DNA of 64,000 bases from Spiribacter halobius. Lineage in GTDB: Bacteria > Pseudomonadota > Gammaproteobacteria > Nitrococcales > Nitrococcaceae. The number at the start of each line of letters is the position of its first letter. Position 1 is the stretch's first letter. Positions 1 to 64,000 of the stretch are shown in pieces. The notes below the pieces were generated by a model that saw only the letters and a list, made by a program, of their open reading frames with translations, did not search any database and was not told the DNA's origin. A program made the position numbers and the translations under genes. The DNA is taken from NCBI RefSeq assembly GCF_020883455.1, contig NZ_CP086615.1, forward strand, positions 3,286,001-3,350,000. The letters are read 5' to 3'.

Positions 1-1
1 G

Positions 2-301
2 GAGGCATGGGGTCGCGTCGCAACGGAAGCGCAGGTCAGCGGCACCCCGGTTCTTGCGAGCAATCGGGGCGGGCTGCCGGAGGCTGTCGGCCCCGGTGGC
101 ATGCTGCTGGACCCCGACGCCGGCCTGGATGCCTGGGAGCGTGCGCTCTCCAAGCTCTGGGACGACCACGCGAGGTACGACGTGCTCTCCAGCGCCGCCA
201 GAGCTCACGCAGCCAGACCAGAAATCCAGCCGGAGATCCTCGTTGCCCGATTCGAAGATGTGCTGGCCCAGCACTGCCGGGCCGCCACCCGGAGGATTTA
301 G
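2..301 (+). CDS. Glycosyltransferase family 4 (C-terminal end, cut by window edge)
   Basis: The open frame enters from the left edge and ends at 301. About 99 residues are visible. They match the C-terminal Rossmann half of GT4 (GT-B) enzymes: the nucleotide-sugar contact region reads E-A-x-x-x-G-T-P-V-L-A-S-N-R-G-G-L-P-E-A-V, followed by a G-G-x-L-L-D-P-D segment and a helical tail. The enzyme would transfer a sugar from an activated donor onto a growing glycan at the cytoplasmic side. Internal ATGs (for example at 101) lie past the conserved motif and are not the start. The acceptor and the sugar cannot be inferred from this fragment. Confidence 0.85.
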   Translation, partial: EAWGRVATEAQVSGTPVLASNRGGLPEAVGPGGMLLDPDAGLDAWERALSKLWDDHARYDVLSSAARAHAARPEIQPEILVARFEDVLAQHCRAATRRI

Positions 302-451
302 CTCCCAGGGTGCGATCGCGGCGCATCCGGTCATCGACAGTCCCGGCGCCCAATCCAGCACGTCCAGCCACCTTCAGTGCAGCATGATAGTCTCGTCGAA
401 CGTCGCCACACACACCGCGATACGCACTCATCCCGCAGGCGGGAGCCGACG

Positions 452-1408
452 ATGACCAGTGATCCGGAGCCCGTGCACGAAGGTCCTGGTTGGCCGGCCT
501 GTGATGCGGCAATCATCCGGGACCGTGAGGCGCTGGACCCATCCCTGCTGAACGAACACCCGCCGGAGGGGATGGTCCAGGTACTGCTGGCGAGCGATTA
601 CAAACGCCGCTACAACCAGCCGCCGGAACGCCTTTTACGCGCGTGGCAGGCGGCGGAAGCCGGCAGGGCCCCCGAAAGCGGGACGCGCTACCTGCGCCTC
701 CTGCTCGCCACGGCCCTAACCCAGCTGCCGGCGCTGACGGAGCGGTCAGCCGTGCCGCCCTGCGTGCAGACGCTGCTGCGCCGCGAGGCGCTGCGCATCT
801 CCGGCCGCCTCGAGAGCGAGCCGCTGCAGCCCCTCAGCCCGGATGATGACCTCTATCTCAAGGACCTTGCCCTCTGCCGGCTCAAGCTCCTGCCGGTCGG
901 CGCCGAGTTGGTGGAGCGCGATGCGGGCATCCCCCGCAGCCTGCTCTGGCGCGGCGGCGCCCGGCAGCTGCTGCGGGGCGCCCCCTTCTTCGCCTTCGTG
1001 ACCCGCGGCTTCCGGCCCTTCTTCACCCTGCACATGGATCCGCGGCGGCTCGAGGAATTCTCCCCGGCGGGATGGGAGCGCACCTACCATCGGATCGCGG
1101 CACTGCTGAAACGCCACCCGGAAGTGAAAGGCGTCTTCGGCACCGCGTGGTTCTACGATCCGGCCGTGGCCCGTATCAGCCCCCATCTCGCCTACCTGCG
1201 GGAACTCCGCGAGCGCCACGGGGCAATGAGTTTCCGCTACGGCCCCACCGAAAGCGCGCGCCGGAATGCGACCGCCACCTCGCGCACCCGCCGCCGCCTA
1301 ATGGAGGATGGGCGCTATGAGCCGACAAGCTACTATGTAGTGTGGCCGCGGCGCGCGCTTATCGATTGGGCCCGCCGCCATCCCGAGTCCGCCGGGGGGG
1401 GAGCGTGA
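452..1408 (+). CDS. Unrecognised 318-residue soluble protein of the glycan cluster
   Basis: I do not recognise a family. The chosen ATG at 452 follows a purine-rich GGCGGGAG stretch; an ATG at 377 would add 25 low-complexity His/Arg-rich residues and is less likely. The protein has no signal peptide or membrane segment. It contains an Arg/Leu-rich helical middle and a conserved-looking C-terminal half with aromatic segments (F-F-A-F-V-T-R-G-F-R-P-F-F-T-L-H and G-T-A-W-F-Y-D-P). Its stop overlaps the GTG start of the next gene, a polysaccharide deacetylase, so the two are probably translated together. A role in glycan assembly is suggested only by position. Confidence 0.7.
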   Translation: MTSDPEPVHEGPGWPACDAAIIRDREALDPSLLNEHPPEGMVQVLLASDYKRRYNQPPERLLRAWQAAEAGRAPESGTRYLRLLLATALTQLPALTERSAVPPCVQTLLRREALRISGRLESEPLQPLSPDDDLYLKDLALCRLKLLPVGAELVERDAGIPRSLLWRGGARQLLRGAPFFAFVTRGFRPFFTLHMDPRRLEEFSPAGWERTYHRIAALLKRHPEVKGVFGTAWFYDPAVARISPHLAYLRELRERHGAMSFRYGPTESARRNATATSRTRRRLMEDGRYEPTSYYVVWPRRALIDWARRHPESAGGGA

Positions 1409-2457
1409 AGGCAAAGCTCAAGGCGACCGCACTCGCCGCCACGCGCCGAGGCGGCCTGATGCGCCTCGCCCGGCGACTCACCGGCAGGCGCCTGCGCATC
1501 CTCTGCTACCATGGCATTGCCCTTGCCGACGAGCACCGCTTCCGCGGCGGCCTGTTCATGCACCCGGACACCTTCGCCGAGCGCATGCGCTGGCTGAAGG
1601 CAGCGGACTACCCCGTACTGCCGCTCGGGGAGGCCCTTGAGCGCCTCGGCGCCGGCACACTGCCCCGCGGCGCAACCGTGCTCACCTTCGACGACGGCTG
1701 GAAGGGCACCTACCGCCACGCCTTCCCGGTCCTCCACGAGCTGGGTTTCCCGGCGACGCTCTATGTCACCAGCTACTACGCGGTTAAGCAGACGCAGGTG
1801 TTCAACGTCACAACACGATATCTCTTCTGGAGAGCCGAGCGGGATCGCCTGGACCTTGCCGCAGTGGACCCGTACCTGCGGGGCGAGGCGGACCTGCGAG
1901 GCGCGATGGCCCGGGATGAGGCAGCGGACCGCGTGATCCGGTTCGGCCGCGAGCACTACGACGCCCCGGGCCGCCAGGCCCTGCTCCGCCGCCTAGGCGA
2001 GGCCCTCGGCATCGACGTCCCCGCGCTGGAGGAGCAGGGCGTGTTCCGACTGGTCAGCGGTGAGGAGGTCGCGGCCGCCGCATCCGATGGCATCGACATC
2101 CAGCTGCACAGCCATCGCCATAATCTCGCCCCTTTCGATCGGCAGACGCTGACCCGGGAAATCGAGGACAACCGCGCTGCCCTCGCGGCCTGGATCCCGA
2201 AGCGTCTGGAACACTTCTGCTATCCGGGCGGCCTTTACGAGCGCAGCCTATGGCCCACCCTCCAGGCGCTCGGCATCACCTCGGCGACCACCTGCATCAC
2301 CGGGCTCAACACAGCGCGGACCAGTCGCCTCGAGCTGCGCCGCCTGCTCGACGACGAGAACCTGACCCTCGATGACATCGAAGCTGAGATGAGCGGCCTA
2401 CAGGACCTCCGCCGGGGCCTCGTCGGCGCGCTGCGTCGCGGTGGCGCCGCCACATAG
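1405..2457 (+). CDS. Polysaccharide deacetylase (NodB/CE4 family)
   Basis: This is a 350-residue CE4 carbohydrate esterase-like protein that would remove N- or O-acetyl groups from a polysaccharide. The family motif T-F-D-D-G is at residues 94-98, and a later L-H-S-H-R-H segment supplies the metal-binding histidines. The early R-I-L-C-Y-H-G strand is typical of this branch. A GTG start at 1405 is chosen because it overlaps the upstream stop (GTGA) and follows a G-rich ribosome site; the ATG at 1342 lies inside the upstream gene. No clear signal peptide is present, so action on a membrane-linked intermediate in the cytoplasm is possible. The substrate is unknown. Confidence 0.85.
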   Translation: MKAKLKATALAATRRGGLMRLARRLTGRRLRILCYHGIALADEHRFRGGLFMHPDTFAERMRWLKAADYPVLPLGEALERLGAGTLPRGATVLTFDDGWKGTYRHAFPVLHELGFPATLYVTSYYAVKQTQVFNVTTRYLFWRAERDRLDLAAVDPYLRGEADLRGAMARDEAADRVIRFGREHYDAPGRQALLRRLGEALGIDVPALEEQGVFRLVSGEEVAAAASDGIDIQLHSHRHNLAPFDRQTLTREIEDNRAALAAWIPKRLEHFCYPGGLYERSLWPTLQALGITSATTCITGLNTARTSRLELRRLLDDENLTLDDIEAEMSGLQDLRRGLVGALRRGGAAT

Positions 2458-2610
2458 CCGCCCCAAACCGATCGCACATGTTGCCGCGCGGAGTTCTCAT
2501 CAGGCCTACTTGGGCGGCAGGTGGACACGGGACCTAAGCAGCCATTGCAGGCAGAGCAGGGTCGCGCTCACCCGCACCAGGAACCAACAGGCGGGGGGCA
2601 CCGGGAAAAC

Positions 2611-4542
2611 ATGAACGACTACAGCGACGCGCCCGCTAAGGCGGCGCCCCCCCTTCCCATGGCGGACAATCACGTCATCGTGTGGGGGCCGAGGACCCGG
2701 GAACTCCTAACCGCTCGCGGCTTGAATCACGCGTTCGCCATCTGCGAGCACGGGCTCGCGGCGGTGGCCCGCGCGCTACCGGCAGAACCTGCAGCCACCA
2801 CGCCGCCTCGGGCCCGCCGCGCGGCGCTACAGCTCGCGCCGGCCACCCTCACCCTGCTCGCCGGCTTTGCCGAGGCAGGTGATGGCGCCGAGGGCTATGC
2901 GCCCATCGCGCCTGACGCCCTCTGGCAGCGACTAGAGACGGAGACGCCCGATGCTCGCGTCTCCGGGCAGTTCGTGCTCATCCAGGCGGATGCGCGTACC
3001 CTCCGCATTGCCGTGGACCCGATCGGCTGGGGTGCGCTCTACTGGCTGGAAGCGGCGCCCGAAACCGTCGCCGTGTCCACCGACTTCTGGTCGCTGCTCG
3101 CGTTCCTGCCGGACTCCGAGCGGGAGGTAGACCGCGAGGCATTGTTCGAAACCCTCTGGTATCGGGGCGTATTTGGCGGCAAGACCCTGCTTCGACGCAT
3201 CCGCCAGGCACAGGCCGGGGAGCGGCGGATCTGGACTCGGGGTGGCGGTAGCCGCGAACAGCCCCCGCCCCCCTTCCGCTATCGCGCCGTGCGACGGCCG
3301 CGCGGGCAGAACGCGGAGCGCCTCGATACGCTCCTCCGCACCGAGGCGCTTACGCTCGCGGACCACGGCAGGCACCCGGCCCTGCTGCTCAGCGGCGGAG
3401 TGGACTCAGGTCTCCTGTGCGGGCTGCTTGCGGCACGGGAGGCCCGCAATGCCACCGCGTTCACCGTACGCTTCCGCGGCGCGCGCACCGACGAGACCCC
3501 CGCCGCCATCCGTATCGCCCAGCGCTTCGGCATGCGCCAGGAGCTCATCGAGCTCGCGCCCGAGCAGGTGTTCGACGCCCAGCGCCAGGTCGCCCGGGTT
3601 TACCCCGCCCCTCCCTACCATCCGGGGGCGGGGCATGACCTGCTCACCTACCAGGCCATCGCGGCAGCAGGCGCCGACACTCTGCTCACGGGGGACTATG
3701 CGGACGCGCTCTTCGGCCCGGTGCTCCTGTACACGGTGCAGAACTATCAGCGCCTGCAGCGCATCCCCGCACCGCTGCATGGTGCGACGCTCGCGATCGT
3801 CCGCGCGCTCGCACCGGACAAGGCCCGGGCACTGGAGCAGGTGGCACGGGATTTCGATCAACTAACGCCCCACGACTTCGTACTCCACGTCAATGCGGCC
3901 TGGCGGCTGGCAGCGTCACGCGAGCTCGTTCCGGACGCGGAGCCGACGGATCTGCGGCGGATCGCGGAAGGCTTTCGCAGCGCAAGCCTGGCGGACTGGG
4001 CGAGCACTCATGCGGCCTACACCGCCGATGCCTTCTACGCCCGGCGGCTCTTCGCGCTTGCCGAGCCACTCGGCGTACGGGGGCTTTTGCCGTTTGCGCG
4101 CCCGACGGTCACCGAGTTCGCCGCCAGGCTGCCATTCCGCCAACGCCGGCACAGGGGGATAAACAAGGCGCTGCTGAAGGACGTAGCGGCCCGCTATCTG
4201 CCAGCGGATATCGTCCACGCGCGCAAATCCGGATTCTTCACCAGCGACTTCCATCGGTTGCGCCAGCAGGACGCCCGCTGGAACGACGCCCTGCACGACC
4301 TTCACAACCCGCAGGCGCGCATCCGTAACCACCTGGATCAGGGCGCCCTTGATCGTATGATCCGTGAGGCGCTCACCAGCGACCACACCGGCCACATGGG
4401 CCTGATATGGCGACTCACCACCCTCGAGTGGTGGCTCGAGCGGCTCGCCCGCGGCTCGGATCGGCAGTTCGCGCCGCCGGCCTCGACGGCCGCCGATGAG
4501 CGGCTGCTCGCGCCAGGCCATCTTTCCGGTATGGACACCTAG
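2611..4542 (+). CDS. Asparagine-synthase-like amide ligase lacking the glutaminase cysteine
   Basis: This 643-residue protein has the two-domain plan of asparagine synthetase B. Residues about 1-190 resemble the class II glutaminase fold (the D-P-I-G-W-G-A-L-Y-W segment corresponds to the R-D-x-x-G-x-K-P-L-Y-Y region), but the N-terminal M-C-G nucleophile is absent. The synthetase domain carries an intact pyrophosphate loop S-G-G-V-D-S at 261-266 and a T-G-D-Y-A-D-A-L-F segment in place of the usual S-G-x-G-G-D-E. It would adenylate a carboxylate and form an amide, probably from free ammonia or another amine, as beta-lactam synthetase and O-antigen uronamide enzymes do. The ATG at 2611 is preferred over 2521 because the extra 30 residues are low complexity. 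It heads a run of three related genes. Confidence 0.8.
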   Translation: MNDYSDAPAKAAPPLPMADNHVIVWGPRTRELLTARGLNHAFAICEHGLAAVARALPAEPAATTPPRARRAALQLAPATLTLLAGFAEAGDGAEGYAPIAPDALWQRLETETPDARVSGQFVLIQADARTLRIAVDPIGWGALYWLEAAPETVAVSTDFWSLLAFLPDSEREVDREALFETLWYRGVFGGKTLLRRIRQAQAGERRIWTRGGGSREQPPPPFRYRAVRRPRGQNAERLDTLLRTEALTLADHGRHPALLLSGGVDSGLLCGLLAAREARNATAFTVRFRGARTDETPAAIRIAQRFGMRQELIELAPEQVFDAQRQVARVYPAPPYHPGAGHDLLTYQAIAAAGADTLLTGDYADALFGPVLLYTVQNYQRLQRIPAPLHGATLAIVRALAPDKARALEQVARDFDQLTPHDFVLHVNAAWRLAASRELVPDAEPTDLRRIAEGFRSASLADWASTHAAYTADAFYARRLFALAEPLGVRGLLPFARPTVTEFAARLPFRQRRHRGINKALLKDVAARYLPADIVHARKSGFFTSDFHRLRQQDARWNDALHDLHNPQARIRNHLDQGALDRMIREALTSDHTGHMGLIWRLTTLEWWLERLARGSDRQFAPPASTAADERLLAPGHLSGMDT

Positions 4543-4559
4543 ACTTCCACCCCGGGGCG

Positions 4560-4573
4560 GGTCGGCGCCGACC
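4560..4573. repeat. 14-base perfect palindrome between two asparagine-synthase-like genes
   Basis: GGTCGGCGCCGACC reads the same on both strands and lies in the 71-base gap before the next gene. It is followed by TTCTCCC but by no run of T, so it is a poor intrinsic terminator. It could be an operator or a chance palindrome in GC-rich DNA. Confidence 0.3.
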
Positions 4574-4613
4574 TTCTCCCATAAGGCGCGGACGGACATC
4601 GCGGGAGCACGGC

Positions 4614-6155
4614 ATGCCGAGGCTTCGATTCGAAGAGCAACCCCACTGGCCGAGGCTCGCCTGGCTCGCAGAGTTGCGGCCCAAGGCGGATGTCGTCACC
4701 GTCTTCCACGGGCCGGGAGTCGAGCGCGGCGACGACTGGTGCTGCGAGGCCGTCTGGCCGGGCACTTTTTCCGAAGGGGATTTTGACAATACCGATCTCG
4801 TGGCCGGTTCCGGCGTCCGGGTGCGTGGGGCTGAGGTCTACTTCATTTCCGCCGGCAACACCGTCGACCGGCTCCAGTGGGTGGAACACCGCGGGGGGTT
4901 CCTGATCTCCAATTCGCTTGCCTGTCTGCTGCATGGGGCAGGCCTTCGGCCGATTGCCGCATGGCCCGGGTACGCCCGTACCTTCAATACCATCATCCGG
5001 GGCATCCGGAAGTATGAGAGCGAGATACCGCTGCAGGGTGCGCGCGCGCACCTCGTGTACTTCGACAATCTCCGCTGGAATGGGACCGAGCTCTCAAGGG
5101 CGGAGAAACCTTTCGCGCAGCGCGAGTTCCGGAGTTACTCGCACTATGTCGGATTCCTGAGCGAGAGCCTCGGGGCGATCCTCGACAACGCCCGCTCCGG
5201 CTTGCGCCGCCGGCCATTCGAGCCGCTCAGCACCCTCTCCAGTGGCTACGATTCCACGTTCATCACCACGCTTCTCAAGCCCCACGGTGTTCGCGAGGCG
5301 CTCTGCTTTCGGCGCGGCAGCGGGCGCGACGACGGCAGCGAGCTCTGCCGCAGCATGGGCTTGGCGCCGGTTAGCGCACTGGCGGACGCGTGGCGCCGTG
5401 TCGAGCGCCCGGAGATCCCTTTCCTTGCTGCAAACGCCATCGGCGAGGAGGTGTACTTCGCCGCACTTCAAGAGTGCCTGCCGGGCCGGCTCCTGTTCAC
5501 CGGCTATCACGGCGACAAAGTCTGGGACCGCGACACCCCGTATACCTCACCCGAGTTCGTACGCGGTGACCTCTCGGGCCTGTCCCTCACCGAGTACCGC
5601 CTGGGCGTCGGCTTCATCCAGTGCCCGCCCGCGTTCTTCGGCGCCGGCGCCGTTGCCGACATCCGGGCCATCTCCAACTCGCCCGAGCTTCACCCGTGGG
5701 ACGTGGGCGGCGACTACACCCGTCCCATATGCCGGCGAGTGGTGGAGGAGTCCGGCGTTCCGCGGGACGCGTTCGGCACCCGCAAGAGCTTTGCGGCGCA
5801 GTGGTTCGTCACCACCCCCGCCTTCCTCACTGACTGCTCGCGGGAGGACTACCTCGCCTGGCTGCGACAGCGCCAGTGGGCGTGGCTCGCCTGCGGGCGG
5901 CTCCCGCCCATTCGCAGCGCACACTGGGATCGATCGAGGCAGCGCACGCTGGTGCGGCTGAGCCGCGCCGCAGGCCGTTTCCCGGGCATTCACAAGCCGG
6001 CCCTCCGGCGGCTGCCACCGGTGCGCCACCTCCTGCAGCTCGACGACTGGCGGGGCGGAGCGCCGGCACTGTTCGGCATCAGGCGCTACGTCTTTCCCTG
6101 GGCGATCGAGCAGCAGATGCGAAAGTATTCCCGCGACGCACGCGGAACCGGCTGA
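4614..6155 (+). CDS. Asparagine-synthase-like protein with variant PP-loop (paralogue 1)
   Basis: This is a 513-residue member of the ATP-pyrophosphatase/asparagine synthase superfamily with an unusual loop: S-S-G-Y-D-S-T at 209-215 instead of S-G-G-x-D-S. A second motif, G-Y-H-G-D-K-V-W-D-R-D-T, stands where asparagine synthetases have G-x-G-G-D-E. The N-terminal 190 residues look like a degenerate glutaminase domain without a terminal cysteine (I-S-N-S-L-A-C-L-L corresponds to the usual S-E-x-K-A-L-L region). GGGAG lies just upstream of the ATG. It is clearly homologous to the next gene along its whole length. Amide formation on a sugar acid or peptide-like group is the family-based guess; the substrate is unknown. 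Confidence 0.75.
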   Translation: MPRLRFEEQPHWPRLAWLAELRPKADVVTVFHGPGVERGDDWCCEAVWPGTFSEGDFDNTDLVAGSGVRVRGAEVYFISAGNTVDRLQWVEHRGGFLISNSLACLLHGAGLRPIAAWPGYARTFNTIIRGIRKYESEIPLQGARAHLVYFDNLRWNGTELSRAEKPFAQREFRSYSHYVGFLSESLGAILDNARSGLRRRPFEPLSTLSSGYDSTFITTLLKPHGVREALCFRRGSGRDDGSELCRSMGLAPVSALADAWRRVERPEIPFLAANAIGEEVYFAALQECLPGRLLFTGYHGDKVWDRDTPYTSPEFVRGDLSGLSLTEYRLGVGFIQCPPAFFGAGAVADIRAISNSPELHPWDVGGDYTRPICRRVVEESGVPRDAFGTRKSFAAQWFVTTPAFLTDCSREDYLAWLRQRQWAWLACGRLPPIRSAHWDRSRQRTLVRLSRAAGRFPGIHKPALRRLPPVRHLLQLDDWRGGAPALFGIRRYVFPWAIEQQMRKYSRDARGTG

Positions 6156-6276
6156 GCACCCAACACCGAGCGTCCATATCGTCAAAGCGGCCTGCACCAA
6201 CCGTTGACGGCCGGCCGCGGCGCGGTGATCCTTGACCTTGGGGGCGTTTCGGAAATGTTACGGGCGAGGGGGCGGG

Positions 6277-7899
6277 ATGTTCCGGATTCGTTACGAAGCC
6301 CGGCCGCACTGGCCACGGCTCGCATGGCTCGCCGAGTTCCGCACAGGCTGCAGGACCGTCACGATCCATCACGGCCCGTGGGTGGAGTGCCAGGACGACT
6401 GGTGTTGCGAGGCGACCTGGCCCGGCCCATTCGCCGAGGGCGACTTCGACCGCACCGATCTGGTAGCGGGCACGGGCGTCCGGCTCCGACGAGGACACGT
6501 TGCGCTCGTCGCAGCGGGCAACACCGTGGATCGACTCCAGTGGGTACGGTGTCGAGGGCGCTGGCTGGTATCCAACTCCCTCGTCTGTCTCCTTCACGCC
6601 ACGGGGTTACGGCCGATCATCACCTGGCCGCACTACCCCCATCGGTTCAACACGATTATCCGCGGGATTCGGAGGTATGAGCGGAAGTTACCCGTGGCGG
6701 GCGACCAGATCTATCTGAACTATTTCGACAACCTGCACTGGGACGGAACCGAACTGCACGCCGTGGAGAAGCCCGGGGCAGGGCGCACGTTCGCCTGCTT
6801 CGTAGCCTACCGGGACTTCCTCAGTGGAAGTCTCGCCGCGATTCTCGAGAACGCCGGCTCGCCGGCTCGCCTACACGCACTCACGCCGCTGTCCACGATC
6901 TCGACGGGTTACGATTCGACGTGCGTATCCGCACTGCTACGGGACCTCGGCGTAACACGCGCTCTGTCCCTGCGCACACCCAACGGTCGAGATGATGGCC
7001 AGCAGCTCAGCCGGCTGCTCGGCATGGAGGCGACTACGGCCCGCAATACCGACTGGCGACATCTGGAGCTTCCCGAGGCCGCGTTTCTCGCCGCCAACGC
7101 GATCGGCTCTGACGTACAGATCGCTGCCTTTAGCGAAAGCCTTGCGGGGAGTGTGCTCTTTACCGGGCACTACGGGGATCCGATGTGGGATCGCGATACC
7201 CCGCACACCCGCGGCGAGATCACGCGAACGGACGTGGCCGGCATGTCGATGACCGAGTACCGGCTCCATGCCGGGTTTCTGCACTGCCCACCGGCCTACT
7301 TCGCTGCCCGCTCGGCGCCAGCCATCAAGGCGATATCCAACTCGCCAGAAATGCGGCCATGGGACGTCGGGGGCGACTACAATCGACCGATCTGCCGGCG
7401 GATCGCCGAGGAAGCGGGCTTGCCCCGAGAACTCTTCGGCACCCGAAAGAGTTACACTGCCCAGTGGCTCACGACCAGCCCGGCATTCCTCTCCGCTTCT
7501 GGCCGCAGGCTCTATGCAGACTGGCTAGCACGCCATCGCAGCGCCTGGCTAAGGCAGGCGCGCATCCCGCCGACATGCAATGCACAATGGGACCGCGCCA
7601 GACAGCGCGCCCTGTTAGCATCGGGCCGTGCGGTCGGCCGCCTGCCCGGCGTCCACCGGGCCCGACACCTCCCGCCGCTCGCCGCACTGCTCCGTGCCGG
7701 TGACTGGCGAGGCGGCGTGCCACCGTTGCTCGGCATGCGCCGTCACCTGTTCCCCTGGGCGATGCACGAGACGATAAAGGCGTACCGGGATCGAGCCATA
7801 TCGAAGGAGCAGCGAAGTTCCCATGCGTCCTCCCAGTATTCAGACGACGCTACCAAGGAGCTTCCGACCTCCATCCGCGCGTGTTCCTCCAAATCATAA
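6277..7899 (+). CDS. Asparagine-synthase-like protein with variant PP-loop (paralogue 2)
   Basis: This 540-residue tandem paralogue of the gene at 4614 shares long identical stretches such as P-H-W-P-R-L-A-W-L-A-E, A-G-N-T-V-D-R-L-Q-W-V and R-P-I-C-R-R. Its loop is S-T-G-Y-D-S-T and its second motif G-H-Y-G-D-P-M-W-D-R-D-T, so both unusual features are conserved between the copies and probably functional. The ATG at 6277 follows an excellent G-rich ribosome site; the ATG at 6232 would add 15 residues. The last 35 residues (Ser/Lys-rich) have no counterpart in paralogue 1 and fall where base composition drops, so the 3' end may have been altered by recombination. It is the last + strand gene. 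Confidence 0.75.
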   Translation: MFRIRYEARPHWPRLAWLAEFRTGCRTVTIHHGPWVECQDDWCCEATWPGPFAEGDFDRTDLVAGTGVRLRRGHVALVAAGNTVDRLQWVRCRGRWLVSNSLVCLLHATGLRPIITWPHYPHRFNTIIRGIRRYERKLPVAGDQIYLNYFDNLHWDGTELHAVEKPGAGRTFACFVAYRDFLSGSLAAILENAGSPARLHALTPLSTISTGYDSTCVSALLRDLGVTRALSLRTPNGRDDGQQLSRLLGMEATTARNTDWRHLELPEAAFLAANAIGSDVQIAAFSESLAGSVLFTGHYGDPMWDRDTPHTRGEITRTDVAGMSMTEYRLHAGFLHCPPAYFAARSAPAIKAISNSPEMRPWDVGGDYNRPICRRIAEEAGLPRELFGTRKSYTAQWLTTSPAFLSASGRRLYADWLARHRSAWLRQARIPPTCNAQWDRARQRALLASGRAVGRLPGVHRARHLPPLAALLRAGDWRGGVPPLLGMRRHLFPWAMHETIKAYRDRAISKEQRSSHASSQYSDDATKELPTSIRACSSKS

Positions 7900-7953
7900 T
7901 ATCAGCCCTCCTCACCGCTACCACCTATTCGTTGAATCAGCCTGCCTTCATAC

Positions 7954-9114
7954 CTATATCCCTAGCCAATTACCTTCCCAACGCAGACGCTGTCCTAAAC
8001 GTGCCAACCACCTTCGATGACGGAACCGCACGCCACGCTCCCGCAACAGCCGACAAAACTCCTCATCCAAAATGCCGACGCCTGCGCCAACCTGCAGAAG
8101 CTCTATATTGCCATCGTGATTAAGCTCCAGGAGCAACGGCCCTTCCCGGGTCAGTGCGACGTCCCATGCCTGATATCTCAACCGAGGGAAAATGCCTGAT
8201 GCCGCGAGGCAGAGCGCCACGGCTTCAGAGTAACTCTCTGGCGGGGACCCAAGGAGGAGTCTCGCGATCGACTCATTGGGCCCGACCTCTCTTGCGCCGG
8301 TGTTCGTGGACTCCAGGATGCTTTCAACGCAACCGGTGTCACGATTAAGCAGACCCAAAAAATTACCCTCGCGCCAAAAATTATCTGCTGCGTGCCCTTG
8401 AGCCGGAATCTTCCATCGCGCCCGAAACAAACGAGCTCCCTCACTCGTTAACAGTACGACAAGCCTTAGCGTGGACAGGGAGCCTCTGCTAACCCATGGC
8501 GTCTCCGCAGCTGGATTTAAGCAGTCCTGAAACATGTAAGATCGCCAGGACATAATCTCGTCCGCCAGGGATTTCAGCGTCCGCTCGCTCCCATCCTGCA
8601 TGATGAGTAGATCACGCGCTCTCTCATAGGCCTTGAACGCGAGCACCCCCTGGCTCATGAGGCTTTCTACGGGCTTCCCGAACGCCGGGAAGTTCTCGCT
8701 GGTCCGCAGAAAACTCATCAGATCGTCCTGGTCCCGAATGACCGGGATCCCGGACACCGCACGGCGTTGCCGATCATAGAAGGCAAGCACTCTCGGTTGC
8801 GCAAACCCACATGATCGAAGCAAAAGGCTAAACAATATCTTATCGCTTACGACCCCCCAAGCTTCACGCTCATTAAGGCCTTCCCAAATTTGGCGTGACA
8901 GTGACCGACTGGCAAAAGTTCTTCTATTCTTCTTCGCGACCGCTGATTCGTCATATAGTCGATAGCCAAAGAATTCTCCTGCGCCAAGCTGACTCTGCGA
9001 GTACCGCAACCGAAGACATTCGCGCAACAAGGTGAGGCGACCCGACAATGTTCGCTCAACTGCCTTGAACCTACGCCAGGTATCGCGCGCTCCTCCAATC
9101 GGCATGTGGTTCAT
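7954..9114 (-). CDS. Sugar-transfer-associated ATP-grasp protein
   Basis: This 386-residue protein fits the PF14397-type ATP-grasp family found beside sugar transferases. ATP-grasp signs are a lysine-bearing F-G-K-P-V-E-S strand, the central F-Q-D-C-L-N-P hinge followed by S-T-L-R-L-V-V-L-L, and a C-terminal metal-binding D-V-A-L-T-x-E-G-P-L-L-L-E-L-N-H-D-G-N. ATP-grasp enzymes join a carboxylate to an amine or thiol through an acyl phosphate; the product here is unknown. The ATG at 9114 has GGGGTGAG upstream and is preferred over 9177. The whole gene is AT-richer than most of the window and is convergent with the + strand block, ending 55 bases from it. Confidence 0.75.
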   Translation of the reverse strand: MNHMPIGGARDTWRRFKAVERTLSGRLTLLRECLRLRYSQSQLGAGEFFGYRLYDESAVAKKNRRTFASRSLSRQIWEGLNEREAWGVVSDKILFSLLLRSCGFAQPRVLAFYDRQRRAVSGIPVIRDQDDLMSFLRTSENFPAFGKPVESLMSQGVLAFKAYERARDLLIMQDGSERTLKSLADEIMSWRSYMFQDCLNPAAETPWVSRGSLSTLRLVVLLTSEGARLFRARWKIPAQGHAADNFWREGNFLGLLNRDTGCVESILESTNTGAREVGPNESIARLLLGSPPESYSEAVALCLAASGIFPRLRYQAWDVALTREGPLLLELNHDGNIELLQVGAGVGILDEEFCRLLRERGVRFRHRRWLARLGQRLRWEGNWLGI

Positions 9115-9238
9115 CGTGCGCTCACCCCAATCAAAGTCGGCCGCCATCACGCACACATGAGAAACGAAGGGGCCCATCGCATCCGTAGCATGGACAGAGG
9201 GAGTTCCCCCTTCTTAGCCACCACTCGTTTCAAGCATG

Positions 9239-10312
9239 TCAGCTGCGAGCGATTGCCCTCGTTGGCACCCGAGTGAACGCAGCGCCTATTCGGTCCGGCG
9301 AGACGTTCAGCTCTATTACGCTCGGACCCTCTGGAGTCACGGCCACATCAACGCCCGCGAACCGAGTGCCTGGAAAGGCGGCAACGCAGCTGGTCGCGAG
9401 CGACAGTGATTCCTCGAAGAATGGCAGCTTCACGTCAGCTATTGGCGCTGCGTGATCAGGGTGCATCGGGTAGATTTGCCTCCGCGGTGTGCCATCCATG
9501 GCAGGCTCAAGGATGCCCGTCTGTAGGTTAACCGGGGCCACAATACCGCCACTGGACTGGTTATCCACTATGGCCCCGAGGCGCCCGATTCTGAGGTAGG
9601 CGAGCACGGGAGTAACCGTTAAATCTTTAGCCTGGAGAGCCCAGATGCGGAGAGTGTTTACGCTACTAAGATTAAACGCAGCGAAGGCATCGTGCTGCTG
9701 AAGGTACGTTTCCAGTATCGAACCCCGTGCGTGTGCGGTGTGCAGGGCCGAATCACAGAACTCGCTAACGGTCGCGTACTCCCCGGTGCGGTCCCGGAGG
9801 AGGCGGATATCGTCCCCGTCCTGGGCCACCGCGACCGATTCGAACGTGTAGCCGCCCCACCCTTCGACCGCCTTGAAGCAAACCTTTTTCCCGTTCAGGC
9901 GCTCGCTCAGATACTCGGAAAGGGCCTCGGGCGTCCGGAGGGGCGCTCCATCTGGGGTCCTACCTGCTGCGGGATGATAGAAGCCGAGGTACGGAGGTGT
10001 CGGTATCGCCAGCGCCTGTAGGAGCGCCTTCTCGATGAGCTTGTTCTGCGAGATCTTGCGGTGATTCACGGGATTGAGCCGTTGCAGCGCCTTGCGATAG
10101 GCCATCGTGCTCAGGTGGCCCGCCTTATCTCGCCACGGCACACCCTTCTCCCAGAACCCGGCCATCTGGTAGTAGCCGGGCCCGACTCCGCGGCACGCAT
10201 ACAGGATCGCTGCCTCGAGCCCTTGCCGGAACCGCCCCAGATGGCCCGCCCTTTCCCGCTCCGCGGCGAGCGCCCAGAACGCCCGCATCGACAGACTTCC
10301 GGCAACAGCCAT
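9239..10312 (-). CDS. Sugar-transfer-associated ATP-grasp protein
   Basis: This is the second ATP-grasp protein (357 residues) of the same family, upstream of the first and separated from it by 124 bases. Visible motifs are the K-V-C-F-K-A-V-E-G-W-G-G strand and loop, I-L-E-T-Y-L-Q-Q-H hinge, S-V-N-T-L-R-I-W-A-L, S-G-G-I-V-A-P-V, and the terminal G-V-D-V-A-V-T-P-E-G-P-S-V-I-E-L-N metal site. The ATG at 10312 is chosen because GGGGGAGG sits eight bases upstream; the longer frame would run into the preceding gene. The two proteins differ in base composition (this one is GC-rich), so they are not a recent duplication. Presumably they modify the polysaccharide with an amide-linked group. Confidence 0.8.
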   Translation of the reverse strand: MAVAGSLSMRAFWALAAERERAGHLGRFRQGLEAAILYACRGVGPGYYQMAGFWEKGVPWRDKAGHLSTMAYRKALQRLNPVNHRKISQNKLIEKALLQALAIPTPPYLGFYHPAAGRTPDGAPLRTPEALSEYLSERLNGKKVCFKAVEGWGGYTFESVAVAQDGDDIRLLRDRTGEYATVSEFCDSALHTAHARGSILETYLQQHDAFAAFNLSSVNTLRIWALQAKDLTVTPVLAYLRIGRLGAIVDNQSSGGIVAPVNLQTGILEPAMDGTPRRQIYPMHPDHAAPIADVKLPFFEESLSLATSCVAAFPGTRFAGVDVAVTPEGPSVIELNVSPDRIGAAFTRVPTRAIARS

Positions 10313-10361
10313 GTCAACGCCTCCCCCGCCCGCTAGGCGACATCGCCGGCCGTTCCATGCG

Positions 10362-12506
10362 TCATGGGGGCGCCCGCCGACCGGGCCTCTCCTCGGGCCA
10401 CGTCGTCCGTGCTGCAGACTCCATGGCGGCACCATTCGCCTCAAGGGCCCACGCATGGAGTAGCCGCGTCAGCGCTTCAACGACCTCCGGATGCACGGAC
10501 GCGACGTCGTGCCGGCACTGGGGATCCGACACTAGGTCGTAGAGCTCGTGGCGTGGCCCCGTTCGCAGTGGCAGGCACACGAGCTTCCAGCGGCCGGCGA
10601 CGACCATGCGATCCCGCGCCTGGTTGACCCGCTCGCGGAACCCGGCCTTCACCGCAAGCGTGCCCGTGGCCGGGTTCGGCACCTCCAGGAGCTCCAGCAC
10701 GGACGGGTAGTCGAGATGCTCCGGGTGCATGCCGGGGATGCGCGTCAGCCACATCCCCGTCTCGGCGAAGGCCGGAAGATCCAGATCCGCCACGCGGCCC
10801 TCGATGCAGGGCAGGAGCGAATGCCCGTCGGCCTCCGGCGGCGCAGCACCAATCATCTCCAACAGCGTTGGGAAAACGTCCACCGAGCGCACCACCGGAT
10901 CGATCACGCCCCGCCCCCGCCGGCGCGGGTCCACAATCACGAGGGGGATGCGGTTGCTATCCCCGATAATGCTGTTTCCCTGGCCCCAAGTATTGTGCTC
11001 GAAGAGGTCCATGCCGTGGTCGCCGTAGAGCACGACAATGGTGTTCTCCGCCAGCCCGCAGGCCTCCAGATACCCCAGCGTGCGTCGCACCTCGTCGTCA
11101 AAGCTGCACACCGCGCCGTCGTAAAGGGCGTTGATCTGGTCGAGGTCGAAGGCCTTCTTCGGCTCCGCCTGACTGCGAATGACCTCGAAGGGGTCGGTGA
11201 GCCGCCGCATGGCGAACTTGGACTCCCCCCGATAGCCCGGGTTCGAGAAGCGCAGATAGTAAGGATAGTCGCTCGCGAACGGCGGGTGGGTGTGCGAGGT
11301 GAAAAGATTGAGCAGGAAGGGTTGCCCCTCCCTTGAAAGCCGCCCGAGCCGCCGCCGCGCCTCCCGGCCGAGCTGTGCGCCGAGCGGCACGCCCGCAAGA
11401 TAGTAGAGTTCCGGCAACAGCCGCTTGCCCACGCGGTTGTGCAGAAACAGCGAGAGGAACAGCCGGATGTCCTTCGGCCCCTGGCGGATGAGGTACTTGA
11501 GATTCCACTGGTCCGCGGGCAGGTCGAGTTCCTGGAAGCCGAGGTCGAACTTGCCGAGGTCACTGCCGCACCAGTCGCTCACCGCCACCGTGCGGTAGCC
11601 GAGGCGGGCGAGCTCCCGCGGCAGCGCCGGAACGCCGGTGCAGCGCTCGTCATCCGCCACGTAGTTGAAGCGCACCCCGTGCCGGTGCGGCCAGCAGCCG
11701 GTGAAGAGCGAGACGAGGCTCGGCGCCGTGCGCGCGAGCGGCACGTAGCAGCGGCGAAAACTGGTACCGCGCGCGATGACCCCGTCGAGGAAAGGCGTTG
11801 TATCCCGCTCGTAGCCATGGGCTCCGATGCGGTCCGGGCGCAGGGTGTCACAGCCGATCATGAGTACGTTCGGACGCTGCGGGTTGCCGGCCGCCGCCGG
11901 CACCGGCTGCGGCTCGCGGTCCCGCAGCAGCCAGCCGGCGAGCGCCGCGAGCACCGCCGGCGCCGCGAGAAGTGCCGCCGCCCCCTCCGCACCCGCAGTG
12001 GCCAACCGCGCGCAGGCAAACGCCACCAGCACCGCGGCCACAGCCACGCCGCCCCATCGGACGGCCGCGAGCCGCTGGGGCGTGAGCCATTCCCAGACGC
12101 CGTAGAGCCGCGCCAGGTTGTAGTTGGAGGAGGCGACGATGAGCCCGGGCGAGTGCAGCAGCATGTGGAGCAGCTGGTAGGCCGTGATGGCGAGCACGGC
12201 GGCGAGCGCGGATGTCGTGGCCGCGACAGGCGAGAACGTCGCGCCCAGCAGCACCGTCGCCGATAGATACACATAGCTCCCGGGGAGCGCGAGCAGCGTG
12301 GCGAGCGCGAGCGCCCAACAGCCAAGCCGCGCCACCGAGAGCAGCGTGTAGCCGAAGTAGAGCCGCAGCACCTCGTCCCGGATCTGCGGGCCCGTCTGGC
12401 TGAAGTCCTTGACGGACTTAAGCAGCACGACCACGGTCACAAGCGCGCCCGCGGCGAATGCCGCGAGCAGCGTCGGCGCCCAGGGCAGTGCCTCAGTCGG
12501 CTGCAT
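10362..12506 (-). CDS. Membrane sulfatase-fold protein with threonine nucleophile (phosphotransferase-like)
   Basis: This 714-residue protein has about four to five membrane helices in residues 1-195 and an alkaline-phosphatase/sulfatase-fold domain after residue 212. A metal aspartate is in G-C-D-T-L-R-P-D (Asp220). The nucleophile segment reads A-R-T-A-P-S-L-V-S-L-F-T-G, placing Thr260 where sulfatases carry the formylglycine Cys/Ser. A G-D-H-G-M-D-L-F-E-H segment gives the second metal site. Threonine at this position is the hallmark of phosphoethanolamine and phosphoglycerol transferases, so transfer of a phospho-group to a glycan is more likely than sulfate removal, although the overall sequence looks like annotated sulfatases. 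The domain would face the periplasm. Confidence 0.75.
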   Translation of the reverse strand: MQPTEALPWAPTLLAAFAAGALVTVVVLLKSVKDFSQTGPQIRDEVLRLYFGYTLLSVARLGCWALALATLLALPGSYVYLSATVLLGATFSPVAATTSALAAVLAITAYQLLHMLLHSPGLIVASSNYNLARLYGVWEWLTPQRLAAVRWGGVAVAAVLVAFACARLATAGAEGAAALLAAPAVLAALAGWLLRDREPQPVPAAAGNPQRPNVLMIGCDTLRPDRIGAHGYERDTTPFLDGVIARGTSFRRCYVPLARTAPSLVSLFTGCWPHRHGVRFNYVADDERCTGVPALPRELARLGYRTVAVSDWCGSDLGKFDLGFQELDLPADQWNLKYLIRQGPKDIRLFLSLFLHNRVGKRLLPELYYLAGVPLGAQLGREARRRLGRLSREGQPFLLNLFTSHTHPPFASDYPYYLRFSNPGYRGESKFAMRRLTDPFEVIRSQAEPKKAFDLDQINALYDGAVCSFDDEVRRTLGYLEACGLAENTIVVLYGDHGMDLFEHNTWGQGNSIIGDSNRIPLVIVDPRRRGRGVIDPVVRSVDVFPTLLEMIGAAPPEADGHSLLPCIEGRVADLDLPAFAETGMWLTRIPGMHPEHLDYPSVLELLEVPNPATGTLAVKAGFRERVNQARDRMVVAGRWKLVCLPLRTGPRHELYDLVSDPQCRHDVASVHPEVVEALTRLLHAWALEANGAAMESAARTTWPEERPGRRAPP

Positions 12507-12565
12507 TAGTGGTCACCCCGCTACCCGCACCGGATCTCCCCCTCTCCAAATGGGTGATCGGCAGC

Positions 12566-13591
12566 TCACGGCGCATCACGATGCACCGGTTGCCCGGACT
12601 CCTGATCCAGCCCCGCCGGAACAGGCTGACGAAACCCCTTCCACTCCCCGAGCGAGGCCGCAAGCCGCACGAGGTGGAAGCGCCGCGCCTGTGGCCGCAG
12701 CGCCAGCACGCTCCAAACCAGGTGCTTCGCGATCTTGCGGTACATGTAGCGCGGCACGTGCCCCGGACCGGGCCCCCGCCCGTAGGGCACCATGGAAGCC
12801 GAGCGCTGGTACGCCTTGCGCATCAGGTAGCCGAGCGTGAGACGCTCGGCATCCACGTAGTGGTACTGGGTCATAGCCGGCTCGTAGCGCAAACGCACAC
12901 CCAGTTGCAGCGCGCGAATCACCCAGTCGATGTCCTCCGCACCGCCGAGGTTGTGGCCGATCGGACCGAGATGCTGTCGGAAGGGTCCTACCCGATCGAA
13001 GAGCGCGCGGCGGATAGCGAGGTTGCCGCCGCCAGGCACCGCGACATCGCGCGTCACCTCCCGCGGCTCGGGACCGAGGTCGAAGTTCGGCACCGGTAAC
13101 GGGTAGATGCGGTAAGCACCGCGATCATGCACCCACACGGGCTCGCTGCCGTCCCAGTCCGGGCGAATGCGACCGCAGAGCATGGCCGCGTCGGGGTGCT
13201 CCGCGAAGCCGCGCGCCACCGCGCAGAGATACCCTGGATCCACGCGGTGGTCGTCGTCCACGAACGCGACGAGGTCCCCGGTCAGCCGTGGCAGCACGAC
13301 GTTCAGGGCGTGCGCCTTGCCGGGCACCGGCTCCTCGTACCAAGTCAGCGGCAGCCTGCCCTGCCCGGCATCGTAGCCAGCAAGATACTCGCCCGTGCCA
13401 TCCGAGCAGGCATTGGCTACCACCACCAGCCGCACAGTTGTATCCGAAGGGCGGTTGGCAGCGTTAAGGCTCTCGATCACCCGGCGCAGCAGCGCCGCGC
13501 GATTGTGGGTACAGACGAGGACATCGAGCCGCGTCGCCCCACCTTCACGGTGATTGCCGACTGCGGAGCCAGGTGCGCAATAGCCGCTCAC
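12566..13591 (-). CDS. Glycosyltransferase family 2
   Basis: This 341-residue GT-A enzyme begins with L-D-V-L-V-C-T-H-N-R-A, has the donor/metal motif A-F-V-D-D-D-H-R-V, and a later G-G-G-N-L-A-I-R-R ... G-G-A-E-D-I-D-W acceptor/catalytic region. No ATG is available between the upstream stop and the first GT motif. The GTG at 13591, 25 bases after the preceding stop, is the most reasonable start, although its ribosome site is weak. It sits between a sulfotransferase-like gene and the sulfatase-fold gene. The sugar is unknown. Confidence 0.8.
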   Translation of the reverse strand: MSGYCAPGSAVGNHREGGATRLDVLVCTHNRAALLRRVIESLNAANRPSDTTVRLVVVANACSDGTGEYLAGYDAGQGRLPLTWYEEPVPGKAHALNVVLPRLTGDLVAFVDDDHRVDPGYLCAVARGFAEHPDAAMLCGRIRPDWDGSEPVWVHDRGAYRIYPLPVPNFDLGPEPREVTRDVAVPGGGNLAIRRALFDRVGPFRQHLGPIGHNLGGAEDIDWVIRALQLGVRLRYEPAMTQYHYVDAERLTLGYLMRKAYQRSASMVPYGRGPGPGHVPRYMYRKIAKHLVWSVLALRPQARRFHLVRLAASLGEWKGFRQPVPAGLDQESGQPVHRDAP

Positions 13592-13616
13592 ACCGGCCCC
13601 GCTGCGCTTCGGCCGA

Positions 13617-14516
13617 TCATGCGCCGGCTTCCACCGCCCTGGCAGCCGGCTCGCCCAGCCACTTCCGCCGGAACGCCTCACGCTCCGCGTCCGTATAGAA
13701 GTGGCGGGCGTAACGAGACTCGTACATACGGTCCACATACTCGCGCGGCAGGCGCACGTCCCGGACAAAGTCCCGGTACATGTAGAAGCGCTCGTCCCGC
13801 TCGGTGACGTGGGTGTTCACGAGTTCCGGTACCTCGATGCCAAGGAAGTCGCGGAACGCCGCCCGAAAGCAGTCCGCCAGCCGCTCGACCTTGATAACGA
13901 GGAGGTCGGCAACCTCGTTGCGCAGCACATCGTAGCCGCTCTCGTCCAGCGGGGGCGCGGCGAACACGTCGATGCCGAATACATCCCGGACCTCCTCGTC
14001 GAACCAGCGAAGGGGTTGATCATGGGGAAAGCGCTCCAGGAAGACTCTGCGAATCTCGCCGTGGGAAATCTCGCCGGCCGCGTAGCGCCGGTGAAAGTCG
14101 GGCAGGAAGTCATCGATGCTCAGGAAGAACACCGACACATTCCGGGCAATCGGATCACGCACAACGGACACGAGCCGCCAGCGGTGCCGCTCAAGCCGCT
14201 GCGCCGCCTCGCGACTCAGCAGCTGGCTCATCCGGACATTGAGCGGGAAGCGCGAAGGCTTGAGGCCACGCCGACGCAGGTGAGCCTCCCGGTGGGCAAC
14301 GCTGGCGGGGTTCATCCAGTGCGAGTGCAGCACCGGCCCTGGGACGCCGGCTGCGCGCAGCGTGCTCGTCACCGTCATGGAGGCCGCCCGCCCCATCTGG
14401 TGCACGATCAGCAGGTCTGATCCCTGCTCGAGATGGGCGCGGACATCCTGCAGCGTTCGCCTGTTCTTGCGCAGCGTCTCGTACTGGTAGAGCCAACGCC
14501 GCAGGGAGTGCAGCAT
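13617..14516 (-). CDS. Putative capsular polysaccharide sulfotransferase-like protein
   Basis: This 299-residue protein has the P-loop-like strand D-L-L-I-V-H-Q-M-G-R-A-A-S at about residues 34-46 and a S-V-V-R-D-P-I-A-R-N segment that resembles the 3'-phosphate site of PAPS-dependent sulfotransferases. It resembles the putative capsular polysaccharide synthesis family (PF10364 type), which is itself sulfotransferase-like. The ATG at 14516 is set by AAAGGAGAA upstream. It follows a clear sulfotransferase gene after 14 bases, so the two may act on neighbouring sugars of the same glycan. Sulfation by PAPS is inference. Confidence 0.7.
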   Translation of the reverse strand: MLHSLRRWLYQYETLRKNRRTLQDVRAHLEQGSDLLIVHQMGRAASMTVTSTLRAAGVPGPVLHSHWMNPASVAHREAHLRRRGLKPSRFPLNVRMSQLLSREAAQRLERHRWRLVSVVRDPIARNVSVFFLSIDDFLPDFHRRYAAGEISHGEIRRVFLERFPHDQPLRWFDEEVRDVFGIDVFAAPPLDESGYDVLRNEVADLLVIKVERLADCFRAAFRDFLGIEVPELVNTHVTERDERFYMYRDFVRDVRLPREYVDRMYESRYARHFYTDAEREAFRRKWLGEPAARAVEAGA

Positions 14517-14530
14517 ACGTTCTCCTTTAA

Positions 14531-15466
14531 TCATCCGCCCGACCAATGGGCCTCTGGATCGAGATCACGGTAGAAGGGGAGGTCGAAACGCGCGACGACC
14601 GCGCGCAGCTCTCCGAGCTCCCGCGGGGAGAGCGTCCCCTCCCACTTGTGGATCTCCGAGCGCGGGTTCCTCGGCCTGCCGTAACCCGGGCCAGCCGGCC
14701 GATCGGGATCGGTCAGGAAGGCCGTCATCTGATCGCTCCAGGCGAGGCCGAGCAAATCCGCTACGTCCTTGAACCGTGACAGGGGGTGCAGGCAATACCA
14801 CTCATGCTCGCGTAGAATCCAGCCTTTACGGTGGAAGCGCCACTGCAGGTACGTCACCGCTCCCCAGAATGCCCCGACCTGCTCCCAGTAAGTCCGAGCA
14901 CCGTTCAGGACATCCTGGAACGGCTCGAGGGGTCCCCTCATCAGGTCCTCCTGCCGGGTGAGCTGCCGCAGTGCATACCGGAACTCCCATCCCCTGGCCT
15001 GCCAGCTGAGGGCGAGCGGCACCGGATGCCGGACGGTCTGTATGACGACGATCTCCGGCAGCTGCTGCGCCACCCAGTCCAGCGCGAGTACCAGGTGTAC
15101 CCATTTGAGGAGCACCGTATGCGAGTGGCTTCGTCCCAGGAGTTCCTTCCAGCCCTGCTCCGCGATGACATAATGATGGGCCAGTTGCCCGGCAAAAGCG
15201 GCCTCGAGATGCTTCGCAAGCCCGCCATCGTGCGCCGAGCGGCTCAGGTACCGGTACCGGTAGCGGGCATCCAGCAGGTGGTCTGGCTCAAAGTAATAGG
15301 ACACCCCTGGCGATAACGATAGCACCCGGGCTATCCACGACGTACCGCTTCTGGGCAGGCCGGAGACGACGATGCGCCGACACCCTGCCGGCACGGGAGG
15401 CAGCAGCCGAGCCGCCATCGAGCGGAGCGGTCGGCGCAGCGTTCTTTCATAGCTGATCGAGCGCAC
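14531..15466 (-). CDS. Sulfotransferase
   Basis: This is a 311-residue PAPS-dependent sulfotransferase. The 5'-phosphosulfate loop G-L-P-R-S-G-T-S-W lies at 36-44 and the 3'-phosphate segment V-I-Q-T-V-R-H-P-V-P-L-A-L-S near the middle, both in the standard positions. It would transfer sulfate from PAPS to a hydroxyl of a polysaccharide precursor in the cytoplasm. The start is a GTG at 15466; an overlapping ATG is out of frame. It is one of four sulfotransferase-type genes in the window, which argues that a sulfated glycan is made. Confidence 0.85.
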   Translation of the reverse strand: MRSISYERTLRRPLRSMAARLLPPVPAGCRRIVVSGLPRSGTSWIARVLSLSPGVSYYFEPDHLLDARYRYRYLSRSAHDGGLAKHLEAAFAGQLAHHYVIAEQGWKELLGRSHSHTVLLKWVHLVLALDWVAQQLPEIVVIQTVRHPVPLALSWQARGWEFRYALRQLTRQEDLMRGPLEPFQDVLNGARTYWEQVGAFWGAVTYLQWRFHRKGWILREHEWYCLHPLSRFKDVADLLGLAWSDQMTAFLTDPDRPAGPGYGRPRNPRSEIHKWEGTLSPRELGELRAVVARFDLPFYRDLDPEAHWSGG

Positions 15467-15496
15467 CCCAGTCTCGCTTGTTCTGGTTCCGGATGA

Positions 15497-16465
15497 TCAT
15501 GAGCTGCCGCGTTCCGCACCCCGGCTCGGGTAGCGCCGGTAGCGACGGTGGAGCCCGAGAATCGTACCCAGCGCGTACGAGCCGTTCATCGCCTGCCGCA
15601 CCGTATTGACGTCCCGGCGTACTGCCATGGCGAGGACGCGAAGCCAGTGCCCCGCCGCCTGGCGGATCAAGAACGGCGGCACTCCAAGAAACGCTCTCTC
15701 ATATTCCGGGCTTCGATATTCGCCGAACTTTCGCCCCGCGGCGAAATGCAGCCGCAGGAAGTAGCTTCTGGAGATCTTATCTAGCTCCACGTAATGGCAT
15801 ACTTCCATATCCGGCCGGTAACGGATGGCCGCCCCCCTTCCCACTAGCTCGCGAAACATGATTGCGTCCGAACCACCGCCGACCCCAGCACCGCGGCGGT
15901 TGTAGCGCACATCGAATCGCAGATTTTCGTCCTCTGCGAAAATTGCAGTGCGATAGCCGATATTCCCGCTCCACAACGGCGTATCGAGATCCCGGACCCA
16001 TAGGGCGCCATCGCCATGATCCAGAGCCCCCAGGAACCCCATCATATCCTCGGTCAACCAGCGAGGACGGCGGCCGTCGGGGAGTACGACGCGGATGCGC
16101 CCGCCGACACACTCCGCCCCCTCCCGGCCCAGGGCGTCGGCCGCGGCGCTCAGCAGACCGGGCGCAGGCAGCTCGTCATCATCGATGAAGAGTAGGAACT
16201 CGGTACCCGCACGCAACGATTCGGCGATCGCCCGGTTGCGTGCGAAGGGGATGCCCTGCCGGGCCTCCCGGACGTAGCGCAGCGGCGCCCCGTCCCGCCG
16301 CGCGAGGTCCTGCAGCAGATGTGGCGTCTCGTCGGAGCTGTTGTTGTCGACAGCCAGAATCTCGAAGGGGACGGGGCACTGCTGCCGGCGCAGCGCGTCC
16401 ACGAGCCCGGGGAGCTGGCTCGCCCGGTTATAGGTGCAGAACGCGACACTGAGCGTCGGGGTCAT
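15497..16465 (-). CDS. Glycosyltransferase family 2
   Basis: This is a 322-residue GT-A glycosyltransferase. The start motif is L-S-V-A-F-C-T-Y-N-R-A, the donor/metal site is L-L-F-I-D-D-D-E-L-P, and a W-S-G-N-I-G-Y-R region followed by G-G-G-S-D acts as acceptor loop. The ATG at 16465 overlaps the stop of the upstream GT2 by four bases (ATGA) and has a CAGGGGG ribosome site, so the much longer open frame upstream is not coding. A C-terminal Arg-rich tail may bind the membrane. The transferred sugar cannot be read. Confidence 0.85.
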   Translation of the reverse strand: MTPTLSVAFCTYNRASQLPGLVDALRRQQCPVPFEILAVDNNSSDETPHLLQDLARRDGAPLRYVREARQGIPFARNRAIAESLRAGTEFLLFIDDDELPAPGLLSAAADALGREGAECVGGRIRVVLPDGRRPRWLTEDMMGFLGALDHGDGALWVRDLDTPLWSGNIGYRTAIFAEDENLRFDVRYNRRGAGVGGGSDAIMFRELVGRGAAIRYRPDMEVCHYVELDKISRSYFLRLHFAAGRKFGEYRSPEYERAFLGVPPFLIRQAAGHWLRVLAMAVRRDVNTVRQAMNGSYALGTILGLHRRYRRYPSRGAERGSS

Positions 16466-17445
16466 TGCGAACGCCCCCTGTCCCTCAGGTTCAGTAGCGC
16501 CCCGTGCATCCGGCGAGGCAGCAGGCTGGGGATCATATAGACCCAGTCGCGCGGGCGGCCGTAGCCGTGTCGCATCACCGCTCGGAACAGGGCCCGCGCG
16601 GAATCCAGATCGCGCGCCCAGTAGGATCGGTAGCCCCGCAGCAGCAGCTCCCCGACAAGCAGCTCGCGCACCCGCCCGGGCCCGATCTGCTCGGCCACCT
16701 CCGGGTGCGCCTCGATGAACTTCCGCTGCGCCGTCCAGTGGCTCATGGCGACACGCAGCCTGTTCTTGGTGACCTGATCGCCGCCATGGTGGTAATAGTA
16801 CGCTAGCACCTTCGGGACCCGCACGATCGGCCCTTGAGTGGCGACGCGCAGCCACAGATCATAGTCCACGGAAGCGCGAAGCGTCTCATCGAAGCCCCCG
16901 GCACGATCGATGCACTCCGCGCGCGTAAGTGCAGCGTGGATCGGCCAGCGGCAGCCGCCGAGCAGCACCTCCGCCTTCGAAGGGGACTCGTACTCCGGCG
17001 GGACGAATGGCTCACCCCGCCCCCCGACGACACCGAGGTTCTGCCAGCCGCAGTAGGCCAGCACCGCCTCGTGGTTTCGGTCCAGGGCAGCGACCATGGT
17101 GGCGAGGAAGTCCTCGTGCCAGGTATCGTCGGCATCGAGAAATGCGATGTACCTGCCGCATGCTTCAAGCAAGCCGTGATTCCTTGCGGCAGAGGGTCCC
17201 GCGTTCTCCTGCTCGATCAGGCGCAGCCGCGAGCAGTCCAGGCGCCGTACCGCATCCGCCGAGCCGTCGACGGATCCGTCGTCCACGACGATCAGCTCCC
17301 AGTCGTGGTAGGACTGCTCCATCACGCTCCGCACGCTCGCACCGATCCGCTCCACCGCGTTGAAGCAGGGCGTGATGACGGAAACGGCGGGGCCACCGCC
17401 TTCAGCGCGCATTGCTCGTCCAGCGTCCGATAACACCGATCGCAC
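16462..17445 (-). CDS. Glycosyltransferase family 2
   Basis: This 327-residue GT2 has V-S-V-I-T-P-C-F-N-A, V-V-D-D-G-S and the donor motif A-F-L-D-A-D-D-T-W, plus a typical S-V-D-Y-D-L-W-L-R acceptor/catalytic segment. Starts are a GTG at 17445 or an ATG at 17412; the fold begins well after both and neither has a strong ribosome site. Its stop is fused into the ATGA start of the next GT2, so the two enzymes are made together and probably add successive sugars. Confidence 0.85.
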   Translation of the reverse strand: MRSVLSDAGRAMRAEGGGPAVSVITPCFNAVERIGASVRSVMEQSYHDWELIVVDDGSVDGSADAVRRLDCSRLRLIEQENAGPSAARNHGLLEACGRYIAFLDADDTWHEDFLATMVAALDRNHEAVLAYCGWQNLGVVGGRGEPFVPPEYESPSKAEVLLGGCRWPIHAALTRAECIDRAGGFDETLRASVDYDLWLRVATQGPIVRVPKVLAYYYHHGGDQVTKNRLRVAMSHWTAQRKFIEAHPEVAEQIGPGRVRELLVGELLLRGYRSYWARDLDSARALFRAVMRHGYGRPRDWVYMIPSLLPRRMHGALLNLRDRGRSQ

Positions 17446-17460
17446 CCATTCCGCCGGCCC

Positions 17461-18270
17461 TCACCGGCCCGTGAAGCGGGCGGTCAGGCGGCGGCCGAAG
17501 TAGCGTCCGAGCGCCAACCACGAGCCATCCGAGGTGCCCAGTGTCAGCATGCGGGCGAGTTCGCCGCTCCCGACCCCAGGTCCGATCTCCAGCCGCGGCA
17601 GCGCCAGCGGTTGGCGCCCGTCCGGGCGGATCCAGCCCGGGCGCACGGTACAGGCCGCTGTGTAGCCCGCCTCGCTCACCGCCGCGACCGCAGCATCGTC
17701 GTGGCTCCCGTAAGGGTACGCGAAGCTCGTGACAGGCCGGCTCAGCAGGTTCTCGAGATCCTCGCGCGAGCCGCGCACCTCGGAGCGGAGCTCTTCCGGC
17801 GGGAGCGCGGCTAGTCGGAGATGACGCCTGCCGTGCGCGCCCACTTCCATGCCGGCTGCGGCCATCTCGCGCAGCTGTTCAGCAGTCAGCAGTGCCCGCC
17901 GTTCCCCCTGATCCTCCAGCCAGTCCGCATGCCCGCCGATCGCGCGGGTAACGACGAACCAAGTGCCCACCATCCCGCGCCGGGACAGCTCCTGAAAGGC
18001 GGCATAATTGTCCGCGTAACCGTCGTCGAAGGTGATGAGCACACACGGCCCGCACTGGTCGACTGATCCGTCAAGGTCCGCGACGCGGAGCGTCCGGTAA
18101 CCCGCCTCCTGCAACAGATCCAGATGTTGCCGGAAGCGCTCGAGCGACACCGACCAGCGCCAGCGCGGAGTCCCCCTCATCCGCTCGACCGCATGGTACA
18201 TCAGCGCAAGCGGACCGTATCCGGCCCCCTGCCTTCGGAGAAGCGCTGCTGAGACTCTGGGCGCGACCAT
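17461..18270 (-). CDS. Polysaccharide deacetylase (NodB/CE4 family)
   Basis: This 269-residue CE4 protein has L-A-L-M-Y-H-A-V near the start, the core motif T-F-D-D-G-Y at 80-85, a G-A-H-G-R-R-H metal-binding segment and S-F-A-Y-P-Y-G near the active-site wall. GGTGAGAAG lies directly before the ATG. It would deacetylate a sugar residue of the polysaccharide. No signal peptide is evident. It is the second of at least three NodB-type genes and is packed 15 bases before a GT2. Confidence 0.85.
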   Translation of the reverse strand: MVAPRVSAALLRRQGAGYGPLALMYHAVERMRGTPRWRWSVSLERFRQHLDLLQEAGYRTLRVADLDGSVDQCGPCVLITFDDGYADNYAAFQELSRRGMVGTWFVVTRAIGGHADWLEDQGERRALLTAEQLREMAAAGMEVGAHGRRHLRLAALPPEELRSEVRGSREDLENLLSRPVTSFAYPYGSHDDAAVAAVSEAGYTAACTVRPGWIRPDGRQPLALPRLEIGPGVGSGELARMLTLGTSDGSWLALGRYFGRRLTARFTGR

Positions 18271-18314
18271 CTTCTCACCCTATCTCAGTTTGGCCTGGAG
18301 CGCGGCAACCGCCC

Positions 18315-20336
18315 TTAGGCGTCTCCGGACTGGCGGCGAGCCGGGTCGCGAAGGTCAGGGACACTCTCCGCGAGCATTGCTCCGAGCCTTCGCGCCAGCC
18401 TGCGACTGAAGGTGGCGGTTAGGTGACTGGCGTCCTGGAAGACGACAACGCCATCGCGGATGACCTCGCAACGCACGCCCGGACACACGAGCTGCCCAGT
18501 ATCGATCAACGTGGCATCGCCGCGCCGCTCAACCAACTCCGCAGTCAGCCGCTCACTCGCCGCGCGGTCAGCCCGGAAGGCGCAGGTGTCGCCTGGCGTC
18601 TCCGAACCGAACCATGTGGCGCGGGAGAGGCATTCCGGGATGTCTCGACCGGGCCGCGGCACCTCATCGAGAACCACGACGTTCAGGCCAGCACCGGCCA
18701 GCCGACCGATGGCATTCTCGATTCCACTCTCCCATTCATCGCGTGTCACACGCGCTGGCCCGCGCTCCCGAAGGTAGCCAGAGGCATTACTGAGAATCAC
18801 CACATCCGGCCTGAGCTCAAGGATGCGCTGAAAAGCCGCCTGTCGCCACGCGGAGCATTCATGGTACGGCCGCTCCAGGTGGGTCGCGAAGGTGTCGACC
18901 TCGAACGAAGGACAGCCGGACTTCGTCCAGGAATACAACCGCCAGCCCCGGACGTTGGCAAGGCGCTCTAACGCCGGAAACCAGTGCGCCGCGTGAGAAT
19001 CCCCGAACAGCACGAACGTTTTCGTCCCTTCCGGCGCGCCGAACAGGCACTGCGGCTGCCGCGTTTCGTGATAGCCGAGGTGGCAACCGTATTCGTAGAC
19101 AGGCGAGCTGTCTCGACTCGCGTGTGCGTACTGGCGCTGATCCTCGGAAGCGAGCTCGGCGGAGGCGATCCTCTCGACCCCGAAGCAGATGACCCCCACG
19201 GCAGCAGTCAGGCACAGGCCCGCAGAGACCGATCTCGAAGCCCGCAGCGGCGCGACTCGCCCCACGCGTATCGGGTTCTCCACTGTGCGGAACGTGACCC
19301 ACGCCAATCCCAGCGAGAGAAGCGCACAGACCAGTGCCGTCACAGCGTTCAACCCACCGAACAAGGCGGCAGCGTACACGTACACCGGCCAGTGCCAGAG
19401 ATACCAGGAGTAGGAGAGGTCACCGACCCAGCGGAGTGGCCAAACGCTGAACATCCTTTCGACGAAGCTTCCTCGCCCGATCGCGGGGCTCACCAGGAGA
19501 GCAAGCGTGCCGGCGGCGGGCAGCAACGCGGCGGTACCCGGGAAACGGGTATCTTCCCCGAAGCTCACTGCGGCCATCAAAACCGCCGCGAGGCCCGATA
19601 CGGCGAGTACACTCGCCACATGAGGATGCCGGCCCGACAGCATCGATGCAGCGCAGTACCCCAACGCCCCGAGGCCGAACTCCCAAGCACGGGTCCAGGG
19701 GCTGAAGAAGCCCCAGGGACCGCTGTACGCCGTAAGGTAGTCGCTCAACGCGAGCGATACGGCGATTGCCGGGAGCATTCCGAGAGCCACCCAGAGCATC
19801 CGATGCCGCAGCGGCGCGAAGCGGAATAGGGCGAAGATCAGCAACGGCCAGGCAAGGTAGAACTGCTCTTCGACCGCGAGCGACCAGGTATGCAGAAATG
19901 GGTCCGTAGCCGAGGTCTCGTTCAGGTAGTCGGTCGCCTCCAGCGCGAAGCGGAAGTTCCCTACGTACAGAATGGCGGCCAGTGCGGACGTAGCGTGGGA
20001 TTGCAGCTGGAGCGGCGAGCTGACGAACCAGCCCGCGGCCAGCGTCACGGTGAAGACCAGCAGAGCCGCTGGCAACAGGCGGCGCATGCGTCGGGCATAG
20101 AAGCGCACGAAGTCCAATCGGGGATTTGCGAGGGGGTGCCCCCGAAGCTCACGAGCAAGCACGCCACAAATCACATAGCCGGATATGACGAAGAACAGGT
20201 CCACGCCGACATAGCCACCTGGCAACCACGGCGTACCCGCGTGGTACGCGACCACGAGCAAGACCGCGAGGGCCCGGAGCCCTTGGATGTCCGGCCGGAA
20301 CTCGGACCCCCTTGCCGCGTGGCTCGCCTCGCTCAC
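18315..20336 (-). CDS. Acyltransferase 3 / SGNH-domain O-acyltransferase (OafA type)
   Basis: This 673-residue protein has the OafA plan: about ten membrane helices in the first 400 residues with the R-x-x-D-I-Q-G-L-R-A-L-A-V and V-D-L-F-F-V-I-S-G-Y motifs of acyltransferase 3, then a periplasmic SGNH hydrolase domain with F-V-L-F-G-D-S-H-A-A-H-W and a C-terminal D-A-S-H-L-T catalytic Asp/His. It would carry acetyl groups across the inner membrane and O-acetylate the glycan. The GTG at 20336 is chosen since the first motif follows within about 15 residues; the longer ATG frame overlaps the upstream gene. Confidence 0.85.
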   Translation of the reverse strand: MSEASHAARGSEFRPDIQGLRALAVLLVVAYHAGTPWLPGGYVGVDLFFVISGYVICGVLARELRGHPLANPRLDFVRFYARRMRRLLPAALLVFTVTLAAGWFVSSPLQLQSHATSALAAILYVGNFRFALEATDYLNETSATDPFLHTWSLAVEEQFYLAWPLLIFALFRFAPLRHRMLWVALGMLPAIAVSLALSDYLTAYSGPWGFFSPWTRAWEFGLGALGYCAASMLSGRHPHVASVLAVSGLAAVLMAAVSFGEDTRFPGTAALLPAAGTLALLVSPAIGRGSFVERMFSVWPLRWVGDLSYSWYLWHWPVYVYAAALFGGLNAVTALVCALLSLGLAWVTFRTVENPIRVGRVAPLRASRSVSAGLCLTAAVGVICFGVERIASAELASEDQRQYAHASRDSSPVYEYGCHLGYHETRQPQCLFGAPEGTKTFVLFGDSHAAHWFPALERLANVRGWRLYSWTKSGCPSFEVDTFATHLERPYHECSAWRQAAFQRILELRPDVVILSNASGYLRERGPARVTRDEWESGIENAIGRLAGAGLNVVVLDEVPRPGRDIPECLSRATWFGSETPGDTCAFRADRAASERLTAELVERRGDATLIDTGQLVCPGVRCEVIRDGVVVFQDASHLTATFSRRLARRLGAMLAESVPDLRDPARRQSGDA

Positions 20337-20385
20337 AGCACGGTCCCATCGCCCGGCGAGCTCATAAGGCCGCGCATAGCGCGCG

Positions 20386-21597
20386 TCACCGAGCCCCGCG
20401 CCGCGGGCCTTTCCATAGACGCAACGGCCCGGCGGACACGCTACCCGTGGAGGATGTGGCCAATGGGTCTGCATCCACTTTCATATGACGCGCTTCCAGG
20501 GCACGGCCGGCCACCAACTCCGCACGGATCGCTTCGAGATAGCCGTGCCCGTATCGAAGATCAGGCTCGAGGTGATTACCTTCGGCCCACTCGTTCCAAG
20601 CCTTGATGAAGACCAACCGCTTTTCCGGATCACGATCAGCTACCCGAGCCACCGCGTCCCGGAAGTGCTGGCGGAAGAGCTCAGGCGTAGAGCCTTGCAG
20701 CACGAGCCCGCGCCATCCACTGCGCGGTGTGTTGTCCCAGTTCGGAAGGGCAATCGGGTAGTCATCGAAATCGACCGAACGCTGCCGCAGCAAACTGCCC
20801 AGCACGCGCGCGTAGTCATAGATCGAGAGTTTCGCTTCCGCCCCCTTCAGCCATGCTTTGAGCTTCGTCAAAGGATGCCTGCGGGGGATGCGCCCGTTGA
20901 TGACAGGCAGGGCCTGCATTGCGCAGGCGTCAAGCCCCCGCTCGCGCGGGTCCCAGCGCTCGGACCGGTGCGAGATGCCGACGAGATGCAGCCCCCCAAG
21001 CCCCGCCGCGCGGGCCCGATACCGCCAGTAGCTGACCACCCTCTCGAGATCGGGGATGTCATCCGGCTTGTAAATGAGAAACAGCGGCCTGCCATCAACC
21101 CGGATGTATCGCGGATCCTCGAAGGCACGCAGGAGGTAGTCAAAGTGCGCCGCGTGGTCGTCCATGCCGGGATACACTTGCTCGATAAGTACTCGGTCCG
21201 GCGTGCCCTGCCAGGCGCTGTTCCAGCTGTGGTTCGCCCAGCACAAGCAAAAGGGAAAATCCGGCTTACCCGAGGTGAGCACCTCCTCGAACGGCCGTTC
21301 GAGGATCCGCCGGCCACCGAACCAGTAATGGTAGTAGCAGAAGCCCTCGATGCCATAAGCGGCGGCCAGATCCGCCTGCGCCTGGCGGGTTTCGGGCACA
21401 CGCAGGTCATAGAAGCCCAGATCGGCAGGGATGTGGGGCTGATAGTGCCCACGGAAAAGCGGCTTCGCGCGGGCGACGTTCGTCCACTCGGTAAACCCCT
21501 TGCCCCACCAGCGATCGTTCTCCGGTATCGGATGAAACTGCGGGAGATAGAAGGCGATGGCGCGGGCCCGCCTGGCCGCTGCCGATGAGTCCGTCAT
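20386..21597 (-). CDS. WbsX-like / GH99-like protein
   Basis: This 403-residue protein belongs to the WbsX-like glycan family related to GH99. It opens with A-I-A-F-Y-L-P-Q-F-H-P-I-P-E-N and has W-W-G-K-G-F-T-E-W-T-N, G-F-C-Y-Y-H-Y-W-F and the terminal K-A-W-N-E-W-A-E-G segment, all diagnostic. These proteins occur in O-antigen and rhamnan loci, but their exact reaction is not settled; endo-mannosidase-like or transferase roles are both proposed. The ATG at 21597 overlaps the stop of the upstream gene by four bases and follows AGGTGG. Confidence 0.85.
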   Translation of the reverse strand: MTDSSAAARRARAIAFYLPQFHPIPENDRWWGKGFTEWTNVARAKPLFRGHYQPHIPADLGFYDLRVPETRQAQADLAAAYGIEGFCYYHYWFGGRRILERPFEEVLTSGKPDFPFCLCWANHSWNSAWQGTPDRVLIEQVYPGMDDHAAHFDYLLRAFEDPRYIRVDGRPLFLIYKPDDIPDLERVVSYWRYRARAAGLGGLHLVGISHRSERWDPRERGLDACAMQALPVINGRIPRRHPLTKLKAWLKGAEAKLSIYDYARVLGSLLRQRSVDFDDYPIALPNWDNTPRSGWRGLVLQGSTPELFRQHFRDAVARVADRDPEKRLVFIKAWNEWAEGNHLEPDLRYGHGYLEAIRAELVAGRALEARHMKVDADPLATSSTGSVSAGPLRLWKGPRRGAR

Positions 21598-23642
21598 GCG
21601 TCCACCTGTTGTCCGCCGCCCTGCACGGAACGGCCCCGTACCCAGCTCCGCCCCGGGATCAGCACCTCGCCGCCTCTGTAGGCTACGGTTTCCCAGGTAG
21701 CCCCATTCCAGGTCAGGTCTCCCCCTGGGGACGTTTCCCACGCCAAGGGGATGTCGTCCTTCGTCACGTTCACCACGATGAGCTCCAGGTCGAATCCGCG
21801 GCTCAGATTGATCACACGCAAGCCTTCCGAGGCCGGTGACGGCGTGGGTACCCGCTCGGCGGGCGGGATCGCTTCGGCGTTCACGCCAAGCACCGCCGGT
21901 GCGAGCCCGTAGCCCGTGTCATCGCACAGGAGCACCGCCTCGGCGAGCCAGGCGCGATAGCGGGGCTCGGGATCGTCGAGGCAGAGATGCCAGAGCGCCT
22001 CCATCCAGAACCCGAGGGAGTGTCCCTTGTTGCGCGAGGCCGCCCAGTACCCCCGCAGATCCGATTCCTGCGTGTAGCGGGCGGCATCTTTGATCACGCG
22101 GTTGAGGTCCGCGACCGGGTACAGTCGGGCGTAACGGACAAGATCCCAGAGGTTCACCGTCTGGTAGGGGTCACTCACGCCGCTCAGGGCGATGGCACGG
22201 TCCACGAACCCCGTCGGCATGACCAGGCGCGGGAAACGGGTGCGCAACTGGTTCATGCGGGGCATGAGGTACCTCCAGGTGATTCGCTTCAGCGCACGCA
22301 AGGGCAGCGGCAGGCGGCGCGCGACCGCCGGGGGCTTCCACGTCAGATCGATGAGCCGGTACGCCAGCCAGTAGACCGCTTCGAGGGGCTGTGCACGGAG
22401 CAGCGCCTCCGCTGCGCCACGGGCCGAGCGCAGCCGGCCCGCATAGCGTTCATCCCCCGTCACCCGCGCGTATCGCTCGAGCGCGATGATCGTGTCCAGG
22501 TGCGTATTCAGCACCAGCATGTTCGACTCGCTCTTGCCGAGCACACGGCTCGGCCGCCACCGGAACGGGCCGAGCAACATACTCTGCGGCGAGCGCTCGA
22601 GGGAGTCGTGCAGGAACCATGTGCCGATGGCCGTCTCATCGGTGAGCCCCGCAATGAACTCGGCCGCCTTCTCTAGCGCGCGGCGGACTACGGGGCACTC
22701 GCGCTCCTCCAACGCACCGCAGAGGAGATGCATACCCCCCACATGCAGCCGCGTGTGGCACTCGACCTCCGCCGTCCACTCGCCGTGGTACCAGCCGCCG
22801 TCCTCATGCTGCCGTGCGATGATCGAGTAGACGAGCTGCTCTCGGAAGCAGCGGTAAATCCCCTTCCCGGTCGCCGTCTCCAGCCCGCGGCAGATCTGGT
22901 ACAGAGCGTACGCATCCAGCTCGTCGGGGATGCGCCAATTGTGGGGCCAGGCAAACTGCCGGTTATAGAAATGACCATGCACAATGTGCCGGAACAAATC
23001 CGCAGGTGACCGATAACTGCAATGCGAGCCGTACAGAAAATACCCTTGCATCTCGATGCATTCGAGGACCTCTAACTCGCTGGTTCTCCCACTGCAGGCG
23101 CGATCTATCCGCCAAATTGTTAAATCAAACATCCCGCCGATCGGCGCCTCCAAAACGGCATCGACTCCGACCGTCGTTGTTGATAAAGTGTCGAGTCGGG
23201 CCACTGCCTCCCCAACGATTCGCCCAGCACCATCAAGACAGTGAATTACAGGCGCTACTGGAATCCAGTACTCATATTCACCTGCACCACTTGAGCGGAA
23301 CACCCACCCTCCCGCCGCCGGCGTGCACATTCCATCGACGCCTCTCAATCGAACGTGTAACTTTTCCCCCTCCGTTACGTGCCACCGCAGAAAAATACAC
23401 TTCGACTGGTTTGCGAACCTGTCAACGATAAACTCGCCGCCAAACCCCCAACCACCGCCATACCGCTGGAATCCTTGCCTCCCCTCGATTAGCTTCCTCG
23501 CAGCCGTTTCCATCACGAGCGGATCAAACAGCTCGTTCACCTCAATCGTCTTGCTCACCACCTCACATCTCGCGGCAGCCTTTGTAGAAAGTTGCTCCAT
23601 CGCCGGCCCCGCCCCGTTGTTCCCAGTATCCAAACTACCCAT
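21594..23642 (-). CDS. Unrecognised 682-residue protein, probable (alpha/alpha)-toroid enzyme
   Basis: I cannot assign a family. Residues about 40-220 look beta-rich, with repeated aromatic strands, and could form a carbohydrate-binding sandwich. Residues about 230-600 are helical with spaced motifs such as H-E-D-G-G-W-Y-H-G-E-W, H-L-D-T-I-I-A-L and S-L-G-F-W-M-E-A-L-W-H-L, as in six-hairpin glycosidases, lyases and uronyl epimerases. No signal peptide is seen. The first 230 codons are AT-richer than the rest of the gene, so the N-terminal domain may have a different origin. A second in-frame ATG at 23600 follows a G-rich stretch and is an alternative start. It is coupled to the WbsX-like gene. 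Confidence 0.7.
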   Translation of the reverse strand: MGSLDTGNNGAGPAMEQLSTKAAARCEVVSKTIEVNELFDPLVMETAARKLIEGRQGFQRYGGGWGFGGEFIVDRFANQSKCIFLRWHVTEGEKLHVRLRGVDGMCTPAAGGWVFRSSGAGEYEYWIPVAPVIHCLDGAGRIVGEAVARLDTLSTTTVGVDAVLEAPIGGMFDLTIWRIDRACSGRTSELEVLECIEMQGYFLYGSHCSYRSPADLFRHIVHGHFYNRQFAWPHNWRIPDELDAYALYQICRGLETATGKGIYRCFREQLVYSIIARQHEDGGWYHGEWTAEVECHTRLHVGGMHLLCGALEERECPVVRRALEKAAEFIAGLTDETAIGTWFLHDSLERSPQSMLLGPFRWRPSRVLGKSESNMLVLNTHLDTIIALERYARVTGDERYAGRLRSARGAAEALLRAQPLEAVYWLAYRLIDLTWKPPAVARRLPLPLRALKRITWRYLMPRMNQLRTRFPRLVMPTGFVDRAIALSGVSDPYQTVNLWDLVRYARLYPVADLNRVIKDAARYTQESDLRGYWAASRNKGHSLGFWMEALWHLCLDDPEPRYRAWLAEAVLLCDDTGYGLAPAVLGVNAEAIPPAERVPTPSPASEGLRVINLSRGFDLELIVVNVTKDDIPLAWETSPGGDLTWNGATWETVAYRGGEVLIPGRSWVRGRSVQGGGQQVDA

Positions 23643-23722
23643 CTGGCCGACGCACTTCCACTACCGAAGAAACGGCACACCAGCCCTCCCACTCCGCGGT
23701 CACTGCAACCCCCTAAACCATG

Positions 23723-24703
23723 TCACACTTTTCCACCCGTGCCCCACGCTCGCAGCCTCCCTCCTACGCGCCTAACATACCAGCGCCCCTTATTCCTTAG
23801 CGAAGGATCAATCCGCCTCCATATGTACCGCCCCCACTCTCTCGGGTTAAATCGGTCCATGGATAACGCCATTTTCAGGAATTCTAGCTCCCGCCGCCTA
23901 TCTCTCAACTGCGCATAGTCCCCGGCTAGTCGTAGATACAACCCTTTCCGTCGCTGCGCCACACGCCTTTTGCCTACATCCTTCCGTCGCGCCGCCACCT
24001 CCGCCCAAATATCAATCGCCTTTAAACTCCCTAGCGCCGCTGCCAATTCATTTTCGTCGCAGGACAAGTTCCCGGCGTGAATTCGGTATTGAACCAACGG
24101 CTCGCCGACACATCTCGCCTCATATTTGCACGTCATTCTGAGCCACATTTCATAATCGAATGCCAATCGCATATCTTCCCTAAACCCACCTAGCTCAGTC
24201 ACCAGGCTCCGCCGAAGCATGACAGTAGAGCAGCTCAGGATTCGGTTACGCGCAAAAAAGTCCGAGAATGAATACACGCCAGGGCCATCAAGCAGGTTGA
24301 TCCCGTCTCTTTTTGATGCCCCCCCTTCCACACGCAACTCCACAGGGCAAAATACCACCCCTATCGCGGCGCAGCCCTGAAACGCCCTCAGCTGACACTC
24401 TAGCTTCTCCCTTTCCCAAACGTCGTCCTGCTCCAAGAACGCCACAAACTGGCCCGACGCCAATTTCAGGCCAGTATTATAAGCAGCGGCGACACCGCGA
24501 TTTTCCTGAGCAACATAACGCACAGAAGGCCCAAACATTTTAGCTATTCTCGCCGTGCCATCAATCGATCCATCATCAACCAGGATGATCTCGGCAGGCG
24601 GCGCCGTCTGCGTAACCGCGCTAGTTAACGCCTCTTCGAGAAATGCCTCACCATTGTAAGCGGGAACCACCACGCTGACGGTGACTGGATCGAAGTCCGT
24701 CAT
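23723..24703 (-). CDS. Glycosyltransferase family 2
   Basis: This 326-residue GT-A enzyme has V-S-V-V-V-P-A-Y-N-G, L-V-D-D-G-S and a donor motif F-L-E-Q-D-D-V-W, with Q-D-D rather than the usual A-D-D. An acceptor segment F-D-Y-E-M-W-L-R follows. The start is taken at 24703, close before the first strand; an ATG at 24718 is also possible. The gene lies wholly in an AT-richer island and its codon use differs from its neighbours, suggesting transfer. Gaps of 226 and 80 bases flank it, in contrast to the overlapping junctions elsewhere. Confidence 0.85.
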   Translation of the reverse strand: MTDFDPVTVSVVVPAYNGEAFLEEALTSAVTQTAPPAEIILVDDGSIDGTARIAKMFGPSVRYVAQENRGVAAAYNTGLKLASGQFVAFLEQDDVWEREKLECQLRAFQGCAAIGVVFCPVELRVEGGASKRDGINLLDGPGVYSFSDFFARNRILSCSTVMLRRSLVTELGGFREDMRLAFDYEMWLRMTCKYEARCVGEPLVQYRIHAGNLSCDENELAAALGSLKAIDIWAEVAARRKDVGKRRVAQRRKGLYLRLAGDYAQLRDRRRELEFLKMALSMDRFNPREWGRYIWRRIDPSLRNKGRWYVRRVGGRLRAWGTGGKV

Positions 24704-24929
24704 AGCGCCGTTACCCATTACCCCGACACGCAACCTAATCCTGCCGCCAGGTCCGCGGCCCGAGGCAATCTCCCCCATCTCCGACGATCGCATAGATACA
24801 GCACGCTCATGCCCGCTCGCCCCGCCTTCCATTCGTGTGCGTCACCCAACGGAACACCCCATGTGTGCGGCATTGACACCCTCTCGATACACCCCAGCGG
24901 GATCCTCGGCCCCTATGTTTCCAAGAACC

Positions 24930-25694
24930 CTACGCAACATCAGCTCTCTTAATAACGAATACAATATTTGGCGTGACGAGCACGCTATCGAACATGGATT
25001 CTCGCTCCGGCACCCCGCCCAGTCTTCGTTTTGTCACGTCCGACGCACCCTGCTCGTCTATAAGCTGCTTCACGAAGCCGACCATTCCATGACTATGACA
25101 GGGCATCGGCGTCTTCGGCGACACGGGTTTCGTTGGCCAGCCTAGACGGTGCAAAAGCTTCATCCACAGAGGTTGGGCAGCCCATTGCCAATGCTCATAC
25201 TGCGCGAGATCGAGTCGCCTCCCGTCCGGCCATTCCTCCCAATATCCTGTCCCCCAATCCTCGATAGCGTAAACGCCACCGGCCCGCAGGTGGTTCTGGA
25301 ACAAATGCCAAAACGAGATCCTAGTCAATGCGCCAAGATGGGACGCATCATCGATAATAACGTCGAAGCCGTCTGGCGCGACCTTATCGGCGACCCGAGA
25401 CAAAAACGCGCGGTCCCCTTGACTACCGCAAAACAACTCAACTCGATCACCTAGGTCAACCCCGTTAGGAAGTTTTACATCAATCCCCGAGATGTTGCCT
25501 CGGGGGAAGTAATCGCGCCATAGCTTCAATGATTCTCCTTCCTTAACGCCAAGTTCAAGCACTTTCACGGGCCGCCCCGTGAACTCGCTAAAAACTCGAT
25601 CGTACCACGGCATGTAATGATTACGGATCTTATCGGTACCGTACCCTTCAAGCTCCATCGCGCCGCTTCGCGTGTCTTTGCTCGCCACACGCAC
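24930..25694 (-). CDS. MycE/TylE-like SAM-dependent sugar O-methyltransferase
   Basis: This 254-residue class I methyltransferase has Y-G-T-D-K near the N-terminus, the SAM loop V-L-E-L-G-V-K-E-G-E-S-L-K-L-W and G-I-D-V, and an I-I-D-D-A-S-H motif supplying acidic metal ligands, as in macrolide-sugar methyltransferases MycE/TylE. It would methylate a hydroxyl on a deoxysugar or glycan terminus, using SAM and Mg2+. Starts are GTG at 25694 or 25688; the second has the better spacing from AAGGGGGG. About 260 non-coding bases lie between it and wzt, so it may have its own promoter: TTGAAA and TATCAA 15 bases apart are a weak candidate. The gene is AT-rich for the window. Confidence 0.75.
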   Translation of the reverse strand: MRVASKDTRSGAMELEGYGTDKIRNHYMPWYDRVFSEFTGRPVKVLELGVKEGESLKLWRDYFPRGNISGIDVKLPNGVDLGDRVELFCGSQGDRAFLSRVADKVAPDGFDVIIDDASHLGALTRISFWHLFQNHLRAGGVYAIEDWGTGYWEEWPDGRRLDLAQYEHWQWAAQPLWMKLLHRLGWPTKPVSPKTPMPCHSHGMVGFVKQLIDEQGASDVTKRRLGGVPERESMFDSVLVTPNIVFVIKRADVA

Positions 25695-25954
25695 CCCCCC
25701 CTTGACCGGTACCTACGACCCCCGAGTTCGATTACCCGCCCCGAGGATGGCTTCGGAATGCAAAGCTTTTTGATACTTGCTTGACGTATCTTTCAATTCA
25801 GAAGTTACACCCCTTCCCTAGCTCTGTTCGCACACCCGACACTTTTGCCGTGCAAATCTGCCGGCTCGTAATAATTAAAATAAGATAGCCATCGCAGGGT
25901 CCAAAACGCCACAAAGCGACGATTGGCACCCCCGCCACGTCGCCCGTACATCTA

Positions 25955-27220
25955 TCAGTTAGCCGGCAGACCGTCATATTTTTTCGTACCAGTTACATCG
26001 AGACACTGCCACGTAGCGTTGACGTCGAAGGTTCGAAGACTCGGTCGACAGGCTTCCCGCGCATCTGGCAGAACTACGAAATTACACATATTATCGCCTC
26101 GAAAAATAACCCGACCTCTTCGATCCACGAATGCAACACGCACGGCATAGACGTCTGGCTTGAGGGGGAATTGTTCGATTTCACACCGAATAGTATTCTT
26201 GCCGGGAGACAAATCCAGCGCAAATCCATCGACGGAAGAGGAGTTCTCTGTCAGATAGAAAAAATCTGTGGTGTGCGTACCGACCAATACCTCGATGGCA
26301 TCAACGCCAGTCTGGCAGACTGCATCTACGTCAACCACTAGGGGTGTGGCCGTCGGGATCGCTGGCTTGCCGCCAACCGTGGATCCATGCACGGTCACCT
26401 TGACGTCCTGTATCTCCCCAGAAGCCCAGATTTGACGGTCTTGTGCTAACGTTAGATTTCTGCTGACTTGATCCGCAGTCCTTTCGTAGTACAAGTTACA
26501 GGTTTCTTCCGGCGGCCCGTCCTGTATACATTCTCCATTGTGCAAGAGGAATGCGCGGTTACAGAGGCGCATCACTTGGCGAATATTGTGGCTGACGATA
26601 AGTACCGTTCGGCCGTCATCCTTGATAATTTGCTCAATACGGTCGAAGCATTTACGCTGAAATGCGAGATCGCCGACCGCAAGAACTTCGTCGACAATGA
26701 GTATTTCGGATTCGACCGTCGTTGCGATCGCAAAGCCCAGCCGGATCTTCATCCCAGAGCTGTAGCGCTTGAGCGGTGTGGCGGCGAACTTTTCCAGCTC
26801 GGCGAACTCAAGGATCTCCGCGACCTTGCCCTTAGCCTTGGCCCGTGGCATACCGAGTGTCGCCGCATTGAGGTAGATATTCTCGATCGCGTTCAGCTCC
26901 GGGTGCAGACCGGAGCCTACCTCGATCAGCGGTGCGGTCCTGCCCCGCACTATCACCTCCCCCGTGGTGGGCGGGGTGATGCCGGCCAGGATCTTGAGCA
27001 GGGTGCTCTTGCCTGCGCCGTTGGTCCCAATCAGGCCCACCACCTCGCCCGGCTCGATGCGGAAGTCGACGTGGTCTAGCGCCCGGAGAGTGGCCCGGCC
27101 CTCCTGAGCGGGGGCGCCCCGAAGGCGGGCGATGCCGTTCATGAGGGTGTCCTTTACCGTCTCCATGTAGCCGAGCTGGAACTCCTTGGAGACGTCGTTC
27201 ACTTCGATGATGGGCTTCAT
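25955..27220 (-). CDS. wzt: Polysaccharide ABC exporter ATPase with C-terminal sugar-binding domain
   Basis: This 421-residue ATPase partners the permease 33 bases upstream. Walker A is G-T-N-G-A-G-K-S-T at 65-73, the signature Y-S-S-G-M-K-I-R-L-G is near 153, and Walker B I-L-I-V-D-E-V is near 174. Residues about 260-421 form the extra beta-domain that in Wzt proteins recognises the capped end of the chain before export across the inner membrane. The ATPase start is GC-rich, while everything after about residue 150 is AT-richer, so the substrate-reading half may have been exchanged by recombination. Pairing with a nearby methyltransferase fits a capping-and-export model as in E. coli O8/O9. 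Confidence 0.88.
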   Translation of the reverse strand: MKPIIEVNDVSKEFQLGYMETVKDTLMNGIARLRGAPAQEGRATLRALDHVDFRIEPGEVVGLIGTNGAGKSTLLKILAGITPPTTGEVIVRGRTAPLIEVGSGLHPELNAIENIYLNAATLGMPRAKAKGKVAEILEFAELEKFAATPLKRYSSGMKIRLGFAIATTVESEILIVDEVLAVGDLAFQRKCFDRIEQIIKDDGRTVLIVSHNIRQVMRLCNRAFLLHNGECIQDGPPEETCNLYYERTADQVSRNLTLAQDRQIWASGEIQDVKVTVHGSTVGGKPAIPTATPLVVDVDAVCQTGVDAIEVLVGTHTTDFFYLTENSSSVDGFALDLSPGKNTIRCEIEQFPLKPDVYAVRVAFVDRRGRVIFRGDNMCNFVVLPDAREACRPSLRTFDVNATWQCLDVTGTKKYDGLPAN

Positions 27221-27253
27221 GGTTCGATCCCTGTCTTTCGGTTCCCGCGGCGC

Positions 27254-28168
27254 TCAGATGAAATCCGCGAAGCGCTGCTCGGCGCGCTTGAAAACGTAAT
27301 AGCTGATGGGCAGCAGCACGGCCGTCGTCAGCATGCCGGGGAGGAGGACCGCGAGCTCGGGCGCCTCGCCGCGTAGCAGCGCCCCCTGGAAGCCATCGAT
27401 GATGCCGGCGAGCGGGTTCATGGTGTAGAGGAAGTAGAGCGTCCCGGAGAGCGCGCCGGCCGCCTGGTTCTCGAGGAGCGTACGCTGCACCAGGTCCATC
27501 GGGTAGATGATGGGCGAGACGTACATCAGCATGGAGATGATGAGCGGCAGGGCCGTGCGCACGTCCCGATAGTAGACGTTGAGCGCCGCGCCGAGGGTGC
27601 TGACGCTGAGCGCCACGATGATCGTGTAGAGGATGATGAGCGGCACCCAGAGGAAGTGCACCGTCGGCGGCATCTGGTAGATCACCATGAGCGTTGCCAG
27701 CAGCACAAAGCTGATCGCGAGTTCCACGACCTTCGTGAGCGTCGCCGTGATCGGGAAGATCTCGCGCGGAAAGTAGATCTTGCGCACCAGCGCGGCGTTG
27801 GAGACGACGCTGTTGACGCCCTGATTGACCGACTCCTGGAAGAAGATCCAGGGCAGCAGCGCAGCGAAAGCCATGATCGGGTAGGGGATATTGCCCGTGT
27901 CGATACCAACGAAGCTCTTCACGATAGTGAAGATGGCCGTCATCAGCGCGGGCTTGAGGACCGCCCAGAACAGGCCGAGGTAGGCCTGCTTGTAGCGGAC
28001 ACTGATCTCTTTCCAGGCGAGGATAAGCATCAGCTCCCGGTACTGGATCAGGAGCTGCAGGCTGCGGAGCAGGCCCTTGCGATCGTCCGCATGGTAGATG
28101 CGGACGTAGTCCGAGGTTCCCGGCTCGGCTGCCTCCTCGGCTGTCATCTTTTCCGTGGTTTCGGACAT
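27254..28168 (-). CDS. wzm: Polysaccharide ABC exporter permease
   Basis: This is a 304-residue ABC-2 type membrane protein with an N-terminal cytoplasmic segment and six helices (starting near L-G-L-F-W-A-V-L-K-P). The segment L-A-W-K-E-I-S-V-R-Y-K-Q-A-Y-L-G-L-F-W is typical of Wzm/KpsM permeases, where it forms the cytosolic entrance. With Wzt it would export an undecaprenyl-linked glycan made in full in the cytoplasm. Its presence beside the XrtA polymerase-type genes means two export routes are encoded in one locus. Its ATG follows the preceding stop almost without a gap. Confidence 0.9.
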   Translation of the reverse strand: MSETTEKMTAEEAAEPGTSDYVRIYHADDRKGLLRSLQLLIQYRELMLILAWKEISVRYKQAYLGLFWAVLKPALMTAIFTIVKSFVGIDTGNIPYPIMAFAALLPWIFFQESVNQGVNSVVSNAALVRKIYFPREIFPITATLTKVVELAISFVLLATLMVIYQMPPTVHFLWVPLIILYTIIVALSVSTLGAALNVYYRDVRTALPLIISMLMYVSPIIYPMDLVQRTLLENQAAGALSGTLYFLYTMNPLAGIIDGFQGALLRGEAPELAVLLPGMLTTAVLLPISYYVFKRAEQRFADFI

Positions 28169-28169
28169 T

Positions 28170-29120
28170 TCAGTTCGATTGGCTCGTGTTCTGGCTGGGT
28201 TTGGGGATTCGCGGCGGGGGCGCCGCTCCTACAATCGTTGCGACCAGCAGGCTCGCGCAGAGGCGGCCGCGCGCTACGGGGGCGCGGAGGCCTCCCTCGA
28301 TCAGGTGCATCGCGGCGCGGGTGCGGCGGCCAGCCCTCGTCTCCCACTTGGCATAGTCGGCGAGCACCGTGGCGTAGCAGGCCTGCCAGAAGCGGCCGCG
28401 GTCATTCTCTGGCAACAGGTGGCGGTTCTTGCGCAGGACTGTCAGCGCCGCCTGGCGCATTACGTCCAGGTTCCCGCTCATGCTATCGGCGCGTTTCTCG
28501 ATCACGGTAAGGGGCTCTTCCAGACAGGTATAGCCCCCCACCGATGCCAGACGCATCCACTGGTCCACGTCCTCGAGGCTACGCAGGGCCTCATCGAAGG
28601 GGCCGGCCTGTTTCAGCGCCTCGCGACGGGCCAGGACGGCGGAGCCACTGCCGGCGACGGCGGCGTTGCGCTCGAAGATGGCGTGCAGCGGGGATCGGGT
28701 AACCGCCGGGCAACCCCAGACTCCCCGGTCGTCGCCCTCGGCGTCCACCACGCGGGTAGCCGTGGAGCAGAAGGCCAGCCCGGGCTGGGCCTGCATCAGT
28801 TCGACCTGGGCCTGGAGCTTGCCCGGCAGCCACCAGTCGTCCGCGTCGAGGAAGGCGATCAGCTCACCTTTTGCCTCCGCAATGCCCGCGTTGCGGGCGG
28901 AGCTGAGGCCGCCGTTGGGCTTGCGGATGAGACGCACGGGGTCGCCGTAGCCCTCGGCGATGGCGGCGGTTGCATCCGTACTGCCGTCGTCCACCACGAG
29001 CACCTCGATGGGGCGATAGTCCTGGGCGAGCACGCTGTCCACGGCGCGCGCCAGGCACCACGCGGCGTTGTACGCCGGCACCACCACGCTCACGAGCGGC
29101 GCATCAGGCTGCGGGGTCAT
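28170..29120 (-). CDS. Glycosyltransferase family 2
   Basis: This 316-residue GT2 has V-S-V-V-V-P-A-Y-N-A, V-V-D-D-G-S, G-L-S-S-A-R-N-A-G and the donor motif A-F-L-D-A-D-D-W-W. The last 15 or so codons are formed by a REP-like repeat (T-I-V-G-A-A-P-P-P-R-I-P), so the natural C-terminus has been replaced or extended. Its start overlaps the sulfotransferase gene upstream by 17 bases, and it ends one base before the Wzm start. It was presumably part of the same transcript as the genes now separated by the IS element. Confidence 0.88.
   Translation of the reverse strand: MTPQPDAPLVSVVVPAYNAAWCLARAVDSVLAQDYRPIEVLVVDDGSTDATAAIAEGYGDPVRLIRKPNGGLSSARNAGIAEAKGELIAFLDADDWWLPGKLQAQVELMQAQPGLAFCSTATRVVDAEGDDRGVWGCPAVTRSPLHAIFERNAAVAGSGSAVLARREALKQAGPFDEALRSLEDVDQWMRLASVGGYTCLEEPLTVIEKRADSMSGNLDVMRQAALTVLRKNRHLLPENDRGRFWQACYATVLADYAKWETRAGRRTRAAMHLIEGGLRAPVARGRLCASLLVATIVGAAPPPRIPKPSQNTSQSN
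28204..28238. repeat. REP-like element forming the 3' end of a GT2 gene
   Basis: The stretch contains GATTCGCGGCG and GCGCCGCTCCTACA, matching the arms of repeats at 33,962, 49,352, 49,674 and 50,771. It lies inside the last codons of the GT2 gene just before wzm. Confidence 0.65.
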
Positions 29121-29934
29121 AGCCCAGCTCCTGCATCAAGGGGGAGATCATCGGCAGTATGCGCTCGATGGCATCGCCGTTGTGCTCCCGCCACTTGTCC
29201 CGTTTTGGTGCGCCGGCGACGAGGCTCGTCGGGCGCTCGGCTAGCGTGGCGCAGCGCTGTTGCAGCTCGTCGGTGAAGGGCAGATCCAGTTTCTCGAAGA
29301 CCTCGCGGAACAGCGCCACGGGGCGGTCGAGCAGATCCTCGTAGCGGATTCGCACCCACTGATCCTCGGGAATCCCCGCCCTCGCCTCGAGCGCCAGATG
29401 GTTGGCCGTGGTCCACTGGTGGGCACAGGCCTCGGCCAGGCTCGCATGGTTGTAATCCCGCCAGCCGGGCGGCAGGAAGAAATGCCACTCACGGAAGGCG
29501 CCATTCTCGATGGCCACCTCCTCCGGCGGCGGGCCGAGGAACTGGCCGAGTGCGAAGCGCCCGTCCCGCCAGCCGTCCATCAGGGAGCTCACGTTCGCCC
29601 GGCCATCCCGGTGGATGAAGACGAACCTCGCCTGCGGGAATAGCGCGTGCAGGTAGGGCACGCGCAGCACGTTGATGCAGGTCTTGTCCACAATGAGCCC
29701 CGCGCCCAGGCGCTCGTAGAGGAAGCGCAGCGCCGCCTCGCGGTGCTCCGGGCGGGCGTCGGCACGGCCCGCCGCCTCGGAGTGCCAGCCGTTATGGGCG
29801 GGGCCGTGGAGGCGATGCCAGAGCTGCGGCAGCTCGTAGCCGACGCTGCGCACCCCCGGGGCGGCGGCGAGCGTCTCGTAGGTGACCGTGGTGCCGGCGC
29901 GCGAGCAGCCTACAAGGAAGATCGGGTCGGGCAT
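29104..29934 (-). CDS. Sulfotransferase, 3' part of a gene split by an IS element
   Basis: These 276 residues form a nearly complete sulfotransferase: the PAPS loop L-V-G-C-S-R-A-G-T-T is at 7-16 and the 3'-phosphate segment F-I-H-R-D-G-R-A-N-V-S-S lies around 105. The ATG at 29934 is an internal methionine of the original gene. Its first 39 codons are at 31903-31999 plus 29935-29954, separated by an inserted IS. Removing the IS and one copy of the target duplication joins them in frame to a 315-residue protein. No good ribosome site precedes 29934, so expression may be reduced or lost, but the catalytic domain itself is intact and read-through from the IS could still drive it. Confidence 0.8.
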   Translation of the reverse strand: MPDPIFLVGCSRAGTTVTYETLAAAPGVRSVGYELPQLWHRLHGPAHNGWHSEAAGRADARPEHREAALRFLYERLGAGLIVDKTCINVLRVPYLHALFPQARFVFIHRDGRANVSSLMDGWRDGRFALGQFLGPPPEEVAIENGAFREWHFFLPPGWRDYNHASLAEACAHQWTTANHLALEARAGIPEDQWVRIRYEDLLDRPVALFREVFEKLDLPFTDELQQRCATLAERPTSLVAGAPKRDKWREHNGDAIERILPMISPLMQELGYDPAA

Positions 29935-29954
29935 GCTCGGGCGGGCAAGGGACC

Positions 29955-29960
29955 AGTACC
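29955..29960. repeat. Target-site duplication of the IS element (left copy)
   Basis: AGTACC directly abuts the left IS terminus and is repeated at 31903-31908 on the other side. Six bases is within the usual range for the IS1634 family. Confidence 0.85.
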
Positions 29961-31902
29961 CCCAAGTTCATCAGCCGCGGCCATAAGTAGTTGATGCCAG
30001 GGGCCTGGAGTTTCGAGTTGGCACAACTACACGGCGATATCGCGGCGCGGCGGCGTCACCTCCAGGCTCTTGAACAGATCACGCTGGGCGGCATCCATGG
30101 AGATCCCCTGGATCGACTCGCCATCCAGGGTGAGATGGTGCAGCTGCACCGTCTCCAGTCTCTCCAGCAGCCTCTCGACGCTGTGTACGTCTGCCGGGGG
30201 ATTGGCCCGCAGCCGCATGCGCAGCACGCGGTAGACCACCAGCGCCAGGAAGCAGATCAGCGCATGAGCGCGGATGCGCTCGGGCAGGCGGTGATGCACC
30301 GGCGCGATGTCGAGGGTGCCTTTCAGCGCCCGGAAGCCGCGCTCGATGTCGGCGAGGCTGCGGTAGCGCTCGACGATCTCGCCGGCCTCGCGGTCCTCGA
30401 GGCTGGTGACCAGCAGGAGCTTGCCATCGAGGCGCTCAGCCGCCGCCCAGGCCTCTTCGTCGATCTCGTAGTGGAACGCCGGGGCGGTGAGGTCCGCTTT
30501 GATGATCCCGGAGAGGCGCTGCTCGACGACCGCCTTGTGGAAGCGCTGGTAGGCGCTACGATCCGAGGAGCGCCGCCCACGCCCGGGCTTGCCGGCGTCT
30601 TGGTTGTCCAGGCGCCGGGCGAGGCGCTGGCCAAGCTCATCAACACGCTCGATGCGCCGGCGCCGGTGGGCGCTCTGCTCGGCGGCGCGCTCAGGATTGT
30701 GCGCCACCACCAGCCGCCGCCCCGCCCAGGTGGTCTCGGTGACGGCCTCCCCGCCGCCGGCCTCGGCCTCAGCCTCGCGGGCGAGCTCGGGGTGCAGGCG
30801 CGCCATCAGCTCGGTGAACTCGCCGTAGCGCCGCCCGGGCACCGCGAGGATGTAGTCCACGGCCAGGCCCTGTTCGCGGCCGAGCGCCTCCAGGGTGTCG
30901 ACGTTGTCGAGGCTCAGCAGCCCGCGGTCGGCGACCACCACCACGCGCTGCAGGCGGAAGCGCTCCAGCAGCCGGGTGATCATCGGTGCGAGCGTCCTGC
31001 TCTCGGCCACGTTGCCCTCGAACACCTCATGGGCGATGGGCAGCCCCTCGGCGGTCTGCACCACCCCGAGCGCGAACTGCCGCGCGATGCCGCCGGTGTC
31101 CTTGCTCATCCCGGGCTGGCGCAGATCGGCCTCGAGGCGGTGCTCGCCGTGGATGCGCACCGTGGTCACATCGTAGAAGGTCACGGTGAGGTCCTGATCG
31201 AGCAGCGGGCGGATCTGCTCGGCGACCACCGCCTCGACCGCCTCACGGTGCTCGATCAGCGCATCCATGGCGCGCAGCAGCTGATTGTGGTCGATACGGC
31301 GTTGATCGACGCCGGGCAGATGCACGCGCTCGAGCCAGCGCAGCACCCCGAGCTTGCTCTGCGGATCCAGCAGCCGGTTGAACACCATCGCGCGGATGAC
31401 CGCCTCGAGGTCGAACTGGCGGTAGGAGGAGCGCAGCGCCCGTACGAGCCCCTCGTCGAGACCGAGCGCGCGCCAGATCTCGGTGAGCAGCCACGCGCCG
31501 CCCAACGAGCGGCTCGGCTCGAACTCCGCGCTCTCGCTGTCGACCAGCGGCAGGCCGGTGTGGCGCTTGAGCCCGCGGATGATGCTCTGGACCTTGTCCT
31601 CGGTGAGCTGATCGGCCCGTCCGAGCTGGGCGATCTGGCGATGCCGTGTCCGGCCCTGGGCGTCGCGATAGCCCTCGACCAGTCGCAGGTAGGTGCGGCC
31701 TTGGGAGCGCGAGGAGCGGATAAACATGGCGCAACGCTACAACGGCGACATTCGCCTTGCAATGAGCGCTCTTGGCTAGACCCGGCAAACCCAAAGTTGG
31801 CACAACACGGCCCCCGCGGACAGTCCCGTGCAACTCGCTGATTTCCTAAGCCCCGACCGCTGCTATACCACCCGAATCCGCGGGTAGCCTGATGAACTTG
31901 GG
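29961..31902 (-). mobile_element. IS1634-family insertion sequence (1,942 bp)
   Basis: The element is bounded by perfect 14-base inverted repeats (CCCAAGTTCATCAG at 29961-29974 and its complement at 31889-31902) and flanked by the 6-base direct repeat AGTACC. It encodes a single transposase in the direction of the surrounding operon. All parts look intact, so it may be recently inserted and mobile. It interrupts the N-terminal coding region of a sulfotransferase and separates the wzm/wzt part of the locus from the XrtA part. A shorter repeat, AGTTGGCACAAC, occurs just inside both ends (30016 and 31795) in direct orientation and may be a transposase or promoter site. Confidence 0.9.
30027..31727 (-). 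CDS. IS1634-family transposase
   Basis: This 566-residue DDE transposase of the IS4-like IS1634 group starts with a basic M-F-I-R-S-S-R-S-Q-G-R-T-Y region. It has the first catalytic aspartate in T-F-Y-D-V-T-T, the second in V-V-V-A-D-R-G-L-L-S, and the Y-R-x-L-A-D-I-E-R-G-F-R-A-L-K glutamate block near residue 460. A C-terminal helix-rich region with R-A-H-A-L-I-C-F-L-A-L follows. The frame is full length and undamaged. A 616-codon frame on the other strand is only its antisense shadow. Confidence 0.92.
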   Translation of the reverse strand: MFIRSSRSQGRTYLRLVEGYRDAQGRTRHRQIAQLGRADQLTEDKVQSIIRGLKRHTGLPLVDSESAEFEPSRSLGGAWLLTEIWRALGLDEGLVRALRSSYRQFDLEAVIRAMVFNRLLDPQSKLGVLRWLERVHLPGVDQRRIDHNQLLRAMDALIEHREAVEAVVAEQIRPLLDQDLTVTFYDVTTVRIHGEHRLEADLRQPGMSKDTGGIARQFALGVVQTAEGLPIAHEVFEGNVAESRTLAPMITRLLERFRLQRVVVVADRGLLSLDNVDTLEALGREQGLAVDYILAVPGRRYGEFTELMARLHPELAREAEAEAGGGEAVTETTWAGRRLVVAHNPERAAEQSAHRRRRIERVDELGQRLARRLDNQDAGKPGRGRRSSDRSAYQRFHKAVVEQRLSGIIKADLTAPAFHYEIDEEAWAAAERLDGKLLLVTSLEDREAGEIVERYRSLADIERGFRALKGTLDIAPVHHRLPERIRAHALICFLALVVYRVLRMRLRANPPADVHSVERLLERLETVQLHHLTLDGESIQGISMDAAQRDLFKSLEVTPPRRDIAV

Positions 31903-31908
31903 AGTACC
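31903..31908. repeat. Target-site duplication of the IS element (right copy)
   Basis: AGTACC follows the right IS terminus and matches 29955-29960 exactly. Confidence 0.85.
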
Positions 31909-31999
31909 GCCCGCGCGCCCAACGCCGGGCCTCGCGCAGGTTCTTGGCGCGGATCTCCGGGTCCAGGAGCTTGGGCAGGCTATGGAGTTTCGCGATCAT
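31903..31999 (-). pseudogene. 5' fragment of the IS-split sulfotransferase gene
   Basis: The ATG at 31999 overlaps the stop of the preceding GT4 gene by four bases (ATGA), the coupling style used all along this operon. Thirty-two codons and one base are read (ending R-W-A-R-G-R-Y) before the IS begins. Joined to base 29954 after removal of the IS and one AGTACC copy, the frame continues W-S-L-A-R-P-S and then into the methionine at 29934. On its own the fragment has no function. Confidence 0.85.
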
Positions 32000-33165
32000 C
32001 CCTGCACCTCCGTGGCCGGCTCGGCGTGCAGCGCGGCGGTGCGCTCGGCCACCCGCTCCCAGGCGAGCTCGCGGCAGGCGCGCTCGCGGGCACTGGCGGC
32101 GAGGCGGGCCGCCAGCTCGCGGTCGCCCAGGAGGCGGCTGAGCGCCTCGGCGATGGCCTGGGTGTCGGTGCCGTCCACCCGCAGGCCGGTGACGCCGTCG
32201 GCGACGGCAGAGCCGGTGCCACCGGCGATACCGGCGAGCGCCGGGGTGCCGCAGGCCGCGGCCTCCACAAACACCATGCCGAAGCCCTCCGTGTCGCCGT
32301 CGATCTCGCGGTTGGGCATGGCGAAGACATCCGCGGCGCAGTACCAGCGGGGCAGGTCCTCCGCCGGCACGGGACCGAGGAAATGCACGCGGTCCGTAAC
32401 GCCCTGCTCCGCGGCCAGCCGCTTCAGGTCCGGTTCGGCCTCGCCGATGCCGGCGATGGCGTAGTGCACGTCCAGGCCCTGGCGCACCAGTTGCGGCAGC
32501 ATGCGGATCACCTGGTCGAAGCCTTTGCGCAGGTTGAGACGGCCGACGGAGAGGATCAGGGGCTGGTCTTCGCCGATGGCGAGGCCCCTGCGGAGGTCGG
32601 CGGTGGGGTAGTCCGGGCGGAAGCGCTCGAGGTCCACGCCCGGGTGGATGATCTCGATGCGCTCCGGGTCCACGCCGCGCTCGATGAGGGCGTCCCGGGT
32701 GAAGTCGCTGTTGGCGATGACGATGTCCGCGGCGCGGTAGGTGGCGGCCATGGCGCGCTGACGGCGAGGGTGGCGCCAGCCGGTGATCTCCTCGCCGTGG
32801 GCGTAGATGACGAGCGGCCGGCGCAGGAGGCGCGCAAGCAGGCGCGCGACATAGCCCTCGGGGAGCACGCGGCCGGCGTGTACGGCATCGAAGGGATGCC
32901 GCAGGCCGAGGGCGAGGCCTTTCGCGAAGAGCCTTGCGTAGACCGGCAGCGAGGCCGGGCGCAGCCAGGCGTGGCGCGCGAGGCGCAGGCGGTGGACCGT
33001 GTTGGGGTGGCCGCGGTCGTATTCTGCGGCTCCCGGTACGTCGGCGGTGATGATGTGAGTCGCCTTGCCCCCCAGGCGCCGGTAGACGGCATCGAACCAC
33101 ACCGCCGTGCCGCCCTTGGTGGGCAGGAAGAGCTCGGTGAGCACCAGGTAGCGGCCGCCGTTCAT
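31996..33165 (-). CDS. Glycosyltransferase family 4
   Basis: This 389-residue GT-B enzyme begins Y-L-V-L-T-E-L-F-L-P-T-K-G-G-T-A-V-W, has I-Y-A-H-G-E-E-I and A-N-S-D-F-T-R in the N-domain, I-L-S-V-G-R-L-N-L-R-K-G at the interdomain lysine, and a donor site E-G-F-G-M-V-F-V-E-A-A-A-C-G-T-P-A. The ATG at 33165 overlaps the upstream stop by four bases and has GGAGGG upstream; it replaces a longer open frame. Its own stop was coupled to the start of the sulfotransferase now split by the IS. Confidence 0.9.
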   Translation of the reverse strand: MNGGRYLVLTELFLPTKGGTAVWFDAVYRRLGGKATHIITADVPGAAEYDRGHPNTVHRLRLARHAWLRPASLPVYARLFAKGLALGLRHPFDAVHAGRVLPEGYVARLLARLLRRPLVIYAHGEEITGWRHPRRQRAMAATYRAADIVIANSDFTRDALIERGVDPERIEIIHPGVDLERFRPDYPTADLRRGLAIGEDQPLILSVGRLNLRKGFDQVIRMLPQLVRQGLDVHYAIAGIGEAEPDLKRLAAEQGVTDRVHFLGPVPAEDLPRWYCAADVFAMPNREIDGDTEGFGMVFVEAAACGTPALAGIAGGTGSAVADGVTGLRVDGTDTQAIAEALSRLLGDRELAARLAASARERACRELAWERVAERTAALHAEPATEVQG

Positions 33166-34616
33166 GCCCGGCCCTCCACCTCGTTCGTGGCCATGGTCGT
33201 CTCCGGCACCCGCAGGAGCCACGCTGCAGCCATCGCCGGCAGGGCGAGGCCCGTGGCCCAGGCAAGCTTGCGCAGGCGCCCGTGCCCCGACAGGCGGCGC
33301 AGTGTGACGCGCAGGCGGGCGGCCGCGTGGCGGTCGACCAGGGTCGGATCCCTCCGGCGATAGGCCGCGGCGAGTTCCTGGCAACTCATGAAGCGCACGT
33401 CCGGCAGCGCCGCCCCCGCCCAGTCCAGCAGCCGATCCAGCTCGGCGAGGCTGCGCTGGAAGGTGGCCTCGTCGCCGGTGAAGTTGGCGCGGTGCGTCTC
33501 GAGCAGCGCCGGGCGGCCGAGGGTAAAGCGCCGGCGCACGGCGGCGAGTGCGGCGTCCGCGGTGTGGCCGCGCCCGGGCTCGAAGTAGATGTCGCGCACG
33601 AGGTACAGGGCGCTGCCGGCGGCCGGCTGGCCGTTGCCGATGGGGCCTTCTGGCGCGGCCGGCTGGCCATTGGCGTCACGGGCGGTGTAGCGGCGGTCGG
33701 GAGTGATGATGGCCTCGACGCCGGCGTTGATCCAGGTCTCTTCCACCTCGCGCGTCCAGACGAAGGTCGGGGGGACGGCGACCTTCGGCGGGGTGCCGAG
33801 GATGCGGGCGTAGGTGGCCACCTCCTCCTGCGCGGCGGCCTTGATGGCGGCTCTGGCCAGGGGCCGCGAGGGCAGGGTCGTGGTGTCGGCCCAGCGAGTC
33901 TGGAGGTGGGGGGGCAGGGCCTCGGTTTGGGGGTAGTCCTCCGCCGTGAGCCAGTGAAGGAGGGAATTCGCGGCGGCGGTGCCGCTCCCACAGGCGCTGG
34001 CACCGGCACTGTTCGCGGCACCCTCTCCGCTGTGGGAGGCGCGTTCCCGCGGCGATTCTTCGGTCAGCACGGCGGAGCCGTGTGCGACATCTGCTGTCTG
34101 ATTCGGGCCCTGCATAACGCACTCTGCGCGCCTTCGCGGTCGGAGACCGCTCCCACGGGGGGCGGCCTTCAGCGCCTGCTGAAGGGTTTCGGGCCAGTAG
34201 TGGGCCAGGCCATGGAGCTGGGGGGCGAAGACGCGTCGCGCGATGCCGCCACGGATGGCCTTGAGGATGGGCTCGGCGCTTGGGTCGTCCAGGGCGATGG
34301 TCGGAACGGCGTCCGGGTGCTCGCGGGCGGCCCGGCCGTCCGGGGCCGTGAGGATGAGTCCGAGGGTCATCACGGCCGGGCGGCCGGTGCTGTCGCGGCG
34401 TCTACCCAGGCGCGCGGCGATGCACTGGAGGCGCTCGGCGTGCTCCGGCGGGCCTGGGGACCAGTCGTCGCTCTCGATGACGAGCACGGGGTGGCGCAGC
34501 ACGGGCTCGCGCCAGGCGCGGCGGATGGTGTGGCGATAGTGCCAGACGATTGCCGCCCAGCTCGCGAGCATGAGCACGAGTACCACGCCGAGCGCAGTCA
34601 GCAGCTCAGAGGCCAT
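33162..34616 (-). CDS. Membrane-anchored polysaccharide-deacetylase-like protein with a repeat-derived insert
   Basis: This is a 484-residue protein. One membrane helix is at residues 4-26 and another near 455-475. After the first helix comes L-V-I-E-S-D-D-W, which resembles the first metal-binding strand of NodB-fold enzymes. Later segments (P-Q-L-H-G-L-A-H, L-L-E-T-H-R-A-N-F, R-F-M-S-C-Q-E-L) would supply histidines and the barrel end. The assignment is by resemblance only. Residues about 151-218 are encoded by REP-like repeats and include T-E-E-S-P, also found in the FemAB and stp1 inserts. The ATG at 34616 overlaps the upstream sulfotransferase by 11 bases. Confidence 0.6.
   Translation of the reverse strand: MASELLTALGVVLVLMLASWAAIVWHYRHTIRRAWREPVLRHPVLVIESDDWSPGPPEHAERLQCIAARLGRRRDSTGRPAVMTLGLILTAPDGRAAREHPDAVPTIALDDPSAEPILKAIRGGIARRVFAPQLHGLAHYWPETLQQALKAAPRGSGLRPRRRAECVMQGPNQTADVAHGSAVLTEESPRERASHSGEGAANSAGASACGSGTAAANSLLHWLTAEDYPQTEALPPHLQTRWADTTTLPSRPLARAAIKAAAQEEVATYARILGTPPKVAVPPTFVWTREVEETWINAGVEAIITPDRRYTARDANGQPAAPEGPIGNGQPAAGSALYLVRDIYFEPGRGHTADAALAAVRRRFTLGRPALLETHRANFTGDEATFQRSLAELDRLLDWAGAALPDVRFMSCQELAAAYRRRDPTLVDRHAAARLRVTLRRLSGHGRLRKLAWATGLALPAMAAAWLLRVPETTMATNEVEGRA
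33962..34160. repeat. Cluster of REP-like repeats inside a deacetylase-like gene
   Basis: Three recognisable arms occur here: ATTCGCGGCGGCGGTGCCGC (33965), GCTGTGGGAGGCGCG with GCGGCGATTCTTC (34029-34062) and TCGCGGTCGGAGACCGCTCC (34133). Each matches repeats found in the stp1, femAB or wecB genes. All three kinds are combined in one in-frame block of about 200 bases. Confidence 0.75.
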
Positions 34617-35625
34617 ACAGCGCTCCGGCCCGCGTGTCGCGAACGGCGGCCTGGACACGGCCCTGCACGTCGGCCGGCAGGCGCTCCCGCCAGGCGTCCG
34701 CGGCGCGGGCGGCGTCGCGGTGGACGCCGAAGTAGGCACCGTCGTCGGCACGGGTACTCTCGCGGATGAAGCTACGTGTCTGTGCCTCCCAGGAGAGGCC
34801 AGCGAAGGCGAAGAGCTCGGCGAAGCGCTCATGCGGCGCCCGACACAGGTCCTCGTAGCGGGCGAGGCGGCAGACAGAGCTGCCCTCCGTATCGTCCAGG
34901 GCCTTCTCGTTGAACAGCGCCCAACGCCAGGCAAGGCGCTCCTCGGGCTCCATCGCCATGAGCGAGTCCAGGTCAAGCCCATAGCGCCGTGCCTGAGGCG
35001 TCTCCGCCAGCTGCCCGAAAATGCCGCGATCGGCGCTGGTGGCGACGCCGCCAGCGAGCCGTCCACTCTGTTCTCCGCGGAGCACCGAGTCCACATATCC
35101 ACAGGGGTGGCGGATGATGTGTACGCCACGCGCCCCCGGGATGTTGCGCACGGCAAGGCCGAGGCGCCCGAGCGATTCGATGGACTTCCAGGCCAGCCTG
35201 ACGCCATGCCTGCCGGAGGCTCTCATCAGGGCCGGAACCGGAAAGTCCCGTCCCGACGCCTTGCCGGCGGCCTTCGCGGAGACGATCAGGAGACTGCGGG
35301 CGCGCTCGGCCAGAGGGCTGCGGTAGCGCTTGGGGAACTGCGGAAGCTTCCCCGTGACCCGGGCAAGACGACACGCAGGCAGGCGTTCCGCGAATCCCTG
35401 CAGCCATTCACCCTGAATAGGGTCGTCCGCATCGGGGAGCAGCGGCAGATCCCTTAGGATCCGGCCGCTGTCCGGCTCGTGCAGGTAAAGCACGTCCGGG
35501 TGGCTGTCGAAGACCTTGCCGACCCAAGTCGTGCCCGAGCGCGGCATACCGAAGAGCAGCACCGGCCCGTCAGTGGCGGCCGCTGCCATTGGCGACTGCG
35601 GGATGTGGCTGGAGGCTGTGCTCAT
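34606..35625 (-). CDS. Sulfotransferase
   Basis: This 339-residue sulfotransferase has the PAPS loop G-M-P-R-S-G-T-T-W at 26-34 and the 3'-phosphate segment H-I-I-R-H-P-C-G-Y-V-D-S in the middle, in canonical order. The ATG at 35625 overlaps the stop of the upstream asparagine-synthase-like gene (ATGA) and has GGAGGGG upstream. It would sulfate a sugar in the cytoplasm. Context places it among the XrtA-associated glycan enzymes, so the XrtA polysaccharide itself may be sulfated. Confidence 0.88.
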   Translation of the reverse strand: MSTASSHIPQSPMAAAATDGPVLLFGMPRSGTTWVGKVFDSHPDVLYLHEPDSGRILRDLPLLPDADDPIQGEWLQGFAERLPACRLARVTGKLPQFPKRYRSPLAERARSLLIVSAKAAGKASGRDFPVPALMRASGRHGVRLAWKSIESLGRLGLAVRNIPGARGVHIIRHPCGYVDSVLRGEQSGRLAGGVATSADRGIFGQLAETPQARRYGLDLDSLMAMEPEERLAWRWALFNEKALDDTEGSSVCRLARYEDLCRAPHERFAELFAFAGLSWEAQTRSFIRESTRADDGAYFGVHRDAARAADAWRERLPADVQGRVQAAVRDTRAGALYGL

Positions 35626-37400
35626 GCCTGCCCCTCCGCGGCACGCGCTTGTGCTGCCGCGCGATACCCCTCCCGCGCCTCGAGCCACTGCTCGAGCATC
35701 ATCAGCACCCAGATCATTACGCCGTAGTAGGCGGCGTGCTCGGCGTGGCGCTCGGTGAGCAGCTCATCGATGAGCTGCGGGCGCACTAAGCGCCGGCCCT
35801 TGAGGGTGCTGAGGCTGTCGCCGGCGAGTGCGCGCAGCCCAGGGTGCTCGGCGAGCCAGATACCGAAGGGCAGGCCGAAGCCCTGCTTGCGCTTGGCGAG
35901 CGTCTCCGGAGGCAGGAAGCCCTGCAGCGAGCGCTTGAAGCCGATGCGCAGCCGCCCCCGGTGGACCTTGTCCCAGGGCGGCACGCGGGTGGCAAGGTCG
36001 GCCACTCGTTCGTCGAGCATCGGGAAGGCAACGCCCACGCCGGCGAGCCCGCAGGCGCCGCGAACCTTGGGCAGGTCGCTGTCCGCGAGCACGAAGCGCA
36101 GATCCAGGGTCAGCAGCCGGTGCAGGAGGTGTTCGGCCTGCGCGCCCTGCCAGGTCTCGCGCAGAAGGGCGAGTGGGTGCTCCGGGTCGGCGGCGGCGAG
36201 GACATCTTCGTGCAGCACGCGTGCGGGGCCGAGGCGGCGCAGGAGGTTGTGCGCCTCCAGGCGCTCTGGCAGGGGCTCGTTGGCGCGGGCGACGTAGCGT
36301 GCGAGCTTGCCGATGCCGGGCAGCCCGCGGGCCAGACCGTTGTCGAGCAGCGGGTCGACGAGCCCGCGGCGCAGCGGCGCAGGCACGCCCTGGTAGGCAC
36401 CGAGCAGGAGCTGCTTGGCGTAGCGGCTGTTGCCGCCGTAGAGCTCGTCGCCACCGTCGCCGGCCAACATGCGGGTGAAGCCGTCGGCCCGGGCCTGGGC
36501 GGCGCAGAAGTAGGCTGGCACCGCGGAGGCATTGCCGAATGGCTGCTCGAAGTGGGTCGCCATGCGCGGCACGGCGTCCACCACGTCCTCGGGGGTGACG
36601 TAGTACTCGCGGTGGCGCAGGCCAAAGTGGCGGGCAACGATCCGGGCATACTCCATCTCGTCGTAGCCCTCGGCGGCGAACCCGATCGAATAGGCTGTCG
36701 CCTCCCCGCCCAGGTGCTCGGCGAGCAGGCCCGCGATGGTAGAACTGTCGGTGCCGCCGCTGAGGAAGGCGGCAGGGGGCTCGCCCTCGGCAAGACAGTC
36801 GGCCACCACCTCGCGCAGCACCTCGGGGAGGCTGTCGGCGACGTCACGCCCGCCGCCCTGCTCCCCCGGCCGCCAGTCCGGCGTCCAGTAACGGCGGACC
36901 GTCACGCCTCCGTTGCCATCGACGGTGAGACACTCGCCGGGTAGCAGGCGCTGCACGCCCGGGTGGATCGTCTCCGGGCCCGGGACGACGTGAAAGTGCA
37001 GGTAGTCGAGCACGGCCTGGGGGCCGATCTCGCCATCGAGACCCGCCTCGGCGGCGACGCTGTTTGCGCGTGAGCCGAAGACGATGCGGTCCTCGAGGAC
37101 GGCGTAGCACATGGGCTCTTGGCCCATGCGGTCGCAGGCGAGGAGCGTATTGCCACGCTCCGTGTCGTGCAGCGCCAGCGCGAAACGCCCAGCCAGGCGG
37201 CCCGGCAGCTCCGTGGTTTCGTCGCGAAACCGGCGCGCCAGCTCTGCGGGCGTCACTGCAGCCGTGCCACCGACTGCGCCTCCGTGCGGGCGCGGACACC
37301 CCCCAAGGGCCACATGGACACCCTTGCGGCCGACCGTCATCCCGGCCGGCGTCTTGCCCCGGCCAAGCTGGCGTGGCAGCGATCCGAGTAGCGCGCTCAT
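35622..37400 (-). CDS. Asparagine-synthase-like protein lacking the glutaminase cysteine
   Basis: This 592-residue protein has a complete synthetase domain with S-G-G-T-D-S-S near 215, the second motif G-D-G-G-D-E-L-Y-G-G and the K-R-K-Q-G-F-G-L-P segment. The glutaminase-like half retains A-C-D-R-M-G-Q-E-P-M-C-Y but begins M-S-A-L-L-G with no Cys2, so glutamine cannot be used in the normal way. A separate glutaminase, ammonia, or a different amine must supply nitrogen. It is coupled by ATGA to the O-ligase gene upstream and to the sulfotransferase downstream. Amidation of a uronic acid in the XrtA glycan is the family-based guess. Confidence 0.85.
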   Translation of the reverse strand: MSALLGSLPRQLGRGKTPAGMTVGRKGVHVALGGCPRPHGGAVGGTAAVTPAELARRFRDETTELPGRLAGRFALALHDTERGNTLLACDRMGQEPMCYAVLEDRIVFGSRANSVAAEAGLDGEIGPQAVLDYLHFHVVPGPETIHPGVQRLLPGECLTVDGNGGVTVRRYWTPDWRPGEQGGGRDVADSLPEVLREVVADCLAEGEPPAAFLSGGTDSSTIAGLLAEHLGGEATAYSIGFAAEGYDEMEYARIVARHFGLRHREYYVTPEDVVDAVPRMATHFEQPFGNASAVPAYFCAAQARADGFTRMLAGDGGDELYGGNSRYAKQLLLGAYQGVPAPLRRGLVDPLLDNGLARGLPGIGKLARYVARANEPLPERLEAHNLLRRLGPARVLHEDVLAAADPEHPLALLRETWQGAQAEHLLHRLLTLDLRFVLADSDLPKVRGACGLAGVGVAFPMLDERVADLATRVPPWDKVHRGRLRIGFKRSLQGFLPPETLAKRKQGFGLPFGIWLAEHPGLRALAGDSLSTLKGRRLVRPQLIDELLTERHAEHAAYYGVMIWVLMMLEQWLEAREGYRAAAQARAAEGQA

Positions 37401-38698
37401 GCCCGCAGAGGCCCTCCGAGAACCCGTGTCATGGACGCCAGACGTGCCGGCAGGGGCAACGCATCGGAGGCGGGGGCGAGGGCCTCCTGCCCCGCCACCT
37501 TGCGCTGAACGATCAGCTTGGTCACTACGACAATGGCGATGATCGAGTAGTAGAGGTCAAAGTATTGCAGCCCGAGGAATGCTCCCGCGCCGCAATAGCC
37601 CACCAGGCTTACCTGCAGCATGGCGGCAAGGTCCCGCGCCCAGTAGAGCTCGGGATCCCGTCGGCTGTGCCGGATGATGTAGCTCGCCGATCGCCAGGTG
37701 AATAGCAGCAGGAGCATGAACATGGCGAGTCCGAGCCAGCCATGCTCGCCCAGCGTGCCGAAGAATATGCTGTGCGAGTCGCGCCCGCCCCAGTAGACGA
37801 GCGCACGGAAACCTCCGCCGATGAAGCGGTGGTTGGCGAGATCAACGGCATTCCCCCACGCCCGCACACGCTCTGAGGCCGAGTTGTCTTCCTCCCAGTT
37901 CTGGATGGTCTCCATGCGGTCGAAGTACTTCTCGGGCATGAAGTAAGGGGTGGCCAGGACGACCGGCACGACGAGCAGGAGCACCCCCGCCTTGCCGCGG
38001 CTCTTCAGCAGAAAGAAGCCCAGCATGGCGACGCCGCCCACAAGCGCGCCGCGCGAGTGCGTGCCGATAATTGAAATCATCGTGAGGGCAATCGATACCG
38101 TCAGCACGAGCTTCAGCCATTTGTGCTGCGCCTGAAGTTGCAGGTACCGCAGCATCGGAATCGTCATGATCAGCGCAAGGCCGATCGAGTTCCGATCCGC
38201 GATGAAGCTGTTTGCGGGGCCGAGAACGCGATGTGCGCCGCCAGTCGAAAGCGTGAACCAGCCGCCCTTGATGCCGAAGAACGCCAGCGAGAGTGTGATC
38301 ACCCACATCAGCAGGTGGATCCGCTGCGGCGTGTAGATGAGCATCATGGTGACGAAGGTCATCAGCTGGATGCGCCAGACCTTGTCCCACTGGTCCCAGG
38401 CGAGCCACGGGTAGAGCGACTGCGTGGTGGTAAAGAACATCCATAGCGTGAAGATCAGCAGCAGAAGCGACTCCCGCGTCCACGGGATCCGCTTCGGCTC
38501 GTTCCTTGCCAGCATCAGGCCGATGAGCGTGCAGACAGCGATCATGAGCGCGTAGGACATGTCCGTAGCAAACCCCCACGCGAAGCGGTGCGGGTTCATG
38601 TAGCTCATCCACGACCACGCCAGCACACCGAAATAGGGCTGCCGCAGGATCATGGGCAGCATCGCGAATACTATGGCTGTGAGCAGGATCGCTCTCAT
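37397..38698 (-). CDS. Exosortase A-associated O-glycosylation ligase (Wzy/WaaL-like)
   Basis: This 433-residue protein has about eleven membrane helices and matches the TIGR03097-type putative O-glycosylation ligase found with XrtA. The sequence M-N-P-H-R-F-A-W-G near residue 34, S-R-G-A-L-V near 216 and the long periplasmic loop with W-E-E-D-N-S-A-S-E-R-V-R-A-W are family features. It would polymerise or ligate undecaprenyl-linked repeat units in the periplasm. ATGA overlaps link it to the formyltransferase-like gene before it and the asparagine-synthase-like gene after it. Confidence 0.88.
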   Translation of the reverse strand: MRAILLTAIVFAMLPMILRQPYFGVLAWSWMSYMNPHRFAWGFATDMSYALMIAVCTLIGLMLARNEPKRIPWTRESLLLLIFTLWMFFTTTQSLYPWLAWDQWDKVWRIQLMTFVTMMLIYTPQRIHLLMWVITLSLAFFGIKGGWFTLSTGGAHRVLGPANSFIADRNSIGLALIMTIPMLRYLQLQAQHKWLKLVLTVSIALTMISIIGTHSRGALVGGVAMLGFFLLKSRGKAGVLLLVVPVVLATPYFMPEKYFDRMETIQNWEEDNSASERVRAWGNAVDLANHRFIGGGFRALVYWGGRDSHSIFFGTLGEHGWLGLAMFMLLLLFTWRSASYIIRHSRRDPELYWARDLAAMLQVSLVGYCGAGAFLGLQYFDLYYSIIAIVVVTKLIVQRKVAGQEALAPASDALPLPARLASMTRVLGGPLRA

Positions 38699-39516
38699 GC
38701 CTGCGCCTCCCGGCGGGCGGCCGCGGGCCCGCCGAACCAGCGGATTCGGGGCGGCAGCTCGGGCAGCGGCTCGCGCTGCAGGCGCTCGGCCAGGGCGCGC
38801 TCGCTGCGCAGGGTGCGGTCGCTCACCCGGTACAGCCGGCCGCGACGGGCCTGGTGCTCGCCGATGGGCTCGCCCGCCGATAGCCGCTCGAGCATCCGGG
38901 CGTAGACCTCGGCGCTGTCGCGCACGGCGCGCCAGAAGAGCCTGAGCTCGTCGTCGTCCGGATGCACCGCGGGGCAGACGTGGGCGATGAGGCGTCCGGT
39001 GTCGATGCCGGCATCGATGAAGTGCAGGGTGCAGCCCACCTGCTCCGGCTCGCCGTTGTGCAGGGCCCAGAAGGTGCAGTCCGCGCCGCGGTAGTCCGGC
39101 GAGAGGCCGCCGTGGAGATTCAGCAGCGTCGCCCGGCCGAGCAGCGGCTCGCGGATGAGCGTGGTGCCGAAGACGGCCACATAGTCCGGCTGAATGCGGT
39201 CCACCAGCTCGACGACGGCCGGGTCATTCACCGTCGGCACCAGGGTGACGCGTTCGGGGTGGTCCAGCGCCGCCGGGCGGTCGCCAAAGAAGTATTGCGC
39301 CTCACCGCCGCCGGTGTAGCGGCGGCGGTCGCGCAGCCAGCGCCAGGCCTTCTGCCAGAACGTCTTCGGATTCAGCAGCCGCCGGAGCTTGCGCACGCTC
39401 CAGCCGCCGGTCTCGTGGACGATGGCCTGGACGTCCGCCGCCTCGCAGAGGCGGTTCGCCACGTACAGGTGCCGCGGCGAGCGCCCGCAGAGCACGATGA
39501 TGCGCGGCCTAGGCAT
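38695..39516 (-). CDS. Formyltransferase-family protein
   Basis: This 273-residue protein has the formyltransferase core: N-L-H-G-G-L-S-P-D-Y-R-G, then T-L-H-F-I-D-A-G-I-D-T-G, giving the Asn-His-Asp catalytic set of 10-formyl-tetrahydrofolate-dependent enzymes. In glycan loci such enzymes N-formylate amino sugars on nucleotide carriers. The N-terminal third (I-I-V-L-C-G-R-S-P-R-H) is a Rossmann-like start. The ATG at 39516 has GGGAGG upstream and overlaps the preceding gene by eight bases. The sugar is unknown, although WecB in this operon points to an amino sugar. Confidence 0.85.
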   Translation of the reverse strand: MPRPRIIVLCGRSPRHLYVANRLCEAADVQAIVHETGGWSVRKLRRLLNPKTFWQKAWRWLRDRRRYTGGGEAQYFFGDRPAALDHPERVTLVPTVNDPAVVELVDRIQPDYVAVFGTTLIREPLLGRATLLNLHGGLSPDYRGADCTFWALHNGEPEQVGCTLHFIDAGIDTGRLIAHVCPAVHPDDDELRLFWRAVRDSAEVYARMLERLSAGEPIGEHQARRGRLYRVSDRTLRSERALAERLQREPLPELPPRIRWFGGPAAARREAQA

Positions 39517-40747
39517 CGGCCACCTCCCGCCCTTGCGCTGCGACCACGGGATCGGCCGCCGGCACCGGCTCGCCGGAGAGACCCACCAGCAGCGCATCGG
39601 CGAAGAACTTCGCCGCCCAGTTGGGATACTCGAAGCGCGAGTAGCGGCCCCAGATGGGTGCGGAGCCGGCGATGCCGCCGTCGTCCGGGGCACCGTCGCC
39701 GCGCCGGCGGTGCTGGCGTTTCAGATACGCGATCGCCCGCTCCGCGTGCTCGGCGAGATCATGGCCCGTCGGCGTCTGCGCCAGGCGCTGCCAGATAAGC
39801 GCCGTCTGGGCGAGGCCGGTGAGGCAGCAGTAGCGCCGCCCCTCCCCGACCCAGCCCGCGGCGAAGGCGCCGGCGAGGAATCCGTCCGCGCGCTGCTGCC
39901 CGGCCAGCGCCCTCGCGGTGCGCTCGGCCGCCACCACGTAGCGCGACTCCCCGAGCAGTAGGCCCGACTCCAGCAGCCCGCGGGCGGCGTAGGCGATGGT
40001 GTGGGTGAACGGCGGCTCGCCCTCGCGGAAGGCGTTGTTCCGGAACCAGCCGTCGGCGTCCTGCTGGGTGAGCGCCCAGTCCAGGTTGGCGCGGGCGGCG
40101 CGCACCAGCATTGGCTCGTCGGCCAGCAGGCCCGTGCGCAGCAGCGCCCAGGCGGCGCGGGTGTTGTAGGTGTGCGGGATGCCGTTGTGCACGCTGCGCC
40201 GCCAGCAGCCGTCGGCATCCTGTTGCGCGAGCATCCAGCGTCCGGCGCGCACGGCGGCGGCCAGGCACTCCGGTCGGCCGAGCTGGCCATAGCCGGCGAT
40301 CAGCCCGTGCATGATCTGCCCGGTGTTGAAGATCACCGGCCGGCTGCCGGCCTCGCCGAAGTGGCCGGGGAAGGCGCCGTCCGGGAGCTGCAGGCCCAGC
40401 TCCCAGTCGAGGATGCGTTGGGCGCGGTCCACCAGGGAGGGGCGCTCCAGGCTCCGGGCAGCGGCGAGGAAGGTTTCGACGATGTAGCCGCTGGTCTCCG
40501 GGTAGCTCGGCAGCCAGCCGTCCTCGAAGCTCCAGCCCGCGGAGACGCCACCGGCGTCCGGCTGGCCTTCGCGGCGGTCCTGCGCGCGCTCGAGCCACTG
40601 GATGGCGGCCAATGCATGCTCGTCATGGCGGCCCGGCACGGCGCGGCCCGGGGCCACGATGTCGCGCAGCACGAGGCGCAGGTGGGCCGGCACCCAGGGC
40701 CGATAACGGCGCGGCAGGTCCAGCAGGCGGGTGACCGCGGCGCTCAT
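39509..40747 (-). CDS. Unrecognised (alpha/alpha)-toroid protein
   Basis: This 412-residue protein has helical repeats with recurring Q-D-A-D-G-x-W/F (Q-Q-D-A-D-G-C-W at the centre, Q-Q-D-A-D-G-W-F and Q-Q-R-A-D-G-F-L later), the pattern of terpene-cyclase/prenyltransferase-like and glycan-lyase toroids. No signal peptide or membrane helix is present. In this setting a role on the polysaccharide, such as a lyase, epimerase or hydrolase, is plausible, but no catalytic residues can be named. The ATG at 40747 is coupled by ATGA to the AMP-ligase-like gene upstream. Confidence 0.75.
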   Translation of the reverse strand: MSAAVTRLLDLPRRYRPWVPAHLRLVLRDIVAPGRAVPGRHDEHALAAIQWLERAQDRREGQPDAGGVSAGWSFEDGWLPSYPETSGYIVETFLAAARSLERPSLVDRAQRILDWELGLQLPDGAFPGHFGEAGSRPVIFNTGQIMHGLIAGYGQLGRPECLAAAVRAGRWMLAQQDADGCWRRSVHNGIPHTYNTRAAWALLRTGLLADEPMLVRAARANLDWALTQQDADGWFRNNAFREGEPPFTHTIAYAARGLLESGLLLGESRYVVAAERTARALAGQQRADGFLAGAFAAGWVGEGRRYCCLTGLAQTALIWQRLAQTPTGHDLAEHAERAIAYLKRQHRRRGDGAPDDGGIAGSAPIWGRYSRFEYPNWAAKFFADALLVGLSGEPVPAADPVVAAQGREVADA

Positions 40748-42162
40748 GGCTGCCCCTCCCCGCCGGCGGCCACCCGCAGCGCGCCCGGCAGCGGCACGTG
40801 GCTGACCACGTAACGGTACTTGCCCGACGCCTCCGGCGGGATGGCGTCCACCTCGCATATGCGCACCCGCACCTCGCGCCCGAGCCGGGCGCGCAGGCCG
40901 TTACGGGCCTGCTCGGCGGTGGTGGCGTCCCAACCTGCGCCGGGCACCACCAGGATCTCGGCCTCGTCGACCCGATGCTGGATGAAGCGGAACTCGGCGA
41001 TGCCCTCCAGATCCCGCAGCACGTAGATCACCGAAAGGGCGTGCATCACGGCGCCGTCGGCACGGACCACGAAGTCCGTGCTGCGGCCCACCACCTCGTC
41101 GATGACGTGCAGGCCCCGGCCCTCGCGGCAGGCGGCGCCGGAGACGCGGACCATGTCCCCGGTGCGGTAGCGCAGGAATGGCTGGGCCTCGGAGCAGAGC
41201 CCCGTCATCACCGCCTCGCCCACCTCCCCGGGGGCGACGGGCTCGCCCTGGGGGTCCAGCACCTCGAGGATGATGCTCTCGGAGCACAGGAGCATCTGCC
41301 CGGCGGGGGACTCGTGGGCGGTGAAGCCGATGTCCCGGCTGCCGAACTCGTTGGCCACCGGCACCCCGAAGACCTCGCCGATCAGCTCGCGCTGGTGGGC
41401 AAACAGCGGCTCGCCGGTGGTGCACACCACCCTGAGCCCCGGCAGGCACAGATCCGTGCCGCGCTCCCGGGCATGGGCGGCGAGCAGCGCGATGGAGCTC
41501 GCATAGCCGTAGACGCAGGCCGGGCGGAAGGCGCGAATGGCTGCGATGTAGTCGTCCATGGTCTGCGGCGACATGTCGAAGGCGTTCAGCACCAGCTGGT
41601 TGAACAGCCGGTCGCGCAGGGTCTTGATGCGGTCGGTGCGGCCGAGCTCCACCGGCGAGCCCCAGAGGTAGACCTCCCGCTCGCCGACCTCCACGCCCCA
41701 CCAGCGGCGCGCGCGCATGCGCCCGGCGGCGTCCGAGGCCTGGCGGCGGCGGCCGAAGCGGAAGATCAGCGGCTCGCCGCTGGAGCCGCCGGTGTTGGAG
41801 CGCTGGGCCCCACCGGGGACGCCGTGCCAGACGGCAGCGTCACCCGCCGCGCGGGCATCCGCCTTGGTCATGGGCGGCAGACGGCGCAGCGTCTCGAGGC
41901 TCACCGGCTCGCCATCGCTGCCGGGTTCCAGGCCGGCGGCGTCCATACGCTCGCGGTGCCAGGGACAGTGGGCATGAGCGACACGCAGGAGCGCACCGAG
42001 GCGTTCCGCCTGCCGGGCCTCCACGACAGCGCGGGACTGCCACTGGCCCGCCTCCAACTCCGCCAGATAGGCGAAGGTGGGGCGGCGTAGCAGGCGCTCG
42101 TGCAGGGGATAGAGCGCACGGCGCACCGCAGCCGGGGGTATCGCGACGTTCGGCACGCTCAT
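40744..42162 (-). CDS. CapK/PaaK-like AMP-binding ligase
   Basis: This 472-residue member of the phenylacetate-CoA ligase/CapK branch of adenylating enzymes has the ATP loop R-S-N-T-G-G-S-S-G-E-P-L, a later N-E-F-G-S-R-D-I-G and the Y-R-T-G-D-M-V hinge. Such proteins are frequent in capsule and XrtA loci but their substrates are unknown; they probably activate a small carboxylic acid for attachment to a sugar. The ATG at 42162 overlaps the upstream GT4 stop by four bases. It may feed one of the ATP-grasp or asparagine-synthase-like enzymes, which is only a guess. Confidence 0.85.
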   Translation of the reverse strand: MSVPNVAIPPAAVRRALYPLHERLLRRPTFAYLAELEAGQWQSRAVVEARQAERLGALLRVAHAHCPWHRERMDAAGLEPGSDGEPVSLETLRRLPPMTKADARAAGDAAVWHGVPGGAQRSNTGGSSGEPLIFRFGRRRQASDAAGRMRARRWWGVEVGEREVYLWGSPVELGRTDRIKTLRDRLFNQLVLNAFDMSPQTMDDYIAAIRAFRPACVYGYASSIALLAAHARERGTDLCLPGLRVVCTTGEPLFAHQRELIGEVFGVPVANEFGSRDIGFTAHESPAGQMLLCSESIILEVLDPQGEPVAPGEVGEAVMTGLCSEAQPFLRYRTGDMVRVSGAACREGRGLHVIDEVVGRSTDFVVRADGAVMHALSVIYVLRDLEGIAEFRFIQHRVDEAEILVVPGAGWDATTAEQARNGLRARLGREVRVRICEVDAIPPEASGKYRYVVSHVPLPGALRVAAGGEGQP

Positions 42163-43268
42163 CCCGAGGACACCGCGGTTGCCGATGGGCCACCGTGCGC
42201 AGCCCGTTCGTACACATCCAGCAGCCGCTCGCGGACCTGTGGCCATGCGTAACGACTCGCTTCCTCCAGGCCGGCTCGGCGGAGCCGGGCGTGCAACACC
42301 GCATCCTCCAGCAGGCGCTCCGCAGCCTTGGCCATCGCGTAGGCATCGTCTACCGGGACCAGGAGCGCGGTACGTCCATGCTCGACCATGTACGGGACAC
42401 CGCCTACATTCGTGCTGACAATCGGCACCCCACTTGCCATGGCCTCAAGCAAGGCGTTCGGCATGTTGTCGGCACGGCTCGGATTGAGCAGGACGTCAGC
42501 ATCCCGGTAGAGCGCTGCCATCCGTTCCACGCCTACGCGGCCGGTAAAGGTGACGGCCTGCGCAACGCCGAGAGAGGCCGCGAGCGCAAGCAGTCGCTCG
42601 GCACTCGGCCCACCGCCGGCGACGATGAGCTGCGCATCCGGATAGCGTTCGCGCAGGGACGCGAACGCCCGCAGAGCCGTATCCACACCGTAGAGCGGTT
42701 CCAGGTTGCGGGCCACCAGCAGCCTTGGGCCGCCGTCGCGACGGCCGGCGGCGGCGCAAAAGCGCTCGCGATCGATGATGTTCGGAAGCACCTCCGCGAC
42801 CAGCCCGTGCGCGCCGAATACATCGCGCAGAAAGCCGGAGGGCACGACCAGGGCCCCCGCCCGCCGGAGCGTGGGCCGCACGAGCCAGGCGGAGCGGGCC
42901 AGAAACTCCGGTGCCTGGCCGCCGCGGTAGTTGACCACGGTCGGGACACCCCGCAACCGCGCTATCCATACGGCCGGGGCGGCGAAAAGATGCCAGGACC
43001 AGCCCGAGTTCGCCATGACATGCACCACCTCCGCGCGCCCGGCCATCCGCCACAGGTGCACCAGGTACGGAATCAGCCGGAACAGGGCCCGAAGGCCGCG
43101 CAGCCCCGCCACCCAGCGCGGCCGGTAGTCCGCGTTCACCGCCACCAGCTCGACGGCATGACCCTCCCCCGCGAGCAGCTCGCCGAGCTGCCGTGTCTGG
43201 TTGGCCATGCCGCCCTCCGGCGGCGGCAACGGCCCCACGAGCCCGATGCGCAGGCGGCTCAGCTGCAT
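42159..43268 (-). CDS. Glycosyltransferase family 4
   Basis: This 369-residue GT-B enzyme opens I-G-L-V-G-P-L-P-P-P-E-G-G-M-A. It has V-V-N-Y-R-G-G-Q-A-P and V-V-P-S-G-F-L-R in the N-domain and a donor region N-M-P-N-A-L-L-E-A-M-A-S-G-V-P-I-V-S-T-N-V-G-G. The start overlaps the preceding gene end by ten bases. It acts in the cytoplasm on a lipid-linked intermediate. The acceptor and sugar are not deducible, but this position in XrtA loci is common for a repeat-unit transferase. Confidence 0.9.
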   Translation of the reverse strand: MQLSRLRIGLVGPLPPPEGGMANQTRQLGELLAGEGHAVELVAVNADYRPRWVAGLRGLRALFRLIPYLVHLWRMAGRAEVVHVMANSGWSWHLFAAPAVWIARLRGVPTVVNYRGGQAPEFLARSAWLVRPTLRRAGALVVPSGFLRDVFGAHGLVAEVLPNIIDRERFCAAAGRRDGGPRLLVARNLEPLYGVDTALRAFASLRERYPDAQLIVAGGGPSAERLLALAASLGVAQAVTFTGRVGVERMAALYRDADVLLNPSRADNMPNALLEAMASGVPIVSTNVGGVPYMVEHGRTALLVPVDDAYAMAKAAERLLEDAVLHARLRRAGLEEASRYAWPQVRERLLDVYERAAHGGPSATAVSSG

Positions 43269-44491
43269 GCCCTCGCCTCCGCGGCAGTGCCCAGCCCGTC
43301 GTAAACGCCCTCATAGCGCGCCACGCTCGCCGGCCAGCTGCGCTCCGACTCGACGAACCGCCGCCCGTTGGCGTGCAGCGCCGGCCAGGCGGTGCGGTCG
43401 TCCAGGAGCTCCAGCGCCCGCTGGGCCAGGGCCTCCGGGTCGCCCGCGGGGAACAGGATGCCGTTCTCGCCGTCGCGGATGAGCTCGCGATGGCCGCCGA
43501 CGTCGGAGGCGAGCACGAGCCGCCCCTGGGCCATGGCCTCGAGGGGCTTCAATGGGGTGACGAGGTCGGTCAGGCGCATGGACAGGCGCGGGTAGACGAG
43601 GATGTCGATGAGGTCGTAGTACCGCTGCACGGCCTCGTGGGGGACGCGGCCGGTGAGGACCACCGCGCCCTCGAGGCCGAGGGCGCGCACCTGCTCGCGC
43701 AGCGCCGCCTCCTGCGGACCGCCGCCGACCAGTAGCAGCCGGGCGCCGGGATGGCGCGCGCGGATCTCCACCATGGCCTCCACGGCCACCCGCAGACCCT
43801 CGTAGCCGTAGAACGAGCCGATGAAGCCGAGCACCGGGCCCTCGCCAAGCCCAAGCTCGTCGGCGAGGCCGGCATCGCGCTCCCCGGCGAGCCGGAAGCG
43901 GGACGGATCCACCGCGTTGGGGATCACCGTTACGCGAGCCGGGTCCACGCCACGGCCGACGATCTCCCCGCGCAGGCCCTCGCAGATGCAGGTGACGGCA
44001 TCCGCCCGGCGCAGCACGTAGCTCTCCAGCGCCCGGGTGGCGCGGTAGCGCAGGCTGCCCTCGGTGGTGGTGCCGTGGTCGACGGCGGCGTCCTCCCAGA
44101 ACGCACGCACCTCGTAGACCAGCGGCAGGCCGAGACGGCGGGCGACGCGCAGAGCGGCGAAGCCGTTGAGCGGCGGCGAGTGGGCGTGGATGACGTCCGG
44201 GCGCACGGCCTTTGCCACCTGCGCGACTCGCGCCGCCAGCGCATTGATCAGATAGGCCTCGCGCAGGACCGGCGTGCTGTGCCCGGGGCCGCGCAGCTCC
44301 GGGGTGCGGTGGAAGCGCAGGCCTTCCACGGTTTCTTCCAGCGCCTCGGCACCGTAGTGGCGGGGGCCCGTGACATGCTCGGTCTCCCAGCCGAGCGCCC
44401 GCTGCTCGTCGAGGATCGCGCGCGTGCGGAAGCTGTAGCCGCTGTGCAGCGGGATCGAGTGATCGAGCACGTGGAGGATGCGCCGGCTCAT
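43259..44491 (-). CDS. XrtA-associated glycosyltransferase (GT4, TIGR04063/Daro_2409 type)
   Basis: This 410-residue GT4 matches the PEP-CTERM/exosortase A-associated transferase family. It opens I-L-H-V-L-D-H-S-I-P-L-H-S-G-Y-S-F-R-T, then has H-A-H-S-P-P-L-N-G and V-Y-E-V-R-A-F-W-E-D-A-A-V-D, and V-T-P-L-K-P-L-E-A-M-A-Q-G at the donor site. The ATG at 44491 overlaps the upstream amidotransferase stop (ATGA); a 534-codon open frame is longer only because it has no stop upstream. It is part of the core XrtA glycan assembly set. Confidence 0.92.
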   Translation of the reverse strand: MSRRILHVLDHSIPLHSGYSFRTRAILDEQRALGWETEHVTGPRHYGAEALEETVEGLRFHRTPELRGPGHSTPVLREAYLINALAARVAQVAKAVRPDVIHAHSPPLNGFAALRVARRLGLPLVYEVRAFWEDAAVDHGTTTEGSLRYRATRALESYVLRRADAVTCICEGLRGEIVGRGVDPARVTVIPNAVDPSRFRLAGERDAGLADELGLGEGPVLGFIGSFYGYEGLRVAVEAMVEIRARHPGARLLLVGGGPQEAALREQVRALGLEGAVVLTGRVPHEAVQRYYDLIDILVYPRLSMRLTDLVTPLKPLEAMAQGRLVLASDVGGHRELIRDGENGILFPAGDPEALAQRALELLDDRTAWPALHANGRRFVESERSWPASVARYEGVYDGLGTAAEARACS

Positions 44492-46422
44492 CGTCCCCCC
44501 GCCATCGCCATCGGTTCCGCTGCCGCCCCGGCGGACCGGTCCGCGCCCGCAAGGGCGCGCTCGAACATGAGCAGGCTCCAGATGAGCGCGCTGTAGTCGC
44601 GCAGACCGGCCTCGTGCTCGCGCACCACGCGCCGCAGGAAAGCGGTGTCGAACCAGCCGACATCGGCCAGGCGCTCGCCGAGGAGAGACGAGCGCACGGC
44701 ACCGCGCAGCGGCCCGCGGAACCACTCCGCGAGAGGCACGGCGAAGCCCATCTTGGGGCGGTACATCAGCCCCTCCGAGAGCATGGGGCGCATGGCGCGC
44801 TTCAGCACATGCTTGCCGTCCCGGCCCTGGAGCTTGAGCGCCGGCGGCACCGTGGCCGCCCACTCGACGAACTCGTGGTCGAGCAGCGGCACCCGCACCT
44901 CGAGGCCGTGGGCCATGCTGGCGCGGTCCACCTTGGTGAGGATGTCCCCCGGCAGGTAGGTCTTGAAGTCCAGGTACTGCACCGCCGATAACGGGTGATC
45001 GGGGCCGTTGGCGGCATGCCCTTGCATGACCTCCACCGCCCGGTAGCCGTCCAGCTCGCGGCGGAAGGCGTCGTTGAAGAGCCGCCGCGCCAGCGGCTCG
45101 CCGACGATTGACACGCTGTGGAAGTACGCCTCCACCGAGTCCAGCGCCAGGGCTTCGAGGGTGGCCTTGGCGCGCAGCACCTTGGGCGCCCAGTCCGCCT
45201 TCGGGTAGAGACGCCCGGCGAGGCCGAAGACCGGCCCGCGCAGGGCGCGGGGCAGCAGGCGGCGGACGCGCTCCTCGTTCAGGTGCCAGCGGTAGCGGCG
45301 GTAGCCGGCGAAGTTCTCATCGCCGCCATCGCCGGAGAGGACGACCTTCACACCCTCGCGCGCCAGCTCGCTGACCCGGAAGGTGGGCATGGCGGAGCTG
45401 TCGGCGTAGGGCTCGTCATAGAGGCCGGCGAGCCGGTCCAGGAGCTGGAAGTCGTCCGGCTCCAGGCGGCGGACGTGGTGGTCGGTGCCGTAGCGCTCGG
45501 CCACCTCCGCGGCGTAGCGGGCCTCGTCGTAGGCGGATTCGCCGAAGCTGATGGAAGTGGTGTGCACCGGCTGCTCCACGAGGCCCGCCATGGTGGCCAC
45601 CACCGCGCTCGAGTCCACGCCGCCGGAGAGAAAGGCGCCGACCGGGACGTCCGCCACCAGGTGGCTCTCCACGGCCTCGGCCAGGCGCTCCCGCAGGCGC
45701 TCTTCGGTGGCGGCGGCATCGAGGCCCGCCTCCGGCGCAAAGCGCAGGTCCCAGTACTGGCGCGGCGCGCCCACTGCCTCGCCGGCGCGCACGGTCAGCG
45801 TGTGGCCGGGCGGGAGCTTGCGGGCATGCCGGTAGATGGTGCGCGGCTCGGGCACGTAGCCGTAGGCGAAGTACTCCTCCACCGCCCGCGGCTCAATCTC
45901 CCGGGGCAGCCCGGGGTGCGCCAGCAGCGCCTTGAGCTCGGAGCCGAAGAGCACGCGCCCGTCGGGGAGCTCGGCGTAGAACAGCGGCTTGATGCCGATA
46001 CGGTCGCGGGCGATGAACAGCGCCTGGCGGTGGCCGTCCCAGATGGCGAAGGCGAACATGCCCCGCAGGCGCTCGACGCAGGCCTCGCCCCACTGCTCCC
46101 AGGCGTGGACGATGACCTCGGTGTCCGAGCGGGTGCGGAACTGGTGGCCGGCGGCCTTCAGTTCCTCCATCAGGGGCTGGAAGTTGTAGATCTCGCCGTT
46201 GAAGACGATGGCGACGCGCCCGTCCTCGTTGAACAGCGGCTGGTGGCCGGCGGCGAGGTCGATGATGGAAAGGCGCCGGTGGCCGAGGCCGACGGGGCCG
46301 TCGATCCACGTGCCGCGGTCATCCGGGCCGCGGTGGGCGAGGCTGTCGGTCATGCGATCGAGCACGGCGGCGTCGGCGGCCTGCCGCCCGCGGGGATCGA
46401 AGATGCCGGCGATGCCACACAT
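44488..46422 (-). CDS. XrtA/PEP-CTERM system amidotransferase (asparagine synthase type)
   Basis: This 644-residue class II amidotransferase begins M-C-G-I-A-G-I-F, so Cys2, the glutaminase nucleophile, is present. R-L-S-I-I-D-L and F-N-G-E-I-Y-N complete the glutamine site. The synthetase domain has S-G-G-V-D-S-S near 265 and S-G-D-G-G-D-E-N-F-A-G-Y. It matches the TIGR03108 exosortase A-associated family, thought to amidate a glycan component. It is the only fully equipped glutamine-using member among five asparagine-synthase relatives in the window. It starts five bases after stp2 and is coupled to the next GT4 by ATGA. Confidence 0.93.
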   Translation of the reverse strand: MCGIAGIFDPRGRQAADAAVLDRMTDSLAHRGPDDRGTWIDGPVGLGHRRLSIIDLAAGHQPLFNEDGRVAIVFNGEIYNFQPLMEELKAAGHQFRTRSDTEVIVHAWEQWGEACVERLRGMFAFAIWDGHRQALFIARDRIGIKPLFYAELPDGRVLFGSELKALLAHPGLPREIEPRAVEEYFAYGYVPEPRTIYRHARKLPPGHTLTVRAGEAVGAPRQYWDLRFAPEAGLDAAATEERLRERLAEAVESHLVADVPVGAFLSGGVDSSAVVATMAGLVEQPVHTTSISFGESAYDEARYAAEVAERYGTDHHVRRLEPDDFQLLDRLAGLYDEPYADSSAMPTFRVSELAREGVKVVLSGDGGDENFAGYRRYRWHLNEERVRRLLPRALRGPVFGLAGRLYPKADWAPKVLRAKATLEALALDSVEAYFHSVSIVGEPLARRLFNDAFRRELDGYRAVEVMQGHAANGPDHPLSAVQYLDFKTYLPGDILTKVDRASMAHGLEVRVPLLDHEFVEWAATVPPALKLQGRDGKHVLKRAMRPMLSEGLMYRPKMGFAVPLAEWFRGPLRGAVRSSLLGERLADVGWFDTAFLRRVVREHEAGLRDYSALIWSLLMFERALAGADRSAGAAAEPMAMAGGR

Positions 46423-46427
46423 GTGCC

Positions 46428-47609
46428 CTACTCCTTGACCGCCGTGCCGCCGGCCGCCGGCGCGGCGGCGGCGCGCAGGCCGCGCGCTTCCAGCAGCTCC
46501 GCATAGGCCTCTTCGTACTGGCGGGCCATGCCGCCCAGGCTGAAGCGCTCCAGCGCGCGGCGCCGGCCGCCCTCGGCGTGCGCCCGCCGCCGGCGGGCGT
46601 CCCGCGCATAGGCGGTGAGCACGCCGGCAAGGGCGGTGTCGGAGCCCGCCCGCACCAGGGTGCCGTTGACGTTGTCTTCCACCAGCTCCGGGTTGCCACC
46701 GACGTTGCTCGCCGCCACCGGCAGGCCGCTCGCCATGGCCTCGAGGATCGTATTGGAAATGCCCTCGGCCACCGAGGGCAGCACGAAGAGATCCATCTCC
46801 CGGTACAGGGCGGGGAGGTCGCTGCGGCTGCCGAGGAAGCGGCAGGCATGGGTGATGCCGAGCTCCGCGGCCTTGGTTTCCAGGCCCTCGCGCAACGGCC
46901 CCTCGCCCACCAGCACGAGCTCCAGCGGCCGGCCGTCCTCGGCCACGCCGCCGGTGGTCGCGAGAGTACGCGCAAACGCGCGCAAAAGGGTGACCTGATC
47001 CTTGACCGGGACCAGCCGCCCGACCGTACCGATGGTGAAGCGCTCCCGCGACGCCACGGCCTCGGCCCCGGCCGGGCGGAAGCGTTCGGTGTCCACGCCG
47101 TTGCAGATGCGACGGATGCGCGAGGGCGGCACGCCGACGGCGGTGCGCAGGTAGCGCTCGATCTCCTTGGAGAGCGCGATGTAGCGGTGCACCAGCGGGC
47201 GCAGCGCGCGGCGCAGGCGGCGGCTGCGCGGGTTGGTGGCATCCGCCCCGCTCTCCCAGCCATGCTCGCCGTGCACCCGCCCGCGCACGCCGCTCAGTGC
47301 GGCCACGAGCTGGGCATCCAGGGTGCCGAGGTTACGGGTGTGCACGATCGCCGGTCGCCAGCTGCGCAGCACCCGCGCGAGGCGCAGGTAATGGGCCGGG
47401 TCCTTACCCGCGCGCTTGTCCAGGGCGGCCACGGGCACGTCCGCGCGGCGGATGCGCGCTCGGAAGTCGGTGTAGCCCGTCAGGCAGATCACGCCGTGGC
47501 GGAAGCGCTCCGGGTCGCTCGCGTTAATCAGATTTACCACGCCGTTCTCGAGGCCGCCGGTGTCGAGCCGGTAGACCACGTGCGCGATGAGGGGGCGATC
47601 GTCCTGCAC
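46428..47609 (-). CDS. XrtA-associated glycosyltransferase stp2 (GT4, TIGR03088 type)
   Basis: This 393-residue GT4 carries the family opening I-A-H-V-V-Y-R-L-D-T-G-G-L-E-N-G-V-V-N, then H-T-R-N-L-G-T-L-D and G-E-H-G-W, I-G-T-V-G-R-L-V-P-V-K-D-Q and the donor site E-G-I-S-N-T-I-L-E-A-M-A-S-G-L-P-V. These are hallmarks of the sugar transferase found next to exosortase A. It begins with GTG at 47609, two bases after the xrtA stop. It would extend the lipid-linked glycan on the cytoplasmic face. Confidence 0.92.
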   Translation of the reverse strand: MQDDRPLIAHVVYRLDTGGLENGVVNLINASDPERFRHGVICLTGYTDFRARIRRADVPVAALDKRAGKDPAHYLRLARVLRSWRPAIVHTRNLGTLDAQLVAALSGVRGRVHGEHGWESGADATNPRSRRLRRALRPLVHRYIALSKEIERYLRTAVGVPPSRIRRICNGVDTERFRPAGAEAVASRERFTIGTVGRLVPVKDQVTLLRAFARTLATTGGVAEDGRPLELVLVGEGPLREGLETKAAELGITHACRFLGSRSDLPALYREMDLFVLPSVAEGISNTILEAMASGLPVAASNVGGNPELVEDNVNGTLVRAGSDTALAGVLTAYARDARRRRAHAEGGRRRALERFSLGGMARQYEEAYAELLEARGLRAAAAPAAGGTAVKE

Positions 47610-47611
47610 GG

Positions 47612-49177
47612 CTACTGCCCCCCTCGCACGGTGGACGTGAGTGTGTCGTCAAGCGCCGGGCGGGCGTCGGCGAGGAAGGCGCGCAGGGTCTCGCGGGCCT
47701 CCTCGCGCTCGGTGCCGTAAGGGGCGTAGACGACGACCCCGGCGGTGCCGCGCTCGCGGCCCATGAGCGGCGCGAATGCCTCCAGCGCCTTGCCCTGGAT
47801 CCGGTCGGTGAGGTGCTCGCCGCCGATCCAGTACCAGTACCAGGCGAGCACGCGCTGGCCCTCCAGGCGCAGGTCCGCCTCGTAGACCGACCCGCCGGGG
47901 GCGGCAGGGACGTCCCCACGCACACTGACCGTGGTCATGCGCCAGCGCGGATGCTTCTGCTCCACCATGACGTTCTGGCTGTTGATGAGCTCGCCCTGCT
48001 CCGCGTGCGGCAGGTAGTAGGCCAGGTAGAGGCCGGCCTCGCCGGCGGGCCCCTGGTAGCTCGCGTGGCGCTCGAGGTCCATGCCGCGGTAGCGGGGCGA
48101 CCACTCAGTGAGCCCGCCGTCACTCTGCGACCATCCGGCCACCACCGGCGCCTGCAGCGCCGCGCGGGAGAAGGCGCTGGCGGGCGGGCCCTGGAGCTGG
48201 TACGCAAGCGCCGGCCAGGCGGCCAGGGCGAGCACGCCGATACCCGCCACGGAGAACGGTGTGGCAAGGCCCTGCCGACGCGGCTCGGGCTCGAGGCTGC
48301 CGGGCGCCGGGCCACGGGTGTCCTCCGCCCAGTAGGCGCCGACCCAGAACATCAGCAGAATCACCACGCCGAAGAACACCCAGCCATAGATCAGGTGATC
48401 GACGCCGGTGGCGTATTCCATGCCGCTGAAGTGGCCGATCATCACGATCATGTAGGCGCGCAGGCTGTTGGCGATGATCGGAACGATCACCGAGGCCACC
48501 ACGAACAGGCTGCGCCGCAGGGCGCTGCGGTAGGTGATGTAGGCGTAAAGCGTGCCGAGGGCCACTGAGGCGATCAGGTAGCGCAGGCCGCTGCAGCCCT
48601 CGACGATGGACCAGTTGCCACTCGGCAGGCTGAAGAAGAACCCCTCCCGGAACACCGGAATGCCCGACAGGCGCACCAGGGAGACGGTGACGTCCGCCGT
48701 CAGCTTCATCAGCGGCAGGATGAGGAACTCGCCGATGGGCACCGAGAAGAACAGGTAGGCGAGCGGGAAGAGCAGCGCCCAGACCACCCGGGTGCCCAGC
48801 GTCAGCCAGACCACGGCGGGGATCATGCTCACCAGCGCGAGCTGCTGGGTCACAGCCACCTCGGCGAGGTCGCTCAGCAGCCAGAGGAAGCCCGCCCCGA
48901 TCAGCACGACCAGCGCCAGCGGCTGGGGCCGCGGCGCGATCTGCGCCAGCACCTCCCGCCGCCGCCAGATCAGGAACAGGCTGATGGGCGCGATTATGTA
49001 GCCGTGGGCGAAGGTCTCCGAGCGCGTCCAGATCTCCACCATGGACCAGGCCGTGGGGAAGAACAGCGCCAGGGTGAGCGCGATGAGCCCCACCGCCAGC
49101 GCACCCGCCAGCGGCCAGGAATAGGGCCGCTGCTCACCGACCGCAGCCGAAGGCAGGTGATCGGTGCTCGCGCTCAT
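47612..49177 (-). CDS. xrtA: Exosortase A fused to EpsI domain
   Basis: This 521-residue protein combines a multi-pass exosortase (residues about 20-290, eight helices) with a C-terminal EpsI-like periplasmic domain (about 310-521). The transpeptidase-type catalytic residues are all visible: Cys195 in E-G-C-S-G-L-R-Y, Arg240 in N-S-L-R-A-Y and His261 in V-D-H-L-I-Y-G-W. XrtA cuts the PEP-CTERM tail of exported proteins and is thought to pass them to a carbohydrate-linked form; no such substrate is encoded in this window. The ATG at 49177 overlaps the stp1 stop (ATGA) and has GGAGG upstream. Confidence 0.95.
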   Translation of the reverse strand: MSASTDHLPSAAVGEQRPYSWPLAGALAVGLIALTLALFFPTAWSMVEIWTRSETFAHGYIIAPISLFLIWRRREVLAQIAPRPQPLALVVLIGAGFLWLLSDLAEVAVTQQLALVSMIPAVVWLTLGTRVVWALLFPLAYLFFSVPIGEFLILPLMKLTADVTVSLVRLSGIPVFREGFFFSLPSGNWSIVEGCSGLRYLIASVALGTLYAYITYRSALRRSLFVVASVIVPIIANSLRAYMIVMIGHFSGMEYATGVDHLIYGWVFFGVVILLMFWVGAYWAEDTRGPAPGSLEPEPRRQGLATPFSVAGIGVLALAAWPALAYQLQGPPASAFSRAALQAPVVAGWSQSDGGLTEWSPRYRGMDLERHASYQGPAGEAGLYLAYYLPHAEQGELINSQNVMVEQKHPRWRMTTVSVRGDVPAAPGGSVYEADLRLEGQRVLAWYWYWIGGEHLTDRIQGKALEAFAPLMGRERGTAGVVVYAPYGTEREEARETLRAFLADARPALDDTLTSTVRGGQ

Positions 49178-51162
49178 GAGCGGGACCTCCGACGGGTGGT
49201 GGATGGTGTCGGATGGGGATTCGCGCAGCAGAATTGCGCTCCGACAGGTGCGGCGGCTCTGCCGCGACTCTCCCTGGAGCGAACGGACATTCGGCGCGAG
49301 TGCGCGCCTCCCACAGGTGGATTCATGGCCTCGGTGGCGTGATCGAAGCCCGTAGGAGCGGCGCCCTCGCCGCGAATCCCTTTCCCGGTGGGAGCGGTCT
49401 CCGACCACGATAGCGCGCCCCGCGCGCTGCCCGGGACGCTGGGATGCACGTCGCTGCGCGCCATTTCGCGGTCGGAGACCGCTCCCACGGGATAAGCAGC
49501 GTCCCGACCGTAGGTCGTGCGCGGCGACGCCGCGTGCGACGTTTCCACGTCTGCCATGGGATGTCGCACACCGCTTTCGGCGGTGCACGACCTACTGGAT
49601 CCCGGGCTTCGACGCGAGGGCGCGCCTCCCACAGGCGGGTTCAGGGCCTCAGTGGCTCGATTGAAGCCTTTGGGAGCGGCACCCTCGCCGCGAATCTCCG
49701 GCTCGTTCCCCCTCGCCAGCAACGCCTCCACCGCGGCGACCGACGCGGCCCAGCTATGGTGCTCGCGGACATAGCGCATCGCGTTCGCCCCCAGCTCGGC
49801 CGCTCGCTCGGGGCGCTGAATCAGGGCAAGCACGGCCTCGACGAAGGGCTTGGGGTCGCTCGCGACGAACAGGTGCTCGCCGTGCCTCACGTCGATCCCC
49901 TCCAGCGCCTGCGGGGTACAGACGACGGTCTTGGCCATCGCCATGGCCTCCAGCACCTTGTTCTGAATGCCCCGCGCGATGGTGAGCGGCGCCACCACCG
50001 CGGCGGCGTGGCCGACGTAGGGGCGGACGTCCGGCACGCGGCCGGTGACACTGATGCCCGCCTCCCGCGCGAGCGCCTCAACGGCAGGCGTGGGGCGCAG
50101 GCCAACGACGCAGAACGCGGTGTCGGGCTCGCGTTCGCGAATGCGCGGGAAGATCTCGCGGGCGAACCAGAGGACGGCCTCGACGTTGGGGCGATAGTCC
50201 ATGGCGCCGGTGAAGACCAGGGTGTGCGTCCCGCCGAAGGGGTTCTCCCCGCACTTCTCCGGGCTGAAGTACTCGGTGTCGACCCCGTTCGGCACGGCGT
50301 GCACCCGCCCCGCGAGCTCCGGCGCCGACCGCAGGAAGCAAGTCCGCTCGGATTCGGTGACCAGCAGCGTATGGTCCGCCCGGTGTGCGCGCTCGCGCTC
50401 GAAGGCGGCGAGGCGGCGCCCTTCCAGGCTGTAGAGCCAGCCCATCAGGCCCCCAGCTTCGCCGTATTGGCGCCATTTCTCGGAGTCGACGTCGACGAAG
50501 TCCGTGATGGTGAGGGGGCGGAGATCGCCGCGGCTCGTGCCTCCCACGGCGGGGAGGGGCTTCGCTCCTGCTTTGGGAGAGAGTTCGGGCGCACCTGTGG
50601 GAGAGTCGCCGCGGCTCGCGCCTCCCACAGCGAGCGGAACGCCCTCCTTCCCTGTGGGAGGCGCTTGTAGCGGCGACTCTTCGGCAGGCACTCTGCCCGC
50701 CGCCAAGGGTCGCTGAGCCGACTCACCTCCCACAGGTAGCGACAGTGCCCCGGTGGTCCGATCAACGCCTGTGGGAGCGGCGCCCTCGCCGCGAATCGGC
50801 ATGTACTGCGCCATCGTCGACGAGTAGACGAAGACGTTGTCCATGCCCTCCGCGAGCTTCGCGCCCACCCAGCGCTGCATGCGACGGTCGCGATAGAAGG
50901 CGACGCTCAGGGACTGCCGGGTGGGCAGCGCGGCAAGGCTGCGCAGCTTGCCCAGCCGGCGGTTCAGCCACACCAGATGCACTTCGGCGCAGATCTGCTC
51001 GAGGGCCTCGCGTCCCGCCCAGTCCACGGCATCGTCCACGAAGGCCCCGAGATGGACGCGGTGCCGTGCCGCCAGCCCGCGCAGGAGGTTCCAGGCGCGG
51101 ATCTTCTCGCCCTTGTCCGGCGGGTAGGGGATGCGGTGGCATAGGAACAGCAGGTCGCTCAT
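49174..51162 (-). CDS. XrtA-associated glycosyltransferase stp1 (TIGR03087 type) enlarged by repeat-derived inserts
   Basis: The core is the exosortase-associated sugar transferase: L-L-F-L-C-H-R-I-P-Y-P-P-D-K-G-E-K at the start, D-F-V-D-V-D-S-E-K-W in the middle and R-G-I-Q-N-K-V-L-E-A-M-A at the donor site. The protein is 662 residues, against about 400 expected. Two segments explain the excess: residues about 123-214 and the tail from about 489 to 662. Both are encoded by palindromic REP-like repeats and contain three copies of R-G-E-G-A-A-P and one P-V-G-A-V-S-D-R-E. Subtracting them leaves about 396 residues. The tail lies after the fold, so the enzyme is probably active. The stop is coupled to xrtA. 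Confidence 0.88.
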   Translation of the reverse strand: MSDLLFLCHRIPYPPDKGEKIRAWNLLRGLAARHRVHLGAFVDDAVDWAGREALEQICAEVHLVWLNRRLGKLRSLAALPTRQSLSVAFYRDRRMQRWVGAKLAEGMDNVFVYSSTMAQYMPIRGEGAAPTGVDRTTGALSLPVGGESAQRPLAAGRVPAEESPLQAPPTGKEGVPLAVGGASRGDSPTGAPELSPKAGAKPLPAVGGTSRGDLRPLTITDFVDVDSEKWRQYGEAGGLMGWLYSLEGRRLAAFERERAHRADHTLLVTESERTCFLRSAPELAGRVHAVPNGVDTEYFSPEKCGENPFGGTHTLVFTGAMDYRPNVEAVLWFAREIFPRIREREPDTAFCVVGLRPTPAVEALAREAGISVTGRVPDVRPYVGHAAAVVAPLTIARGIQNKVLEAMAMAKTVVCTPQALEGIDVRHGEHLFVASDPKPFVEAVLALIQRPERAAELGANAMRYVREHHSWAASVAAVEALLARGNEPEIRGEGAAPKGFNRATEALNPPVGGAPSRRSPGSSRSCTAESGVRHPMADVETSHAASPRTTYGRDAAYPVGAVSDREMARSDVHPSVPGSARGALSWSETAPTGKGIRGEGAAPTGFDHATEAMNPPVGGAHSRRMSVRSRESRGRAAAPVGAQFCCANPHPTPSTTRRRSRS
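49296..49378. repeat. REP-like repeat type A, copy 1 (stp1 tail)
   Basis: GCGAGTGCGCGCCTCCCACA at the left and GTAGGAGCGGCGCCCTCGC at the right form imperfect inverted arms around a variable centre. It is close to the copy at 49614-49696. On the - strand it encodes I-R-G-E-G-A-A-P-T-G-F-D. Confidence 0.8.
49388..49488. repeat. REP pair type B (stp1 tail)
   Basis: GTGGGAGCGGTCTCCGACC (49388-49406) and its exact complement (49470-49488) bracket 63 bases. Similar pairs are in wecB and, as single arms, in the DUF3473 deacetylase and the gene at 33162. Confidence 0.85.
49510..49595. repeat. REP pair type C (stp1 tail)
   Basis: GTAGGTCGTGC (49510-49520) and GCACGACCTAC (49585-49595) are inverted ends; GTGCGAC and GTCGCAC lie inside. 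Half elements recur at 53226-53264 and 53808-53842. Confidence 0.85.
49614..49696. repeat. REP-like repeat type A, copy 2 (stp1 tail)
   Basis: GCGAGGGCGCGCCTCCCACA and GGGAGCGGCACCCTCGCCGC bracket a centre nearly identical to copy 1. It marks the point where the normal stp1 coding sequence ends and the extra tail begins. Confidence 0.8.
50521..50796. repeat. REP-like block inserted in frame in the middle of stp1
   Basis: From right to left the block contains a type A repeat (GTGGGAGCGGCGCCCTCGCC at 50771) and a type D pair (AGTCGCCGC... at 50604-50630 with its partner at 50652-50678). A further CCGCGGCTCGTGCCTCCCAC copy lies near 50535. It encodes about 92 residues with no stop. The type D part shares its peptide with the femAB insert. 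Confidence 0.85.
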
Positions 51163-51167
51163 GCCGG

Positions 51168-52382
51168 TCACCCGAGGCTGCGGACTATGTGAGGGCCAAT
51201 GGCATTCGCCACCGGCAGCGGGAGGCGCTGCCAGAGGCGGATGAAGCGCTGGTAGCGCGGGTTCATGGGGCTGTTGTCGCGCAGCGCGTGCTCGCGCACC
51301 AAGCGGCACTCGTAGTGCAGCGGCTCGGGGATGAACCCCCAATGCTTCTTGAAGCGGTAGGAGCCCGTGTCCTTCTTGCTGCGGCCGTAGTCGAAGACCC
51401 TGCAGCCCCTCTGCCGCGCACGCTCCATGAGCGACCAGTACATGAAGTCGTTGGCGTAGAGCCCCCGGCTCGCGCCGGTGCCGCCGCCGTAGTAGGGGAA
51501 CACCTCGTCGCGGAAGTAGAAGCTGAGCACGCTCGCCACGATCCGGCCGCGGTGGGTGACTGTGAGCACCTCGCAGGCGTCGCCGAAGACGTCACGCAGG
51601 ATGTCGAAGTAACGCTTCGCGAAGACCGGGGTACCCAGGTTGCGCACGCTCTCGGCGTAAGCCGGGAAGAAGCGCGCGCTGTCGTCATCCAGTGACCACT
51701 CAAGGCCCGCGTCGATGCCCTTGCGCACCATGGCCCGCTGCTTGCGGGGGATGGCCTTCAGGTTGGCGTCCGGGTCCTCGTGGATGGCGCCGCGGAAGGT
51801 GACGTAGAGGTCTTTCGTGGGCCAGTCGTCGTGTAGGGCGAAGTCGCGGTGACGGTACTCCAGGTGGCCGACGCCGAGGTCCTCGGCAAGATCCACGGCG
51901 GCCTGGTCCAGCGCCTGGGTCGCCCGGTCCGTGGTCGCGGCGATGCCGCCGTAGACACAGAACGGCAGCGAGGTGAGCTGGTCGCCGAACAGCCGGCTTC
52001 TCACCCGGGCCAGCGGCAGCACCCCCTCGATGCCCTGCTCGCCCTCGGCCATCAGGAACCAGGTGGGGTGCCGGAAGGCGCGCTCGATGACCGTCTGCCA
52101 GCCGGCGCGGTGGCAGAAGGTGGCCGTTGGGCAGGCGTCGACGAAGGCGTCCCAGCGGGGGTGGTCGCTTTCGGTCAGGGTGGTGACCTGGAGGCCGTGC
52201 GAAGAGTCGCCGCGACTCGCGCCTCCCACAGTGGCAGGAGGAGACTCTGGCGCCGCTGTGGGAGGCGCTTGTAGCGGCGACTCTTCAGTAGGGTTCCTGC
52301 CCGCCGCGGAGGGTCGCCGAGTGGACTCGCCTCCCACGGGCGGCTCGGACTCACCGGCGTGGCGCTCCATCCACTCGCTCAT
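51168..52382 (-). CDS. XrtA-associated FemAB-like protein with a repeat-derived N-terminal insert
   Basis: This 404-residue member of the GNAT/FemAB-like family occurs with exosortase A. The core begins L-Q-V-T-T-L-T-E-S-D-H-P-R-W-D-A-F and includes L-P-F-C-V-Y-G-G, I-P-R-K-Q-R-A-M-V-R-K-G, P-Y-Y-G-G-G-T-G-A-S-R and F-D-Y-G-R-S-K-K-D-T-G-S-Y. FemAB proteins add aminoacyl groups; the XrtA-linked substrate is unknown. Residues about 10-61 are encoded by a REP-like repeat and contain E-E-S-P-L-Q-A-P-P-T and V-G-G-A-S-R-G-D-S, both also found in stp1. Without them the protein is about 350 residues. The start is coupled by ATGA to the deacetylase stop. Confidence 0.9.
   Translation of the reverse strand: MSEWMERHAGESEPPVGGESTRRPSAAGRNPTEESPLQAPPTAAPESPPATVGGASRGDSSHGLQVTTLTESDHPRWDAFVDACPTATFCHRAGWQTVIERAFRHPTWFLMAEGEQGIEGVLPLARVRSRLFGDQLTSLPFCVYGGIAATTDRATQALDQAAVDLAEDLGVGHLEYRHRDFALHDDWPTKDLYVTFRGAIHEDPDANLKAIPRKQRAMVRKGIDAGLEWSLDDDSARFFPAYAESVRNLGTPVFAKRYFDILRDVFGDACEVLTVTHRGRIVASVLSFYFRDEVFPYYGGGTGASRGLYANDFMYWSLMERARQRGCRVFDYGRSKKDTGSYRFKKHWGFIPEPLHYECRLVREHALRDNSPMNPRYQRFIRLWQRLPLPVANAIGPHIVRSLG
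52201..52355. repeat. REP pair type D inserted in femAB
   Basis: GAAGAGTCGCCGCGACTCGC (from 52201) and TGTAGCGGCGACTCTTC (to 52286) are inverted arms, each continued by GCGCCTCCCACAG or its complement. A third arm with GGGTCGCCGAGTGGACTCGC follows. The arrangement is nearly the same as in stp1 at 50604-50745. Confidence 0.88.
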
Positions 52383-53338
52383 CCCATCACCTCGGGAAAA
52401 ATCCGGTCGATGCGGTCCCAGGCGAAGTCCTGGAGCAGGCGCCGGAGGCGGCCTTCGGTGCGGCGGAGGCCAACGTAGTGGCGGAAGCGGGTCCTCGCCG
52501 GGATGCCGGGCATGCGCGGCTGGTCCGGGTCGATCTCCCACGGGTGTAGATAGAAGATCGCGTTGCGGCCCTCGGCGTTGATGCGGCGCAGGCTCCAGCG
52601 GCTGACGCCGTAGGGCAGCAGGCGGAAGTAGCCACCGCCGGCGGCGGGCCATGTGCGCCCGGCGGCCGGCAGCGCAGCCACGGGGATCTCCAGCGCGCTG
52701 CCCTCACCATTCGGCCGGTGCAGACCGAGGGGCGAGTCCGGCATGCCGTAGTGATCATGGCGGATCGGGTACACGCTCGAGCTGTAGGCATGCCCGGTCG
52801 CGGCCAGCGCGTCCCAGGCCCGGGGGGTGCGCGCGTCCATGGAGAAGCTGGGAGCACGGTAGCCGCGCACGAGGGCGCCGCCGGCGTCCTCCAGCAGGCC
52901 CTTGGCGCGTATGAGGTCCTCGCGGAAAGCTGCATCGTCGAGGTCGCGGACCCGGCGGTGGTCGTAGCCGTGGCTGGCCAGCTCGTGGCCTTCCTCGACG
53001 ATCCGCCGGACGAGCGCGGGATAGCGCTCGGCGATCCACCCGAGGGTAAAGCAGGTGCTGCGCACGCCATGCTCGGCCATAAGGTCGAGCAGGCGGTGGG
53101 TGTTGGCCTCGACCCGGCCCGGATAGTCGTCCCAATGCGCCCGCGGTGCTATGCCCTCGAAGGCGGAGACCTGGAAGTAGTCTTCGATGTCGAGGGTGAG
53201 GGCGTTGACTGGGTTAGCCGGGCTGGGATGTCGCACACGGCCTTCGGCCGTGCACGACCTACCGGCTTGTACTGCGCCGCGCGCGGCTTCGCGGGCGGAG
53301 ACCGCTCCCACGGGGAGTTTGCTACGCCACTGCTCCAT
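52379..53338 (-). CDS. XrtA-associated polysaccharide deacetylase (DUF3473, TIGR03006 type)
   Basis: This is a 319-residue deacetylase with N-A-L-T-L-D-I-E-D-Y-F-Q-V-S-A-F-E near residue 45, H-G-Y-D-H-R-R-V metal histidines, and Y-R-A-P-S-F-S followed by Y-L-H-P-W-E-I-D-P-D-Q-P, all diagnostic of the exosortase-linked family. Family members normally begin just before the L-D-I-E-D motif. Here about 38 extra residues, including P-V-G-A-V-S-A-R-E and R-S-C-T-A-E, come from REP-like repeats. The ATG at 53338 has GGAG upstream; a GTG at 53347 overlaps the wecB stop. It would trim acetyl groups from the XrtA glycan. Confidence 0.9.
   Translation of the reverse strand: MEQWRSKLPVGAVSAREAARGAVQAGRSCTAEGRVRHPSPANPVNALTLDIEDYFQVSAFEGIAPRAHWDDYPGRVEANTHRLLDLMAEHGVRSTCFTLGWIAERYPALVRRIVEEGHELASHGYDHRRVRDLDDAAFREDLIRAKGLLEDAGGALVRGYRAPSFSMDARTPRAWDALAATGHAYSSSVYPIRHDHYGMPDSPLGLHRPNGEGSALEIPVAALPAAGRTWPAAGGGYFRLLPYGVSRWSLRRINAEGRNAIFYLHPWEIDPDQPRMPGIPARTRFRHYVGLRRTEGRLRRLLQDFAWDRIDRIFPEVMG
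53226..53317. repeat. REP-like half elements at the 5' end of the deacetylase gene
   Basis: GATGTCGCACACGGCC with GTGCACGACCTAC (type C half, 53228-53264) is followed by GCGGGCGGAGACCGCTCCCA (type B arm, from 53290). Both fall within the first 38 codons. Confidence 0.78.
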
Positions 53339-53339
53339 C

Positions 53340-54593
53340 TCAGCCACTCCTGCCGAGCCAGCGGTTGAGCTCGGTGGCGATGCGCTCGGCGGTCTGGCCG
53401 TCCCAATACTCCGGGATGCGGCCCTGCTTGCCGCCGGTGGTGAGGATGTTGTCCACCGCGGCGAGGATGGTGGCGCGGTCGGTGCCGACCAGGGTGTTGG
53501 TGCCCTGCTCGATGGTGATGGGGCGCTCGGTGTTCTCCCGCACGGTGAGGCACGGGATGCCGAGGGCGGTGGTCTCCTCCTGGAGGCCGCCGGAGTCGGT
53601 GATCACCAGGGTGGCGCTCTGGAGCAGCCCGAGCATGGTGAGGTAGTCGACGGGGTCCAGGAGGTGGAGGTTGGTCGCTCCCGTGGGAGCGGCTTCCGAC
53701 CGCGAAACGGCGCCTGGCGCCGTACCCTCCGGGGGCTCCTGGAGCGCGCTGCGCGCGCTTTCGCGGTCGGAGACCGCTCCCACAGGAGCCGCTGTGCCCG
53801 CGGAGCCGTAGGTCGTGCGCGGCGCAGCCACGTGCGACATCCGCGCGCGGGTCCGCGGATGCACGGGGAACACAAGCGGCAAACGCTCGGCGGCCTCGTT
53901 AAGGGTGCCAACGATGTTCGCGAGGACTGCCGCGTCGTCCACGTTCGACGGGCGGTGCAGGGTGACAAGGCCCCAGGGCTTCGCCGGGTCCACGTCCAGC
54001 GCCGCGAGAGTCTGGGCGGCGCTTACCGCCTTCTCCCGGTTGCGGTGGACGGAGTCGATCATGACGTTGCCGACGAAGCGCACGCGCTCGGCGGGCACCC
54101 CTTCGCGGGCGAGGTTGTCCTCGGCTTTCGCCTCCGTGGTGAACAGCAGGTCGGCAATCTGATCGGTAAGGACGCGGTTGATCTCCTCGGGCATGGTGCG
54201 GTCGTAGGAGCGCAGGCCGGCCTCGACGTGAATCACGGGCACGCCCTTCTTGCTCGCCACCAGGGTGCACGCGAGCGTGGAGTTGACGTCCCCGACCACG
54301 AGCACCGCCGCCGGCTGCACCTCGTCCAGGACCGGCTCGAAGTGCTCCATCACCGCCGCGGTCTGCTTCGCGTGGCTGCCGGAGCCCACCTCCAGGGAGA
54401 TGTCCGGCTTCGGCAGGCCAAGCGCCGCGAAGTGCTGCTCGTTCATGGCCACGTCGTAGTGCTGGCCGGTGTGCACGAGCGTCGCGGGGATCGCCGGCTC
54501 GGCGCGGGCGAACGCCTCCAGGATCGGCGCCATCTTCATGAAGTTGGGGCGGGCGCCGACGACGCAGAGAACAGGTGGCAGAAGCTTGCTCAT
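53340..54593 (-). CDS. wecB: UDP-N-acetylglucosamine 2-epimerase (non-hydrolysing), with repeat-derived insert
   Basis: This is a 417-residue epimerase that converts UDP-GlcNAc to UDP-ManNAc for the glycan. Motifs are V-V-G-A-R-P-N-F-M-K at 11-20, H-T-G-Q-H-Y-D, V-V-G-D-V-N-S-T near 100, H-V-E-A-G-L-R-S and P-E-E-I-N-R, T-L-H-R-P-S-N-V-D, and S-G-G-L-Q-E-E near 340. Residues about 251-304 are encoded by REP-like repeats, between P-V-H-P-R-T-R and L-H-L-L-D-P. This surface stretch lies between two conserved strands where the family has only about ten residues. Without it the protein has the normal size of about 365. It is part of the XrtA operon. Confidence 0.92.
   Translation of the reverse strand: MSKLLPPVLCVVGARPNFMKMAPILEAFARAEPAIPATLVHTGQHYDVAMNEQHFAALGLPKPDISLEVGSGSHAKQTAAVMEHFEPVLDEVQPAAVLVVGDVNSTLACTLVASKKGVPVIHVEAGLRSYDRTMPEEINRVLTDQIADLLFTTEAKAEDNLAREGVPAERVRFVGNVMIDSVHRNREKAVSAAQTLAALDVDPAKPWGLVTLHRPSNVDDAAVLANIVGTLNEAAERLPLVFPVHPRTRARMSHVAAPRTTYGSAGTAAPVGAVSDRESARSALQEPPEGTAPGAVSRSEAAPTGATNLHLLDPVDYLTMLGLLQSATLVITDSGGLQEETTALGIPCLTVRENTERPITIEQGTNTLVGTDRATILAAVDNILTTGGKQGRIPEYWDGQTAERIATELNRWLGRSG
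53683..53842. repeat. REP cluster inserted in frame in wecB
   Basis: GTGGGAGCGGCTTCCGACC (53683-53701) and TCGCGGTCGGAGACCGCTCC (53761-53780) form a type B pair. GTAGGTCGTGCGCGGC (from 53808) with GTGCGACATCC is a type C half. The cluster adds about 54 codons. Confidence 0.87.
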
Positions 54594-54616
54594 CCCGATC
54601 CGTGCCCTTCCATGCC

Positions 54617-56059
54617 CTAGAAGCTGGCGGAGACCGTCAGCGTGATGGCGTTCTCGCGGTATTCGCCCGCCGGCTCGTTGCTGTCCCGGCGCACGTGGCG
54701 GTAACGCAGACTTGCATTAATGTCCTGGCCAATGCTGCGGTTGAAGCCGGCCGTGAACGAGTAGAGATCGTCTTCGCGCTCGCTCAGCTCACTCTCGTTC
54801 CGTGAATAGCTGGCGGTGCTGTTGAAGCTAGTAACCGGACCGAGCTTCCAGGTCCATGAGACAGAGCCGCCCGTCTGCGTGGTTTCCTCTTCGGAGACCT
54901 CAAAATCACGGCGCACTTGGAATGCATTGAACGTGAGCGTATTGCGCGTTCCGAAAATCGTGAGCGTTCCGGTACCACGGCGCGTATACGAAAACTCATT
55001 TACCGGCTCGAAGACAGGAATTATTGTACGTCGAATAATCTGCCCCGGTGCACAGAATGGATCATCCGGCAGACAGATAACGAATCCGTCACCTTCCTCG
55101 AAGCCCTCAAAAACAGAAAGCTCGGAAGAGCTTATTGATTCCGAATAGCTAGCACTCAGCTGCGCCGACCGCCGCCGATGCGTGATGCTGAAACTCTTCG
55201 TCTCGCTGATATACCGCTCCCCGTAGGTCGCGCTAACGCTCGTACGGCGATTTGGCGCATAGGTGGCCCCGACCGTCCAGAACTCACCGGAAAGGTCAGC
55301 CCGGTCCGACTCGTAATCGTTGTCCTCGTACCCACCGCTCGCCGTCACGCGAAGCTTACGTGTCAATTCGTAGCCAACGCTCGCGGAGGCACTGCGAAAC
55401 GTCGCCGGATCGCGATCCACACCGGTTACCCGCTGGGCCTGCGCATCCAGGCCCCATGAGAGCCGCCCGAAGCGCGAGCCGCTATCGAGGTTCCAGCTCG
55501 CGCTGTTGGAGTAGTTATCCTCGCTGAAATCGCGATAGACGCGGCTATGTCGATAGCGAAGTGTCGACTCCGCGAACGATCCGAATCGATTAACGAGATA
55601 AGGGCTGACGCTGACGGTTCCGACGTCTTCGACATTGCCCGTATCCGAAGTATCGTCCAACCCGATCGGCCCGAAAAGAGAGAGCACCTCCTGGCTATAT
55701 CTCGCGCTAGCGTCAATGAAGAGGTTTTCCCCAATCAGCTCCGAATTGAGGGAGCCGCTGAAGACGTGATTGAGACGGTCGCGATCGGATTCGCGCAGGT
55801 GGGTCAGTGCGCGCAGCCGGTAGCTTGCATTGACCGTTGTGCGCGCGCTATCCCCCGTCACGTTGAAGCCAGGACTGATCACGTTGATCAGCTCCCAGTC
55901 CTCCTCACCAGGGGGGGCGAGTTCAACGTTGTCGGTGAAGGTGAGACTGTCGCTGAGCGTCGGCGTAAACGACCAGTCTAGCGCGTGCGCTGGAGACGCC
56001 AGAAGCGCCGCCGCCACGGCTGCCGTCCCGGGACCGACCAGTGCGCGCTCAGCTGCCAT
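54617..56059 (-). CDS. XrtA-associated outer-membrane beta-barrel protein (TIGR03016 type)
   Basis: This 480-residue exported protein has a signal peptide (M-A-A-E-R ... A-A-L-L-A-S-P-A-H-A, cut near residue 27) and then alternating amphipathic strands to a terminal phenylalanine (T-L-T-V-S-A-S-F), the classic outer-membrane barrel ending. It matches the PEP-CTERM-associated outer-membrane family that accompanies the export genes and may form or regulate the outer-membrane channel. Barrel strands are rich in Ser/Thr/Tyr. The ATG at 56059 overlaps the kinase gene end by 11 bases; one at 56086 is also in frame. Confidence 0.85.
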   Translation of the reverse strand: MAAERALVGPGTAAVAAALLASPAHALDWSFTPTLSDSLTFTDNVELAPPGEEDWELINVISPGFNVTGDSARTTVNASYRLRALTHLRESDRDRLNHVFSGSLNSELIGENLFIDASARYSQEVLSLFGPIGLDDTSDTGNVEDVGTVSVSPYLVNRFGSFAESTLRYRHSRVYRDFSEDNYSNSASWNLDSGSRFGRLSWGLDAQAQRVTGVDRDPATFRSASASVGYELTRKLRVTASGGYEDNDYESDRADLSGEFWTVGATYAPNRRTSVSATYGERYISETKSFSITHRRRSAQLSASYSESISSSELSVFEGFEEGDGFVICLPDDPFCAPGQIIRRTIIPVFEPVNEFSYTRRGTGTLTIFGTRNTLTFNAFQVRRDFEVSEEETTQTGGSVSWTWKLGPVTSFNSTASYSRNESELSEREDDLYSFTAGFNRSIGQDINASLRYRHVRRDSNEPAGEYRENAITLTVSASF

Positions 56060-56948
56060 AGGACCCGTAGCCGTAGCCATATCCATACTGATAATCGAGC
56101 CCCGGCAGGCGGGTCACCCGGTTGAGCATGGTCATCACCACGTCGCAGCCCTCGATCTGCTCCAACGCACTGCTGACCGCGTTCTGGGCCGTGCGCATGG
56201 CCTGCACGACCACAAGTATCTGCCCCATGTGGGTGGCCAGCACGCTGGCCTCCGTCGTGGCGAGCAGGGGCGGCGAGTCGAACAGGACGATGCGGTCCGG
56301 ATAGCGCTCCGCCATCTCCTGGCCAAGCGCCGCCATGGCGTCGCTCGCCAGCAGCTCAGTGGACTGGCTGTAATTGCGCCCTGCGGGCACCACCGTGAGG
56401 TTCGGTACATCGGTGCGCAGGATCACGTCGGAGAGATTGCCCACGTGGCCGCCCAGGACATCCAGCAGCCCCAGCTCCGCGCCCTGCAGGCCGAGGTAAT
56501 GAAGGATCGACGGTCGCGCCACATCGGCGTCCACGAGCATCACGGTGCGCCCGATCTCCCGCGTGATGCTGAGCGCGAGGTTGATGGTGCAGAACGTCTT
56601 GCCCTCCCGCGGCAGGGCGCTCGTCACCATGATCAGATTGCCGTTGCGGATCGCCGGGCCGTTCTGCCCGAAGGCATTCCGGATCAGCGGGCGCTTCAGC
56701 GTCCGGAACTCCTCGGCCACCCGGCCACGGTCCTCGTCCGGGGTGAGCAACCCCAGCCGCCGCATGCGCTCGGGATCGAGCGGATGCGCGGGGCGGTCCA
56801 CCGCCGGCTGTATGCCCGGCTCCGGACTCGACTCGCGGAAGTGCGGCGGCGGCTCGGGAGCCTCCTGTCGCGGCGCCTCCCGCTCCGTGGACTCCGGGAG
56901 GGGCTCGGCCCCGGCTGCCTTGCGCATGGCGCGCTCAATGGTGTTCAT
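56049..56948 (-). CDS. XrtA-associated tyrosine autokinase (CpsD/CapB type)
   Basis: This 299-residue bacterial tyrosine kinase has Walker A P-R-E-G-K-T-F (residues 115-120), Walker A-prime V-M-L-V-D-A-D-V-A-R-P and Walker B V-L-F-D-S-P-P-L-L. The C-terminus Y-Q-Y-G-Y-G-Y-G-Y-G-S-Y is a tyrosine cluster that becomes autophosphorylated. It pairs with the chain-length protein immediately upstream and controls polymer length. The ATG at 56948 has AAGGAA at good spacing; the first 60 residues are a Pro/Glu-rich linker. Confidence 0.92.
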   Translation of the reverse strand: MNTIERAMRKAAGAEPLPESTEREAPRQEAPEPPPHFRESSPEPGIQPAVDRPAHPLDPERMRRLGLLTPDEDRGRVAEEFRTLKRPLIRNAFGQNGPAIRNGNLIMVTSALPREGKTFCTINLALSITREIGRTVMLVDADVARPSILHYLGLQGAELGLLDVLGGHVGNLSDVILRTDVPNLTVVPAGRNYSQSTELLASDAMAALGQEMAERYPDRIVLFDSPPLLATTEASVLATHMGQILVVVQAMRTAQNAVSSALEQIEGCDVVMTMLNRVTRLPGLDYQYGYGYGYGSYGS

Positions 56949-56967
56949 AGCGAGTTCCTTCTGCCGT

Positions 56968-58500
56968 TCAGCCAAGGACCGGGAGCGTGACTACGCCCGC
57001 ATAGACGCCCAGCAACGCGGCCACCGCGAGCAGGAAGCCGCCGAGCTTGAGAATCGTGCGGCGCCGGTGCTGGGGCGTCGGGTTGATCGACACGGCGCCG
57101 AGGTACGGGCGCTCGGTGAGGCGCTCGAGCGCTGCCCGCGAGACCACGGCCGGGCGCAGCTGGCCGAGACCGAAGGCCGCACCGCCGCCAGCGCCAAGCG
57201 CCAGGAAAAGCACCGCGCTCGAGAGCACGAAGCGATCCGGCGACACCGGGTTGGATGGCACGAACGGCGGATCCACGACGCGGAACTCGACCGTGTCCGT
57301 ACCCACCTGGACCTCGCCGGTGAGCCGCGCCAGCTCACGGCGCTCTCGCAGCGTGTCGTAATTGCGCTGGACGATGTCGTAGTTGCGCGTGAGCTCCTTG
57401 TACTCGGCCTCGATCTGGGGAATGCGCGCCACGGCGTCCTCGAGCTGCTGCTGGCGCTGCTCGAACTCCTGCACCCGGGCCCGGAGCGAGGCAACGCGGC
57501 TCTCCGCCTCGGCAAGGGCGAACTCGAGCTGGGAGCGATAGGCGAACTGATCGCGCTCCTCGTCACTCTCACCGCCGCCGACCTGCGCCAGCAACTCGTC
57601 GCGACGCTGCTCCAGATCCCCCAGCACCCGCCGCGTCGCGATGACGTCCGGGTGCTCCTCGGTGTAGCGGAGCAGCATCTGGTCGAGGCTGCGCTCCATC
57701 TCGTTGATGCGGCTCTCGAGGTCGGCAAGACGCTGCTGAGCACCGTCCGGTGGCGGCTCGACGTTCTCGGTCTCCATCTGCTGCAGCCGCTGCTGGAACG
57801 TGTTACGCCGCTCCACGGCCTCCTCGAGCTCGAGGCGGGCCTCCTCGAGCCGTGCCTCGTTTTCCTTGACCCGCGCGTAGTAGTCGGGCCCGGAACCGGG
57901 CAGCAGGCCGTGGTGCTCGCGCTCGAACTCGCTGATGCGCTGATCGAGCTCGTCGATGCGCTGCTCGTAGGCCTCCACCTGCGACTCGATGAACGCCCGC
58001 GAGCTGCCGAGATCGCTGCGAGCCCCACCCAGGCTGGTCTCCACGAAGATATCGAGCAGCGACTGCACCACCGAGCGGGCCCGCTGCGGATCCTGATCCC
58101 GGTACGCGATGGTGTAGAGGTTGTCCCGGGGGCTGCCCCGAAAGTCGATGCGGCGCTCCAGCTCGGCGACCACCTGCTCGAGCTCCGCATCCGTGTTGGC
58201 CTGCAGATCGAGGTCGCTGTCCCGCGCGACCTGCTCCAGGTTGGGGCGGCTGAGCAGGGTGCGGTTCACCATGTCCAGCTGCTCGCTGACGTTCGGCATG
58301 ATCGACAGGCCGCTCATCAGCGGCTGCAGCAGCGAGCGCGTATCCACGTATACCCGGGTGGACGCGCGGTACTCGTCCGGCTGCTGCGCCACCCACGCCC
58401 AGCCACCCAGGGCGATGGGCCAGGCGAGCAGCAAGGCGATCCACTTGAACCGCCACGTGTTGCGCGCGAGGTCCAGAACGAGTTGCACCAGTTCATGCAT
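56968..58500 (-). CDS. XrtA-associated chain-length determinant (Wzz/PCP type)
   Basis: This is a 510-residue polysaccharide co-polymerase with an N-terminal membrane helix at about 20-40, a long periplasmic coiled-coil region (about 150-420, heptad Leu/Glu/Arg) with R-S-L-L-Q-P-L-M-S-G-L near the start, and a second helix pair near the C-terminus. The P-S-N-P-V-S-P-D-R segment before the last helix is the Pro-rich signature. It sets polymer length together with the kinase. The ATG at 58500 has GGGAGG upstream; a longer frame upstream overlaps the export lipoprotein gene. Confidence 0.9.
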   Translation of the reverse strand: MHELVQLVLDLARNTWRFKWIALLLAWPIALGGWAWVAQQPDEYRASTRVYVDTRSLLQPLMSGLSIMPNVSEQLDMVNRTLLSRPNLEQVARDSDLDLQANTDAELEQVVAELERRIDFRGSPRDNLYTIAYRDQDPQRARSVVQSLLDIFVETSLGGARSDLGSSRAFIESQVEAYEQRIDELDQRISEFEREHHGLLPGSGPDYYARVKENEARLEEARLELEEAVERRNTFQQRLQQMETENVEPPPDGAQQRLADLESRINEMERSLDQMLLRYTEEHPDVIATRRVLGDLEQRRDELLAQVGGGESDEERDQFAYRSQLEFALAEAESRVASLRARVQEFEQRQQQLEDAVARIPQIEAEYKELTRNYDIVQRNYDTLRERRELARLTGEVQVGTDTVEFRVVDPPFVPSNPVSPDRFVLSSAVLFLALGAGGGAAFGLGQLRPAVVSRAALERLTERPYLGAVSINPTPQHRRRTILKLGGFLLAVAALLGVYAGVVTLPVLG

Positions 58501-58543
58501 GGCTGGCCACCTCCCGGTAACCGGGGTGCACAGGAGCGCCGTC

Positions 58544-59173
58544 CTAGAACAGCGACTCGGGGATGATGAGGATGTCGCCGGGGAGCATCTGCACGTTGGC
58601 GGACACGTCCCCGTCCTTGACCAGGTCTTCCAGGCGCACGTTGTACTGGCGCCGCTCGCCATCCTCACGACGAACGATGGTCGCGCGGTTGCCCGCGGCA
58701 AAATCGGTCAGGCCGCCAACCTCGATCATCACGTCGAGCGCGGTCAGCCCCTCGCGGTACTGCAGCGCCTGGGGATTGGCCGCCTCGCCGACGACCCGCA
58801 CCTGACGGTCGAACGGACCGACGAAGCCGGAGACGATCACGGTGACCACCGGCTCGCGGATATACTGCGCAAGCTCCTGCTCGATCTCCCGGGCGAGCTC
58901 CGTACCCCGCTTGCCGGTGGCAGGCAGATCCTCCACCAGGGGCACGGTGATCACCCCATCCGGCGGCACCGTGACGCCGCGGGAGACCTCCGGATTACCC
59001 CACACGACGATCTCGAGCGAGTCACCGGGACCGATGATGTAGCGGTCGTCCTCCGCCGCGGCGACCGTGGTGGGTGCCTCGGGGTAAGGGGTATAGGCGC
59101 ATCCGGCGAGCAGCAGCGGCACGAGCAATGCAAGCAGCATTACAACGGAGCGCGCAGAAAACGACCTCGACAT
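58544..59173 (-). CDS. XrtA-associated polysaccharide export lipoprotein (Wza-like)
   Basis: This 209-residue exporter has a lipobox L-L-L-A-G-C (cysteine near residue 25) and the polysaccharide export domain: Y-I-I-G-P-G-D-S-L-E-I-V-V-W, G-V-I-T-V-P-L-V-E-D-L-P-A-T-G and the SLBB-type V-G-E-A-A-N-P-Q-A-L. It would sit in the outer-membrane side of the export channel. The ATG at 59173 is chosen for GAGGGA upstream. It is the first gene after a 108-base gap following prsT. Confidence 0.92.
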   Translation of the reverse strand: MSRSFSARSVVMLLALLVPLLLAGCAYTPYPEAPTTVAAAEDDRYIIGPGDSLEIVVWGNPEVSRGVTVPPDGVITVPLVEDLPATGKRGTELAREIEQELAQYIREPVVTVIVSGFVGPFDRQVRVVGEAANPQALQYREGLTALDVMIEVGGLTDFAAGNRATIVRREDGERRQYNVRLEDLVKDGDVSANVQMLPGDILIIPESLF

Positions 59174-59281
59174 GACGGAATCCCTCATTCTTCTGTTGCC
59201 AAACGGATCACAGACTCGCTCCGGATTTCAATAACGAGAACGCTATCACAGTAACACGGCTAAATTTATGTTGGCCGATCA
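59174..59281 (-). promoter_or_regulatory. Intergenic gap before the XrtA export genes
   Basis: This 108-base AT-richer gap is the largest break between prsK and wecB, and a likely place for a promoter of the export and assembly genes. I looked on the - strand for a sigma-54 site (GG and GC ten bases apart), since PrsR is a sigma-54-dependent activator, and saw none convincing. No clear -10/-35 pair or terminator hairpin is visible either. Confidence 0.3.
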
Positions 59282-62034
59282 TTACTGCAGTTGCTCCAGA
59301 AGCGCTTCCGCCGCGTCCCGCTCCGGGAAGTCGCCTGCGTCGGCGAGCAGGGACGTCAACTCGGAGCGTGCGTCCTGCGGCTGCTGGTTCGCGACCAAAG
59401 CCTCCGCCAGGTGATAGCGAACGGTGGGCAATGCCTGGAGCTGGTCGGCGGCCGACACGAGCAGCTCTAGCCCTTGCTCCGGGCGATCCGCGCGGACCAG
59501 GAGCCAGCCGAGCGTATCCTGAACGAAGGGGCTCTCCGGCGCCTGCTCGTGGGCCCGGCGGGCGAACTCGAGCGCCTCCTGCGGGGCACGCTCCCCGATC
59601 GTTGAGGCGAGATTGTTCAGGGCCCGCCAGTCATCCGGATCAGCCTCAAGCGCCCGCCGGTAAGCCGCTTCGGCCCCCCTCTCGTCTCCCGATGCCAGAC
59701 GACGGTCACCGAGGACACGCCAGGCCGGACCGTCCGCCGGCTGACCGTCGAGCCATCGCTCCAGCGTCTCGCGCGCCGCCGCGCGGTCACCCCGCTGCCA
59801 CTGCACCTGCGAAAGCGCCAGGCGTACGGCCCGCGAGTCGGGAAAAGCGGTTAGGGCTTTCTCGAGCACCGCAACGGATTCGTCGGCACGCCCGGCTCGC
59901 AGGAGGATCTCGGCGTGCGTGACCACGAGGCTGTCCGTCATGCCTTCGGTCCCGTCGGGGAGGCGGGAAGTGAGCTCAAGCGCCCGCTCATGCTGATCCT
60001 GACGGGACGCCTGAGTGGCGAGGGCAAGTATGATCGCGGGATTCTCCGGCTGGACGTCGAGGGCCGCCTGCAATGCGGCGCGGACGGCCTGCCCGTCGCC
60101 AATTACCGAGTATGCGCCGGCGAGCTTCAGATAGCCCCGAACCGATTCCGGATTGCGGGTGAGCGCACGCTCATAGGCAACGACAGCCTCGTTTTCGCGC
60201 TCCATCTGCAGCAGCAGGTCGCCGTGCAGGAGACCCAGGGCCTCGTCCGCGGGAGCGTCCTCCAGCGCCGCCTCGGTCACCTCGAGCGCCTCGTTCAGCT
60301 CGCCGTCGCTTGCCAGCACGAGGGCATACAGCGCCGCAGCGACTGGAGAATCCGGATTGTCCTGCCTCGCCTGCTCCACCCAACGCCGGGCCGAATCGGC
60401 GTCACCCGTTCGGCGTGCCAGCTCGAATAACGCAAGCTGGGTGGGCAGGCTGCCCGGTGCCGCACCCAGGGCGGCGTCGTAGTGAGCCCTGGCACGCTCC
60501 ACGTCGCCGGCCCGCAAGGCGAGGGTCGCCAGGCCCTGATGGGCGGTTACCTGCTCCGGATCGAGACCGAGCGCCTCCGTCAGCGCCTCTTCGGCCGCCG
60601 CCTCGTTGCCTTGCGACAGATGACTGAGGCCGTCGATCAGCGGCAGGCGTGCATCATCCGGGTAGCGCTCGCGCAGGCCCTTGAGGCGCTCCCGCGCGTC
60701 CGCCGGGGCCCCGCCGCGCAGAAGCTCCACCGCCTCGGCCAGCGCCACCCCCAGCTCGCCGTTGCCCGCAATTCTCTCGACGCCCGAATCCGCATCCGTG
60801 CCGGGCAGGGCATCGGGCGAGCTGCCGCCAGCCTGCGCGTCGACCCTCGAGGCCGCGGCGGCGCCCCCGTCTGCCGCATCGCCCACCGCCCCCGGCTCCG
60901 TTGCCGAGTCATCGGTCAGCTCAGCTTCGACCTCCAGATCGGCGAATGAGATGGACTCCGGGCCACGTTCGTCCCGGCCGGCAAGTCGCGCCTCGCTCGC
61001 GCGCAGAAGCGTGCGGGCGCGATCCAGGGCCGGCCGCTGGCGGACAACCTGCTGCAGATAGCGACTGGCCTGCTCGTAGCTTCCCTCGGCGAAGTGCGCA
61101 GCGCCGAGATAGAACAACGCACCGGTGTGCTCGGGTGCCGCACTCAGCGCCGCCTGGAGGCTGGCGATGGCGTCGTCAAACCGTTCCTGTCGCAGCCGCA
61201 GCAGGCCAAGCAGGTAGTGCGCCGCCGGACTCTCGGCGTTGGCCTGCAGCGCGCGGTCGAGCTCGCGTTCGGCCTCTTCCCGCGCGTCCCGCGCCAGCAG
61301 CGTTCGGGCGAGCCCGATACGCGCGCTGGCCAGACCGGCACTCTGCTCGAGTATCTTGCGATAGGCCCGCCCTGCAGCCCGCGCCCGGCCGCGTGCAAGC
61401 TCCACCTCGGCGAGCCGCTCCCACGCGCGCACATTGCCCGGATGACGATCCAGCACGGTGACCAGCCGCCCCGCGGCCGCGGTGTAGCGGCCATCGGCGG
61501 CGGCGCACTCGGCCAGGCCGATATGGCCGCGTGGCAGCTCCGGTGCGCGGGCAACGGCACTCTCGAAGGCCGCGCAACCTTGCGCCTCGTCCCCCGTGGC
61601 TCGCAGCGCGTAGCCGCGGAGTACCTGCAGCCGCGCTGCCGCCTCGCCCTCGGGCATGGACATGCCCTGCAATTGCGCCAGTGCCTCTTCGGGCTGATCC
61701 TCGAGGAGCAGGGCCTCGGCGAGATCGAGGCCGGCACGGTCCTCGCCGACGCCCAGGGAGACGGCGCGGCGCAGCTCCTTGACCGCGGAGGCCGAATCCC
61801 CCGCCCGGAGCCGCAACTGCCCAAGCGCAAGCCGCGCCTCGGCAAGGTCGCCTTTCTTCTGCAGGGCATTGCGGAGCTCGATCTCCGCCGAACGGGCGTC
61901 CCCCTCGTCCAGGAACTCTCTTGCCGCCTGCAGGTGTTCCTCTGCGGCCGTGCTCTCGAAGGCGTCGCAGCCCGTGAGAAGGAAAGCCGCGGCGGCGGTC
62001 AGTACCAACAGCGGTCGAGCAAGCGCGCGAGCCA

Positions 62035-62035
<1 letters not shown>
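59282..62035 (-). CDS. prsT: XrtA/PEP-CTERM TPR-repeat lipoprotein PrsT
   Basis: This 917-residue lipoprotein has signal A-F-L-L-T-G-C with the lipidated cysteine near 23, followed by about twenty tetratricopeptide repeats (Ala/Leu-rich helices with recurrent W/L-G-x-x-x-L-A/Y-A-x-x and P-x-x spacing). An acidic low-complexity stretch interrupts them near residues 370-430. It matches the TIGR02917-type protein that travels with prsK/prsR. It probably acts as a periplasmic scaffold for export. The ATG at 62035 overlaps the prsR stop by one base (TGATG) and has GGAGG upstream; a GTG three bases earlier is also possible. Confidence 0.92.
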
Positions 62036-63418
<1,383 letters not shown>

Positions 63419-63432
<14 letters not shown>

Positions 63433-64000
63433 GTTGCACCTCCGCTGGCTCCACCCCTTCCGGCGCATCGGCCTGCATTCGCGGCAGCCGCAGCACGAAG
63501 CGCGTCCCCTCTCCCGGCTGGGAGAAGACATCCAGCAGCCCGCCGAGGGACTCGACGAACTGCCGGGCCTCGTACACGCCGATGCCCATGCCCGCGTTGC
63601 CCTTGCTGGTCACGAACGGGCGGAACAGCTGCTCGCGAATGAACTCCTGCGACATCCCGCACCCGGTGTCCCGAATCTCGATGCGGCAGTGCTTGTCCGC
63701 GTCCACGGCGGACAGCACCACCTGACCCTCGGCAGACGTTGCCTGCTGGGCGTTGCGCACCAGGTGCTCGAGAATGGTCTGCAGCCGTCCCGGAGGGCAG
63801 CTGACCCGCAGCCCCTGGTCGGCGGCCTCGACCGCCGGCCGCGGCGTCTCGTCCGCGCAGGCCTCGGCGGTAGCCGCAAGCACGCCCGGGACGTCGACGT
63901 CCGTCACCTCCTCGATAGCGGACTCACTCTTGCGTAGCCCCTGCAGCACGCGGTCGAGCCTGGCGGTCGCACTCTCCACGGTGCGGAAGGCGTCGTCGAC
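63419..64000 (-). CDS. prsK: PEP-CTERM-type sensor histidine kinase PrsK (C-terminal part)
   Basis: The frame runs off the right edge. About 194 visible residues make the kinase catalytic domain: the N-box H-L-V-R-N-A-Q-Q-A-T, G1 D-T-G-C-G-M and the G2 G-N-A-G-M-G-I-G-V-Y-E-A-R. The phosphoacceptor histidine and sensor part lie outside the window. It is placed directly before PrsR with a short overlap, so it is the cognate kinase. The input signal is not known. Confidence 0.9.

Follow-up and report, generated by a model that had tools for sequence, protein, structure and literature searches.

Four adjacent genes of an XrtA exosortase operon in Spiribacter halobius carry five blocks of short palindromic repeats in their reading frames, and the probable explanation is that REP and REPIN elements were inserted in the operon, in part by spreading locally, and that the copies which were in frame and structurally tolerated survived. 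The blocks lie on the minus strand between 49215 and 53842; two of them are in the frame of stp1 and one each in those of femAB, the deacetylase gene and wecB, and frame is kept in all five. A conserved domain is found on both sides of the block only for the stp1-internal and wecB blocks, the other three being placed at protein ends. An earlier note on this DNA had located palindromic repeats inside these open reading frames, which is confirmed, and had described blocks of repeats in four adjacent genes; the four genes stand, and the blocks number five since stp1 has an array at its C-terminus besides the internal block. The types A to D that it distinguished are all found genome-wide, and a fifth, type E (TGTGGGAGGCGCGCnCTCGCG), is present as well.

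The XrtA operon and its repeat blocks

The window, i.e., the whole stretch of 64,000 nucleotides that was analysed, has a G+C content of 67.6% and corresponds to positions 3286001-3350000 in a genome that consists of one contig of 4,172,350 bases; positions are those of the window unless genome coordinates are indicated. On the minus strand the genes follow each other in the order wecB, DUF3473 deacetylase, femAB, stp1 and xrtA. The genes and blocks are the following:

53340..54593, minus strand: wecB, UDP-N-acetylglucosamine 2-epimerase (TIGR00236, 307.4 bits, cut-off 210.15)
53680..53842, minus strand: wecB internal REP block (types D, A, A), in-frame repeats
52379..53338, minus strand: XrtA-system polysaccharide deacetylase (DUF3473) from its likely ATG (TIGR03006, 396.8 bits, cut-off 276.2)
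53224..53314, minus strand: REP block in the deacetylase N-terminal tail (types A, D), in-frame repeats
51168..52382, minus strand: femAB from its likely ATG (TIGR03019, 487.2 bits, cut-off 260.35)
52200..52340, minus strand: REP block in the femAB N-terminal tail (types B, B), in-frame repeats
49174..51342, minus strand: stp1 open reading frame (ORF), XrtA-system glycosyltransferase (TIGR03087, 499 bits, cut-off 316.65)
50519..50797, minus strand: stp1 internal REP block (types B, B, B, C), 93 aa, in-frame repeats
49215..49697, minus strand: REP array coding the stp1 C-terminal tail (types C, E, D, D, A, A, C, E in the core at 49290-49697; beyond it, as far as about 49215, the copies are degenerate, as judged by eye)

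All four decorated genes exceed the curated NCBIfam cut-offs, and the likely start of stp1 was placed by alignment near 51162 (MSDLL). The sizes that the earlier note had obtained by subtracting the repeats (396, 351, 281 and 363 residues for stp1, femAB, deacetylase and wecB) are indeed near the lengths of the NCBIfam models, which count 397 (TIGR03087), 330 (TIGR03019), 272 (TIGR03006) and 366 (TIGR00236) positions.

The operon is compact. ATGA overlaps join the stop of the deacetylase gene to the start of femAB and that of stp1 to the start of xrtA, and there is almost no gap between wecB and deacetylase or between femAB and stp1; in relatives, ATGA-style stop/start arrangements were counted at 49/87 deacetylase ends and 52/83 stp1 ends (a loose count, chance occurrences included). 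Because the genes overlap or nearly touch, a REP landing in the operon would have little non-coding room. As to the substrates of the pathway, only two matches to PEP-CTERM (PF07589) exceed the cut-off in the genome (genome coordinates 3363354-3363428 and 442003-442068), which suggests from sequence that the exosortase pathway does have substrates.

Blocks inside the stp1 and wecB domains

The insertions were compared with 93 loci, of which 13 come from relatives and 80 are the best among 303 loci with femAB in named genomes; both conserved stp1 blocks are held in one ORF at 82 of these loci and both wecB blocks at 46. In stp1, 91 aa separate the conserved blocks, vs 1-25 aa (median 2) in the 82 orthologues; at the loci of the three relatives with 23-25 aa at this site, a scan for the repeat head motif found nothing at that loop. 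The protein further extends 179 aa past its domain, vs at most 45 aa in the 82 relatives, and at least 136 residues of this tail are REP-coded. The 408-nt core of the tail array is open in the frame of the gene and contains two stops in each other sense frame. In wecB, the loop is 60 aa long, vs 17 aa in 45 and 15 aa in one of the 46 orthologues. Since the 163-nt wecB block yields a net gain of only 129 nt, some 34 nt of the native loop were apparently lost or replaced.

These repeat-free orthologues identify the stp1 and wecB blocks as intragenic, in-frame REPs and rule out, for both genes, that the extra segments are an ordinary feature of the family. No insertion site common to relatives was found among the 82 stp1 and 46 wecB orthologues (the 59 relatives searched listed no other species of the genus). 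The alignment with orthologues proposed in the earlier note thus did not reveal the same extra segments for stp1 and wecB, and its claim of in-frame REP insertions absent from orthologues holds for these two genes, is likely to hold for femAB and is undecided for the deacetylase, where 8/45 relatives have an equal or longer spacing.

The decorated proteins retain the residues typical of their families. Of the columns in which the aligned relatives are at least 95% identical, wecB keeps 140/144 (46 relatives) and stp1 89/95 (49 of the 82 relatives). The AlphaFold model of wecB has a mean pLDDT of 87.1 and resembles solved 2-epimerases with a Foldseek probability of 1.00; ten-residue means fall to 43-70 over residues 251-310, within which a short helix is modelled at 273-283. 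For stp1 the mean pLDDT is 71.3, with values below 50 at residues 127-210 (the insert) and 492-662 (the tail). To judge from these low-confidence regions, the inserts and the tail are probably disorder-like, and the models keep the fold around the inserts. No second wecB that could make the inserted copy dispensable was found in the genome, this gene being the sole TIGR00236 member found. The low-confidence inserts, the kept conserved residues and the single-copy state of wecB support the view that the insertions are tolerated in working enzymes. Against tolerance counts the near-constant length of the wecB loop in relatives (17 aa in 45/46), so that the site is not an obviously tolerant one.

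Blocks at the N-terminal tails of femAB and deacetylase

For the two N-terminal blocks it has to be considered whether they are coding at all. They may really be intergenic, translation of femAB and deacetylase beginning at or after the repeats, in which case only stp1 and wecB would be decorated inside; this is somewhat unlikely. In-frame GTG codons do occur inside the repeats, and PMC3733652 cautions that many N-terminal REPs are extragenic. For femAB, however, the start ATG at 52382, in the ATGA overlap with the deacetylase stop, is preceded by AGGTGA, and the stretch between repeat and domain contains no ATG, GTG or TTG. Between the upstream stop and the femAB domain there are 188 nt here and not more than 89 nt in 81/86 relatives, although the other five have 205-312 nt. 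From the sequence, a coding nature of the femAB block is well supported. For the deacetylase, the likely start ATG at 53338 lies behind AGGAG, which speaks against a later start, but the 133 nt from the upstream stop to the domain are equalled or exceeded in the 8/45 relatives mentioned above, and the evidence for a coding insertion is not decisive.

Repeat families and their distribution

Pattern scans of the whole genome gave 47 matches for type A, 11 for type B, 47 for type C and 24 for type D, and every reversed control gave 0. In the window, GTGGGAGSNG is observed 19 times, compared to 2.6 expected, a count reached by 0/100 shuffles; chance repeats are ruled out by these two controls. Two of the features used to define REPs and REPINs of the GTAG superfamily are present: the palindrome is short and dispersed in many copies, and inverted pairs are frequent, with A-A pairs at several sites, often 63 bp start to start. 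All listed type D copies (whose pattern itself fixes GTAG) and many type C copies read TAG after the G position, and in types A and B the usual reading there is TGG. Folded as single-stranded DNA, five of six stretches had z-scores between -3.8 and -9.1; folding was weaker for the deacetylase block (z -2.4, equalled by 2/200 shuffles). Paired copies give long hairpins when folded, which we take to be REPIN-like behaviour as the term is commonly used. The repeats are REP and REPIN elements resembling the GTAG superfamily. Two patterns for neighbouring or related REP types had 0 matches in this genome, the second of them having served to find copies in relatives.

The hairpins raise the question of a role in the RNA. 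Those at gene junctions could process, stabilise or attenuate the operon mRNA, the in-frame state being a by-product, and in line with this, three of the five blocks are at gene junctions, the hairpins are strong on folding, and GTAG-1 arrays are reported to flank Thauera exopolysaccharide genes (PMC3733652). Such a role is nonetheless improbable as the explanation, given that two blocks are internal to domains and that hairpins are a property of any REP.

The 129 matches to types A-D group into 92 sites, most of which are outside genes, as obtained by the whole-genome consensus search that the earlier note had proposed. The densest 5 kb of the genome are those of the operon, with 15/129 matches in less than 5 kb; counting units more than 400 bp apart, the operon holds five in 5 kb, whereas randomly placed units reach a maximum of 2.4 on average (P = 0.001). 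Further dense regions are found at genome coordinates 560290-574309 (10 matches) and 3458666-3470000 (8 matches). This load, the densest of the genome, together with the mere two PEP-CTERM matches and the deviation of stp1 at 6/95 conserved columns, could indicate that the operon is decaying and that insertions are tolerated since the proteins no longer matter. That is very unlikely, as four genes score over their family cut-offs, wecB is conserved to the extent given above, and all five blocks are in frame.

Sites were classed as in-gene when their flanks were coding in one open frame according to a coding model trained on this genome. Seven of the 92 sites were so classed. One of them, a type B match with three mismatches at genome coordinate 2042043, in an ORF resembling a heavy-metal ATPase, was discarded as probably due to chance, leaving stp1, wecB, an ORF at 34 kb, flgJ, cheB and a uvrA double gene. 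The inserts in the last three fall between domains. The uvrA double gene is a 1874-aa minus-strand ORF at positions 380-6001 of the genome stretch 2160154-2166154, reaching the end of the stretch, and consists of two UvrA-like halves in one frame with type C REPs in the linker; REPs in uvrA genes have also been reported in PMC3733652.

Internal sites number 2/5 in the operon vs 4/87 elsewhere (p = 0.03), and sites in any coding sequence 5/5 vs 4/87 (p = 3e-6), the latter comparison being biased by the examination of protein ends only in the operon; both figures are rough, as the coding-flank method misses the three protein-end blocks of the operon and would miss others elsewhere. In relatives, 60 stretches were scored, a subset of the places listed; two genomes supplied 59 of them and a third genome the remaining one, and 10 sites near stretch ends were dropped. 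Of the scored sites in these stretches, 0/87 are in genes, with misses possible since 79/87 have flanks that were not both called coding. The difference between 6/92 in-gene sites in this genome and 0/87 in relatives has p = 0.03, with classes defined after looking.

Reading frame of the intragenic blocks

Besides the operon, the window contains one further intragenic block:

33966..34160, minus strand: REP block (types A, E, C) in ORF 33165-35222, read in frame unlike the other intragenic blocks

The ORF itself (33165-35222, minus strand) matches nothing in NCBIfam or Pfam at E 0.001. Eight of the nine intragenic blocks, with units matched at up to four mismatches, read in one frame (GTG GGA forward, CCC AC reverse), and in the ninth, that of the 34-kb ORF, all three matched units read outside this frame. 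The probability of at least 8/9 in the named frame is 0.0009 with three equal frames and 0.014 when only stop-free frames are counted, to be read in view of the frame having been named after seeing the data and of the blocks being partly related. The favoured frame gives a Gly/Ala/Pro/Ser-rich, Arg-poor peptide (70% A/G/P/S/T/E, 10% R/K and 6% W/C/F/Y/I/L), vs 48%, 25-27% and 11-16%, respectively, in the other two frames. As far as it can be read from sequence, a bias toward one shared frame is suggestive only.

If real, this bias predicts which REP-coded peptides proteins accept, and is testable in any REP-rich genome. On a bolder reading, REPs would be mobile coding cassettes for disordered linkers, in which the GTGGGAG-headed palindromes have one frame whose peptide is near-neutral and Gly/Ala/Pro/Ser-rich in either orientation, and selection keeps intragenic copies in almost only that frame. 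We regard this as unlikely; if true, the elements enter compact operons and lengthen the loops and ends of working enzymes.

Probable local spread and proposed course of insertion

Sequence relationships among the blocks bear on their source. The stp1-internal block is closest to the femAB block and vice versa (79% over 138 nt), and the wecB block finds its best match in the stp1 tail (73% over 159 nt). Against local spread, the stp1 tail itself best matches arrays elsewhere in the genome (72% over 220 nt and 71% over 204 nt), and the best matches of the deacetylase block are also elsewhere. A gene for a REP-associated tyrosine transposase (REP_Tyr_transpos, NF047646; 123.8 bits, cut-off 80) is located at genome coordinates 3480566-3480958 and is adjoined by the palindrome GTGGGAGGCGCGC, which resembles types B and E only. 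Tandem Y1 transposase copies (genome coordinates 444602-446300) were rejected as the likely mover, their flanking repeats being of another kind and their scores below the REP-transposase cut-off. These copies are identical over the 513/513 nt compared, one has a DnaA C-terminal domain, and their flanks are unlike types A-D.

The insertion of REP/REPIN elements may be pictured as follows. Elements presumably moved by a REP-associated tyrosine transposase would insert into the XrtA operon, in part spreading inside it; with operon genes overlapping or nearly touching, incoming copies would fall in coding sequence, and those in frame at protein ends or in loops would be kept, the others presumably being lost as harmful. 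Translated together with their genes, the repeats would then add flexible segments to working enzymes, and these segments most likely serve no function in themselves. The earlier note had offered insertion with survival of only in-frame copies at tolerated sites as its alternative, and this turns out to be the better explanation. The heavy block load of this particular operon is not explained by neutral tolerance alone.

Comparison with known systems

The earlier note had named Rickettsia palindromic elements for in-frame insertion, but such insertion is not a speciality of Rickettsia. Intragenic GTAG and CGTC REPs have been described in several bacteria, with a proposal of neutral insertion in ends, linkers or loops (PMC3733652; BMC Genomics 2013), and in-frame ERIC/RU-1, Yersinia (YPAL) and 107-bp Neisseria repeats have been reviewed (PMC2229807). 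With in-frame intragenic REPs known since 2013 (PMC3733652), and other small repeats of this kind before that, the claim of novelty in the earlier note was too strong; what stands is that a literature search for REPs in an exosortase context found no paper, and within the reach of that search the exosortase setting looks unreported. A limited search on the frame use of intragenic REPs yielded nothing further on point, and five blocks in one operon, a REP-coded tail of at least 136 residues and a frame shared by 8/9 blocks (the last being suggestive) were not found described. The present case adds an exosortase/exopolysaccharide operon, in which adjacent genes are unusually loaded, to the settings of in-frame REP insertion, and single-copy wecB offers a clean test case for translation and tolerance of a REP-coded segment.

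The REPs of PMC3733652 are likewise short palindromes that occur singly, in pairs or in groups, mostly between genes and in some cases in genes of known proteins. That paper stresses DNA repair genes, whereas here four adjacent exosortase-operon genes are concerned; its larger inserts measure 43-82 aa, compared to a 93-aa internal insert and a REP-coded tail of at least 136 aa; and its REPs carry GTAG or CGTC tags, whereas types A, B and E begin with GTGG in most or all copies. The ERIC/RU-1, YPAL and 107-bp Neisseria repeats are also small, non-autonomous and fused to genes in frame, but they are longer MITE-like units with TA ends and not REPs (PMC2229807). Rickettsia palindromic elements (RPEs) are similar in being in-frame, solvent-exposed palindromes in conserved proteins, and an RPE-decorated guanylate kinase has been reported to be translated and active (PMC3767692; PMC2229807). 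They differ in organism and in repeat type, and in that an RPE site is common to orthologues across Rickettsia (PMC3767692; PMC2229807), whereas the inserts described here are shared by no relative examined.
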